DNA of 64,000 nt, from positions 59,909,585 through 59,973,584 of the forward strand of contig NC_060251.1 in NCBI RefSeq assembly GCF_921293095.1, read 5' to 3'. This document shows positions 1 through 64,000 of this stretch, piece after piece. The notes under the pieces were generated by a model that was given only the letters and a program-made list of their open reading frames with translations, ran no database searches and had not been told where the DNA came from. How positions within the stretch are numbered: the first letter of the stretch is position 1; every line of letters begins with the position of its first letter. The stretch is from Ischnura elegans. Lineage: Eukaryota > Arthropoda > Insecta > Odonata > Coenagrionidae. The translations under genes were made by a program, and so were the position numbers.

Positions 1-85
1 AAACTCAATGACATTTCTAAGGGCCATGAAACTCCTGCAACGCAACCGGAAGATCTTCTCGAGATATTAAGTAGACCTATTCCAG
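1..85 (+). CDS. Partial internal coding exon, host gene of unknown function
   Basis: The window opens inside an open frame that reads from base 1 (KLNDISKGHETPATQPEDLL and on, 28 full codons) and stops at a good splice donor, CCAG followed by GTAAGG, at 86. The other two frames contain stops, and the reading is rich in ordinary coding residues. The exon would end in phase 1. It does not join directly to the exon at 6368, which needs a phase 2 partner, so either an intermediate exon was missed or this is another gene. I do not recognise the protein. The upstream part lies outside the window. Confidence 0.5.
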
Positions 86-1394
86 GTAAGGTTACTGAAA
101 AAGTGTTCGTCGAGTGATTAATTATTTGATAGTTAATTAATTATTATTAACAAATTTCCCCAAGTGACCATCGCTTATATATTTGAAATATACATGAGAG
201 AAGCTGCAGTAGCTTTCGTGGCGGGTTACCTAGTCCGAATCGCAGAGGAGAGAACTGAATGTATAGGGTGTCTGGAACCTCTCGCCGCATGTCAAAAAAG
301 TGCTCCCTCACTGTTATTAGTGAATCATTTGAATAGATCATAGATAGATTGCTATCCTAGCAAAAACTTTACATATTTCTCAGTGTAAGCAGTGCGCAAA
401 CTTGACAGCAAAATTTTATATTCGGGCAGTACTCTTTCTGCAACGCCAGCTACTTGAAGAGCAATTACTGACATTCATTTTACCAAGATTTCTGAAGGAA
501 TTTGCTTGTAAGCAATGCACAAACCCGGTATTGCTTCGTGTAATATTACAAAAAAATTTTAGGCCACTTCTGGACAATTAGGCTAAAATGAAACGGACGC
601 TGTAACATGGAAGAAGTAACAGCACCTGCGTTTAGGAAAATATCACTTTGTCGGAAATTCCTATAATTTTGAAAACATTATTCCGTGAAAAATACCAAAA
701 AATAAAGGCCAAAATTAAATAAATATGGTAAATGTTAGCATAATCACGAAAAGAGAACTAATTTTGACAAAAATCGCGTCTGTTTCAAATGTTCGCCATT
801 CATTCCCATACGAATTTTGTTCTCAAAACAGCGCCAGCGGCGACAACTGGAACTAACTCCAGACATGCTCATTCTGCCCGTTTACAGCTCACGTTGGACG
901 GCCTTATGAATAACGTAGGCTACGCCTATACTTTCAATGACTTTTGAGGATTTTGGCTCTCATCTGTCTGCTTTTACAACGCAAAATGGCCGACCCGTTT
1001 TTCACGTGAAATTTGACATAATGTAGACATTATCTTTCGTTTACGAAAAATATAACTCGGAAAATTTGAATCACAATATAAAGTAGAGATTTATAAAGAG
1101 TACTAATTAGAAATATTGAAAAAAAGTTTGCGACGAAGGAAATAAGAGCGATTTTTCAATCGCGCGTCAAGGCTGAGCTACACGCCGCGGAACTCTGAGG
1201 CTCGGTAACTGAGGCCGATTTTTCAAGTTTTTCAAAACATTAGCCTTGAAAATCGTCATTTAAAGCATGAATAATCGTCTTCATTGACTTAAAACACTTA
1301 ACTGAGGATGTTAAAAAGGATTATGTATAGATCGAATGGACCATTTAGCGCATTACTCGAGTGAAAATACTAAGGATTGGATATTTTTCGGAAC
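86..1394. other. AT-rich noncoding stretch
   Basis: Presumed intron following the exon at 1-85. I see no coding exon, RNA gene or clear repeat. Short ORFs here lack coding character. Confidence 0.5.
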
Positions 1395-1473
1395 CATCCC
1401 AGATAACACGGCATTTGTATTACATCTGTATAACATCAATAATACACAAAAAATACGTGACCAAATACATATG

Positions 1474-1737
1474 TATAAGATGGAATACGATCGTATTACA
1501 TCGGTATATTTCACGTAGAAGTGGTTCAAAAGTCCCTATGGATGTATGTATTCGTGCGTATTACAAATTGGAAATCTGAATACCCATACATGAATTATAC
1601 ATATGTATACAATGGAATACAATCGTATTACGTCTGTATATTTCACGTAAAAGTGGCTGAAAAGTCCCTCAGGATGTATGTATACATGCGTATTACAAAT
1701 TGGAAATCTGAATATCCTTACATGTAATATACATGTG
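1474..1737. repeat. 132 bp tandem duplication, two units
   Basis: Two units with a period of 132 bases. For example TTACAAATTGGAAATCTGAA occurs at 1561 and 1693, and TGGAATAC at 1481 and 1613. The units differ at scattered positions. This is the left subterminal part of the possible element at 1395-4637. Confidence 0.85.
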
Positions 1738-2079
1738 TATCTGCAGGCCCTCGTACACGAATTATACATATTGATTTTCTGACCCACATCCGCTTAATAT
1801 CAATACGGATCAAACAGATGAATAAACATAAGGAAACCAGAACATACAGATAATAAAACATTTATTCAAAGAGAAAAATAAAATAATACACACAAATAAC
1901 AAGTGTGGCCATGAATATTGCTAACAAGCATTAAGGGCCAGCAAACAGTAGGTGAAACTTAGTTTAAAAAAATGGCACAAAGATAAATCAAGTACAAACA
2001 ATGGTTTGAGTTGGAAAATAGAAAAAAATGTTAGCACGGAACAAGCGTTGTAACCCATTGCACAAGAAGAAACCTGAAT

Positions 2080-2800
2080 TCAGGAAACCAACTCTGCACC
2101 ATTAGCCACTTCCTGAAAGGAGAAAAGAAGAAGTCAAGTTTAAAATTCATGCAAAAATATATCTTTTTGTAAGATCTGAATATAGGAGCTACAGGCCTTT
2201 CAATTTTATTTTTTTCAATTCATATAGGCAGTCAGTATTCTGTGAAGTCTGTAATTTTAGTACTAATTCTGTATTCTGAATGCAAATGAAAGTTTGGCTT
2301 CTCTGCTAGATTCCAGACATAAGTTTTAAATTTTTTCATTTACCAATTATGTCGAGGTCCCAGCTAGCACAGATTTGACCTTGTCCTTTGAGAAATCATA
2401 TATTTTGGGGATATGCTTTCATTTTACAAAATTAATAGCCTTTCTCTTAAGAAGAATGAGAAATATGAGAAAAGATCATATGACTACTTTTAAATATAAA
2501 TTAACTAGGAAAACGTGAATCCATTGGTATGCTTATTTAGTACATGATACTAATATATTAGTACCATGATTTAGTAGCGGATGACTCACACAGAAAAAAT
2601 ATAAACTTGTGATATCAAATTTTCAAACAAATAAATTTCATACATAACCGATAATTTCAGGCTTAACTTTAAGAAACCTCTCCATTATGGTAAAAAAAAA
2701 TTTCCCTCAAAGCTTACCTCGGTATTAACAATTCCACCTGGTCTTCTGGCTTTGCTTCGTCGTCTTTTCCGTAATCCATTCTCCTCTTGTCCAGGCCAAG
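2080..2800 (-). CDS. Possible two-exon minus-strand coding end inside the 1395-4637 element
   Basis: On the minus strand an exon at 2800-2718 ends at a strong donor (ACCGAG then GTAAGC). An acceptor (CTCCTTTCAG) precedes 2112. Joined in one frame they read RRPGGIVNTE then EVANGAELVS and stop at 2080-2082, preceded by a basic run (LRKRRRSKAR). A second frame, giving MDYGKDDEAKPEDQVELLIP, is also open across the junction, so the true frame is unsettled. A further possible minus exon ends at 3580 with donor AAG/GTAAGG and reads ARYCDSCKPAP with several cysteines. No family is recognised; it may be the transposon's own gene or a host gene. Confidence 0.25.
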
Positions 2801-3460
2801 CTATTTACATCGTCGCCTGCTGGGTAAGCGCGAAAGAGCATGAAAAGAAAATTACAATTACCTAATTAATTTGGCCCGTACGCACCTTTTTCTTACATAT
2901 AATGACAAACTTTCGCATGAAAATTACGTATTTATCTTGTGTTAATAATAATGACGACATGCACCTTGATTGACTGCATTTCAAGATGAAAGAAATATTA
3001 CATTTTGCTTTAAGGGAACCGATATTACACGACCAATACTTCTTGTTCGTTAAATAATTAGAAGTAGAGGGCAAAACCGCTCGGAACCTCGAGGAATCTA
3101 ATAGTGACAAGGCTACGCTGATAAGTCTAAGGTCAAAGATGTTATGACTAAAGCATAGGATAACTAGGAATGCAAGAACTACAATACAGTAGGTTGTGGT
3201 AATAAACAGCGATAAAACAACTTACACGTGAACGAAAACATTCCTTTAAACAATTTTTTCTGCTCTTAATTAAGAGAAGAAAAAATGTAACTTCAGCCGC
3301 GAAGCACGGAATTACTATACGACGCATAATCTATTAATTTATACGTACAAGATTGACATTACTATGTTTTACCATATAACTTCAGTGGACACCAGTCTCC
3401 TCGATACATAACTCAACAAAATAGGAAAACAATAGCCAAACATAAACAAAATAATTACCT

Positions 3461-3497
3461 CTATTGGCGCAATGTGGTCAACACATTGCGCCAATAG
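3461..3497. repeat. Perfect 16 bp hairpin
   Basis: CTATTGGCGCAATGTG at 3461-3476 is followed by a 5-base spacer and its exact complement at 3482-3497. The stem is GC-rich for this AT-rich setting. No terminator role is implied in a eukaryote. Confidence 0.9.
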
Positions 3498-4355
3498 TTG
3501 TATCCAAATATACTCAAATAACATAATTAATGTAGTCTATGTATGCGTACAATATAATAAAAGATAAATCATACCTTACCTTAATTATCCAGTGACAGGA
3601 AACTGTTGGAGCTGGCTTGCACGAATCGCAATAACGTGCGGGATTGAAGCACATTTCCAGCAAAACATAGCTTCGGTTTGAGCACACCATCCACACGCAC
3701 CGGTTATCGAGGATTAAAACACTATGTCAATTCTTCCAATACGTATAATAATACAAACAAATATAAAATTAACTATACATCAGTAGCCGGAGTTCCTTCT
3801 ACAGCACGTTCTTGACGTTCTCGTAGTCTCGAACGAAATGCCGAGCTAACTGTTAACGAGATTATCACTCCCACTCACTTCCCTAGCTTATTGCGACAGA
3901 ATTGAGAATTTAATTTTTTTGTTTAAACAGTTAATTTAAAATATTGTTTAAAAAATTAAACTTCGCTTTTACTTTTGCGCTGTGCAAGAACTATTTTTTG
4001 TATTTTTCATGTATTGTGAACCATTTTCCATGTGTATATTTCGCGGATGGAAACTGAATTTTACATATGTAATACGTCTGTATTTCGCGTGCATTTACAA
4101 ATTAACATAAATATGGTCGCCATACTACCCTTGCTCACATCGATCAGTATATGATTTATTTTTAAGCTTCCTGGGTATAAATTCGAATGGATGAATGATC
4201 ATTGAAATGAGGAAATCTGGCGTTTGCAGTGAACATATTATTTCTGCAAAAATGTTTCTGAACATTTCACTAGACGCCACGAAAATCCACCTCTCAAAAA
4301 TTACAGAAAATATACATAATGTATATTTTGTGTATTTTTGACCACATTTACATAT

Positions 4356-4521
4356 TTATTTCCTCTGTATTCATACATATGTAAAAGTAACAAGTGTTAC
4401 ACGATATTTACATTTGTATTTTTGACCACATTTACATAAGTATTCAAATTTCAAAAATACAAATGTATTTATCGTGTAAACACGTACCACTTTTACATAT
4501 GTATGAATACAAAGGAAATAC
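4356..4521. repeat. Inverted repeat, arms ~70 bp
   Basis: The arm at about 4356-4426 and the arm at about 4451-4521 are complementary with few mismatches (shared core GTATTCATACATATGTAAAA). The phrase GTATTTTTGACCACATTTAC also recurs directly at 4331 and 4416. It forms the right subterminal region of the possible transposon at 1395-4637. Confidence 0.85.
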
Positions 4522-4637
4522 ATCCAATAATACATATGTATTACACATGTTATACATAACAAAAATACATATTTATGTGACCCATGAAAATACAATATAA
4601 ATACATTATGTATATCCAAATGTGTGCTGTTGGGGAT

Positions 4638-5499
4638 CCCACGCATAAGAAATATGGCTCGGGCATTGAAGTAAAGTGAAGAGATTAAGTCAGCATGCTT
4701 AAGAGAGAGAAAAATGAACTGTTTTCGTGAAAGGCAACGACCGATACCCTTTTTCCCTTTCCACCTTCGCCGAGGTTAGTCGCGCGGAAGGAGGAGTTTT
4801 GACACCACAAGGCTCTTTTAGCCATTTTTATTACTGTGTCCGTCCGATGTGATATTCATTTGTAGCGATTAGTTTCTTTCTTGAACTTAAAAAAAAGCAA
4901 GAGATTTTAAGGTTGATTTAGTGACGTTAGAAGTATAGAATTTTTTTGGCTCTACAAAACTAAAGTTTAATTCTATAGTTTGTTTGCTTCGTCTACTTGA
5001 ATTCCATGAAGATTCAAGACACAAAAAAATCGTTGATATTTAATTTTTAATAAAAATTCCAAAGTCTCCGAAATCTTGCAATTTTGATAGGAAAGTACTT
5101 TCTCAGTCACAAAGTGTGTAGCAAAAGGCAATTTCCTGCAGCAGCAATACTGTAACATGGAGACGTCAAAACCTGCTGGCTGAGCATATAGAATAATTGG
5201 TTTTTCTGCTTGAGAATTTGAAAGGGCCAAATATTACATGATTCATAGACGTAGTATGTAATCTTTATAATAGCTGTGAAAATTACTATACTCAGGGCTC
5301 TCCCTTGTAGTTTGGATAGTATATGGTCGACATATTACTTGGGGTTAATTAATTTCAATTGTCCCTATGGAACTGTTGAAGACACATTAATTTTCATTCA
5401 TCTCCTACTTCTGACAATAACCATCAACGATCCTCATTATATTTCTCTTCTTAAATTAGGCTATACATTCGTCATAGAAACTTGGAGTAGAATATATTG
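4638..5499. other. Noncoding stretch, nothing recognised
   Basis: AT-rich. A minus-strand ORF of 85 codons (5230-4973) lacks a recognisable domain and any splice context. I treat it as unassigned. Confidence 0.4.
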
Positions 5500-6138
5500 T
5501 AGCATGCATTGCTGTATTGCCTGGTTCAGAAATTATCATACTCGACTCGACTCGATACTCGCGAGTAATTTTCAACTCGACTCGAGATCAAAAAGTGCTA
5601 CTTGGAAATCCCTATTATATTCCGAAGGAGCAAACGCAGACTAGGGAGCCTGTGACAGGTATGTGGTCAAGATACAGTGATGTATTTGGAAAAGTACCCA
5701 AAGTCACCATAGCAAACACTGTTGGAGCTGAAGTGGAAGCTTATTTATTAGAGATGAATGCACCGCCAAATTCCTTCCCTGGGAAATACTGGAAGACTTG
5801 TATCTCCTATCCAAGGCTGAAAGTATTAGCGAAGAGGTTTCTTGCCGTACCGCCATCCACTGTGTTTAGTGAAAGACATTTAGCTCTGCAGGAAAAATAC
5901 GTGATGTAAAATGCGTCACGTCAGGTATGTTCTGTTTTGAAATTTAGCTATTACATTTTAATTACATAGTGATGATATGAAAGATGCTTTTGTCAACTGA
6001 CACTGGAATTAAGTGATATTTTTCTTGGAACCTACGGCATCAGAATCGATGGAATCGGTATCGGTAGAATCGGAATCGAAATGTCAGAATCGGAATCGGG
6101 ATCAGAATCGATAAAATTTTGGAATCGACCCATCACTA
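5500..6138 (+). pseudogene. hAT transposase C-terminal remnant with 3' transposon end
   Basis: The frame at 5517-5909 ends with a recognisable hAT C-terminal dimerisation domain: EAYL, then KYW, then YPRLKVLAKRFLAVPPSTVF and SERHLALQ, matching the family pattern W-(x)-YP-L-LA-FL-P-S-SER. Only about the last 70 residues of a protein normally over 500 long remain. Downstream, 6040-6130 is a run of GAATCG repeats ending in GGAATCGACCCATCACTA, which looks like a hAT subterminal array and terminal repeat in the correct orientation. Upstream, 5538-5590 has ACTCGACTCGATACTCG-type repeats that could be the other end, so this may be an internally deleted copy. It sits before the exon at 6368 and is not functional. 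Confidence 0.75.
6040..6130. repeat. GAATCG-type short repeat array
   Basis: About nine copies of GAATCG or close variants in 90 bases. It lies directly inside the proposed 3' end of the hAT remnant, where transposase-binding repeats would be expected. Confidence 0.8.
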
Positions 6139-6367
6139 GTATTAATAATTATAATTCTTAATTCTTCTTCAAATTTTTAAATAAGGAAAATAATTATAGT
6201 TGACTGTAATTCATATCAAAAGAAATATGATTTTAAATATTTTGTTTGGCTGTATAAAATATTGCAAAATCATAAGAAATGAGGCTGCGATTAATAATTC
6301 ATTCTTTTTATATTGGTAAGATATATTGCCAATTTTAACTGTATTAATTCTTCTATTGTTTTTACAG

Positions 6368-6470
6368 GACTGGCTTTTATGTATTAACTCCAGATTATGG
6401 GCTGGATTTCATTGCTAATTGCAGACAGACTGGATTTCACCCTCATCCTTCTAAACCTCCTCTTTTTATG
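6368..6470 (+). CDS. Penultimate coding exon of an unrecognised host gene
   Basis: A strong acceptor (CTTCTATTGTTTTTACAG) precedes 6368 and a donor (TTTATG then GTTAGT) follows 6470. Only one frame is open, reading TGFYVLTPDYGLDFIANCRQ and ending HPHPSKPPLFM. It needs two bases from an upstream exon (phase 2) and ends in phase 0, which matches the next exon at 9640. The two exons together give about 55 C-terminal residues of a cytosolic-looking protein with no membrane segment. I do not recognise the family. The 3.2 kb intron that follows is filled with transposon remnants. The 5' part of the gene is upstream or was missed. Confidence 0.65.
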
Positions 6471-6834
6471 GTTAGTTGTAAATATACTTTTGTATTTCAA
6501 TGTGATATTTCTTAGTACTCATAACTTATGGGTCCCCTATGATTCATGTTACCATGTGGAGAGTTAACAATTGGTGGAAAAACATATTATTCCATGCTTT
6601 AAGTGGTGAAAGTGCCGCTCTTGCTTCAACTGTTTTTGACCTGACTTAACCATATTATCGTACTTTTTCCTTCGTTGTTCTGTCTCTGAATTAAGTAAAA
6701 GTAGATAAGCTTACTGAGTTCAATGGTTTGGTATTTGGAGACGGCAACTGACAGTTAAGGTCATTTGCAGAATGAGAGAAGGGTTGGGAAGAAGACCAGC
6801 ATCGATATTAGCCTGCTATTATTTAAAGGTGACT

Positions 6835-7022
6835 ATGGTTTAATGTCCCGTCCGATCCCATTGATAGATACCATCCCATGTAATTGAATTGCCTTTTGTA
6901 AAGCAGTGAATAAGGAATCGGGCATTCTCCGAAAAATCTCTGCCACCAACTAGTTTTGAACCCAGGCCAACTGGGTGGGCAACCAGCACTCTAGCCATCA
7001 CATCGATGCAATCCCCTTACAA
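6835..7022 (-). mobile_element. tRNA-derived SINE copy (family S2)
   Basis: On the minus strand the head reads GATGGCTAGAGTGCTGG (box A-like), then about 30 bases on GGGTTCAAAAC (box B-like), then a body ending in CCGATTCC and a tail containing GTCGGACGGGACATTAAACC. A second copy in the same orientation lies at 53025-53200 and shares both head and tail. Confidence 0.7.
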
Positions 7023-8334
7023 TGTTCATGCTGAACAAAAAAGTAATGTAAATATCAGGAAATTAGTTTGTGGTCGAGGGAAAAACTCCAGAGTTGCAGC
7101 AAATTAATAAAAATTGTGGTTTAATGTGCGAAGCATTGCTGCAAAAAAATTTTGAGGAGGTTGTTTTGTAGCAGCATATTTGAAGGCATATAAGGCACAC
7201 CTTTTTCCAAAATAATATTTCAAAAATATTACCTGCATCTTATATGTGAAGGTTGGACCTCCATGGGTTGATACTGACTCACTTGTATTTATAACAATTA
7301 TATTTATTTCTTAATATTTATTATTCAATTGAAGATTGTTGTAGTTGGAATTTTTCTTATTAAGCTCATTACTATCGTGTTACATTATTTATTGTTCACT
7401 TATTATATTATTTATTATTATCGTTTTGCCCGCTTCAGCGATACCGAAGGAGTTGGGTGTATCAAGTGAGCTTGATCGGTCGATATCTTCCACTACAGTT
7501 ATATTGTTTACTTTTATGTCAAAATTAATATTTTTTGGTAATTGCATCAATGATTGTGCCACCTATTTGACTTTTCTGAGCCATAAAAATTAAAAGGGAC
7601 TAACTCAAATTGTTGGGGCCACTCCTTCGTTCAGACTTTTTTTTTTGCATGCCCTACTGAAGTGAGGGTGCATCTTCTTTGCCATCAAAATTGGTGCTTG
7701 GTGCTTCTAGAAATTATTTCTTCTACCACGAGTTAACTTAGTTTACCTTGCTGCATTTTTCCTTCTGTACAATTTAAACTCCCATCTGTACAACTGCTTT
7801 GCCAATGCTATTGAGGGAATTTATAAATGAATGTGGGGTGGAAATACAGTAGGAGCCTGGTTTAACGTGTGCTCATAATCCCTCGGAAATTACTCGCAAA
7901 ACCGAGTACTTGTTGTATCCGAAGGTGTGGAATAAACCCAGTGAAGTCTCATAATCATTGGCATTTGCAGTTTTTCTTTTCTTACTGCAGTATTTAACGA
8001 AGTTTAAAGGCTCAATAGTCATTATCAGGCACAATCTAGATGAGTATCAACATATTTTAAGAAAGAAACAGGGGATTTTCAATTTTATAAAATATTTATT
8101 CCCCCCATTTCGGTATTTTATTCCTGTTTTTGTATTTTTTGATTGCCGAAGAAAGCTGTAAAAACAGCGTAACTAGTTGGAATCAATATGTTTGGTATGC
8201 GGTGGAAGTTTTTGGATAATTTCGGAAATACATCATGCTGACAATATCAGTTTTGCAGAGTTTTCAAATGTGTAACTAGTATGTCAGTCAGTTGAGAAAA
8301 TTGGCCGAAAGGTTCACTGAAACACGGCATATAG
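7023..8334. other. Intronic stretch, nothing recognised
   Basis: AT-rich intron sequence of the gene ending at 9702. Hydrophobic short ORFs, such as that at 7345-7593, come from T-rich composition and have no coding support. Confidence 0.5.
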
Positions 8335-8496
8335 CTTATTAAAACAACTTGTCTGTTTCCACACTTTTATTTTTACCGACCATGGTTTCGGCAGCTTGTG
8401 CCATTGTCAAGCTTGACCTTGACAATGGCACAAGCTGCCGAAACCATGGTCGGTAAAAATAAAATAGTGTGGAAACAGACAAGTTGTTTTAATAAG
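8335..8496. mobile_element. Foldback element, 77 bp arms (family F)
   Basis: The arms at 8335-8411 and 8418-8496 are complementary except for a 2-base indel, with a 6-base centre. The arm core contains CCGACCATGGTTTCGG and TTGTGCCATTGTCAAG. Related foldbacks occur at 26443-26627 and 62431-62536, with half-copies elsewhere. The wording resembles the ends of Penelope-like elements, which carry inverted terminal structures, but that is an inference. Confidence 0.85.
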
Positions 8497-8569
8497 ATAT
8501 ATATCAAAGATTTCCACCGCATCACGCCGGACACTGTATCTTTTATTTTGAAACACGGCATGATTCGGT

Positions 8570-8907
8570 GGTCGAAGATATTTCTCCCCATTGGAAATGT
8601 AGTCAACTTCCGCTTTAATATCGAACCACTTATGGGCAGTCCTGAGGACCTTTGTTGACAAAACCACTTGAATAGTGCAGATTCCATTTGCAGATTTCCC
8701 TTGCCACAAATATTTTTGGTTGCTAAGTGTTCCTAGTTCGGCCACTGCTGCACAATTTTTATCTTTGTTCTTTAAAACTGTGAACAACATAAATGACGAG
8801 ACACCAAACCGCCACCCAATATCAGTCTTTGAAGTCCAGCTACTTTTGCACTCGTCTATAATTTTAATTTTGGTATTAAGGCCCAAATATTTACACTTCC
8901 CAGACAT
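8570..8907 (-). pseudogene. Tigger/pogo-like transposase N-terminus (CENP-B DNA-binding part)
   Basis: Starting from ATG at 8907 on the minus strand, the frame reads MSGKCKYLGL, then TKIKIIDECK, KTDIGWRFGVSS and TVLKNKDK. This is the first helix-turn-helix of CENP-B/Tigger transposases, in which a KTDIA-RFGVS-STL-ILKNK pattern is typical. Near 8690 the reading shifts frame to ALFKWFCQQRSSGLPISG, the second CENP-B helix-turn-helix (WF-Q-R-G-PISG). It runs into the start of a lysine-rich stretch and is then lost. The DDE catalytic domain is absent. The copy is frameshifted and ends beside the foldback at 8335-8496, so it is a dead fragment. Confidence 0.8.
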
Positions 8908-9639
8908 AATGCACTTGTGCAAACCACCTGATACTACTACGCCCCTGAGACTGAGTACACTCGGCCCCTCCAAGCGAGTAAACTTCACCCCTTACCCACA
9001 CCCCAACTTTCCATCGTCGTGTGATTGGGTGCATCCAGTCGTTGGAAAGATTCCTACGATTAAGACGTAGCCTATTATAGTGACGAAGCCAGCCAAAGTG
9101 GATTGGGGGAGGGGGAAGCTAACTCCCTCTCCCAATGTCATCTTTCTCCCATTCCCCTCCCACTGATAACTGGGCCTAACAAAAGAAGAACGTGAAATGG
9201 GAGCGAGCAGAGCATACTCAAGGCCGTAAATCACATAAATGCTTGGATGTTACTGGCTTTAGGTGTTGTAGGTCTGACACACATCTTGTATTTTTAGTTT
9301 CATAAACAGATAATGCAAATCACAATACCTAGTTAATGCTTGCTCAGCGGTGCATTGCCCTCGAGAAATATCTGTCGTAAAACCGAGCGTACACTGTAGA
9401 AGGAACTTTTTGACCTCGCTAAATCAAATTTATTTTACTTGTAAAACATAGGCCGTTTGGCGGTACAAAGACTATCACTCGCTAAAATGGGATTCTTGTA
9501 AAATGCCCCTGGCTAAACCGGGCTTCCACTGTAAGGTAAAATGCTGGAAAATTAAAAATCGAAATTTCATTATGAGCCCTGGCTCATGTCCAACAAGAAT
9601 GGACTGTTATGCTCATGGTCATTTTAAACTTTATTCTAG

Positions 9640-9702
9640 GAAGCAGAACATACCAAGTTGAATGAAGCAGCTGCTATTGAGGTTGTCGATCTTCGAAGAT
9701 GA
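9640..9702 (+). CDS. Terminal coding exon of an unrecognised host gene
   Basis: The acceptor TTTATTCTAG precedes 9640. The frame, in phase 0 with the exon at 6368-6470, reads EAEHTKLNEAAAIEVVDLRR and stops at TGA 9700-9702. Codons are typical of a real gene and phases agree across the intron. The 3' untranslated region then runs about 640 bases to the poly(A) signal at 10341. The protein ends in a short charged helix-like tail and I cannot name it. Confidence 0.65.
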   Translation, partial: EAEHTKLNEAAAIEVVDLRR

Positions 9703-10340
9703 GAAGTACTGATTTACTGCATCGTGTTTTCCTGCATAGAGATCAATGCAAACTCTCAACTCCATATGGGTTTGCATGTAATGAACTTAATCACACGGAT
9801 CAGTACAATGCATCTGATATAAAATGGAAACTAATTTTTAGCTTCTGCAGGTTGCCTAGTCATGATGGTTACTCAAGCCCTTTGTGTTATGCCACTTACC
9901 GCATAGAAAACGAAATAGCCATTCCAATGAGTTGATTTGTGTTGGCTTTCTGTGGTGATTGAAGTGTTGCAGCTTAATTACTTTATATTTTACTAATGGC
10001 TTTCAACAAAGCTGAATTTTGAAAGTGATCTCTGGGGCTGTGAAAAAAAATCCTTGAAATTATCTCTGGTAGGCATGTCGGTGACATAATATCAAAGTGG
10101 AACCTGACTGACGCTTTATGTCTCAATCCTGAGTTCTCTTGTCGTGTTCATCTATTAAGCTGTCTCAGTTTGGAGACAGTTTGGGAGAGAACTTCTTTCC
10201 TACTCTGTATAGCCTTCAACAAATTTGCCTTGAAAGACTTAATTTTGGCCTAGCATTTAAGAGAGCATTACATTTTTTGCATTTCAGTGTGTTACAAAAG
10301 TAGCTGAATTATTTTCAGGTTTGTACCTGATATTGTGATC

Positions 10341-10346
10341 AATAAA
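10341..10346 (+). promoter_or_regulatory. Poly(A) signal AATAAA
   Basis: AATAAA about 640 bases after the stop at 9702, followed by T-rich sequence. It is the likeliest end of the gene whose last exon is 9640-9702. Confidence 0.5.
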
Positions 10347-10359
10347 ATTGCTGCTTATA

Positions 10360-11840
10360 GAAAAATATAAATATATATTCATGGCCATTTTTAAGAGTTA
10401 GAACTTGCTTGATGCCTTGAATGAAACAATGATTAATTTTTTGAGTATTTATTTAACAATTTGTAATTAATGTGTGCTTAAATAATTGTTGTCTTATGTT
10501 CTGAAGTATTTCACTGAGGTGAATGTCATGTTGGTCTCAGTTTTAAAAAATGCATTAACTTTTAAAATTTCATCATGACCTCAAGTGTAATGTAAATAAT
10601 TATTAGGATGAAATATTTTTTTATGTCAGACAGTTTTGTCGAAGAGAAGTGGTCGTGAATTATCAGAATTGCATAGCAATAGATATTATTAAAGCCCATC
10701 TTTGGTTACTCATTGTTATGTGTATGTGGAAATGCATAATTGAAGTATTTTATTTTTATGGTTTATATTTCCTTTTTGCCATCTCACAACTCCTGGAGTC
10801 TTGTAATGATTTAAAAGAATTTATGAATTTGTAATTGAGTGTATGCTTTATAGAATTGCACGTTGTTTTCACGATTACTGTTAGATTGTGCTTCTTGTAT
10901 CAATCTTGGGGTTATGTGTTTTTATCTTACTTATTTTGTTGTTTACTCTGTATCATTACACATAAAGCCTGCAATAATGTTGCAGCTGGTTTTCACCGTG
11001 AGACCATGTTGAAAATTCCCATTCAAAACACCCCCACCATTTTCCATTAAATGGAATGATAATATTTAAAACCTGTGATGAATTGTTTTTTTAATACCTG
11101 TGCATTTTAGTTGACAACCATGGGTGATACATAGATACATTTTGAAAAGTTCTATATCTATGAGTGTAATTCTCATCACATTCAATGAGGATAAAGTATG
11201 ATTAATTTATTGCAAATGGACAACAAATGGAAGAGAAAAACCTAGAATATAACTCATTGCTGAATATTTTTCCTGCCTTTAGCTGGATTTAAGATACCAA
11301 ATGCTGTGAAACTTTGTCTGATCCTCGAAGCCTAAAAATTCTTCTTGATTGAAGGGTTAAAGAATTTAATTTATTTTTAAAGGGTCTTGTGTTTTTCTGT
11401 TATTATTAGCCTTAGACTATATCTACAGAAGAACACACCATAAATCAGCAATCTATCTGATATTGAAAACATTGACGTTAACCTGTTTCATACAGATGAC
11501 AGCTCCAGACTTCCACAGCCTAGGGTCTCAGATGAATGACCCTAATGGTACTGTGAGCCTCCCTTTCAACTTTCTTCCTTTTGTTTACTCTTCTTTTGGT
11601 TGCTAGCCATCTTGTAATGTGCTCCGTTTCCCTTCTCCGTTTTTGTCAAAAAAGTTTTTTCTGCAGGTTTCAGAAAAATCAGTGGTATTTTTTTTTCAAG
11701 ATTTTCCGAGTGTTAATCACCTTTGGTCATTGTTGCAGAATTTTTTGTGCTATTTGGATCCAGTAAAATAGGATTAAAAAAAAATATTGTTATAATATGT
11801 TTGTGCTTGCCAAAATTTTTCTGGATATTTTCATTTTGGT
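10360..11840. other. AT-rich intergenic stretch
   Basis: I see no exon with both a coding frame and splice sites. A weak candidate at about 11497-11560, after TTTCATACAG, runs into a stop and is not called. Confidence 0.4.
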
Positions 11841-11844
11841 TTGT

Positions 11845-14310
11845 TGATGCCTCTCAAAGTTCTGAAGACTTGTTATCCTCAATGAATTCACCTTTTTCCT
11901 CAAAAGGTAAGTGCGAGTATCCTTTTTTTTTCAAGTTTTCCCATTTTTAGAATGAAATAATGACTCATTTTATTTTTGTCATACAATGATTTTTTGAGGT
12001 ATTTTATCTAGTTTTCCTAGTGGTTGTAAATTTTTTGACCTCGGATAGTCATCTTCTCCTGAAATAAAAAATTCAAAGAGGTCTGATTTCGTCTTTGTAC
12101 TTACATTGTACTTATACCTTGTGCAACATTATTAGTTTTTTTTTGCTTTCATTCCACCTGTTCAATTTTTCTTGTATTGGAAACTAACGTAGGGTTTTAT
12201 TACATTTTCCTTCAGTGTATATCTCTTCTCTTTGAAGGTGAAGAGGAGAGCCTTATAGGGTGCAAGAGAAAATAACAACGAACTGCGACAAACCCAGGGG
12301 ATGAGGAAACACCTAGTCTTTCTGGTAAGTGGTTACATTAATATATTCTTGTAAAGTCAGAGTTAATTATTTTGCATGATAAAAAATAATAAAAACATTT
12401 TTCTTTACATTTTACAGCCTTGCAGAAAAAGCAACCAATGAAAATGCTTAATGAGGATGAAATATGTGTTCTAGCAATGGACTCGTCGGATGACAATTTC
12501 TTTTTATGGATCTTCATTACATATTGGTTCTGACATGGGAGAACATGACTCTGATAATGACGATGAACCATGCACGACCGAGGCATCAAGGGGGCACTGT
12601 TACATCTTAGGCTGCTTGGCCTGCTGTTCCCCCAGTGAATACCCTTGTCCTTTGTTGGATCCCTTGGTCTAAAAAAATTCCTAGTGGTATGACCATTAAA
12701 GACTACAATTCCCTTGCCTTTACAGGTTAGCTTAATGGTATTGTTATAAAGGAAACAGAGAAGAATGCAGAGTGCATATTTCTAAAAAAAACTTGTCGCC
12801 AAGTACAAGGATAATGGACTGGCGGACACTGAACAGAGAAGAGTTTGAGGTTTGGTTGGGCCTGCTATTCCATATGGGGGCTAATTGAATATCAGACAAT
12901 AGGAAAAAGTTGATATTTTTCAGCTTTAAGTTATTTCGCCAATTAATGGCGAGGGATAAATTTCTTGGGATATTGCAAGCTCCAATTTTGCGAAAAACTC
13001 AGAAGAAAATGAACCTTCTACTTCTTATCGCCTATACAAAGTCAGACCGCTCTTGAATTCCTTTCAGAGGTCAATGGCTACCTGTGTTTCGCCCGGAAGA
13101 GAATTTTATATTGACCAATCAATGCTGTTTATGCGAGGGCGATCGAATTTCCAGCCGTACATGCAGGGGAAATGACACAAGCATGGCATAAAAATGTACA
13201 AGCTCTGTGAGCCAGTAGGGTTAGTGCATTAGATGACTGTTTATGCAGGCTCTGGGGATAATGGTGTGGGTCAGTGGTGGATACAGATGGGGGGCGCGCC
13301 CCCCCCCCCCTTGCGGGTCCGCCTGTATTGCCGAACATTGCAAAACCACAATTGTAGCTTTTTTATATCATAAGATGGCATTGTCATTTATATGTTTATA
13401 ATCACTTTAAATAAAATTTTCATATACTTTGCCTGTGACTTGATCATATTTTATTACGATAAAAGTAAAGACAACTCAAGATATGTTGCGCCCCCCCCCC
13501 CTTGAGTTTTTTCTGTATCCGCCACTGGTGTGGGTGGATGTGGAGATGGGAACAAAGTGGTCCACAAACCTTTAGAAGATTTAAAAAATAAGTGGCACTA
13601 TGTATTTTTGAAAAATTACTGCAATAATGTTCCCCTATATAAGGATCTGATGAAATTCAATACATACTGCACTGGGGCCTCTCGTGTGAAGAGGAAAGGA
13701 TATCCTAAAGAGGTTGTTGCGCACAAGCTGGCTAAAGACCAGGTTGTTGCTCAATGGAGTGAAGAGGGCATTTGTGTCTTCTGCTGTAAGGATAAGAGAG
13801 ATGTGTCCCTTACATCCTCTGAGTTCAGGTGTTACCTCATACCTACTGAAAGGTCAGGCATAGGTAAACCCGAATCAGTATTGGAGTACCATAAGTTCAT
13901 GGGTGGTTTAGATCACTGCGACCAGTTGCTGTCCTACTACACCTGCCAATGCAAGTCCTTCAAATGTTATTAAAAACTTGCAATTGGTTTATTCCAAATA
14001 ATGTAGGTAGTCAGCTATATTCTGTACAACAAATTCAGTGGCAGCAAGAAGAGCTTGTACGACTGCAGAATAGAGGTAATTGAGTCCTTAATGTCTTCCA
14101 AAATACGTGCCTTGCCCCCATTCCCCCAACCAAAAAAGGGTCTCTCCCACTTTCCGGCAATAGCTGGTGCTGGAGAGAAGGGTATAAAACCACAAAAATG
14201 ATCTAGAGTGTGATACTCGAAGGGACTACGAAAGGCAGTAATTTACATCTGCCCTGACTTTGAGGGCAAACCTGGACTTAATCTTGCACCCTAGCTTGAA
14301 TCCATGAATC
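11845..14310 (+). pseudogene. Decayed piggyBac-type transposase gene, apparently with introns
   Basis: From about 12830 the piggyBac pattern can be followed through frameshifts and stops: WRTLNREEFEVWLGLLF; FYIDQSMLFMRGRSNFQPYM, which holds the DxS region before a conserved GR; HKHGIKMYKLCEP; then after the MITE, KDLMKFNTYCTGASRVKRKG, ICVFCCKDKRDVSLTS and YHKFMGGLDHCDQLLSYY, the MGGxDxxDQ signature. The C-terminal cysteine-rich part is recognisable to about 14305 (ICPDFEGKPGL). Upstream, three acidic coding pieces join in phase: one ending at donor 11906 (SSEDLLSSMNSPFSSK), 12238-12324 (donor GTAAGT, ending DEETPSLS) and 12418 on (LQKKQPMKMLNEDEICVLAM). All joins are phase 1. In-frame stops, for example in 12238-12324 and near 13170, make it non-functional. 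Confidence 0.8.
13272..13527. mobile_element. 256 bp hAT MITE (family A), nested in the piggyBac relic
   Basis: Terminal repeats CAGTGGTGGATACAGA and the complement of CAGTGGCGGATACAGA match at 15 of 16 bases. The flanks carry an exact 8 bp duplication GTGTGGGT (13264-13271 and 13528-13535), the hallmark of hAT transposition. Poly-G/C runs lie just inside both ends. It has no coding capacity. Removing it restores continuity of the piggyBac reading across the site. A related copy is at about 18285-18475. Confidence 0.95.
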
Positions 14311-14845
14311 TCACGAAAGGATATGAAATTTCTGTTGTTTTCTTATGGGGGAAAAAAATATTTCAAGGCTATTTTTACTGTACACATTATGCTAGTTTTT
14401 TTTAAAGTGATTTCAAAACTTTAAATGCCACATGTTTACTACGAAAATTAAATACTTCACAGAATTTCTTAAATTTCAAAATTTCATGTACCAACTCATT
14501 ATGTATGTCCACATAGTTAAAAGAATTCTTTAAGTTTGCAACATTTTCCATTGTGAAGACTTATTCTGCATTTTAATTCTTTTTGCATGTTTGCAAATGC
14601 AATATGAAAAAAAGTTTCGTCAACTCTTCATCAATGAAAGTTGTGTGTAAAGCATTCATTTGAAAAGCACTCAAATTATTGATTGGACGATCAACAACAA
14701 AAGTACTTTAATTTAATGCTCTTGAAATTAATGGATGCAATATCTTTGAATTCTAAATTTATATGACAATATGACTTAGCAAAAAAATTTTAGCAAGGGA
14801 TAGAAAAGCATCTTTGGTAATGCGGGTTGCATACAACAGAAGTCA
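14311..14845. other. Noncoding AT-rich stretch
   Basis: Probable 3' flank of the piggyBac relic. No TTAA-flanked terminal repeat could be assigned here. Confidence 0.4.
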
Positions 14846-14976
14846 CCCAGACGGCACATAATCCTCCGTATCTAATTCGTATGCAGATAGTATCCATTGA
14901 CGAAAAGCGACGGAGCGGTAGTCAATGGATACTATCTGCATACGAATTAGATACGGAGGATTCTGTGCCGTCTGGG
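14846..14976. repeat. Inverted repeat, 56 bp arms, 19 bp loop
   Basis: The arms 14846-14901 and 14921-14976 are complementary at 55 of 56 bases. The loop is GAAAAGCGACGGAGCGGTA. It is a young-looking hairpin of unknown family; the sequences outside the arms are not complementary. Confidence 0.9.
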
Positions 14977-16270
14977 CATGTTATGATGCGGGTGACAACC
15001 ATAAATTTCAGAATAAAAAATATTTATTTTTCAGCGAAAATGGGTACAGTAATAGTAGAATTATATTATTAAGCCTAAGATATACAGAAATATCTATGTT
15101 GTACAAAAAAAACTCAATTTCCGGGGAAGTTATCATCTCACGGTGCCGCATTGACAGGGTAAAGCTTTGGAAAGGTCTAGTCACTCATGAGGGTCCTTGG
15201 CTTTAACTATGGTAAATATCTGCATTCTGCTTTTCATCTATTCTGAAGATGTATCCAATTATAGTTTTTATGCCAATTCAACTCTTCATAAATATGTACT
15301 TGATTTTTGGATGAGACTAAAAAATTTTGAGTTATCATTGTATTTTTAAGATGAAAGGCTTACTTGACTATCCTAAAATTCATCCTTACCCATCCTCTTT
15401 TTTCACTTGCTTTGTCTTTAATGTGTTTTGCTTAAAAAAAACATTCCTTCTTAATATTTGCTCCAACAATGTCTTTCCCTTATTGCAATTCATCTCAAAC
15501 TTGTTCCCCAAGTTTGGTAAACTCTTGTTCATTCCTTCCTCTGTCACTCCATGTTATGTTTCCCATTCATCTCCTTAGCATATCATATATATATATGAAT
15601 AGAGAGGAAAGGAACGAGGAAATCGTAGACATGGTGCATGATTTGAGGAAACTTCTAGAGGAGATAAGGAGGAAAGAAATGGTGTGGAGTGACCCAGTTG
15701 TGTCGAGTGATGATGAAAGATAATGGAGAAAAACTAAATAAATTTACGGGATGTTTTTAATTAAATAATTTTAGTTGCAATATTTATGCGAAATTCAAGA
15801 ACAGAAAAGTGCTGATTACCATATTACGTTACTCATTGCTTGAAAGCCATGTTTTTTTTATAAAAAAATATAGCTTTGAAACTATCATATTTGTTTTATT
15901 TAGTTATCAAAATCATGTAAGACCTTTTCATATCTAAAATGGATATAAAAAAAGATTTGCTAATGCCTGAATATTTAGACCTCCCTAAAATTTGATAGGA
16001 TGAAAATCTTGTTTTTCTCTGGGATTAAAAAAAAAATTTATTGCCTCTGCCTTAGTGCCTCTGGAATCTCCCCAAATTTGGGAGGATTCCATGCCTTCCA
16101 GACTCTCTGTTTTATCATGTAACATGTACCATCCAAGTAGCCGTCCCTACACCCACAATATTTTACAATTGGCTCATTTAGTAATACAATCTGGAGATTG
16201 GTTTGGATGGTTGAGAGTAGAACTCATCCCAGAGTATAATTATAAAAAATAACTAGTAAGCTACTGGAAT
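14977..16270. other. Mostly noncoding stretch
   Basis: AT-rich with low-complexity runs, for example ATATATATATAT near 15585. The only coding-like piece is the charged ORF at 15594-15723, listed separately. Confidence 0.4.
15594..15723 (+). CDS. Short charged coding-like segment, possible terminal exon
   Basis: The frame reads MNREERNEEIVDMVHDLRKL and continues with EEIRRKE to SSDDER and a stop at 15721-15723. AATAAA follows at about 15738. The composition (alternating acidic and basic, leucine-spaced) suggests a short coiled coil and is quite unlike the surrounding chance ORFs. An acceptor-like CATCTCCTTAG lies upstream near 15570. It could be a last exon or part of an unrecognised transposon gene. 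No family is recognised. Confidence 0.3.
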
Positions 16271-16274
16271 TCCA

Positions 16275-16432
16275 TTTTCAGCATAGGGGGCCAATACCTT
16301 TCCCTGAGCTGACCTGGAATTTTGAGGACATATGTTTGGGGGACAAGGCTTCACATGGGATTTGAACCCTGGAACTCTTGGTCAGTTAACCAACGCTCCA
16401 CCTGTTGTGGTATCTCTATCCACTACCACTCA
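16275..16432 (-). mobile_element. tRNA-derived SINE copy (family S1)
   Basis: On the minus strand GAGTGGTAGTGGATAGAGAT is followed after a spacer by GGAGCGTTGGTTAACTGACC and then GGGTTCAAATCCCATG, a near-perfect box B. The 3' part ends at CCCTATGCTGAA. Related copies are at about 24618-24672 and 52050-52205. The promoter boxes look tRNA-derived, but no tRNA cloverleaf is intact. Confidence 0.7.
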
Positions 16433-17306
16433 AATAACCGAACAAAATAATCTGAAAAGTGTAATTCTCATAGTCCACCCTGGAAGTCCTGAAGTTCCTC
16501 TGAAATGAAGGCCAAACTCCATCTGTGACTGCAATTTAATACGAGAAAAAAATCTGAGAGATTGCCGACAAGGAATTTAATTCACCTAATCAAGCCTGGC
16601 AGCTGCTGAGCCAGAGGCCGTTGTAAATTGTGTCCCTCTGGTCAAATTGAGTGGGAGTCTGGAAAATAGTCGGTTCTAGATCCGAGATTCGACTCCAATG
16701 AAATAATATTTCACATGGTCGGTGTCAGCTTTCCTAGCTACCATCTATAATTGGATAGCCCATGATGAGGTAGCGTAATACATATAATATTGTGTAAGTT
16801 ACGCTCGGGATAATCCGTTTCACTGAGAATTTTTAATGAAATTTCTTTGGATGATGAGAAACTTCCTGAGCCCACTCTAATACCGAATACTACATCAATT
16901 TTACCAAATAAAAGTATATTTTTTCACCCTGTGAATCGTTAACTTCACTGCTGCTTCACGAAATAAGTGAGAACGTATTTTCTTTTTTCGTCAGCACCAG
17001 TTACAACTGTCTCATGGCGAGAAATGTAGGCAATTGGCGACATTCGTGTAGTGTTTTTTTGTTATTTAATACATAAAATGCCCCTATTGGGCCTTATGAC
17101 GCACGATTTTCTGTCAATCATTTCTTGTTACCTCGAACTTAGGAATTAAATGTGGCGCTTTTTTCAACTTGCCACACTCCTCAACTCGATGGCTGCAATG
17201 CAATTTAGCAGCTTTAATTGCAAAGAGAAAAACTTTCGCTCACGTTTGACAAGATAGGAGAAAGGAGAGAATGCAGCCAATCGATACTTCGCATGCCCGT
17301 CAGTCG

Positions 17307-17319
17307 GTTGCTAAGCAAC
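17307..17319 (+). promoter_or_regulatory. RFX X-box (GTTGCTAAGCAAC)
   Basis: GTTGCTAAGCAAC fits the RFX consensus RYYNYY-N-RRNRAC at every fixed position and is a near-perfect palindrome. It lies 118 bases before the CFAP276 start codon, within the usual window for X-boxes of ciliary genes in flies and worms. RFX factors switch on genes for ciliated sensory neurons and, in many animals, for motile cilia. The match to a ciliary gene directly downstream makes function likely; binding itself is inferred. Confidence 0.8.
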
Positions 17320-17436
17320 AGGCTATTTATCGAATACGTAGAGGAATTTTTCGGTCCTTCGAGGTGCGCGATTGATAAATCGCTCTGTTAAATTGTAGTA
17401 TTTTAAATCAAGTAAAATGGTATTACAGTGAGGAAA

Positions 17437-17511
17437 ATGTACGGGGGGTACCAAGTGGAGCCAAACGTATTTCATATTGGAAAGAAAGGCGTGTACGTCC
17501 TAGATGATGAG
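17437..17511 (+). CDS. CFAP276: CFAP276 exon 1 (coding part)
   Basis: Encodes residues 1-25, MYGGYQVEPNVFHIGKKGVY then VLDDE, and ends at donor GAG/GTACGC in phase 0. The N-terminus is the least conserved part of the family. Confidence 0.75.
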
Positions 17512-20500
17512 GTACGCATTCATTAATTTAATTCATTCACTGTTTATTGGATGTGCTTTTGTTCTCAAACATAACCTAGTATGCATTATAACTTACTGTA
17601 CGTGCTCTAAGAACATTTTCCTACCACAGGACATCTTTGCTTGGCATACTCTCTGTCGCCTTAATGATTTTCTGGCTTTCGCGTCATAACATCTCGGTTC
17701 GCTACCGTCAACTTTTGATACCTGAATTTATGTGTGAATGCAAAGCTTATCAAGTACCCTTTACATTTAACTCACTTACTGATTACACAAAAAAATGAAC
17801 GTAATGATAACAGGACCGTATTATAAATCTTGTCCATTTTTTAAGCGTCTGAGGTTGGGGGGCTCATGCCTCTGTGTCCCCCTAAATCCGCCAACTGATA
17901 CTTTGATTCTCATTCAATACACGAGAAGGAAACGACTAACAAAGCTCAAGGGAACGAAATCTCGGAAAACTGTGAAGTAGATATTCGTAGTGTATTTGTC
18001 CAACTAACTCAGAAGTTCAAAATATAGTATTATTACGATTTGAAGCAATATGTCGTAAATCATATTTTTACATGAGTTTGAATAACTGCTACGGACCATA
18101 TCCCTATACTATACAGTATTCAGCAGAATAGATTCGTTCAATCAGACCAGAAATCGTAATTCATTCAAATATTTTGGCAGATGGAAAGGAAAGATAAGAT
18201 AAGACCAAAAAATCTTCCCCATTAAGCTCTCTTCATGCTCCATCAAGATTTAAGTAAGAATATGTGAGAGTTGCGCGCATTGCCAAAATTGCCGAACCAC
18301 ATTGTAACTTTTTTATTTCATAAGATAGCCTTGTCTTGTATATGTGTTAAATCAGTTTAAATGAAACTTTTCATGTGAATAAATTACTTTTCATTACGAT
18401 AAAAGTAAAATCAGCTCAAGATATATTTTTCGCCCCCTCCCCTTGAGATTTTTCTGTATCCGCTTCTGCTGGTAGCTTCAAAAGTAAGTGACGCACAGTG
18501 GTCGGATATGCCGTGAAGTCGGAGAAAAATCCCTTGAGGGCGCATGTTTTGGATTTTTGAGATAAAGTTCGGTGTTAGGGGGTTTTGATACCTGCTGAAC
18601 TCGATTATGACCTCAAATTACCCAGTGGGGAAAGTTGTTTAAAAATTTTTATAATGATAGTCATCGAAAATGTATCACAAGGCACCACAGTTTTCGTTTA
18701 AACGTGTTTTAAGAGCCGCTGCATTTAATTTCAACCTCAAATCAGACCAATGGCGAACGCGTAGACTTTTTAATGCGGCGCTGTTCAAAACGCTAAAATC
18801 GTGACGAAAATACAGCCGAATTTTTCATGCACGGAAAAATACCGCGTAAATTTCGTCAGCATACTATTGTAGAGGGATTATGATTGGGAGGAGGCATGAT
18901 TTGAAATGTGCGATCGGTCTTAACCTTCGCGAAGAAATGGCCAGTACAAAACATGTCAAGAAAAGACTAAGACTTTTATCCTAATTTGGAGGTGGAAATG
19001 AAGCCTTTTTAGACAAGTTAAATTGTCGCGCTTTGGGAATCAGGCTGGTAGATCTATACCCTTTCGAACTGCAATGTTAGAATTTCAATATATTTTAATA
19101 AAAGATCCCGAGCTTTTTTTCGACTCTGGCATTTTCGATCACGGTGGATTGAACGGAATTGAAAATTTGGAATAAAACGGATTAAAAAACGGAATAATAC
19201 TGGTCCATTTATTTTTCATGCTTGATCATAATCGACAGTAAAATATTGTAACCAAAAAATAAGGTTAGGGGAAATTGAAACACTCGCTTGGTTAGGGTTA
19301 AGGAGAGACGGGCATCTCATCACTGCATTCGAACGTCGGTCACGATGCCTTCATGGGCGTGGTCGGCCAGGGGGACTTCTCGGAACAATTAACACTTTGG
19401 ACCAAAAAAATGTGAGTGATAATCAGGGTGCAGCCTTTTTAAAGCCTCTCTTGGCTATGCCGGCCGAAGGGAATCCACCCATACGGATGCCATGACCGAT
19501 TAGCGCCACGGAATATGTATTCAATCCGTGATTTTAAGAAAATCTTGAAATGATCTTTCGGATCACTGGAAATGCATCACACTCCGCAGGCCGCATATAA
19601 AATTATAAATTCCCGTACCAGATTTAAGGCTCGCTATAGATGAAGTGAAAGTTTGAAGTATAAAGAAGATAAAGAATAGGATCTATATAGGGTGGAATGT
19701 TATCAGATGTCAAGTCTGAATTCCAGTCTATTCCATCTCCTTTTGCTGCTCCCCTCTACTCGAGGGTGGGCAGAGTATAATCTTTAATTAAAGTAATACT
19801 TATTTGGGGGTTCATACTGTATTAAACTTAGTTCCCCTTTCTTTCAAAACTAAACATATTTCTTATTTAAATTAATTAAGTTAGTTAAAATAGGATTTTC
19901 CAAAAACAAAGTATAATATTTTTTCCGCAGAGTACCTATGCCACATCGCGGCCTGCGGACTCTTCTTTTCTTCCTTTTCTCTTCGGGATTTCCTGTCCAT
20001 CAGGAAGCTGCAAGGAAAAATACAAAATTTTTCTGCAGAATAGCGGCCTGGAGACTCTTCTTTTTCTTTCTTCGGAGTGTCTTCCTCCTTATTCTTCGGC
20101 GTAGCTTCTCTCTTCTATCTTCTCACATCAGGATTTTCTAATTAATGTGTTATTTATTCAGGAGTTTCTGTGGAGAATGAATGTAATATCTATGGTGAGA
20201 ATGTTAGTGCATCTCTAACAATGGACCCAACATTTCTGTTTATTTCCCGCATGTGGTTCAAGATGGTGTATCTTATTGTTTCAAACTTAATACACTTCTC
20301 AATTCTGTGTACAACCGAGTCCTCTTCCCCACATTTTGGACAGTTTCCATCCATCCTCTTCTTTGTTATCTTCTCGTAGGCTCTGAAATTTCCATGGCTA
20401 CTAAGGATTTGAGTTATTTTTGAGTTTGTGTGAAATCTGAAACTTTGTCTAATGGCAACGGTTGGGAAGATTAGGTTGGTGCATCTTCCTTTTGATGAAC

Positions 20501-23500
20501 TTCTTCCCACTTCTTCAGGGTCTCTTTTCTTAGAATTCTTTTTAATTTCTTGACATTTTCCAGTTCATGTCAAAATATCTCCAGTCTTCTCCTGTCAACC
20601 ATTTAATTTGAGCCATTCTCTCTAACAGTATATTTCATAGGTGGGGTATTAGCGATAATTTGCTGGGTATCAGTGGAAACAGTAGAATGGGCGCCGGTGA
20701 TCGAAACGTCCGCTGAGCTTCGTTTTCTGACGATTCTTAAGCGGGTCGCTTTGAATCCCCATACGTCGCATCCATATGTAAGTATGGGTAATGCGACTCT
20801 TTCATATATTTGGTTTAATGATGGAGATCCGAAAATTACGCGGCAGTATTTTCTGCGTGTGCCTGAAAAGTCAATTTATCGTCGATGACGATTCCTAAGT
20901 ATTTAACATGCTTACATCTTGCGAGTTGCTTCCCATGAAGATGCACAGTTGGATTCCTCTTTAATTTCGCACCTAGTACCACGGGTTGACTTTTCTCCGT
21001 TGATAGTTCTAATTTATTTTTAAAGCTCCAATCTTCCAAGATAGTAATGGATAGTAATTTGGCTCCAGTTTCAATTTCAGCTTTTGAATTTGCTGGTACG
21101 GTCAGAGCCAAGTCATCGGCGTATGCAATTAGTTTCCTCGCATTTGGGAGTTATTGTCTTAAGAATTCATTGATAATAAGGTTACAAAGGGTAGGACCGA
21201 GGACTGATCCTTGGGGGCAACCCTTGGTTGCAATTTTGCTTACCTTGGTGTGTTTTGATTCGAAGACAATTTTCCTGTTTTTAAAGTAACTGCGAATTAA
21301 TTCCATGAGTTTATTAGGTGTGTGAATTCATCTGATGCCAGTAGGAATCAAAATTTCTTATGATATTATTGTTGAAAACATACAATTGTTAAACTTCATA
21401 AACTTTTAACCAAGCGCAACGATTGGCCGCGAGTTTTCCCTGTTTCCGGATGCTCTGGGCAACTAATGACGTCGAATGCCTTGGCTGCATTTGCCTTTGC
21501 CTTTTTAAAAGTGTGGTGAATCTTGTGGGACTGGAAATATGTTCAAGCCGGGCCTCGGGTGGACCATCCCTAGTCTGCAGTGACGCTTTTCACTGAGGTA
21601 GAGAGCCCCCTCATAATCGAACATGGAAATCTTCGTATGATACCTTGACTGAATATTTTGCAGGTTGTGAGCGTCGGCTCCGATTATGATCGCCACTGGG
21701 GGAGGAAACTGCCTCCGTGGGAGAGGCTAAACCAGCATCACACAATCAACAGCGCCGCACATGACTATCGACTTAGGGGGAAGAAGCGAACAGGGGACGC
21801 GTTGGACTTCGTGCTCAGCTCCGTCTACGACCACTCCACACAGCTCTTCCCTGAAGACGAGGAGATATACCGCCAGAAGGAAAATGTCGAAGGATCAACG
21901 AGGTAATTGTATTTAATTTCAGTCATCAAAACTATTATAGTAGTGGATTCTCTAGTCGGCGTCCAGATGTGTTGTCACCCGCCGCGCATTAAATGTGTTT
22001 ACAAATGTCTTCACTGATGGGCAGAGCGATCCGATTTACACGGGGAAGAGTATGCTATAAATACTGGGTTATTAAGAAATAATGGTGCGCTTTTGAACAT
22101 GGTTTAAATGAAAAGAGAATAACCAACAGTTTATGATTTTTCTTTTTTGAACTTGAGGTCTCAAATTGTTTTTTATCTAATTAATAAAGTTGAATCTGTT
22201 AGCCCTTAGTCGCTCGACAAATGTCCAAACGATAGGTACTCAATTTGTTTCCAAATATTAGTACATGGGCGTACCCAGCGAGGGGCAGGAGGGGGAAGCT
22301 GCCCCCTCCCCCCTAGAAGCAAAAATCGCAAATGTCTTTAAGGAAAATAATATTTTTTCAAGCAAATAATTTTAAAAACTAATAAAGAGCTGTTACAGTT
22401 TCCTTAAATTGTTGATTTCATTCACCTTTTCCATGCTTAAATCTTACCTACATCTTGAACAACCATGGCTTCCCTCCCCTAGTTTTGATCCTGGGTACTT
22501 TCTATGTTAGGAGAGGAATTCTATGTTAGCGTGTAAAGGAAAGTCTAGCGATGGTAATGTACTTCACGGCGCGGAAATAAGGATATTTAGGAAGGAAAAG
22601 AAGAAAAACTTTAGATACTCGATGAGGGTATGACGGAGAAGAGGAACGAGAAGTAGAAAGAGAGAAAAAGGAAGACGGAAGTTCATGGCATGATGAGCAA
22701 GAAGAGAAATAGGAATTACATTCCTCATTTTCTCTCGCTCCTGTAAAAAATTGACGTCGTGGCATGGTTGTCTTAATTTTTTATCTATCTCAACTCCACC
22801 TGACATTTTTTTGCTACTACACGTATTCTTTCCTGCTGTCCACCGTGCAAGAGCCAATAATGAATGTGGTCGAAAGCTATGTTTCAAAGAGTACAACTTC
22901 AATGCAATAATGTAGCAGCAATCCAAAGTTTGGTATCAAACAGATTACTTCCACTTCTTGGGATTTAAAGATTTAATTCGATTATTAAAAAGATCGAAAT
23001 AAAATCTTAGCCAAATTCTGGTAGTAAGAGGCATGGTACCGTGGCGCAGCAAGGGGACAGGGGTTTGGGGGATAAAACCCCCACCAGAGCTTAGAGAAAT
23101 TTTTAAGTTTAATCCATTTTACTTATTTGGATCAGTATTACTTATAAAATAGTATTAAGTTTATCAAATATCCCTCATAAATCCGTAAAACTCGCCATTT
23201 TGAACCATTAATCTTAAAATTATTCTGGAGGAGGGCCCTCGCAACTCCTGCTTACCTTGATGGGTATGCAATACCCCAAAACCCGTAAGTATTAGTTGCG
23301 CCTAAAACCCCCTTTAGCCTTAATTCCTAGCTGCGCCTCTGGCATGGTAAGCAAGGTGACTGGCTCATGGTACCTATTCTTGTGTTTGGCACAGAAATAA
23401 AAATACCCAAGGGACAGGTACAAAAACCCTTAAAATAATATTCGCAGAAATGAGTTTAGAGCATGCTGATAAAAAATCTCACCCCCTGCCAAGCACACCA

Positions 23501-26500
23501 GAGGAGAATAGATACCATGCAAATTCTGATAAAAAGACATATCCAATAAAGTGAGAAAAACTAAAATCGCACAGTATACAAATTTTTAAAAGTTATTTTT
23601 CAGCATCTTCAAGTTGGTAGCTATGGCGAAAGACGTAGTGAAATCCATTTTCATCCCCTTTTAAAAGAGAAGTTAGCATAAGAATTCAAGGATAATTTTT
23701 TAGGTTCAAGGTTCAATAATTAAGGCTCAAGGATAATTAACTTTGCTGCCTACCAAGGCAGTGCAGATCATTGTAGACAAACGTAAGGGATACCGCGCGG
23801 GTAACATTATGTGAGAGCGCCGACGTGTCGGGTACCGACTCGCTACCCATTATCACGGCTACTCGTCGGCTAAACGTCGCGACGCGTCGGCGCTCTCATA
23901 CAATCTTACCCGCGCGGTATCCCGAGAAGAGTTTTTACATGTTGTTCGCCGGGAAAGTGTGAAATCTTACAAACGTAAGGGTTTTACGGAAAACGATTTT
24001 ATGGACGAGAACCTGGACCATTCCTTCTTTAGAGAAGAGAATCCTAATCTATTTACGTTTTCCGTGGTGAGGATTCTTATAGAACCGAGCACAGGCAATG
24101 GTTGGACATAATGTGTACCTGCTATCGTCAACTGATGATATTACAAAATGTAATGAATCCGGTCGTGTGGATAAGTAATTTTTTATATAAAAATTTGAGG
24201 AGGCATTTCACTGAGCTGATCAGGAAATATTTATGAACACAACGAAGGAATACATTATAAGATTAGAGGACTAATGCGTTACTTATTTAAGGACTAAACC
24301 TCACACAAGAGGGTGGCTGGTAGAGAGGCATAGGTGAGTCAAGGTTACCCAATATCGTCGTTACTGCTCAACTGTATGCGGAATATGTTTTATGAGGACA
24401 TTTTCACACACACTCAGTAATTCAACCTTAAGATTGATTTGAATAGGTGAGGGTAAAGCACACCCAAGACTTAGCCAGAGGCTTTATTTACTACACCGGG
24501 ACTAGCCACGGAGATAACTTTACGTTGCGGAAGTCACCCATCACAATGCACAAATTTTCCAAAAAACCCACGGAGAAAAAAATCATTCGCCTTGACTGGA
24601 ATTAGCCACAGGCGTTTGAATATCACAAATTCAGGGTATGGGGGCAGTAATCTTTCCCTGGGCCATCTCTCACTGAATTAATTCCTTCGCGCTTCTTCCC
24701 TCTAACCCGCTTACTTCATTCTTCCTTCTAACGCGGCTTCAAGCCATACAACCTCCCCTCCATGCTCAGTGCTTGCTCCATACAAACCCTCTGTCTCCTC
24801 TGTATCTTATGTGGAAGTTTCCCCACCTCGCCCAACATGTCTGGCACTCTCTGTTCCCCTTTCTTTCTGTCTACTCCACCTTCTCCATTTTCCTCCGCGC
24901 CCAAATCTCGAACGCTTCTAGTTTTTTCTTTCCTCTTAACTGAAAGTCCCTTTTCCGCTCTGTAAAGCGTTACGCTCCAAAGAAAACTTTCCACTTACCT
25001 CTCTTCAAAGTCTTGAGGCCGTTTTACACGGTACACGGAATTGCGCAGTCTGACGTACGTGTGAAAGCGCAATCAAAATTGCGTCGTGTAAAGCGGTGAA
25101 TTGCTAGAACACATGCGAGAATGAGTGGATGCGAGACGGCAAAATAGCCCCTGTTCTAATTTCGTTCATGCATTCGCGCAATTCCACGCCATTTTAGAAA
25201 TTAATGCAGCTCTAACCTGCGCAATTCCGTGTACCGTGTAAAACGGCCTTTACAAAACGGTACTCTCATTCGCCTGGTAAGCTAACAATTGTCAGTTTAC
25301 GGGACGATGCACTGATGACAATTTTATCATGTTGCTGAAATGACAATAATATTGCTTTGGTATTCATGAACCTGAATTGCCCACTCAATTGTGGTATGGC
25401 CCTGATAATGTGTCTCGATTTCTGGTCCAGGATATTTTCAACGAAATCGAAATGCATATCTTCGATCGAAAATATTGTAGCAGTATCGAAGGTAACCCTG
25501 GGGTGTTGTATTGTAGATGGATCAAGAGCCATAAAAATAACTGGGTTATCTGCAATTAAGTTTAACAATTTGTAAGCGGTTACTAACACGTACATAACGA
25601 CCGATTACATCTGAAAAAGGGAATATTTACTGATTCAAGTGCAGTGAATATTTTCATGAGGTCATCGACTTAGTTCTATAATTCTGCAGTGAAAATATTT
25701 CACGATACATGAAAATGCTTAAAAAAGTACTTCAATTATTTTTCGGTAATTTTGGACAAGTCACCAAATGTTTTTTAGATTTTTTATAAAATATAAAAAT
25801 TGGCCACAATTTTATAATAAAAAATCCACGCTGTGTATGAGAAAAAAATGACGATCTATTATAGTCTCCAGCAGGCACGCAAAATATCTTTCCATCATCA
25901 AGGCAACGTCAAATCCGGAATTGAATGTCTGCGGGGAGCAAAGGGAATGCTTGTATCTTTGATATGAGCTGTCTTTGACAACCGCAATTTGTTTAATGTG
26001 TTAGCGGCAGTATCGGGGGTTTCGGATCTCCCATTCACGTAGTTTTAAAATATATTCACACAAAACCTTGCGCTAGTTTAATTTTATTGGTATTTACATT
26101 CATTATTTGCATTAAAAATTAGATAATTTTCTAATACAACCAACAAAAAAGTATTTCATGGAGGAATGACTAGGACATTTTATGGCACCGACTGCACCGA
26201 AGAATGAAAATCCGATTCACAGTAAGTTGGTTAATGAAAGAGGGAAAATACAATCGACGGTCATGGCTTATTTTCTGCTTGTGACATCAGCCGAAAAGAA
26301 ACGACTACAACACGAGATTTGCAATAAGGCACCAAATGATGGAGGCTGATTTGACCCTACTTAAATTAGGTCAAGATAGTATTTTAAAGCAGTGGATACA
26401 ATTATAACTAAATCAATTTACTCTAGCCTTAATGGGTTAAACTTATGATTAAAAACTTTTGGGCTATGTCGCCGCGTCAATGCTTTGGGTGGCCCCAACG

Positions 26501-27284
26501 TTTCCCGACCGATGCTGGTCGCTTTTTCAAGGGATTATGGAGAAAAAGCGACCAGCATCGGTCGGGAAACGTTGGGGCCACCCAAAGCATTGACGCGGCG
26601 ACATAGCCCAAAAGTTTTTAATCATAATGACGAGCACCCGCGAAAGTTTTAACGAACGGTTAAACTTAGTTTAAAAATTTTACATGCTTAATATAACACA
26701 CTATCCGATGTCCTAAAGGTGGATAATGTGCACATAGCGGTTCTTAGGAAAAATTGATCAATTCTCGTCTCGCAAATTTCGTAGTCTTGTTAGCATCTTA
26801 ACAGCTCCCCAGAAGATCTGGGTAAATTAATTTTAGCTGCCTTTTCATGAATGAAATAATCTAAAAGCACTTTTTAAATATCATCCTCATATTTTTTTAA
26901 ACGTGGATTTTTCAAACCAAGCTGTGAGGTTGATGCTTCATCAAATACTTGACAAGAAAATTAAAAAAGTTTGTTTTAATAATAATTTTTCATATCTTGA
27001 TGTCTTTTTCCAGGGATGCAATTTTTTTCAGCGGCGCAGATAATCTCAGGGTTGCAAAATATTCCAAGGAGACGAAGTATTCCAGGGAAGAAAAAGACTG
27101 CCGGAAACAAAAGAAGGTGGAAGAGAAGGTTATCTGCGTCAATCCCAGCTACGAGGTTGTTATCGGGGGCATAAAAGAAAGGAGAAGCCCTCACTCAGTT
27201 CGTTTGAACTTGAGTTCTCATCACATGTCCCGAACAGCTGGCGGATATGGACGGAAAGTCGATGGGAGTTTCTACGCGCCGTGA
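17437..27284 (+). CDS. CFAP276: CFAP276 (C1orf194) homologue, three-exon gene
   Basis: The exons join as 17437-17511, 21664-21902 and 27014-27284, 585 bases, giving a 194-residue protein. All splice sites are GT-AG and phases agree (0, then 2). The family is small ciliary proteins; in vertebrates CFAP276 is a microtubule inner protein of axonemal doublets and is about 170 residues. Matching features are PWERLNQHHT near residue 44 (family PW-x-RLN-T), DALDFVLSSVYDH near residue 72 (family DLDF-L-LYNH) and the C-terminus GGYGRKVDGSF (family GGY-RK-DG-F). There is no signal peptide or membrane segment. Start: the ATG at 17437 is in frame; an upstream ATG at 17417 closes after four codons. An X-box lies 118 bases before it. 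Codons in exons 2 and 3 are more GC-rich than the flanks. Introns are full of transposons but the frame is intact. Confidence 0.85.
17815..17895 (-). mobile_element. Partial hAT MITE (family B)
   Basis: AACTTGTC-like sequence, TTTTAAGCGT, GGGGGG and an end CCCCCTAAATCCGCCA match the right part of the full copy at 60071-60347. The other end is missing. Confidence 0.6.
18285..18475. mobile_element. Degraded hAT MITE (family A)
   Basis: It shares the interior of the copy at 13272-13527 (TTTCATAAGAT, TTACGATAAAAGTAAA, CTCAAGATAT) and the right end TTTTTCTGTATCCGC. The left terminal repeat is lost and no target duplication remains. Confidence 0.8.
18476..19919. other. Intron 1 sequence of CFAP276, unassigned
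   Basis: Contains several GC-richer pieces (for example 19270-19520 with GGGTTAAGGAGAGACGGGCA) that look like old repeats, but I cannot place them in a family. No coding exon seen. Confidence 0.35.
19940..20065. repeat. Partial tandem duplication, period about 95 bp
   Basis: GCGGCCTGCGGACTCTTC near 19948 recurs as GCGGCCTGGAGACTCTTC near 20043, each followed by a T/C-rich run. It lies in the 3' flank of the LINE fragment and may be its 3' untranslated end. Confidence 0.65.
20160..21330 (-). mobile_element. 5'-truncated R1-clade LINE, reverse transcriptase end
   Basis: Reading the minus strand from about 21325: SYFKNRKIVFE; KGCPQGSVLGPTLCNLI (RT motif with GCPQGS); an in-frame stop near 21150; YADDLALTV (catalytic YADD near 21111-21125); then LGAKLKRNPT and KYLGIVIDDKL. 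Further on come SSADVSITGAHSTVSTDT, typical of R1-like proteins after the RT, and a cysteine knuckle (CPKCGEEDSVVHRIEKC) near 20330-20280 before a stop near 20190. The order RT, thumb, C-terminal zinc knuckle fits R1 and relatives. The 5' endonuclease part is missing, as usual for truncated LINE insertions, and stops and frameshifts make it dead. It lies in intron 1 of the CFAP276 gene, opposite strand. Confidence 0.85.
21664..21902 (+). CDS. CFAP276: CFAP276 exon 2
   Basis: The acceptor AATATTTTGCAG with a branch-like CTTGACT precedes it; the donor AACGAG/GTAATT follows. It is 239 bases, in phase 0 and out phase 2. It carries the PW-ERLN core and the DALDF-YDH segment, the best conserved part of the protein. 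Confidence 0.85.
22262..22496. mobile_element. hAT-like MITE, ~235 bp
   Basis: The left end GGCGTACCCAGCGAGGGG and the complement of the right end CCCCTAGTTTTGATCCTGGGTAC pair as GTACCCAG with G-rich inner runs. The interior is A/T-rich with no ORF. The target duplication was not resolved. Confidence 0.65.
23039..23341. mobile_element. hAT MITE, 303 bp, with 8 bp target duplication
   Basis: Terminal repeats share GGCGCAGC near each end (23042 and the complement near 23336). The 8 bp GCATGGTA is present at both 23031-23038 and 23342-23349. It is noncoding and lies in intron 2 of the CFAP276 gene. Confidence 0.9.
23787..23923. mobile_element. GC-rich inverted-repeat element, ~40 bp arms
   Basis: Both ends read inward GGGATACCGCGCGGGTAA, then ATT, then GAGAGCGCCGACG, about 40 bases with a few differences. 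The CpG-rich arms stand out from the AT-rich intron. No target duplication was found at the arm ends; ACAAACGTAAGGG recurs at 23778 and about 23969. Confidence 0.8.
24618..24672 (-). mobile_element. SINE family S1 tail fragment
   Basis: ATTCAGGGTATGGGGGCAGT then CTTTCCCTGGGCCA matches the tail of the S1 copies at 16275 and 52050. Confidence 0.6.
25016..25249. mobile_element. MITE with perfect 33 bp terminal inverted repeats
   Basis: The arms 25016-25048 and 25217-25249 are exact complements (AGGCCGTTTTACACGGTACA and on). The interior is 168 bases, with further CGTACGT and GCGCAAT palindromic pieces. No ORF. A fragment of the same family occurs at about 32345-32426. Superfamily not assigned. 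Confidence 0.9.
26443..26627. mobile_element. Foldback element with 86 bp perfect arms (family F)
   Basis: The arms 26443-26528 and 26542-26627 are exact complements by eye, with a 13-base centre AAGGGATTATGGA. The core (GTTTCCCGACCGATGCTGGT, CTTTTTCAAG) follows the same plan as the foldback at 8335. Perfect arms suggest recent formation or conversion. Lies in intron 2 of the CFAP276 gene. Confidence 0.95.
27014..27284 (+). CDS. CFAP276: CFAP276 exon 3 (terminal)
   Basis: The acceptor GTCTTTTTCCAG precedes it. The split AGG codon is completed by its first base. It ends FYAP and a TGA at 27282-27284 after the conserved GGYGRK-DG segment. A lysine/glutamate-rich middle (KETKYSREEKDCRKQKK) looks like an insertion relative to the shorter vertebrate protein. 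Confidence 0.85.
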
Positions 27285-27591
27285 GGACCTTTGATCCGTA
27301 CCACCAGATTTGGAGCTGTCACTCGATGCAGGGATTTACTTTCGCCTTCTGAGGGTTGGAATCCATTTTAGGCATTTTTCATGGTAGAGTTGGTTTTAAT
27401 CGATCACGTAATACATGTCTGATGCTATTAACCAAGTGACTTAAAGTTCGATGGACAAAAAGTTAATCAACACTTGTCACTGAATCATGTATTTAGCATT
27501 GTGAGTGTCTTTGTTGACATATTAAATATTTATAGGTGTTAAGTTTTGCCATCCAAGCTTCTAGTGACCAAATAATGTTTAGGAAATGTTT

Positions 27592-27597
27592 AATAAA
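27592..27597 (+). promoter_or_regulatory. Poly(A) signal AATAAA, CFAP276 gene
   Basis: First AATAAA after the stop, about 308 bases downstream. A second AATAAA lies at 27770. Confidence 0.5.
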
Positions 27598-27599
27598 TG

Positions 27600-28930
27600 G
27601 ATTTCTTCACATTTCCTTTCCGAAAGTTGGTTTGAATTCGGTGTTTATAACTCAGTTGTTGAATTTATAGATTGGGGAAAAACAATTCTTACACATATTT
27701 TCATAATGAATTTTATGCTTTTTTAAATATTTAAACCCTGATTCACCACCATTGTCGCTAAAAACGAACAATAAAGAACATATTTAATGTTTTCTGGCAT
27801 GCGTCATTTTCAAAACGAAGCGTAAGATATTTGATAACTCATGCTCCATTTGCTTTCAGTGTCAGCTTAATCACCTAAGACTACCAATTTTCCGGATATT
27901 AACTATTCTTTAAAATTTCATATTTTAGGAGTCAAGTATGTTTGCGGCCCATAAATTTATATTTGATACTGACTGTAAAAATTCTTACGGCATTTTTAGA
28001 ACTTTTTTTAGACTCTTTCGTTAATATTTAATTCCGAAAGTAGTTTGAAATCACCGGGGATATTATTGCAAGATAGTATAAGCTGCTAATGTCACACAAT
28101 TACTCAGAAATTAAGTAAAATTAAATACACAGAAATTTACTACAATGCGAAAATTGCTGGAAGAGACTATTTCGTTGTCGAAGCTTGAGGACAAGAGAGC
28201 CTTAAGAATGAGAAAGTTTTCTCACTCCAATGAACTTTATTTTATTGAGGGTTAATGATGTAGTATGGAGGAAATTTCTTTTTTTATGATTCATTAAATG
28301 CAACATAAAGTACAATTGACTTTATTTTTGGGCTATGTTTTTGGAATATATTGGAGCTGCGTTCTTCTCAATGATAAAAAATAATCCCAATAATTTATTT
28401 GTGGGTTATATTTATTACTATTGAAGCTGTTCTACCGGTTAAGGTAGGTTTACATGGTGCATATTTCGAAGCATCTCGCCTGTCCCCTTCCGCTTAATCG
28501 GACTTCCCTCTTCGATTCCCGTTGAGACGAGTTCCCTTTCATTAGATGAGTTACATTTATAATTACGTAAAAATGTATCCATATTAATAAATAATTCCCG
28601 GATATAAGAAAATTTTTGGCTGACGTTTCGACGGAACACTATTCCATCGTCCTAAGGGCAGAAATTCTTTAGTAAAAAAAAATCCTCGATCCTCAGGTAA
28701 GTCCTCGGAGCTTTTCTTACTCAGCTAGAATACCGAGAATTATTTATCTACATCATTCGTCGATTAAACACGAAATTTTATCTTTATTACTCTTTGTCTT
28801 CATAGAATTCCTAAATTTTCATCAACATTTATGGTACTTAACAATAAGATAATTTCAATCACTTTCTTTACATACCCTCAATATCAATATCATAATAATA
28901 ATGCATTTGACGAGGCGTAAGTGTTTTTTT
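27600..28930. other. AT-rich intergenic stretch
   Basis: No coding exon seen. 28612-28668 (GACGTTTCGACGGAACACTA, then ATCGTCCTAAGGGCAG) resembles one arm of the family F foldbacks. Confidence 0.4.
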
Positions 28931-28939
28931 ACTCGCCGC

Positions 28940-29195
28940 GCGGGGATTTGCTGCACTGGAAATTGTGCACGACTCAACGGACCGGAACAAACGAGTCAAG
29001 GGGCGCAACATTGACTGCGCACATCTCAAAGGAACAAAACGCCCGAACCGGACGTTCGTTGGATCTCGTTACAGAATAATTCGTTTTTTTATTTATTTAA
29101 ATAAACATTTCCAGTGGAACTAACCGTGTTCAATCGATCGTGAAAAACGTGCCCCGGCGTATATTCGTGTGAAGCGCGCACAAAAAAGCCAAATG
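28940..29195 (+). CDS. Possible first exon: 5' UTR ending in a lone start codon
   Basis: A CpG-richer stretch (CGCCGCGCGGGG near 28935, CGCGCAC near 29175) ends AAGCCAAATG followed by GTGAGT, a consensus donor. If translation starts there, the exon codes only the initiator Met (29193-29195) in phase 0, compatible with the phase of the exon at 31179-31370. It could equally be a wholly untranslated exon. No downstream partner exon is in view. Confidence 0.4.
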
Positions 29196-29221
29196 GTGAG
29201 TATATACTTTTCCAGCTATCT

Positions 29222-29500
29222 TGTTTCACATTGGTCCGAGGAGGGGGAATCGGGTTGTTGGCTTCCTACCACGTGGGTTCGGGTTCAAGATCCGGCGGTA
29301 GTGGAGGCTTCTCATAGGATGGCTGACCCCTTGAGTGCTGAGTAAAAGCGAGGAAAGTAAGTTCTCCTCTCTGGCAAAAGGCATTTCAACTTTCAAGTAC
29401 AGCCCTCCATCCGTCGGATTTCACGTTTAACTCAACCGTGGTCCCCTTGGCGCCTTTCGTTTGGCATAGGCTTATACCGACGGCAAGTTTCTGATATGCG
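29222..29500 (+). mobile_element. tRNA-derived SINE copy (tail related to S2)
   Basis: GGGTTCAAGATCC at about 29282 is a good box B. The 3' part has CATCCGTCGGATTTCACG and CCGTGGTCCCCTTGGCGCCT then TTCGTT, a tail type shared by several arthropod SINEs. Box A is degraded. Confidence 0.65.
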
Positions 29501-30094
29501 TTGACAAGAGGCTTAAAGTCATTTATCATTTATTTCGTAACATTATTTGTTAAGCCGATGAAATAAAAACTGTCATCGGAATGCCACATGAAAGATTACC
29601 TTTTATATCTTTTACATTTTTTCAGAAATTACCGGTGAATATTATCCCCCCACACCACTCTTAATCCGCCGCTGATATCGCTTGAGTTAATTGTATCTCC
29701 GAGTTCTTATATACAAGCGTTCACACCACACCATTTTACACGTTATACTTAGCCCCCTATTCAATAGATAATGCCCGAATACAGGAAAACCCGAATGCCA
29801 AAAACAGTTTGATAAAATGAATGCATCAGGAACAGGTTATTCCATTATCTTGGCAATCGTGTATGGGGAGGAGAATACATTTTAACCCCTCCAGTGTTCA
29901 CGAGTCACTTAGCCAAGTCAATCGAAAAATCGGTTTCCGAATGGGACTTCTATTAACCTGTACTAAGAAATTTTCACTTGGAAAAATTCAAAGATTAACT
30001 TAATTACCCTAGCGATTAATTTTGGCGGCTTAACTTTGAGGAACCACAATATAGGAAACGAAAATTCACTAACAAGTAAATACGTTCCACACCT

Positions 30095-30168
30095 ACACTC
30101 TCTTCCCGGTCATGGTTGCGAAAGCACCATGTCATAATCAAAGCGTAGGAATGTGAAAACTATAAATA
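30095..30168. mobile_element. Half-copy of a family F foldback arm
   Basis: CCGGTCATGGTTGCGAAAGC then ACCATGTCATAATCAA follows the arm at 8375-8411 with substitutions. The opposite arm is absent. Confidence 0.5.
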
Positions 30169-30339
30169 AAGTATCAGGGAGGAATGCAAAAACTGAATTT
30201 TCGTTTCCTATATTGCTTATATTTCACCTCATTCAAAAGGCAATGAGTACCAAAATGTCTTGAAAAGTGGACAAAAGGTGAGCACCATCGAACCTAGACC
30301 ACCTCCCACTTTCGGCTTCCTCCGCTGAATACTCCACCC

Positions 30340-31178
30340 AGCTAGGTGTGTTACTTGAAGGCACAGTCGTGTGTACATACACGGCCGCGCTTGAAGCGGT
30401 TAGTGCGATGGCACTCGGCGGCATAGGGGCAGCTGCCCTGCTGCGTGAATGTGGTGCCGGTAGGGGAAGTCAAAAGAGAGAGGAGTGTGAGGGCGAGAGG
30501 GGAGGGTGGGCCTCGACGGGATGGGCCGGTAGGGTGTGGGGCGGAGGGGAAGTCTGCCGGCTGGAGGGAACAGTGGAAGAGACGGGAGAGAAAAGAGAGG
30601 GGAGAGCCAGTGAGTAACGGAGGAGAGAGGAGAAGGAGAGAGAAAGAACCTCACAAACCAGAGCCACCTCCCGCCACAGTGAGTTCTGCCCGTGGAGTCA
30701 GCGTGGAAGTGAATCGGCGACGCGTGGATTTCGTTTGTTTCGTGAGTGCTGCGAAGTTTTTTTCAACGATCAAGCAGGGCAGGTGTTGAGATCTCGCGTG
30801 TCCCTACCCAAGTGTTTTGTTCTGTTTGACCCATTGATAGCCGTGAAGGAGGGACCGAGTGTGGCTTACGTATGCTCCCCTGAAATCAGTGCTGTACGTT
30901 CCATGTGGTCCCGTACTCCATTGGTCAGCCGAGTGTGTTGAATTACATCCCATCCCCGTGGCCGGAAGGAGGTGGGAGGAGGTGCTTGTTTACTGATCTC
31001 CATAGTAACAGCGGCGGCGGCCATATTTAATCCTGCATCATTGCTTTAGAATTAGTTTTTGAACGATCCACCGGGTTGATGTGGTGGTGATATTTGAAAT
31101 TTTATTTCACGGTGCTAGTTTCGGCGGTGATTTCATTTGATTTGTGAGTGTGTGGTTTTAATCAACGTGTGAGGAGAC
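30340..31178 (+). promoter_or_regulatory. GC-rich promoter and 5' UTR region of the gene starting at 31179
   Basis: The region changes abruptly to GC-rich sequence with purine-rich runs (GGAGAGAG) and many CpG. It contains overlapping ORFs on both strands that reflect composition rather than coding. The last ~130 bases before the ATG are T/G-rich 5' UTR-like sequence. No TATA box is evident. Confidence 0.5.
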
Positions 31179-31370
31179 ATGCCGGTCGAAGGTGACGTTG
31201 TGGCCTCTCGGGACGGGGATGAGGATGAGTACCCCGTCCCGCCTACCGACGGAACGGGGTTCGAAGAGGAGGTCATGAAGAAAGTGTCCGATCTCGGGAC
31301 CATCACACAAGGACTGGCTCCGGTCGTCAACGGCAACGCGGACACGCTGCCAAGGGACGCCGGCAAACAG
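31179..31370 (+). CDS. First coding exon, 64 residues, unrecognised long-intron gene
   Basis: ATG at 31179, preceded by GGAGAC, opens MPVEGDVVASRDGDEDEYPV, continues through FEEEVMKKVSDLG and VNGNADTLPRDAGKQ, and ends exactly at AAACAG/GTGGGC in phase 0. Third codon positions are strongly GC, unlike the flanks, and the acidic, proline-containing reading looks like a disordered N-terminus of a cytosolic or nuclear protein. I do not recognise the family. The rest of the window would be its intron. The exon at 28940-29195 also ends in phase 0 and may be an alternative start. Confidence 0.7.
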
Positions 31371-34300
31371 GTGGGCGGGACGATATCCAATGGGGGGATA
31401 TTCCTCCCATCTCCCTACGAGTATTTTTACCCCCCTTTCGCGTTGTTTCCCACTCTATGTTTTTGTTGCTCTTTCCTTTTGTGTGTTTCCCTTTTTCTCT
31501 CTCGATTTCCTTCTCTTCACGCAAAGTTCATCGTTTTTTGTGGGACACGGTTTTTTAAGGCATAGGCCAGGGGGGGTGGGAATGAGAGTGGGGGCGTGTA
31601 GTGTTTGGCGTGGGGGCGGAGGAGGCGTGTAGTGGGGGTGGTGCTTGCTTCGTCTCCCTCGCCCCCCCTCCTCGCTCCCCGGCTCGTCTCTTCCTATTCC
31701 TTTTTTTTCCCTTTCCTTGCTCGGCTGCCTCGCTCGCGAGAGACACAGCATTACATCGTGGGCCGCCTCTGTCGACCATATACCTGCCGGCGGCTGAGTT
31801 GACTGCTGGGCGACGCCGCGCCGGCTAATAGCATTGTGGAGGAATCAGGGCGGAGTTGACCCCGGCCACATAGACTCACGGTGGCAGTTAAACACAGTGA
31901 CCTTGTCTAGATGCAGAATCCCGCCTCAGTTTTTTTGTTCGAGTTAAAAACGAATGCCCTCGAGGCCATGCGACGAGAGCGAAAATAAAACGCCGGTCGA
32001 AATGCGACGGACGTTATGTCGAGAATTTTTATCCCATATATGGAGAAAGCCGGCGAAAGCCATTGAATTTTTCATGAGTCCCTCCCTCTGCCCGAGATGT
32101 GCAAAATACGTGTATTCACTCGCTGAAGTCTCTTTATTTTATGTTATGAGCTTGGCTGTGTTTTCACGCCATGCCATAAACGATACCACGGTCAAGATAA
32201 GTTTTATGACAACTGGCTCCTTGCGATTCAGTTAGGTGCTTTGGTAATCGCCTGCTGTAATTCTTTTTTCAAGTAATTTTCGCGGTATTTGTTGGTTTTC
32301 CTAATATCTAATGATGCGAGATAAGTTTTTCAAGCAGTTCACCGCTTTACACAATGCAATTTCTATTGCGCCTACGCACGTACGTCAGATTGAGCAATTC
32401 CGTGTACCGTGTAAAACGGCCTTTAGGAAACCATACCGGCGACATACTTTCCTAAGCCTGATATCAACGATATCAATTCGAATTACATAGTGGTGGCCTC
32501 AGATTCGCGCTCGCAAAGGTGGCGCGAAATTGAACTTCTCAGAACCTCGGCGGTGATATGGCAGTTGTGTTTATGTTTGTTGTTTGCTTTTGTGGTAACT
32601 AAGAGCAAATACATTCCTCCTTGATTTTTGTTTTATGTTGTAGGAAATAAATTGTGTAAGCATCTTGGAATTGTCTTCTTTCAAGCTATTTTAACACTCG
32701 CGTGTTTATTGCTCTCCTCAATGTTCAAAACATTTAAAAAGAAATATTCTTCGTTGAGAATATCAGAGTTACTCAGTATCTCAGCTTGAGCTGTATTGAA
32801 GGTAACCACTTTATCGCATCATGTCATAATTTTATATTACTTGAGCGTAATTACTGGGTGATAATCTCTTCGTCGATGAATGGGTTATTTCAGTATAGTG
32901 CTTATTTACTCCGTCTTCATGCTACCGCACCTAATTTTTCAGTCATATTGTTTTAGAGGAAGTTCCGATCCATTATCCGTAGAATTATGTCGGTATTTTT
33001 TTTTGTAACGGCCAAGCGTCTTTAGTCAACGATGACAGGTAAATCTATACCGGACGATGACATCATTCCATTCTCGTGGACATTCCAACCAGACCACACA
33101 TATATAAGAGAGGATAAAATAAGAAAGATGGGGAGAGTGATGTCATGTTTAAGTTTTGTAATGCACGGGACTTGATCTCGTCGGACGTCAAAGTCTCTGG
33201 AGTGAAAGTGGTATTTCAGCATTTATGCTGGACCGCAAATTGCTTCGTAATGTCCATAAATGGAAAATGACCTTCTCGATCGATTCCCTATAACATTGCA
33301 CGAGGCGTTCCAAAAATTTATGTGATGTCCTCCTTTTCCTTGGGGGCATCGTATCTCCTCCGTGGCGAGATTTCGCCTGCTGGTAATTTTCTCTGTGATG
33401 TAAGTAATTTGTCTCGCCTAGAATCTGGCTTTGAGGTGTGAAATTCTTTCTTCACGACGATTGAAATATTTTTGCGATGTTAATTTTATTCTGTGAAATA
33501 ATTCGATGTTAGGAAAAAAATGCGATGTTTCACTCTTCGAAATACTGAGTTACTGCTGATGTGTGGTACTAGATTTCTTGTGAAAATTGCTGCATGGTTT
33601 CATCTTATCGGATAATGGTACGCGTACATGCTTCTTACATGTAGGTTTACTGCTCGTTATTTTAATTTTTTTTACTTTTATATAAGTCCGTTTGCTATTG
33701 AAAAAACTCTATTTTGAAGAAGCTTACGCATTGTGTATTAAAAATAGTCAAAATATCTTTAGTAAAGACTAAGTTAGTATTTTCACCGTGCAAAATTAAG
33801 TTTTTGTTAATTCTATTCTACTGAAAACCTTCAAGCATGTTGATAAAGTGATTGGAACATGGATTTTGCTTGTATTTATTTTCCGAAAAAAATAATGCTG
33901 TTGTTTATGGTCATGGTCATTGTGTAACATTGTGGCTATTTATTCTCCAATACATTTTGTTCAGGCCATCAATTCACAGTGAAGATGAATTTACCACGAT
34001 AGGAAGGCTCACTATAGCTTACGCTTTAAGTTTCTTTGATTTGTCTAGGTCAATGACTTAAGTTCAGGAAGGTATCTTGTAATTATTTTTCGTGGGGGTA
34101 CTGTGAAGTCGTAATTTATTATTTTCAAATGTGAATGATGTTGAACACCAAATATTATTAAATACATTGGACGTTTTATTTAATATATTGGGTGAATGTT
34201 ATGTTGATGCTCGTTTAGCTGTCGGCATCATACACTCAAAACTTTCTTAGTGTATCAGAGAGACTTAATGGTTTTTTCATAATAAAGTACCGTAATAAAA

Positions 34301-36079
34301 AGTGTTTTCTAATTGCTGCATTTACGTATAATTATTACACCATATTTTCTGTGTTAATATCGACTATTTGCGTGTCCTTTGCAAGGAAATTTGAGGTACC
34401 TATGTAACTCCTTACCGAGATGCAATGGAAGATAATCGAAAGTCTTGGGAAGTAATATTTTATCCGTTCAGTGGCCGTGAATTTCGCAGTGCACTCGAAC
34501 TTTCCAGCACTGCCCACGAAATTGTAGTATTAACATCGCATTAATATTCATCAGGGAAACTGCTCCGTTGGAGTCTTTCCAGGCGCCATTTTCCCCATAA
34601 AATGCAGTTCACTCAGACAGGAATTGCTAAAAAGTTGATGGGCACCAATTCGCTCATTACATGCTTTAAACTATTGTGTTGGCAGTGCGTGGGTTAAAAT
34701 ATACTGAGCATTTTTTTCTTCACTTGGCTGCTGACGCAACTCTTTTTTTGATTGTTATCACTTAGTCCTCGCATTCCACCAAGGATTAAGTGTCTCCAAA
34801 ATTGCAGCTGTGCTCACCGCATCAACCAACCGATATCGTGGTCGCAAATCATGAGGAAGGTAATTGAGAGTGTCTGTCAGAGATACGCGAATCGACCATC
34901 AATGCCGTGCGGCGAGACGACTTCGGGGTGCGTGAAAGGGGAAGGCGTGAATTTTGGAAGTTTGATTTCCGTCTTCCCGTGAGGGAATAACGATCATGCG
35001 CAGTATTCTGAAGGCCATTTGTCGTTTTTCACGGGTAGTTAATAGGTGGTAAATGAAGTTTGTCGTCAATGCCACATTGGCTTTTATTGCCGACTGCTAC
35101 GGCGTGATCTGGTGGATAGCATGCGTGTTTACATGCTTTGTGTTACGCGTATAACATCAAGGACATGGTGCAGGAGACGTTGAGATTTTTTGTCGTCTTT
35201 TTCAATCGTTTTTCCTAGATAAAATTGGCGCAAGATATGCTTCTACCGTTGAAAAGTTAACCAATAAAATGTCAATGAATGCAATATTTTTTTCTGAGTC
35301 AATGTTACGATGAACGATTCTTTTGCAGCCTGTTTCTAATTCATCGTAGAATCTCTGGTTCCATGGATTTATTTGAATTGTCACAAAAAATATCTCCGTA
35401 TGGATGTTCAAAAGATTTTAATCTGATGTTTGTGACGTCCATAGCTTATAGTTCGTCGTATTAAATTAATAATTGCCATGGCCAACTTTTTGCTTGTTCA
35501 GTCCCATACTCTAACGCTATCAGTGAATAAGTTCCTTTTAATTTACCTCTGGTAGGTTTTGTGTTACTAGTCTGGACTTAGCTGTTGTTTTATCACCACA
35601 GGTACTCTGTTCCGTTCTTTCTTCGGAGGTTGGCGGCTCGAATACCTCATTTGCGAGTGAATATCATGGCAGAGGGACCATATCTCTTGAGATAAAGCAA
35701 GTTTATATTGTGCCGACCTGCATCCAGAATTCCATTCATGCTCGCTGACTCATTCAGATTTCTGCCTTCAGATAAATGTTGTAGGAGATGCTGATTCGGT
35801 TGGCAGTTGGGCAGCTCCTCTATGCATTTATCGAGAAATAGATGATAAAGCGCCTTCTGTGCTCGCCATACGATTCTTGGTGACCAAATAAAGAGGCGTC
35901 TGAACAGGCGTTGAACAACGCATTGAATGGCAGTAATTCACATTTCACTCAATTACTGATGAAATATAGCATCTAGAGTCTTGCAGTTTTTTGCTGTATT
36001 CAGCAGAAGTCAGTTGATATGAAGATAGAAAAATTATGTTATTTGTTCCACAGGCTAGCAATAAAACCTAGATAATAGC
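31371..36079 (+). other. Intron sequence, no exon seen
   Basis: GC-rich to about 31860 (CT- and GGGGG-rich runs), then AT-rich. 32345-32426 carries one end of the palindromic MITE at 25016 (GCAATTCCGTGTACCGTGTA and on). No RNA gene seen. Confidence 0.45.
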
Positions 36080-36226
36080 CAGCGGTTCCCAAACTGGGGG
36101 TCGCAAGATGTAAACTAATAATATGGAGAACTATGTACTTAAACTTGGACGACTATTTTTAGGGGGTCGCGGCCAAAATGTGTGGGATAAAATGGGTCGC
36201 GGAAAGAAAAAGTTTGAGAAACGCTG
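36080..36226. mobile_element. hAT MITE, 147 bp (CAGCGGTTCCCAAACT type)
   Basis: The left end CAGCGGTTCCCAAACTGGGG and the complement of the right end, CAGCGTTTCTCAAACT, match at 14 of 16 bases. Inside each end lies GGGTCGCGG-like sequence. This terminal wording is widespread in hAT elements of animals. The target duplication is not clear. Confidence 0.8.
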
Positions 36227-36401
36227 GCTTAAGCCTTTCCTTGGGAGAAATTTAAACGGTAACGAAGTAAATTAATGACAGTTTCTATAGCGTTAGAGAT
36301 CCTCATTAATTTTCCTTATGCACTCAAGCCCAAGCCGGTCGTTATGAATAAACTGGGTTTCAAAGTTCTGAAAAGCGTCTATAGCGAAATTTGTTGTCGT
36401 A

Positions 36402-36656
36402 GCATTGGCGGATTTAGAGGGGGAGCACGGGGGCACGTGTCCCTCTCAGACCCTTGAAAAACAGACAAGATTCTTAATAAGGTTATCACTACGTTCGTTT
36501 TATTTTGTGTATTACGGAGCCTCAGTAATTTAATTTCATATTAAAATAATAAGAATATTCCATGCAGTAATTGTTGCATGTTGTTTTTTAATCTGAAATA
36601 GAAGACCATTTGCTTGTCAGGCCCTTTTGCCCCCCCAAAAAAATCCTAGTCAGACC
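36402..36656. mobile_element. hAT MITE (family B), ~255 bp
   Basis: The left end TTGGCGGATTTAGAGGGGG and the right end CCCCCCAAAAAAATCC pair as an imperfect terminal repeat. The interior GTGTATTACGGAGCCTCAGT is found inverted in the copy at 60071-60347. No ORF. Confidence 0.8.
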
Positions 36657-36659
36657 TAG

Positions 36660-39600
36660 TCGTTACGTTAAAAGTCTATGGGCACTTACAGGCCTGTCAT
36701 GTGATAATTTAGCATAATGGATGTTTTAAATTTCAAAGGAAACGTTTCCATGATATGTTGACAATGAAAGTGACCACGTCAATAGCGTTTTTTGTGTGAA
36801 ATCGTAGCCTGAATTCACAATTTTCTGCGTGTGGGGTCAATCACATTTGTAGGCGTCCCTACGCTTCGTTTATGATTCATGGAATTTAATTATTTGATCT
36901 CCTTATTTTGTCTTCTTGAAACGGTAGACCTTAGAAGAAGTGGGCGTCATTATCCGTGATGATAATTGATTGATTGGGTTACCTTACTATGATAGTGGTG
37001 TGCTGGTTACCTTTCACTGCGCTTTTTTTTGTTCGGGTAGTATTTTGTTCCTGAAGTGTTCAATAAATTGTTCAATTTTAAGATTTATTATTAGGGAACA
37101 GGACTTTTTCCGCCCATGGCACGGATACAGTCTTGGACCTAATAGTTGTATTTTAATACTTAAAATGACCTGTATACTTGCATTTGTTTGATAAATTTTT
37201 TTATCTATGGAGATGGGCGTACTTCTCAAGGTAAATTTCATCCATGCCTGAAATATGTCTGGGCCATTCCACCGCAATTTAACTAAAACTGGTCCTCAGG
37301 TTCTCTGATTTTTATCAAAACATCTGTATGGGAACGTCTTTTTAAATTGGCTGTGCGGTTTTTGAGCATACTAGTTTTTTCTCATTTTTTACCAGAAAAT
37401 ATACCTTCAGAGATAAAATTTCTTATACCCATTGTCTTTGGGTCATGGTTTGACTCATGTAATAGTTTTTCCTTCAACTAATAAATTTAATATCTACTTG
37501 ATTGATTTAGTACCTACTTATTAACTTACGTACTTACATTCAACAGCTACCTAATTTTTCCATTTCATGTTAATATTTCGTTTTAATATTAAAATCGGTT
37601 TTTTTAATTCCCTTCAATGTATTATTCCAACGTGAAATCACTTGAGACTTTCATTGTATAATGTAGACACATGTCTGCACCTACATTTACGTTTTATTTT
37701 CGTGTTGTTTCGGCTATTCCATTAGAAATAAATGCAGTCGGCTCGTAATACAAGTTTACGAAGATACTACTTGCCTCAGACCGTTTTAATACGGTCTAGC
37801 ACTTAAATGATTTTCACTATTTTTTATTAACAGTAATTAGAAAACATGTCGAAATTAATACGGGAGATAAGCTTGGTTTGGATTGAAAATCAAATATTAT
37901 GGCTCGATTTTAGGTTCACTTAGACCATAGCGTACAGTTTTTCATAAGAAAAGAGATATTATTAAAACAAGCATGACGTTAAATAGTGGCTCGAGCGATA
38001 CCAGAGTAATAATAATTAATAATTATAATAATAATCCACTTCGTCTCGGTTTTAAGTTCATGCTATCTAAAGTAATGAACATAAAAAAGTTATAATGGTT
38101 GCCTGCTTGGGAATCACAGCTCCCAGTATAAGGAAGGCCCAAAGAGGCCCTCCCCTATGATTTGTAAATAATAAAAAAAACTTTCGGAAACACTGCCTTA
38201 GTCCATTATCTCCATGCTTGAAGCCCCACCCATCGATTTAAATTTCACGCATTTAATTGTCATCATCTCCCTCGTCCATGAACCGCTCTCAGATGTCCTG
38301 GGCCCCTGTGTTCCGCACTGAACCAGTTTCGGATCGGGTAGCTTTCCACGGATACTTTTATTTTTTCCGCCCGCCAACTAACCCTTCCCAGGGGGGTTTC
38401 CGGTTCTTTTGTTGGGAGAGGGTTAGTGGTTGGGAGAGGACGAGTTTGTAATGAATGTTGGAAAGGTTTAGCATTCTTTAGAGCTCCCATGCTCTCTCGC
38501 ACTGGTGTTTATTCACCGAATCTGACGCGTATACCTGCCTACGATGAAAGTTTACGTACGTCTCTCTACTTTGCAGGATTCTCTTGTCAGATCGGCGTTA
38601 CGATGCCAAATGTACCCGAGGAAAGACGATATGCATAGTTGTTTTCGTGGCCCTTAGGGTACTATCATTAATTATTTAAGAGAGAAAATAGTATGGGGTT
38701 TTTGTTCAAGTAGATATATGGATTATAGGCATTGACTTAGGTCGACGTTTCGCCTTCTTTATTTAGGCTTCCGGGAGTTCTGGTGACATATTTTTCAACA
38801 AATACTTAAAATTAAAATTATTTTTGCAAATTTTTTCACATGGGCTGACATAGACGTTCATAATTCAAATATCTATGACGACCAATAGCTCCATGAAATA
38901 TTCTCTCTCTGATTTAATATAAGCGGTGAATATTATGCACAAGAGACTTTTTAAGTTATCGATATGCAGAATCAATTGCAGATGAATGCTGTAATGCTGT
39001 CATCGAAATGCTTTACTTATTATGGATTTGGTACCGGTTTCCACTCTTCCCGATTGCGTCCCGTGTTGTATTTGATTCTTCTATTCTTCTGTCCCTCAAC
39101 GTGTCATGTTTTGAGTTACATCGCCATGCATCATACGTCATATCAATTGCCATTGTGACTTATAGCTTTAGTCAAAGCACCATTTAATCGTGATTAAAGA
39201 ATGTTTTTCGGAATGCTGACAGTCGATTGATCGCGACTTCGTGTGCCCTTACATGAATGCTCAACTACCTGTCAGGTCTGAGTCAAGTCACTCGCATCTC
39301 TGAAGGATGTCCATTCTTGCCGCGTGAGTCCGTCCCAATCCCTTATTTCTCCGTGGCGACAGTTATGAACTCTTATTGTCACGAAGGGTGTGTGCAGCCG
39401 CGTGGCGTATCGAATGGCGTTCCATCTCGGAAGACAAGGGTTGCTTACCTTTCCGATGCGGTGAGCAGCGAACGGCTCCACCACTGGGAGCGGTGACCGA
39501 GGCTCACCATGTTTTCAACTATCGATCGATTGAATTCTTCAATAGGTTTCGTAATTTGCGAGCTGGAAAAGTTCACGGTACGCAGAGTACAGAAATAATC

Positions 39601-40680
39601 AGCGATTAAATACATGTATTACGAGGACTCATCACATCCGCTAGACCGATCTCATTTCTTCATTTTGGGGAGAAATTGAGAAATTGCTTATTTGGGGGCG
39701 TGTCACGTAAGCACTTCTAGGGGGTCGTAGGGTAACGAGTTTGCCTATTTTTGGGCGTCGCCTTCGCTAAATTTGGCTTACTTGGAAGGAGGGGTCAAAA
39801 TGACTAAAAATGTGCTTCCTTGATATTTTAACCCTCTCATTAAATTTTGCGCTATCATTAAGAAATTTACAGTTTAATTAAATATGCCATTGTAAAAATT
39901 TTGTTGTACATCAAGTATAAAAAATTTACTTTACAAAATTTTTAATCCAGGATAATGTTGACCAAGCTCTTCTTTATATTCCTGAGAATTCGATGATTCA
40001 TTTTGATTGCTAAAAACTTTCGAAGTACTATTTTATAAAGTAATAGGAATGTTTTGAGAAATATTCCTGGTTATAGAGGGAATTGACTTAGTATTGTGAA
40101 CGTTGATGAACCTGTAAAATAGTTGTATACCATGTATTTTACGGGTACTATTTATGATTTACGAACTTGATAGGAGCAGTTAATTCGATTTCGCAAGTGG
40201 AAGCCCGCGTCGCCCAAATAACGGTAGCGGGATTCTTCCATCCTTCCTTCTGCACCTATCGTAACCCCGGAGGCATCGCAACACGAATGTATCCTCGCTC
40301 TAGGATTTCCGTTTCATTATCAGATCTGGACATTTTATTGCAGTTGAACGCCTATTTATACTTTGAATAACAATTAAAAAATATTATAAAACACTCTTCT
40401 TCTAAGGACAGTATAAAACCACGAAAAAGAAAAGAAAAGCTTTCCATCAATCAGAGAATAAAGCGTGGGTGGTGATTTGGTTTGTTACAAATGAGTATAG
40501 ATTAACGTGATATCTGAGTAAGGATTGGCTTGCAATATTATTATCTTAAGCACCCACAAAATATTCTTCGAGTGATGAAAAGCTTATTTTTTACTTTTTA
40601 GCGAATTTTACAGTTTTTTTTGGAAAAAGCGTGTTTTTTCATCTTTACATATTTTATTTTTATATTCTTCTCTTTTTTAA
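36660..40680. other. Intron sequence, nothing firm
   Basis: AT-rich with a TAATAATTAATAATTATAAT run near 38003. GC-richer 38220-38640 and 39250-39600 hold short ORFs on both strands without coding signs. 38735-38770 (GTCGACGTTTCGCC) may be a foldback half-copy. Confidence 0.4.
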
Positions 40681-40694
40681 TGAATCATGTAGTT

Positions 40695-40868
40695 CCCATG
40701 TCTCCATTCTTCCTGTGCTACCGCGACGGTTGTTTTTTTAAGACAACAGTTTCGATGGTCTTATACCAACGGCACTTTCGGCAGTCTTAAACCAACAACC
40801 GACGGGGTAGCACCGGAAGAGTGGAGACATCAGAACCTCGACACCGCGGCAACCTACGAAGTCACATC
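40695..40868. mobile_element. Inverted-repeat insertion flanked by 13 bp direct repeats
   Basis: The direct repeat GAATCATGTAGTT is present at 40682-40694 and 40869-40881. Between them, ATGTCTCCATTCTTCCTGTG to TTTAAGAC (about 40698-40744) pairs with a complement at about 40790-40836 over ~47 bases with about six mismatches. A GC-rich tail follows to 40868. A 13 bp duplication is longer than typical for hAT or piggyBac. Confidence 0.75.
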
Positions 40869-42220
40869 GAATCATGTAGTTTTTTAAACTACAGCTGTTA
40901 TAGAAATGTCTGTAATATATTCATATCTAATCCTTACTATTGGGAACATTGAAAACTATTTTTCTAAGCGTAAATTTAGTTTATTAATGAGACCACAATG
41001 GAACACAATTTCTAATGTCTGTAATTGAATATTGTATTGTCATCAGAAGCGATGAAGTGTGCAAAATTTCAAGACGATCCGACTATGGGAATCGGGACAA
41101 AAATTAGTTAAAAGATTCCTTCGATGAAGCAGACAAAACAGACGAAGCAAGTTAAAAAAAAGCATGTGAAATATGTCACGTGAGGTAGGTAATTTTCATC
41201 GTATCTATTCCATAATACCTATATACCCATTTGTTCGCTGCGGTAAATGTTTCTTGAAGCTCAATGTTTCGTAAAATGTTTGTCGTATGTTTTCATTGAT
41301 AGGGATTAAATCCTCGACCATATTGCCCCTTCGTCTATGGGTGTCCTTTCACTAGTGTTACGCGATCTCACCATCTCGCTAACAATCTCGCGAATGCCAT
41401 CCCGCAGCTAGCGACCCAGGCTTTTCCTCCCAGCGGAGAGAAGTTGCATCATAGTGACGCAATGGCAGACTCTCATTTACTGAATTCAAGGCCGTGGAAA
41501 TGTCGGGGCGATCACAATCAGTGGTCATTGACATTGCGGCCAACAAATGGGTGTGGAAGTTTAAAGAAAGGGTATAGTCGATGTAAATATTAAGACTCTG
41601 CAATGAATATACAATGAATAATGTATACCATTAATAATCTTGAATGAATAAAAAAAATCTTTACGTTGGTACGAATTTTGAAAGTTTTCACTTCTATTAT
41701 CCGCGCTTTTTGAAATGATTTTAAGAGGATAGTTTACAATTTATGCGGTTATTGAACTATTTTAGTCATATTTTTAATTTGTTTCCAGAGCCATGCATAC
41801 AGATCCCTTTTCTTTGGGAAGGTCGAGGCAAATGATATTTTCTTCTACGGAATTAATTCTTGCTGTCCTAGGGGTGTTTCTTTAAAAATTTTCCACTTAC
41901 TAGTCCGCTGTAACATACTAAATATCAGTGTCAGGCGCAATTTTGTTCTTATATCTTATTATTAGCAAAGACTAGAGTTGATTATGGTGACCGTTTTACC
42001 TTCAGCTATGGACGTCAGCGCCCATAATGCCTCGTTTCCACTACATAATTCGCCCGCTTGTTAGTTAGAATTATTTACGTTTCGAAGTGGAAACGGCAGG
42101 TTGTTCCAACCGGTAAATTATAATGCTAAAAACGGTTGGCTGACCGCTATTTTCTTGCCTCGATTCGTAGGCGTTCAGAAAACTAGAATTTTTTGACTGC
42201 GGCTATTCACGTAATCACTT

Positions 42221-43000
42221 ATGGCGGAGGAGGCAGCAGGCAACTTGCTAAAAACTTGCCTCATTTGTGCCGATGTAATTTTGGAGAAGTGTGAGGTTAT
42301 AGTAGAGCCCAGGGCCGGATTTACCGTAAGGCAAAATAGGCACGTGCCTAGGGGCGTCGCAGTCCAAGGGGCTCCTTTAAGGGCGGCAGTTCATTCAGTT
42401 ACTGCAGTACGTAATGGTTTTATTTTTGAATTTACTCTTCTTTTTTGTTGCACGAATTAAGGCTAGACATTATTTTTGGTAAGGGTATTCGTTAAGTGTT
42501 TTAGTTGCATAAAAGGTAAACTGTTTGATGTTGTTTTTCTCCTAGCTGTTTTTCTTTAATTGAATTGTCTATGATTTCCCTGCTTAAAATTCAGGCATAA
42601 ACTTATGCTGTCAGCCATATATCTGTTTATTCCTTTTTCCGAACCTTACCTCATGAGAGTGGCTATGTCTAATCATAAAAATCGTGGAGGGGGGACTAAA
42701 GTGAGGAGGGACGCTCAATGGAGAGGTGCCTATAGCGTAACTTTGGGTAAATCCGGCCTTGGTAGAGCCTATGAAACCAATTACCCTGCTCTGCTGTGCT
42801 AGTCCACATAGCACTCGAGCAGGGTTGGGAATACAGGAATTGTAGTTGAACCACTGGATGGAAGTGCAGCTTTCTAGCCCTCCGCATGAACAAATCGCTC
42901 ATTCTTCTTCATATCGATCTAAAGTCCAATTTTTGCTGCCAAGTTTGTACAAAGAGCATCTGCTGAAATTAAAGGTAGGTGCACTTATCCATATTTATTT
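42221..43000 (+). pseudogene. Small coding-like ORF disrupted by a MITE
   Basis: ATG 42221 opens MAEEAAGNLLKTCLICADVI and continues LEKCEVIVEP up to a hAT MITE insertion. Across the insertion the frame continues only about 20 codons before a stop. A second coding-like frame, LSSPPHEQIAHSS and LPSLYKEHLLKLK, runs to a donor-like AAAG/GTAGGT at about 42975. The paired cysteines suggest a zinc-binding start, but no family is recognised. It may be the N-terminus of another transposon's gene; upstream sequence has GTTTCCAC/GTGGAAAC inverted pieces. Confidence 0.35.
42310..42761. mobile_element. hAT MITE, 452 bp, with 8 bp target duplication
   Basis: The left end CAGGGCCGGATTTACCGTAA and the complement of the right end, CAAGGCCGGATTTACCCAAA, match closely over ~16 bases and both continue to AGGCAC. 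GTAGAGCC is duplicated exactly at 42302-42309 and 42762-42769. No transposase remains. Confidence 0.95.
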
Positions 43001-45380
43001 TAATACTTTCGAAAAATTTTCTGCTCATAGAGCTATAATCTGATACAAGACTATGATGGCTCTGTTCGCCGAAGCGCGTGGTACGCATTAAAATAATTGA
43101 GGAAAAGTGTAACTACCTTTTACTTCAAAGTGTCGAACCTACACAATATCACGCCTGAATCAGTTTCAGAATTTAAAAAGCCTCTGTTTAAGCTGAATAT
43201 CCTCTGGAAATTAGTTGTACAAGTTAATTTCGTAACACCTCGCGAAGAATTTAATTGAATTTAAAGAAAGTTAATAGAAAAATTAGTGGCAGTGATGCCT
43301 TAGAAGTTATCACCTAAATGTGGTCCTTCCAAGCCAAAATAATCTCACACAAGCGTTTTTCCGGGATCATGACCGAACTGTACGTAGGGTGTCTCTTGCC
43401 CAAGGTAGATAAGTTTCGCAAAATAATATCTGTGTAAATCAAATACTTCACTGTTTATTTTTGTGTCAGTTGGATCGCTGGTTGGGTATCCTGTTATTCT
43501 GTAGCCAGTGCAGATCTCAAGTGGTGGAAACAAGGGGTATAGGAATCACAGCGCGGAAGTAACTTAGGGAAGCTCCGTGGCAATTACGTAGAGATCGCTG
43601 TGGGGTCGTCGGAGCGGCATAATTACTCGGTAGGTATCTTGAAGAACGAGCCGCTTCCTCGCACACCGCGATGCGTGGGGGTTGGATAAGCACACATCCC
43701 GTTATTACTTTTTTTCAGCCACGCTCTTTGGATGCTCTTGGAGGAATTAAACGAGGGGCTTATGCACGACTACCTTTAACTAATGGAAGTGTGTGCAAAA
43801 GCTTGTACTCAAGAGGGTTTGCTTGCGAGAACATAATTTTTTCTACCCCTGAAAGTGCGAATCACGATTTTATTGCATTTTTTTCTGATGATGGTGATAA
43901 TAGCTAGCCACCTGCGGTTCGAGTCATTAACCAGCATTAATCGCATCAGATACTCGGGAGGAATTTTATTGTGCTTTCGCATACTATTTAATCGTACCGC
44001 ATCCATAAAAATATTCAACCTCATAAGGAGTTTGAGCGGCCCTGGCTGTTGTCACAAATATGATGCAAAAACCTCAGTATGAGCGTAGAGGGAATTTTAG
44101 TCTTTCTTTTATGTTTTAATGGAAATTATTTCGCGGTAACTGCTACTGCAAGGTATTGTAATGTAGGCTTCTGGGAGTAAAAATCATTTCTGTGCTTTCT
44201 AAGTCATGTCTGAAAGGCTTCGAAAAAAACGATGATTATGTGACGTTTGACATTTAATTATTGACGGCGATGTTGTTGATGGGAGGAGAGGGGAGTTTGT
44301 TTGGGGAGAGAAAAAGAAGGAAAAGTTGCTCAAAGTAGTGAGAAAAGAGGAACTTTATCTCTTAAAAAGTAAAGAGGATTTGGAACAAAATGTATGACGT
44401 TACAATAATTACTTTGCGTGGCACTTGTTTACTATCGGGAATTTTTTATTACCACTGTAGAAACTTAGCTGACGTTGGTCTTCATTTTTTTACTGGCCTA
44501 TTTCCTAAAAATTAAAACCCTTTGTTATAATTTTCTGCGAACCTAGTGATTATGCTTTCTCATGTATTTCACTGAATGTTTCAGGCTTTATTTTGAGAGC
44601 TAAAATTTGCCTTCAATGTCCTAACTTACGGACGGAAATAAGAATTAATTAAATGTGAAACAATTGTCAAGATTGAACTGCTCAGTGTAAACTACAGTTG
44701 CCGATTGATATATCTGTTTTCGAAGTTAAAATTACCAAGATGTCTTAGTAGAGAACGCCTGGCTTAATCTGGTCTCAATATATTAATGTTTATGTAACAA
44801 TCATAAGTTTGTTTGTTGGATGCCAATATATCTTACAGTGAGAATATGCTACGGATATGGGAGTTAGGCGGCTTGCAAGGTATTGTGCCGATGTAAACAG
44901 AAACCATCAAACAAAAACTAAGTTATGACGGAAACCATCATTTGCCATGGTGTGTTTGTATTATCCTTTCAAATCTGTGAGTTAGATCTGCTTGGTCACG
45001 AAAAATAATCGCGTCTGTCCACCGAAAATATTTTCCTTTCTGCCGTTGCATTTTATGTGGTGTTATCAAGACGGTGTGCGTCATTCCTACGTCCGGATGG
45101 CAAACCGGTGTGTCACGCGAGCGTAAAGAATCCAGATGCGTCGGCAGCAGCGCTGGTGAAATTATCAGTTGTTGCGGCGGGAGGTAGGGTAGATACGCGC
45201 TGCGGTGCGTTATTTTTAGAGCAATGACTATCACTCTCTGGATGATGTCATTCATTGTACGATTAGAGGCAGACTGTAATGTATTTTAAATATTTCTCGT
45301 ATCGGCCAATGAGACGCTCTTACTCCCCTCATTCGTAGCGTGACCTCTTCTAATTGGAATGTGAAGATAACATCCTTGAT
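42770..45380. other. Intron sequence, nothing firm
   Basis: No exon, RNA gene or clear repeat, apart from the end of the disrupted ORF above. Confidence 0.4.
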
Positions 45381-45579
45381 ACGTTATAGAAGACGCATCA
45401 TACCCCCTCGACTGGCCTTTTTTTGCGACAAATCAATCCTTTAAAGTTTAATTTAAGTCGTTTGTTTTGTACCAAATCTTCTTTATTTTCATAAATATAC
45501 AGTATATTTTTGCCTCACTATTTCGAACTTTCCATTTTTTTTCTCTTCAACAATCCACCCCCTCCTCCCATCAACAACA
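45381..45579. repeat. ~198 bp repeat shared with 52376-52573
   Basis: The two stretches are nearly identical (ACGTTATAGAAGACGCATCA to CCATCAACAAC), with about ten differences. This copy is followed by sequence ending GGCTTTAGGGTTAA at 45946, which looks like a piggyBac-type terminus (TTAACCCTAAAGCC reversed). Confidence 0.9.
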
Positions 45580-47500
45580 AAAATCTGAAACTGTTTTAAG
45601 CAAATTATATTTCTTTGCACGAAATTCAGTGGTCAAGTAGGACGAAAAAAAAGACAAACGAGGCACCGTAGAAATTTTCGCAAATATTACATTTTATCTT
45701 AAACGTTTACAAAGAGTCGTAGAGTGGTATTTTTTCAAGATGCAAAAACTCGCGTCGGGTCACAACGCTAAATTTTGATACATAATGCATTTATCCGGAC
45801 GAAAAAATGGCAGGAAAGAAAGAGAAAAGTACTTTATGAGATTATTTGGTACGCAAATTGCTAAAATATGTAATGGAATGCAAGTTTTATCCATTGAAAA
45901 AAACCTCTCGGGTCATATAGACCAGACGCGACGGCTTTAGGGTTAATGAACGAGTGATCCGCCGCACAAAAAGACAAAATACGACCGGTTGTGGGAGAAT
46001 GATGAAACCTATTAAACACGGCAGCTGCCTCAACCTTCTTGCTTCCGAATCAGCACTCCCCCTCAGTTAGTTTACCTATGGCTTTGAACGGAAATCATCT
46101 CTTCCTTTATTTCTTCCGGCACCCCGACCAAGCGTTGCGTGCGCAATGATCATTTTGGAGTGGGGACGCCTCTTTTCGCCGATAAGGCAGAGGGCGGGCG
46201 TGATCGTTACCTTGGTGACTCTCCCTCTCGTCTTCACGATCTCGTGTCGTTGTCCTCTGGCCTCCTCTCATGTATCTACAAGTTAGATCACAACTGGGAC
46301 AGAGGTCAGGAGGAAAGGGCAGAAGAGGGAGAAGAAGCAAACACCTCTTGTGTCCGTGAAGCCTTGCTCAGCACGTTTCCCTGTTATTAATCCTCTCGCA
46401 AGTTGACTTCAAATGAATGCAAAATAACCAATTCTTGGATAACAGAATTTACAATAGAAGTGTTGTATCGCTTAAGACAGGTTTAAACTTTTCGTGGTGC
46501 CCCGGCTTGTCTCCTTCTCAAAGCTGTGATTCCCTTATCAGTTCACAGAAAGGTATGTTCCCGGAAAAAGAATTTCGTCCATCAATACACCAACTAAAAA
46601 GGGTTTAGAGGAGTATAAAGCGTGGAATCAGTTAAATTCCTTAAAGTTGGTCGAGCGAAATTACGCTGAACTCGATCTAGCGAAATGTAGAGAAAATCTT
46701 AGGGAAAACATCCCGTAATCGGTGGCTCCGGTTAATTTGTGATGAGAATTTATCTTTGAAAACTTTTTCCGATTTTTATTTCGTAAATGTATGGGATAGA
46801 TATTCAATATTTAGTTCATATAATTCTAATCCTCCCAAAGAGATGCATCAATGAACAGGTACATGAAACTACGGTCTTGTTACCACGCCATTTAAACCAT
46901 ATAATTTACTATGAAATTCAGTCGCTTGGCGAAATACTTTCAGATAATAATAAGTTTCGCAGTGAGAAATCCGTATTTCAAAGGAAAACTGGAAGTTACG
47001 AGATGTTTTGTGCGACGTTACTCAAGAAGAGATCATGCTCTCAAATGCTCGCGGCATGTTCTAAATCAAAAAGAGCTTTCTGTTCTCCTCCATATTTTCA
47101 AATTTGCTTGTGTCTTTCAGGGTTTGAATGTTTAATTAAATAAGACATTTCGTGGTTCCGTTGGTCCAGCTTCTTTGAGCGATTGCGCAACTCCGTCTCA
47201 TCTGGCTGAACATGAGCATATACTGCTCATAGTCTCCTACCTTAAACATGTAGAAATGATTCGACTATAGTGAAAAACCAGTCAACGGTTGAAACGGATA
47301 AAGAGAAGGATATATAGGGTAAAAAAAAAACAAGAAAATCCAAGTCTGAATTACGATCTTGAGAAAGTCTTACTTTTATCCGCTTTATATATTAATCTGA
47401 CACAAAAAGTATCATTATTTACGAACTTTAAGCATAATTTCCTTGGGGTTAACGTAGTCGGAGAAACTGGCACAGGTGTTAGATTCTAATTTTAAGACTT
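45580..47500. other. Intron sequence, probable piggyBac-like end to 45946
   Basis: 45580-45946 is probably the right part of an element ending at TTAA 45943-45946. The remainder has GC-richer patches (46080-46390) and short unsupported ORFs. Confidence 0.4.
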
Positions 47501-47504
47501 TGTA

Positions 47505-47745
47505 TCGATGATGAGGTTGGTGGTGTCCCAGTGGATTGAACTTCGAGCTACAGATCGAAGTCCTTGGTTTACATACCCGGTGGAGCCTTCGGACATCCTT
47601 GAACAAAAACCCTTGTTGTGCGTGGTGGCCCAGGGAAAGGTGGCCCTGGACTAATTACCCTGAAAATGCGATATCCCACGTCTGAGGCTCAGTCTAGTGC
47701 GTGTTTTACTCTCACTTAACTAATTGGTCCGTTGTTCGTGATGAT
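47505..47745 (+). mobile_element. Degraded tRNA-derived SINE
   Basis: GTGTCCCAGTGGATTGAAC (box A-like) is followed by TGGTTTACATACCCGGTGG (degraded box B) 45 bases later, then a GC-rich body with GGTGGCCCAGGGAAAGGTGG. Family not matched to S1 or S2. Confidence 0.5.
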
Positions 47746-50700
47746 AAATTCTTCGATGTGATAAATTTGGTAAGCGCCTCGTTTAAGATACTATTTTGCT
47801 TGAAATTTGCCTTAAAAATCTGGATCGTGAATTGCACATTAGAGACTCTGCTTTTGGACCAATAAGCATTCTATACGCGGGATTATTATAAGGCTTCAGT
47901 TTTCCCTAGAGAGTATGTTCTCACGGAACTTCATGACTAATTAGCTGCCGAATTTTCGTGCGATGTGAATTATGACTTGAAAGAACTGTTTTCGATGCAC
48001 CGCTGCGCAGAGTATTTCAAGAGGAGTTCGTTCAATGTTGCACGGCCTTATGAGGGCGATCTTCCATGTACGTGCGTGGGAGATGCGGCTTCCTTTTGCA
48101 ATGCGCCGGCGGTCTTCCTCGATCATCCACTCGAGAGCCATCATCTCAAAAACTTCTTGACCGCCTCCTCTACGGCCGGAATGCAAGAGCGAAAAGATTA
48201 CGAAGCGCGTGGGAGGGAATCGTAGGAGGCCTGCCATAATATACCGCCTCTACTGTTTTGGTTCCGTAATCAAAAGATCTCGTCATCCTTACGCCTACGG
48301 GCTGTGGAGTCTCCCTATCTTGGATCGACGAAAACACGTATCTTCCTCTGTCATGGGAAATGGTGTCGAGACGTGTGTGTCGAGCTATTTTAAATGTTTC
48401 GCGGTTTCATCGATCAAACGTTGTGAAAGATTATCACCGTTCCGAAAGTTAATTAGCAGTGTTCAGTACGGTGAAAATTAGTCATGGGAACATCTTTCAA
48501 GAGCGTGGAGGCTGGCTGCGTGTATTTTTTTGCGAATTGAATTTTAACGTGAGAGAAGCTGTGCTATTTTTTGTAATTGCTGATTGCTAGTATGGGATTT
48601 AGTGAGACTCCGAGCATCGTGTATAGAATGGAAACGTTATCTTTTAGTATTGGAATCGTTATGATTTTTTGGATTAATTGCTTTGTATTTTTGTGTCAGT
48701 TTATTGAAAATGCTGTATATTTCAGTTAATCAATGCAATAAAGCCTTGCTGTTTACTAACCCATATTTAAAATGTTTAGTTTCATTTTTTTATTAGTAAT
48801 TTTTTTATACTCCCGCAAAACTTATTTCGTGATATTAATGGGTTGTGGATATTTTTTCTTCATGTTAAATACTGTGAAGCAAGTGGATAGCGGAGCAATA
48901 GTGGGTAGTAGAAAGCAACCCTGTCTCGGGAAAGAATGCCCTGCAGAATATCATATCTATAGACTAAGATATATCATTTGATGAGCATGAACTTATCTAT
49001 CATGCGCCCATGCTGCAACGCGCACGGTATTCGTACGGCGATGGCAATATGTTTGTTTTCATCTTCCTTTGATTGCCTTAGACAAGGTCCTTCCGATGAT
49101 TTTCAGAAACGAAACTACGGCGACACTGATTATCATATGTTTTCGCTTGGGGTTACCCCAGGTAATAATTGTTAGTCCTGGTAACTTTACCATGTTTTTC
49201 CCCATGATGTAAGCGTCAAGAATTTACTACTTTGATGCTCTGAGTCTCTGTTTGAAACAGAAACTGTCTTCGATTCATTGAGAAATAATGACTCTCCAGG
49301 ATCAGTTTCTAAAGTGATACAAATAATTTTTAAGCTAACGGGGCGAATTTAAGAATGCATAGGTATCGCAGAATTCACCGTGTGACTGACTATCACAATT
49401 TACCAACAAGTTTTCGGCGCTGATGATCTCTCAATTTATGATTATTTTTTCGACTTAATTTTATAAATTAAATTGTCAATGGTGTTTCTTTGTGGTTAAA
49501 GGTGTGACTATTAGCTATTGATGTCGGGAAGTGAAAGTTCAATATATTTCCCATGCAGAATTTCCTAGGGCAAATGGAATCACCATTTAACTTGTAATTT
49601 TGAGCAATATTTCCGCTACGAGCGGTGAATCGTGGCTGTATTTCTTAGCAAAAATATCAAGCAATATTCAAACATTGGTGTCACTTCCCGTGACATCATC
49701 TTGACGGGTTAAAAAATAAAATTCCGCTGTCTGCTTGGGAATGGGTCGATATTGATTAGAAGATAGAGATCGAATTCGATTGATTAAACTATTGTAGTGT
49801 AATGAGATTTGAATGAGCATTGCGGCAAGCCACAGATAAATATGCTTTCATGGAATGCGACTTGAGCTTTCCACGACGCGTCCTGTTGAAATAGTCACGT
49901 GAACCGGCGAAGCGGAAAACAATGACTCCAATTCCTCCCTCTAAATGATATGTAGTATTTTAAATCTTCTTCTAAGCTTTAATGCTCTAAAAATATAGCA
50001 GAGCTCACAAAGCTCCGTTCCGGTTATTGCTGTCTGTTGGCTCGAATGAGTTATCTCAAGAGATCGGACCTGTTGCTAGTACCCTATCAAACATCAAGGG
50101 TCAGAAATTCTATTATCCGTCCGAGAAAGTAACGCTGAATTGTTTGAAATGCCTATCATATATTTGTCAAATTGTGAGACTCATAGTGTGAAATCAACGG
50201 ATGCGTGTGTATTCATGTGTAGCATTCTTATCGGCAGTTGTAAATTGGCTGCCGCCTTCAGAGTCAACTTGTATGTGTCATTCCGTTCCTAGGAAAAGAC
50301 ACTTCGCTTTGTAAGCAATTTTTTGTTTTGAAAAAAAAACATGATGCATACACCAAACTAGCTACGTTGCGCTATTAAACTAAAGGTTATAGATTTAAGT
50401 CGAAAGCAAAGCATTCATTGAGATTGCTCCGTGTTTGAATGTCATAAAAGGGGTATGTAGGTACCTCTATTCCTGTAATTGATTGATTGCTCACCAGACT
50501 TTATTGTTTCCTCCATTCAACTATTTAATGGAAACAGGAATACATTTTCAGTGACCGTGACTTATGCGTACACATCACGATCACCGAAAAATGAATGAAA
50601 CGTTATGATGAAATTGAGATGTTATGATGAAAAATGAATGTAAAAATTGAGCTATCAAATGAGAGACTTCATCTAACATATTTTTAAAAATTTCAATATA

Positions 50701-52045
50701 TTTTAATTTTACATAAATCACAATTTTCATGAAATTGAGACTTTACAGGAGAATCTTCCGTTTATGTACATTTTCTTTAATATTGAAACCCGTTGTTGCA
50801 GAATGTAAATATGTTTGTTAGGGCAGAGATAATGGAATATGATTATTTGTTACGAAAAGAAATAAAGAGTATTATGGGTGGCTACGGTGGTAACAACACT
50901 GACTTTGAATGGCGTACTGATGAGAATCAAAGAAGGATTAAATGGCAACCTTATACCTAAGAGAGTTATGATAAATGTTTCTGCGTAGTGTTCCAACTTC
51001 TGTCGTTGAGGATTGTTTATTCCGGTGTCGGGCAGCTTGTCGAAAAAAATAAATCAGCTTCACTGGAATTCAGACGAACAAAATGATTTAGATTGTAAAC
51101 ATACTTATCTCTCTCCAGTTCTTAAACATGGAATAAGTACTTTGAGGCTGCTGTTTGGCTGTAATCTACGTTTTTGTTTGCTGTGCTAATGCTCTGGAAG
51201 CGAATTGTTATTTTTTCCGTTCTGTTAGTTTAGGCTCTTGGACTTTATTTTCTCAGGGCGTTAAACTCGTAGTTTTTACCACCCGCAGACATATATGAGA
51301 CCACAGTGCGACTGTTCTTGGTGTGAGGGTTCAATTTCAATTTGCCTTCCACGAACGTAAAAGATTTTGTTTCTTTTGTTTTCATCCATTCTTCCACTAA
51401 ACTCAAATTCATCATTAAGTTGCTTTTTTATGCAATTTTTATATAAATTTTCATCTAATTAGTTCTTCTCGTGGCGTTTATTGAACGTTACGCTGGATGG
51501 ATTAAATTTCTTTTGTGAGCATATAATATTTTATATCATATCTCAAAATTTTCATGTTTCTCATATATTTTCTTTGAGTGTGAGTGGATTTTTATCAGTA
51601 ATTTTCGCTGGATAAATATGTAATATATGTTAACTATTGATTGTTTAGATTAGCGATTCCATTTTGGAACCTTCAAAATCATATCTCAAATTTTCCATGT
51701 TTATCGTCTATTTTCTTATTTTCATGAAATTGTTTCACAAATTTTACTTCGTTCCTAGCTTCATATATTTTGAAGAAAAAACAAAAACCCGCATCACAAA
51801 CACCAGCTTGGGCAGTAAAATATAGAACTTACGTCTTGAGTATCGGACTGTTTTTAATTTTGTATTCAAACATCTTTGGTCTTTGTGAAATTTTTACTGA
51901 AGCCTACTTTATGAATAAGTTGTATCGGCTATCAAGATAATTTTATACCAATTTTTCGGCCTCAAAAGCATTCATAGCTCCCTAATATAGTAATTCAACC
52001 CGGGGGATGGTTTGTATTGATTAGGACAGAGCCTCTCTCGGTGTT
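47746..52045. other. Intron sequence, no gene seen
   Basis: AT-rich. 51537-51585 and 51682-51730 share CATATCTCAAA-TTTTC-ATGTTT phrasing, probably a small old duplication. The ORFs at 47965-48237 overlap on both strands and are not supported. Confidence 0.4.
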
Positions 52046-52049
52046 ATAA

Positions 52050-52205
52050 CACACGTTCAGGGTATAGGGGCCGTGTTCCTTTCCCTTGGCCACTTTGGAC
52101 TTCGAAGATTTTAGATTGGGGGTGTGCGGAGACATCGTCAATGATCTGAATCTGGGACTTTCCGATTAGTAGCCAACACGCGCTCAGCGTGGTTTCTCAT
52201 AGGCA
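52050..52205 (-). mobile_element. tRNA-derived SINE copy (family S1)
   Basis: On the minus strand GCTGAGCGCGTGTTGGCTAC, then CAGATTCAGATC as a decayed box B, and a tail GGCCAAGGGAAAGG and CCCTATACCCTGAA. It aligns with the S1 copy at 16275-16432. Confidence 0.65.
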
Positions 52206-52274
52206 ATTGGGCTGAATTCTATTTATTTTTGAAGGTATTACACTACGTTGAGTGGTAGGCTCCCGCGGGTTTGA

Positions 52275-52874
52275 TTAACCCTTTTACTACCAGCCCATTT
52301 CAGGTGATATGCAGGAAGACTGCGTGGGCTATTTTCCGGAATTAGCAACATTTCAGATTTAAAAATATTTCAGCTACGTTATAGAAGACGCATCATACCT
52401 ACTCGACTGGTCTTTTTTTGCGACAAATCAGTCCTTTAAAGTTTAATTTCGGTCGTTTGTTTTGTACCAAATCTTCTTTATTTTCATAAAGATACAGTAT
52501 ATTTTTGCCTCACTATTTCGAACTTTCCATTTTTTCTCTCTTCAACAATCCACCCCCTCCTTCCATCAACAACTCCCTAAAAACATCGTACTTGAACAAC
52601 ATCATCACCATGTTTTTATCACATCACATTAGCAACATTTCAGATTTAAAAATTTTTCAGCTACTTAATTTTATTTAATACATCTAGATTTTTTCCCAAT
52701 TCTAAAGATATATTTACATCATATAACCAAAGATAGATAATGGGAGTTTACATAAATAACAGCCGATGAAAAGGCTTCAATCATGAAAAAAAGTAAAATA
52801 ATTCGGCCCCTGGCAGTTTTCGCTCAACCAGCAAGGGCCGATATATCCCGGCCCGGTGGCAGTAAAAGAGTTAA
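52275..52874. mobile_element. piggyBac-type MITE with TTAA ends, ~592 bp
   Basis: TTAA at 52275-52278 and 52871-52874 flank terminal repeats CCCTTTTACTACCAGCCC and the complement CTCTTTTACTGCCACCGGGC. TTAA duplication and a C-run/CTTTT terminus are piggyBac features. The interior contains a 37 bp direct repeat enclosing sequence shared with 45381-45579. No ORF. Confidence 0.85.
52341..52664. repeat. 37 bp direct repeats, 287 bp apart, inside the piggyBac MITE
   Basis: ATTAGCAACATTTCAGATTT to TTTCAGCTAC occurs at 52341-52377 and 52628-52664 with one difference. The segment between includes the repeat shared with 45381-45579. Confidence 0.9.
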
Positions 52875-53024
52875 TGCTGGAACTTTTCTTTTGAGCATGG
52901 TACGATTCTTGGAGGAGGCGACCGACAGCTGAAGTCGTTTGCGCCGTCAAGGAAGGGTAGGGTGGGAAGAGTGAAGGCATCGCGACGCGTCGGTTTGCTT
53001 CCTCTGAAAGAAAGGCGCCAATGG

Positions 53025-53203
53025 GATCACGGCTTAATATCCAATCCGACGGACGGGGTGCTGTACTTTAAATAGTCTCTACGAAGCACTCAAGCAGGAA
53101 TCTGGCAGTCTCTAAAAAATCTTCTCCACCTTCGGATTTTAACCAGGATCCTCTGGATGGGAAGCCAGCACTCTAGCTATCACATCGACTTGATCCCCAA
53201 CCT
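53025..53203 (-). mobile_element. tRNA-derived SINE copy (family S2)
   Basis: On the minus strand GATGTGATAGCTAGAGTGCT then GGCTTCCCATCCAGAGGATC, a decayed box B, and the tail CCGTCGGATTGGATATTAAG. It matches the copy at 6835-7022 in head, middle (AGGAATC, GGCA, TCTCCACC) and tail. Confidence 0.65.
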
Positions 53204-53242
53204 GTCTCTGTACTGTCGGGTGGTTCTTCTTGAAGTACTGTG

Positions 53243-53309
53243 CTGGAACTCTACTTTTGGATGTAGTACCTCTTGAAGTGCCATACCATGCCCGAAAGTA
53301 GAGTTCCAG
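53243..53309. repeat. 18 bp inverted repeat
   Basis: CTGGAACTCTACTTTTGG (53243-53260) pairs with CCGAAAGTAGAGTTCCAG (53292-53309) with one mismatch. Confidence 0.75.
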
Positions 53310-55700
53310 TATTAATCCAGGTGTTACTGTTTCTCATTAAATACCACTCAACATAGGGGAATAGTTTCAAAAATCAACCCTCTTGGGATAATTGATTCGG
53401 AATTCAGTACAATAGCCTGTAGGCTTTCAGGTTTTGTCCCGCGTCGTTTGGAGGAAACTGAAAATATTTCAACCAATAGTTTTAACCAGTTCAACGTAGT
53501 TCCAGTCTCTTCACCTAAAGTTCACTTATACCCGATGAAGATAACTGTAATGTTTATGAATCATGCTGTCAGTTTCAACAAATCGACGCGGGAGAGAACC
53601 CGAAAGAAGAGTTAACATATGAATTCTTCGACTTGACCGTTGTGGAGGGGAAGTGAGTCATCGAATTCACTTACGCGCAAGGAGATTGCGTCGAGTGCTC
53701 TACGTTCAAACCGGTTACGGCACACACGAAAGACGACTATGCCGTGGCGATCGCAACGAGCGCTCTTTCGGCATCCACCGTATCCTCTGGATGCTGCAGT
53801 TGTTTCACTTTCGTCATGCATACATAAAAACACAGCCGTCGAAATTACTATGCGCCTTCCTTTGGTCTCCATGCGGCTGATGTGGCCCCTCACGGAGCGG
53901 AAGGATTCGTTTTTTTGCCTCCCCAACCCCCGGTCCATGACGCAGGCTCTAGACATCATCTGTTGAATAATTAAGAACGAGGATCGGACTGCATATTCCG
54001 TGGGATCTCCATCAACCGAACGTACCACTTATAAAGCTCGCACATACAGTGCCAAGGAAGTGAAAATGTCTCTAGTTAAAGGAGCTTGTTACGAGATGCG
54101 AAGTATATATCATTCTCATAAATATTTCAAATTATGTTCTTCTTGTTGTACTTCACCAACTGACGGCCGTAATGAGTATGTTTTCGGTGCTACATTTTCT
54201 GAAAATAGCTTTTTGAAAATTCAAATTTTTATGCATGCTCTTATGGCGGAACTTGTCTTTGCATAGTATTTGTAGGGGATAGTATTTGTTGTATAGAGTA
54301 TGTGTCCCAATGTCAAGCGTTTTCTATGAGGAGTTTGTCCTAGACCACTAGCGTCATACGTCTCTTGTGTTGTGCTGTGTATGAGCAACCACCGGGAACA
54401 ACGAGCTGATAACCATGTCATTAATGAGCTCCAAAGGTGATAATAAAAGTGTCACGTCAGAGTTCCGGATTGATCTTTGAACATGGAAGGGGTATATTGC
54501 CAAATGGATCGCGTTACGCGTACACAAAGCCAAATAACCAGCTCAAAACATTGTCTTGAATGGGTTCCTCTGTTGAAATAAAAAAACAATGGGAGATAAA
54601 AACAGTGTCAATGGTCCGGGTTGATATTGAACTGGGAAATGCAAAAAGGGGCGTTTGGAGCGTAGGCAACATGTTCACTTAGATAGAAGGCATTGCTTTT
54701 AGGAACAGCTGCCTCTATGGTGAATTTTTATGGGGGCTTATCTTTAAACGCATGTAATGGAAGCTTGTCTCCTTAGCCCGCATTTTCGAGCGACATTCGG
54801 TGGCAGCGGTATCAAGCGAAAATGTGGAAACGGTGAGACATGGAACTGTAAAGGCGGAAATAGGCCGCGGAGGAGACCGAATGCGTCTAGTTTTTTTCCC
54901 AGGGAAGATAATTTTGTGAGTGATTTAGGACCTCGAGGGAAAACGAGGTTATCAGCGGTTCCGTTGAACAGTCTTTCGGGTCGTTTTCCTGGGCGCCGCC
55001 GTGAAACGCATTCTCTACATGGTTCTCTGTGATATATGAAGATCTCCGTCCATTTAGTCCTCCATTAACTATTTTGTTTACCTAGAATCCACCTCCAGAG
55101 TATTGGATACTAAACTCAATACAACCTAACGATGTTGATGAAGGCTTCCGCGGAGTGATGCAGAAGGCACATCTAGGTTTCCCGGTTGTCCTCTGCGTCG
55201 ATTAATCTTCGTGACGACAGTTTCTCCAGCGTTGCAGCAGTCGTCGTCAGGTTTGAAGTGGCACTTTACACCTGACACAAAAATAATATGTACATATAGA
55301 AGAAAAATACATGAAACTGCTTGAATCCTTCTCAGTATGGCATATCTGGCTTCAACTGACCTTGTAAGTGGTATATGACGATTTTATGGTCCATGGGCAA
55401 GACTCCAGTAGAGGAGACCCAATTACATGAAGATTAAGCGTAATATCTGTTGCCGTTTCGCGTGCATTTTATTCGGGGGCGTCACTAGGCAGCGGTATCT
55501 CTCGACAATCGTTTGGTATGCGTTAAAATGTGTGGTTTATATGATTTATTGGCTCAGTTACGTGTCACTACCGTACACTTCCTCGGAAAAATGGATATCG
55601 ATGACTGGTAGCGCCGCGAGTGGCGATTTTTAAGTCAGATTTTAATGCGCGCGGAGCCACAACAATTCTAGCGTCGGACTTGAGAATCCTCTAATGTAAT
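53310..55700. other. Intron sequence, GC-richer patches, no gene called
   Basis: 53610-54030 is open on both strands but has no recognisable domain or splice logic. 55205-55260 (GACAGTTTCTCCAGCGTTGC) may be a foldback half-copy. Confidence 0.35.
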
Positions 55701-55714
55701 ATTCGCGTCCATAG

Positions 55715-55810
55715 GGTACAGTGGTGGTGAAATGAACGGTTGCGTCTTGATGTATGTCTTCGGTTCGGATCCACTAGTGAGGATCGTGGGAACAGCCTAT
55801 CCGATCATGA
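55715..55810 (+). mobile_element. Possible tRNA-like SINE head
   Basis: GGGTACAGTGGTGGTGAAAT (box A-like) is followed 45 bases later by CGGTTCGGATCCACT, a near-consensus box B. The spacing fits a tRNA-type internal promoter. No cloverleaf is evident. Confidence 0.4.
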
Positions 55811-58800
55811 TCACGTCGGAATATATAGACCACTTAAAGTTTTATGGCTTTTTTCATCAGGTGTAAATTTATCTTCGATCCACTATCCGCTCGCGGAGTG
55901 AATTCAGAGGATTGATTCGCTTTCGTCGGGTGGTGATGAAATTTTCTGACTTTTCAAACGGCTCATCTTGGGTGGAGGGGAAGTGAGTAGTTGTCAGAGG
56001 GTTCTGGAATGGGCGCTGAAATTAATGGACGTGTCATAAAACGACTAAATCCGAATGGCAATCTGTTGGTGTTATAGATTTTTGCGTAGCGATTCATCGT
56101 ATTGGTGATAGTTTCGTCGTGAACGAAATGACGTGCTTTCCATGGAAATAAAATGGAAGAAATTTGGATTGAGTTTTATGTAGTTTCACCGCTCGATCGT
56201 AATCGGTAATGCCAAATGGGAAATCGAATAATTTTTTTCTTTTCCTTTTAAGGATAACTGTCAGCAAAATGCATCTTTTCCTTCGTTCCATCCTCTATTA
56301 AAAATAATGCGTTGAAAAATCGCAAGAATGCTTTGTTGCGTAAAATATGATTTATCATGATATTTCGCAATGATTTAAGCGCAATATTCACGAACGGGAA
56401 ATTTAATGGTTTGTTTTAACTGACTTTTATGATTGTAAAATTTTTATGACGTCGAAAAATTTTATCTCAAGAACTGATTTTCCGTAACATTTCGGAAATT
56501 GCATAACTTTTTCTTTGTAAAAACGTTAAAATAAAATGAATTATAGTGTGTATGGATAATTTTCAAAAATTTTAATGATTTGCACGTTAATTTACAGCAT
56601 AATATGAATAATATATCAAGTATATAATTGGCCAGTAATTTGATGATGTATATGGAAAGAGGATGAGTTGTTTCAAATATAATAAAAAAAAAGCAGTTCA
56701 CAGATAGCGATATTGACGGATGCATTAAATTTATTTTTCATTATTTATATCACTAATAGAATTAATAATCAACAATTAAAATTATCCATTGATAATTCAT
56801 TTTTAATGACTGAAATTGAATAGTTTGTAGAAATTGATGCTGTATCTTTATAAGGTCAAGTTTTTTAAAATGTTTTTTTTAATTAATCTTAATTTATTGT
56901 ATTTAGTCAGTCACATATTACAGCCGGATAGAAATATTCGATTATCTGATTTTACATAGAGTGGGGTAATATTCCCATTATGAGAACCGCTGTATCATAA
57001 TTCCATTTATTTTTTTGCTCACGGCAAGTAACAGATTCGGTGTCATTCTACTATAAATGAAGTATGCGCACATGATGTATGTATTTTATGTTGATGGGTT
57101 TAGGGGCTTTTCGCTGACGTTCTTCGCAGAACTTCGCGAGCTGGCTTCGCATGGCAATGAGACCGCATTGCGATGCAGAAGACGTCGCTCCGTAAGGTCA
57201 TCCACAGGCTGATGACCCCGGATCACGTTTTGTCTCGCCCTAAGTGTTGGGGCAACCATGGGATTGGCGATGAATACCGAAGGCAAATGATTTCCCGCGA
57301 AATTTCGACTCATTGATCTTTTTTTTCCGTTGGCATTGGTATTTTCCTGTTATTTTTGCTCACTTTTGCTTCATGATGTACCTTCTCTCCTAATAAATTC
57401 CTTTTATGCTTTCATCAGAGATTACGTAACTCCATTCATTATTTTAGAATGTGTCAATCCAAGCGTCTTCAATGGAAATCAGTACCTACAAGGTTGGCGC
57501 GCAGACAATAGTATAACGTCGTGTATTTCTTGCTTCATGCGCTAATGTCATTGTCACGGTGGGGCAAAAATATATTTGATATAAGAGTTTTGAATATAGT
57601 TTCAAGATAATACAATGTATCAAGATTTGATGCTTGGTGAGATAAATGATCTTACTTATTTTCTTTTTAAGTTCTCTCATCTTTCAAGGGTACCACAAAT
57701 TTCTACAGCACCTGATGTCATCTGAGAGGAGAATTATTAATTGGTTTTTTAAGCCAATTTTTTTAACAATTGACAGTTAGTTTGACAACATTGAGATTTA
57801 CTTATGGAGAAGTTGTAGCTTCGCTCTCGAGTGAATACCTACTATACAGTAGTTGAAAGTTATATGATCTAATGCATTGAATAAGGTTGTTACGGATTTT
57901 AAGTATTCATTGTCAGCAATTAGGTAAATATTAAGACTGTGTTCTTTGAACTTCGAAACAGCCTTATTTTTCACCCAAACTATGCGTTTTAACGTATCAA
58001 ATTTTATCACCGTGTTTGTTGAAGATTAAGTTTGATGCAATATGAGCCAAAAAGTGCTCATTGTGCCCACAATGGTCGGTTCGTTTCGAATTATGTAATA
58101 TTTCGACTATTTGCGGTGTCAAAATTGCATTACATATTCAAATGCATTTTTTATGAATGCCAGTGGATTTTTTCGTATGCAGTCCACAAAGTGCTTGTGC
58201 AGTGGGTGATTATCCTCGCACCAGGTGACGTCATTACCCATCCGGTTACAGTTGGAAGCACCCGTGTGGGACTTCCGGTTTGCCGACGCCACAGCTGGAG
58301 GTCAGACTGGGGGTGCTAAGGGAGAAGCAATCCAGCTACAACGAAGATAGGAGGCCAAGTTCAATTTAGCCTCCCACGCATCTCTACCTCTCATTGCTCA
58401 ACCCGCCGGTGGAATGCTCGGCAAAACTGTTCGTACATCTTTGGCCAACTTACCATCGATTTAAAGGAAAAAGTATGCTCTCATTTTTCCCGGAAGTTTG
58501 CTTTGTGTGTAAGTTTAGGTGCTTAGGTGGATGTGGTGGAAGTATTTCATCATGCACTGGTGAATACAATGAAATTTTCCACTTTTTAATACTGTGTAGC
58601 TCGAGGTTCTGTTTTGTTAAACTGTATCATTGAACTCGCAATTGTAATTTTATACCGAAATCGATCGTCGATTAAGTAGTGTTGAAAAGGAAAATTTTAA
58701 TTTATTGACCAGGAGATTTGTGCGTTGTGTTCAGGGATTCGATATAGCCACTACGATAAATACATCTTACATGGATTAGTTCTAATTCCGTAAATATAGT

Positions 58801-60062
58801 TTTTGTATTTCTTGTATACGGAACCTTTTTCCGTGTTTTTAAATTCTTGAGGGAACCATCGACCTTAAATGAAAGAGATGACTTGTTTTACGTTTTCATT
58901 TATATTTTCCAGGTCCATGTAGGGAAGTTAACAAGAAATTCAACTTTTTTATTCCCGCAAATTCTGTTTATTCTTGTATTTGAGAAACTTTTTTGCGTCA
59001 GCGGAGTAGCTAATATTCAGTTTTATGTAATTTTGTGCTTACATATGATCTTATCCACCTCCATCTTCTCTAAATCATCTCTCTCTCTCTCTCGTTGATT
59101 GTGCGATTAACGTTGGCTCATGATCGTGAATTGAAATGAGAAGTGTACAAACTTATTACGCCAGTCAAGCGTTTATTCCAATACTACCGTTTTCAGGTTT
59201 TATTTTTCTCGATGTTCTTGTTTTTGACTCAGTAAATTTTGAGTAAACGAGAGAAGTTTATTTGTGCTTTAAGGATTCTCTGGCGTTTCCTTTGCAAATT
59301 TCCACATGGCCTCCATCAATCACAATAAATGGTCGGAACGAGGCGGCGGGAGTGACTTTCCTTCGGTACACTGAGTTTTTTATAGCTTTTTCCGCAAAAA
59401 AAGTGTGGGCATCAGGTGGAGATCCGGATGAAGTCAACGAGTGTCCAAAATGGGTGTTATAGGGTTCAGAAGGTGGCATGTTTTTGTCTACGTGGAATAT
59501 GGGCAGTCCATAGTGCTTCCTAGGTCTCCATAAAAGTAGATCGAAATTCGCGTTTTCGTAACTCTTGTACGCGGCTGAAAGCGTAATGCTAGGACAAGAA
59601 TGAGGTCCAGGCTTCAGCCGGTGAAATCTATTCTCGCCTCCTCCTTACCCCTCAGTGTTTTCTCTTTCCATTCATGTGATCCGGTGGATTGGAGGCGTGC
59701 GTTGGGCTGCTAGGTTTTAGGTCGCCAACGTATTATTCTGTACCTCCATCCCCTTACCAATCAAACCACACACGATCCAGTTAAAATTAAAGGGACCACA
59801 ACGAGGTCATCGAGTTGCGGTCTTGGCCCCCCCCCCCTGCCCTCGGTGTCCGCTATCCCATCCCCGACTCTTAGGCACTCCCCATCGTCCCTACTAGAAC
59901 CCGTTCCTATTATGGCTATTACATTACCTCCGCCCTTTTCCCCATTACTATTCCCCTGATCATGCTCAGTGCTGGCTGTTATTTTACCTCATTTCTTCAT
60001 TAATTCTTCTGCGCGTTCCGTGCCAGCCCGGGTAACTCTCCGGCGTTTGGGTTTATTGAAGC
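55811..60062. other. Intron sequence, no gene called
   Basis: AT-rich, with a CpG patch at 57080-57320, a CT dinucleotide run at 59080-59096 and a C-run near 59827-59838. No exon with consistent phase seen. Confidence 0.4.
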
Positions 60063-60070
60063 TTCAGTTC

Positions 60071-60347
60071 CAAGGGCGGATCCAAGATTTTCAAGGGGGG
60101 GTCTGACAGGCAAACGGTCTTCTCATATTTGAGATTAAAAACAGCAGACGACAATTACTGTACGAAGTATTCTCTTGGCGCAATACGAAATCTATCAATA
60201 TGAAACTAAGCGATTGAGGCTCCGTAACACACAAAGCAAAATGAAAATAATGATAACCCCATTTAAAAACTTGTCAATATTTTAAGCGTATGCGTGGAGG
60301 GGAGGTGAATTGCTCCCATTCCCCTTCCCTAAATAAATCCGCCTATG
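60071..60347. mobile_element. hAT MITE (family B), 277 bp, with 8 bp target duplication
   Basis: TTCAGTTC is duplicated at 60063-60070 and 60348-60355. The ends CAAGGGCGGATCC and the complement CATAGGCGGATTT match. The interior GAGGCTCCGTAACACACAAA is the reverse complement of the copy at 36402-36656. Confidence 0.9.
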
Positions 60348-62430
60348 TTCAGTTCCGATTCCTATTAATTACGGGTTCGTCCCCTGTAATTTGTATTTTC
60401 TGACTCTGAAGCGTTTGACAAATGAACGTACTCATGATTATATCTGAATGTAATATGAATGCTTTCTCCGCATCCTTCTTCTGGAGGCAGCGAAGCATTA
60501 AAGTCTCTGTCACGGTCAGTGGCTAGTCTTTCAATCCAGAAGTTGATTTGCACAGTTTAGAGTTGAGTTCATCTTGGAATAGGCCGCAAGCGTGTAAAAT
60601 AAACACACTTTCAGGTGTTGAATGAAATGGTTTCCCATACGCCGTACTCTTTTTGGACGAGTTGAGATACTAGATAAAGAAAGGTATTGGGCAAAGGCAG
60701 GCATATAAGGAAATCATTGGGCTCAATACACCATAGTTGGAAAAGGAAAAAAAAGAGGCACGCATTCCTACGTTAACTCACCAAGAAGATATAATTGTTC
60801 GTGTCTCAATGGAGAAATAACCTGCAGAACTGATATTATCAAATTATAAAGTGGAATATTGTTAGTTGAAATGTAACACTCGAAGTTGATATTTCTGGAT
60901 TTTGAAGTAAATTTTCTAAAAATGATAACGTGGGTCACTAAATAATTGTGATGTACAGTCGGTAGAGTAAAATGAGGGCTTGTTTTGAAAATCCCACCAA
61001 AAATATTACTTCGTTTCGCAGTGCAACATATTGACAGTTGATTGTGCCCTTTGATTCGCTGATCGCCTGTGCCAACGTTGATTCCTGCTTTAGAGTCGTC
61101 TTAGTGATCATTGCACGAGAACATTAAGATTTTCACGAGCGCTTGAAATGTGTCTGCCAGGAAGGAAGTTGGGCGTCATTCAAAGTCACTTCATCTCTCA
61201 TTTTTCTGTGTAAAATTTCTGATTTAATGGATTCCAGTGAAGTGCCCAATTGGTTCCTCAATGCCCTCGTTCTGCAAAGTGGGCATTACGATCGTAAAAG
61301 CCCGAGAGTGAGTGCTCATCTCGCAAGACTCAATTGGCGACGGAATTCGTGTGATTACTGTGCCGACGTCCTCCATTCCAGTCGACTGTGTTTTTGACGA
61401 GCTGTCCTCTTCTTTTTTCGTCCTCATGCGCGCGCATTTGGACCGGATAAATGCACCTAAATTAATAGTTTCCGCGCCTTAATAAAAGGCTCATGAAAAG
61501 AGTCCGTGACATTCATAAGGGGTGAATGACCAAGATGAAGCTGTTTTTTTACATTGGGTTATCAGTTGATGGTAAATACTTCCTGTATCTACTGGGAATA
61601 ATTGGAAGAAAATTCTGTATCTTCTGAATTTATTTTTGGGACAATCTCATTTTTAAACATTAATTTTTTAGAGATGCACGATGACTTTATAATATTTTTG
61701 TCGTACAGACAATGTGTTTCCGATTACGCTAAATACTGGAAATCGCACCGTGAGTTTTTAGGATATTCTTATCTAGTGTAGGCACCAATAGAAAAATGTA
61801 ACCATTCGAAAAAATTAAAATCGGTTCCAATCCCATTAATGGTCGGTTCTATAGGGATGTACCATAGAATGTATTGCTGTAAAATGCTTTTATATAGCTT
61901 TTTCTAAAGTTGCCATCATTATTTGAATTTCTAGTCACATCCTCATAGTTAAACTAATTTTCGTCGCTTGTATTAAATCCAGGAGTAGCTAGCCTCCATA
62001 GCATTCCAATCCTTGAGCAGTTTGACTCGTCTGGATCGGATCCAAGCAATCACCTTCGTCATCACTGGTGTGCGGAATATTCGCGTCTAAACCCGGCTAG
62101 CATTCCCACACGTTATTGCATGACGTTACTGCCCGATAGGAAATCTGTTGCATTGCCTTTCAACCCGCTGATTCTTTTACAATTCTTCTCGCCTGTGCAT
62201 CGGAGCCGTAGTTACAGAAAACCCAGAGGCCGAAGATGAACCGCTGTTTGTTGCACACACAGCATGTAGCATAAGTTATCACTCCTTTTTTTACTCATTC
62301 TTTCTACTAATTCTTTCTTCTAATTCCGACATAGAATGATCTCAGGTTTTGAATCATCTCGCTATGGTGTATCTTAAAGTTGCCCAACTATTTGTGGATA
62401 TTTAAAACAAAGCTGGCCTTTGACGCAAAT
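60348..62430. other. Intron sequence
   Basis: Nothing recognised apart from the candidate start exon at 61227. Confidence 0.4.
61227..61307 (+). CDS. Weak candidate start exon, 27 residues
   Basis: ATG 61227 reads MDSSEVPNWFLNALVLQSGH then YDRKSPR and meets AGA/GTGAGT at 61308, a consensus donor, in phase 0. Its codons look more coding-like than the neighbours. The phase equals that of the exons ending at 29195 and 31370, so it could be a downstream alternative first exon. It could be chance. Confidence 0.3.
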
Positions 62431-62536
62431 ACTTTTATTTTCCCGACGGATTTTTGCATTTCTGCGCCATATTCAAGGGATGTGTCAGCCTTGAAAATGG
62501 CACAGAAGTGCTGAAATCGGTTGAGAAAATAAAGGT
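62431..62536. mobile_element. Foldback element, 47 bp arms (family F, older copy)
   Basis: The arms 62431-62477 and 62490-62536 are complementary at roughly three quarters of positions (TTTATTTTC, CCGA, TTCTG-GCCAT-TTCAAG). Same plan as the foldback at 8335, more diverged. Confidence 0.75.
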
Positions 62537-64000
62537 AATTATAGAAAAGCATAAAATATATTTTTTACTTTCAGAAAGTATGAAAAGTTTAAAGTATGAT
62601 GAACTTCCACTAAGTGGCGCTTGAAGTTTGCTATTTAATTCTTCTTAAGTTTATAAATATTTACTCTTTCTCGCACAATAATTTAACCAGTTCTTTCCAG
62701 CTCATCCGCTCTGTTGCCTTATTGTACGATTTTAATTCGCTGAAAATACTCAATTCAGTCATGTATACAGGGCGATAATAAAACAAACTTTACTTAAAGA
62801 ATTTTTTCTAGTTTCCTTCGAAGACCATGCTATTCGAGCGTGGCTACATTTTCTCCCTTAATTTCACGTAACTTTTACCAGCTTGAATAAAAAAAAATAT
62901 TTTGACCTCAACTGCGGATCCACTTCGGAGTGAGTAGAATAATCTTATAATTTCATTAAATTCTTCATTTCATTCCTAATGTCTTGTCTTTGCTTGAGGA
63001 CAATAAGCGAAAAAGATCATTACACAGGTAATCTCATCCCCTGCAGTGAGGATGATAGATATATTTCATCCTTAAGTGGGAGAAATCATTCATTATTGAA
63101 TGAAGTTATGTTACTTTCATTTCATTTCTGGTTTTATGAAATGGAGGTAGTAATTTTTTGTGGTAAAATTCTCATTTTCATCCTAATTAGATCCTTTATT
63201 TGTATATACCATTGATACTAAAATCGTTTCCTGGCCACTGTATTTATCCAAAAGAACTTCGCGCCCGTGATACGTGATTTTTATTATTTGGGTTGCGTTT
63301 GTGGTTAACCAACGACAGCTGGGTTGGAGGGAAAAAAGACTATGGGTCTCCTTATTAGGTAATTCAGCTGGCAAAAATTTGACGTTGCGTAAATAAGTTA
63401 TTGGGAGGACTTAAAATTGTTTTCGTTTCTTGGTCTATCGAATTTCTTTCTGGGTCCCAAATAGTTTTATAACTCTTAAATCAGGGGTCTCCGCAGTATT
63501 TATACGGATTTCTTAATAAGCGTAGTGAGCCTAAAATATTTTCTTGCAGTTTTCCGTTTTGGTAATAAGAAATCATGTAATTGTAACCCACTGTGACTCC
63601 GATTGCTGAACAAATTTTTTGTATGCCTAAATTTAACTGTTTAAATTTCCAAATTTATGCTTGTTAATTGTAACTATGCCATCATAATCTTTCTTCGCTG
63701 GAATGAAAACAGAAATTTTCACTCCACGCTCTACCACAGTATGATCGGCACTTGGTAAGTAAACTGCGCAAGTGTTTTTCAGAAAAACGATCCCAACGTG
63801 TAATATGATCCCAGCAAAGAAGCATCGGTATAGTGACACCTCAACCCCCGTTCTTTCCTTCCTATTCGTTTCCTCATCCTCCATCTCCCGGGTCACGCGA
63901 CAACCTGCGTTGTAAACGCTTCGGGTGCAGAAAAGTGTAGGTGTAGTAAAGTGTAAAGAAAAGTCCATTTATCGGTAGAAAAAAGTCGATCGAAATAGAT
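62537..64000. other. Intron or intergenic sequence, nothing recognised
   Basis: AT-rich; the ORFs, including that at 63633-63968 on the minus strand, have no domain or splice support. Confidence 0.4.

Follow-up and report, generated by a model that had tools for sequence, protein, structure and literature searches.

An exact 13-mer X-box, GTTGCTAAGCAAC, lies directly upstream of a CFAP276 homologue in the genome of Ischnura elegans, and we consider it, with a probability of roughly 0.86, to be a functional proximal X-box through which RFX factors drive CFAP276 expression in cells with motile-type axonemes. The site was located by pattern search in a 64-kb stretch of DNA (hereafter the window, meaning the whole stretch that was analysed), and the features of the promoter and the gene are collected in Table 1.

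Table 1. Coordinates, in the window, of the X-box, the neighbouring motifs and the CFAP276 exons
Feature	Position	Strand	Basis
CCAAT pentamer	17277..17281	+	Motif match only; 55 on the window's plus strand
Initiator-like TCAGTC, possible transcription start	17300..17305	+	Motif match only; 108 on the window's plus strand
X-box (RFX site) GTTGCTAAGCAAC	17307..17319	+	Exact match, fits fly consensus
Forkhead-type motif ATAAATA (RYMAAYA), 4 bp 3' of the X-box	17324..17330	-	Motif match, suggestive only
CFAP276 exon 1, 25 codons, donor GAG/GTACGC	17437..17511	+	Frame, donor, register with known CFAP276 chains
CFAP276 exon 2, DUF3695 domain	21664..21902	+	Pfam match
CFAP276 last exon, stop TGA at 27282-27284	27014..27284	+	C-terminal match; in-frame acceptor alternatives at 27032 and 27050

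Form and position of the X-box

The 13-mer is a palindrome, formed by an inverted pair of GTTGCT half-sites with a 1-bp spacer, and 117 bases separate it from the CFAP276 ATG (17437-17439), which makes it an X-box near the start of a ciliary gene, the distance being measured from the ATG. A first-pass annotation of this DNA had reported an RFX-type site directly upstream of a CFAP276 homologue, and both the exact site and the identity of the gene were borne out; its statement that the site closely precedes the ATG also stands, with the count corrected from 118 to 117 bp. The description of the site as consensus-perfect holds for the two Drosophila consensuses, RYYNYYN1-3RRNRAC and GYTRYYN1-3RRHRAC (both given in PMC2375033), but not for the RFX1 biochemical consensus GTNRCCN0-3RGYAAC (quoted in PMC3414849), which the 13-mer misses by one mismatch on either strand. 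This mismatch is the T that ends the left half; both halves end in T, where the preferred base is C. Our claim is thus limited to the fly X-box consensus and does not extend to every published one. When up to two mismatches to GTTGCTAAGCAAC were allowed, the sole further match in the window was the same place on the opposite strand, and as two such matches are common in shuffled sequence (36 of 100 shuffles), significance is limited to the exact or strict form.

Similar X-boxes are known from Drosophila dRFX targets, in which inverted GTTGC-type half-sites with a spacer of 1-3 bases form palindromes before the ATG of ciliary genes, as at 17307, and in which palindromic X-boxes are over-represented; a CFAP276 homologue was not found among the targets in the available text of that study (PMC2375033). 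The same source states that an X-box before the ATG does not by itself predict RFX dependence, which is predicted by interspecies conservation. Human X-boxes typically lie very near transcription starts, with a robust window of -500 to +500 (PMC5838959).

Identity of the downstream gene

The CFAP276 homologue was modelled as three exons (17437-27284) encoding 194 amino acids. DUF3695 (PF12494, E 1.5e-14) is the sole Pfam family detected in the stop-masked plus-strand frames of 17401-27002, and the spliced model matches it with an E value of 4e-16 and 59.1 bits, above the curated cut-off of 27. Five distinct CFAP276 chains of solved structures match the spliced protein (E 3.1e-11 to 6.3e-8): model residue 35 aligns with residue 35 of four of the chains and with residue 38 of the fifth, and model residues 35-112 correspond to residues 35-112 of the 7ung chain. 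The C-terminal tail constitutes a second matching stretch in four of the five chains, the last exon also matches when searched separately, and the length of the protein is similar to that of the known chains (194 versus 168-172 amino acids). Exon 1 searched alone gave no match, so that placement of the ATG rests on the reading frame, the splice donor and the register. The matches to the known chains show that 25 codons is about the length to be expected of exon 1, and they favour the acceptor predicted at 27014. The gene may also carry a 5' untranslated intron.

Other features were noticed within and around the gene. An upstream reading frame of four codons (17417-17431) lies in the leader and ends 5 bases before the main ATG. 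As judged by eye, intron 1 contains reverse-transcriptase-like frames (20190-21327, minus strand) and intron 2 a long, near-perfect inverted repeat (26449-26617) resembling the palindrome of a mobile element. Downstream, no Pfam domain was found on either strand of 27001-36602, and the 30001-32000 interval has a G+C content of 53%, versus 32-44% in the other 2-kb bins; it may be another gene's promoter.

The mouse name of CFAP276 is 1700013F07Rik. Among the titles and abstract openings listed, none reported an X-box of CFAP276/C1orf194/1700013F07Rik, and a genome-wide target list may hold one. With regard to function, CFAP276 of mouse sperm attaches to the doublet ribbon on the B-tubule side (PMC10663601), and C1orf194 has been called a putative motile-cilium gene (PMC11317154) and is one of 11 candidates giving ciliary phenotypes in zebrafish crispants (PMC9844136).

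RFX domains and further ciliary-type genes elsewhere in the genome

RFX DNA-binding domains are encoded in the genome, with five matches at four places, the weakest match having an internal stop. A search for FAM183 (CFAP144) recovered exons at two places, one of which is C1:150244329-150244547, and a copy of the identical 13-mer is found at C1:150244772, about 225 bp from this exon (locus L032). This copy precedes the ATG of a SPATA6 homologue by 161 bp (PF14909, E 1.1e-20, first exon). The SPATA6 protein serves the connection between the head and the tail of sperm. The FAM183/CFAP144 exon, the 13-mer and the first exon of SPATA6 all lie within about 800 bp (L032:4550-5352), with the two flagellar-type genes arranged tail to head around one X-box.

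Other families provided less. A tektin gene on C5 has a near-X-box, GTTACCATGGCTAC, which differs from the strict form by one mismatch and lies 129 bp before the ATG. In 20 loci, the chosen sites left aside, half-site scores of at least 21 appear about 0.05 times per kb, and in the window about 0.1 times per kb, so that approximately 0.3-0.6 such sites are expected in the 6 kb examined upstream of tektin genes; taken alone, the tektin site is weak support for X-box use. The strict site was found in none of the 21 tektin loci, which represent at least four genes and include an identified first exon for only one of them. Similarly, no strong X-box was detected in the approximately 640 bp upstream of a gene of the B9-C2 family on C10, which by eye resembles B9D2, a miss that carries little weight, as an acceptor-like sequence before the ATG suggests a possible 5' untranslated intron and the promoter may therefore lie further away. 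When the positions of gene families were compared by eye with X-box coordinates, FAM183 matched once, and tektin, B9-C2 and TPH not at all.

A forkhead motif next to the X-box

In Drosophila, sites for Rfx and Fd3F are found near starts, and paired sites combine an X-box with a forkhead motif at most 50 bp away (PMC3414849), an arrangement which the CFAP276 promoter resembles. X-boxes and forkhead motifs conserved near the start have likewise been described for HEATR2 (PMC4168999). The X-box and the adjacent ATAAATA motif might thus constitute the fly Rfx/Fd3F motile-cilium code, with dual control and expression mainly in chordotonal neurons; this would refine the functional X-box, as the two explanations are not mutually exclusive, and we regard it as possible but doubtful. 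The SPATA6 promoter also carries a forkhead motif, GTAAACA, 31 bp from its X-box. The window contains 224 such forkhead motifs versus 225 expected. Against the paired reading, the probability that a randomly chosen position has a forkhead motif at most 4 bp away is 0.036, and it rises to 0.29 for a distance of 50 bp. Four of the 14 13-mer places to which no gene was assigned have a forkhead motif within 60 bp, which is the background rate, and none was found near the tektin site. Moreover, one of the two half-sites is often degenerate in the targets of fly Fd3F (PMC3414849), unlike the palindrome before CFAP276, in which both half-sites are strong. Rfx/forkhead pairing at CFAP276 is possible but not clearly beyond chance.

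Frequency of the 13-mer and of the classical X-box in the genome

The promoter stretch 17100-17511 matches only itself in the 1.72-Gb genome (in a search that skips very common words), and hence the promoter is not a scattered repeat. The exact 13-mer occurs at 50 places, and its reversed control at 14. The strong enrichment that these two counts would suggest was dropped, as Markov models of order 0 to 3, with a background of 331,452 bases that includes loci chosen for the 13-mer, expect 21-46 places; genome-wide over-representation of the 13-mer is at most mild, and most copies may be chance occurrences or repeats. By contrast, the classical 14-mer X-box, GTTGCCATGGCAAC, is present at 38 places versus one for its reversed control, or about 8-15 times the Markov expectation of approximately 3-5 places (5-9 on both strands). 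X-boxes as a class are thus clearly kept in this genome, whereas the 13-mer variant is far less over-represented than the classical form. The two share the outer half-site GTTGC...GCAAC but differ in the spacer, which is one base in the 13-mer and two in the classical form, and in the inner position, where the 13-mer has T/A and the classical form C/G. As the 13-mer is near its random frequency, the case for it is made by its position beside a ciliary gene.

We examined 20 of the 50 places (L030-L049) at 10 kb. Four belong to one repeat family, one lies next to a mariner-like frame (by eye), one is the site before SPATA6, and no gene was assigned to the remaining 14. The repeat family (L033, L034, L037 and L045) carries a perfect X-box palindrome, its members being approximately 82-93% alike. 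A 120-bp stretch beside the box is 77% similar between a 14-mer place (L052:406-525) and a 13-mer place (L041:4962-5074), and may represent a second repeat. Ten frames, each taken from a different 13-mer locus, returned no match in Pfam; these frames were drawn from 64 ATG-started frames (14 13-mer loci and eight classical loci). Eight of the 38 classical 14-mer places were examined (L051-L058, 811 bp each), and no first exon was recognised at any of them. Scoring by codon usage, with 1509 tektin codons as the training set, proved useless, the true SPATA6 exon scoring among the poor ones.

The presence of the same variant before CFAP276 and SPATA6 could also be read more ambitiously: GTTGCTAAGCAAC with its one-base spacer, and not the classical 14-mer, would, in this lineage, mark a sub-programme of sperm-tail or motile-axoneme genes read by one particular member of the several RFX proteins, possibly with a downstream forkhead partner. 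We consider this improbable.

Chance occurrence of the site

Two hundred dinucleotide shuffles of the window served as the chance baseline. The exact 13-mer appeared in none of them. The strict class GTTGCY N0-3 RGCAAC, which was picked post hoc, after the site had been seen, is found at one place in the window versus 0.05 expected per 64 kb (10 of the 200 shuffles reach one), and the wider class GTNRCY N0-3 RGYAAC at two places versus 0.715 expected (30 of the 200 reach two). The loose pattern RYYNYY N1-3 RRNRAC is at background (81 versus 85.5 expected) and uninformative. With a hand-weighted half-site score, four places in the window reach at least 22, and one, the 13-mer at 17307-17319, reaches 23.

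These figures bear on the reading that the palindrome arose by chance and is inert, other elements driving CFAP276. It draws support from the near-random count of the 13-mer in the genome, from the repeat family that holds four of the 20 examined copies, and from consensus-fitting X-boxes located away from known genes. For example, the second wider-class place in the window, GTCACCAAGGTAAC (46206-46219, minus strand), fits the RFX1 consensus fully, and so better than the 17307 site. No gene is known next to it, and Pfam found no domain on the plus strand over 36601-46202. However, computed from the shuffles, the chance of a site within a given 200 bp, such as those before a given ATG, is about 0.00016 for the strict class and about 0.002 for the wider class; in addition, CFAP276 belongs to a class of genes under RFX control, and the identical 13-mer precedes the SPATA6 homologue. 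An inert palindrome is therefore quite improbable.

It is most unlikely that the 13-mer serves a divergently transcribed upstream gene instead of CFAP276, a reading which the palindrome allows, having no direction, but which we rejected on Pfam scans that yielded only two transposase traces below cut-offs on the minus strand (7800-17401) and a piggyBac-like remnant on the plus strand (7801-17402), genes without a Pfam domain escaping such scans. Overall, the Pfam scans covered the plus strand up to 46202 and the minus strand over approximately 7800-17401 and 27001-36602. The piggyBac-type transposase remnant (DDE_Tnp_1_7, E 4.7e-32) is located at 13542-14009, with about 3.3 kb between it and the X-box, and the weak traces, from Tc5 and CENP-B-like transposase DNA-binding domains, lie in two frames at 8607-8886 (minus strand), below the curated cut-off.

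Proposed mechanism and significance

The functional X-box remains the best explanation. Under this explanation, an RFX dimer would bind the inverted GTTGCT half-sites near the transcription start, and bound RFX would switch on CFAP276 in cells building motile-type axonemes, namely sperm and possibly chordotonal sensory neurons. The CFAP276 protein is one of the microtubule inner proteins of doublets. RFX control of CFAP276, as the first-pass annotation had proposed, is supported by the gene, by the motif and its spacing, by the RFX domains that this genome encodes and by the 13-mer before SPATA6; from these we infer binding at the 13-mer, the direction of its effect and the cell types concerned.

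The CFAP276 X-box is very probably genuine, though an ordinary case of the control of cilium and sperm-tail genes. It adds a new instance to an arrangement already known, not a new kind, and it implies no new mechanism. If our reading is true, the ancient ciliary programme of RFX includes CFAP276 in Ischnura elegans, and the logic of X-boxes can be read from a single unannotated genome.
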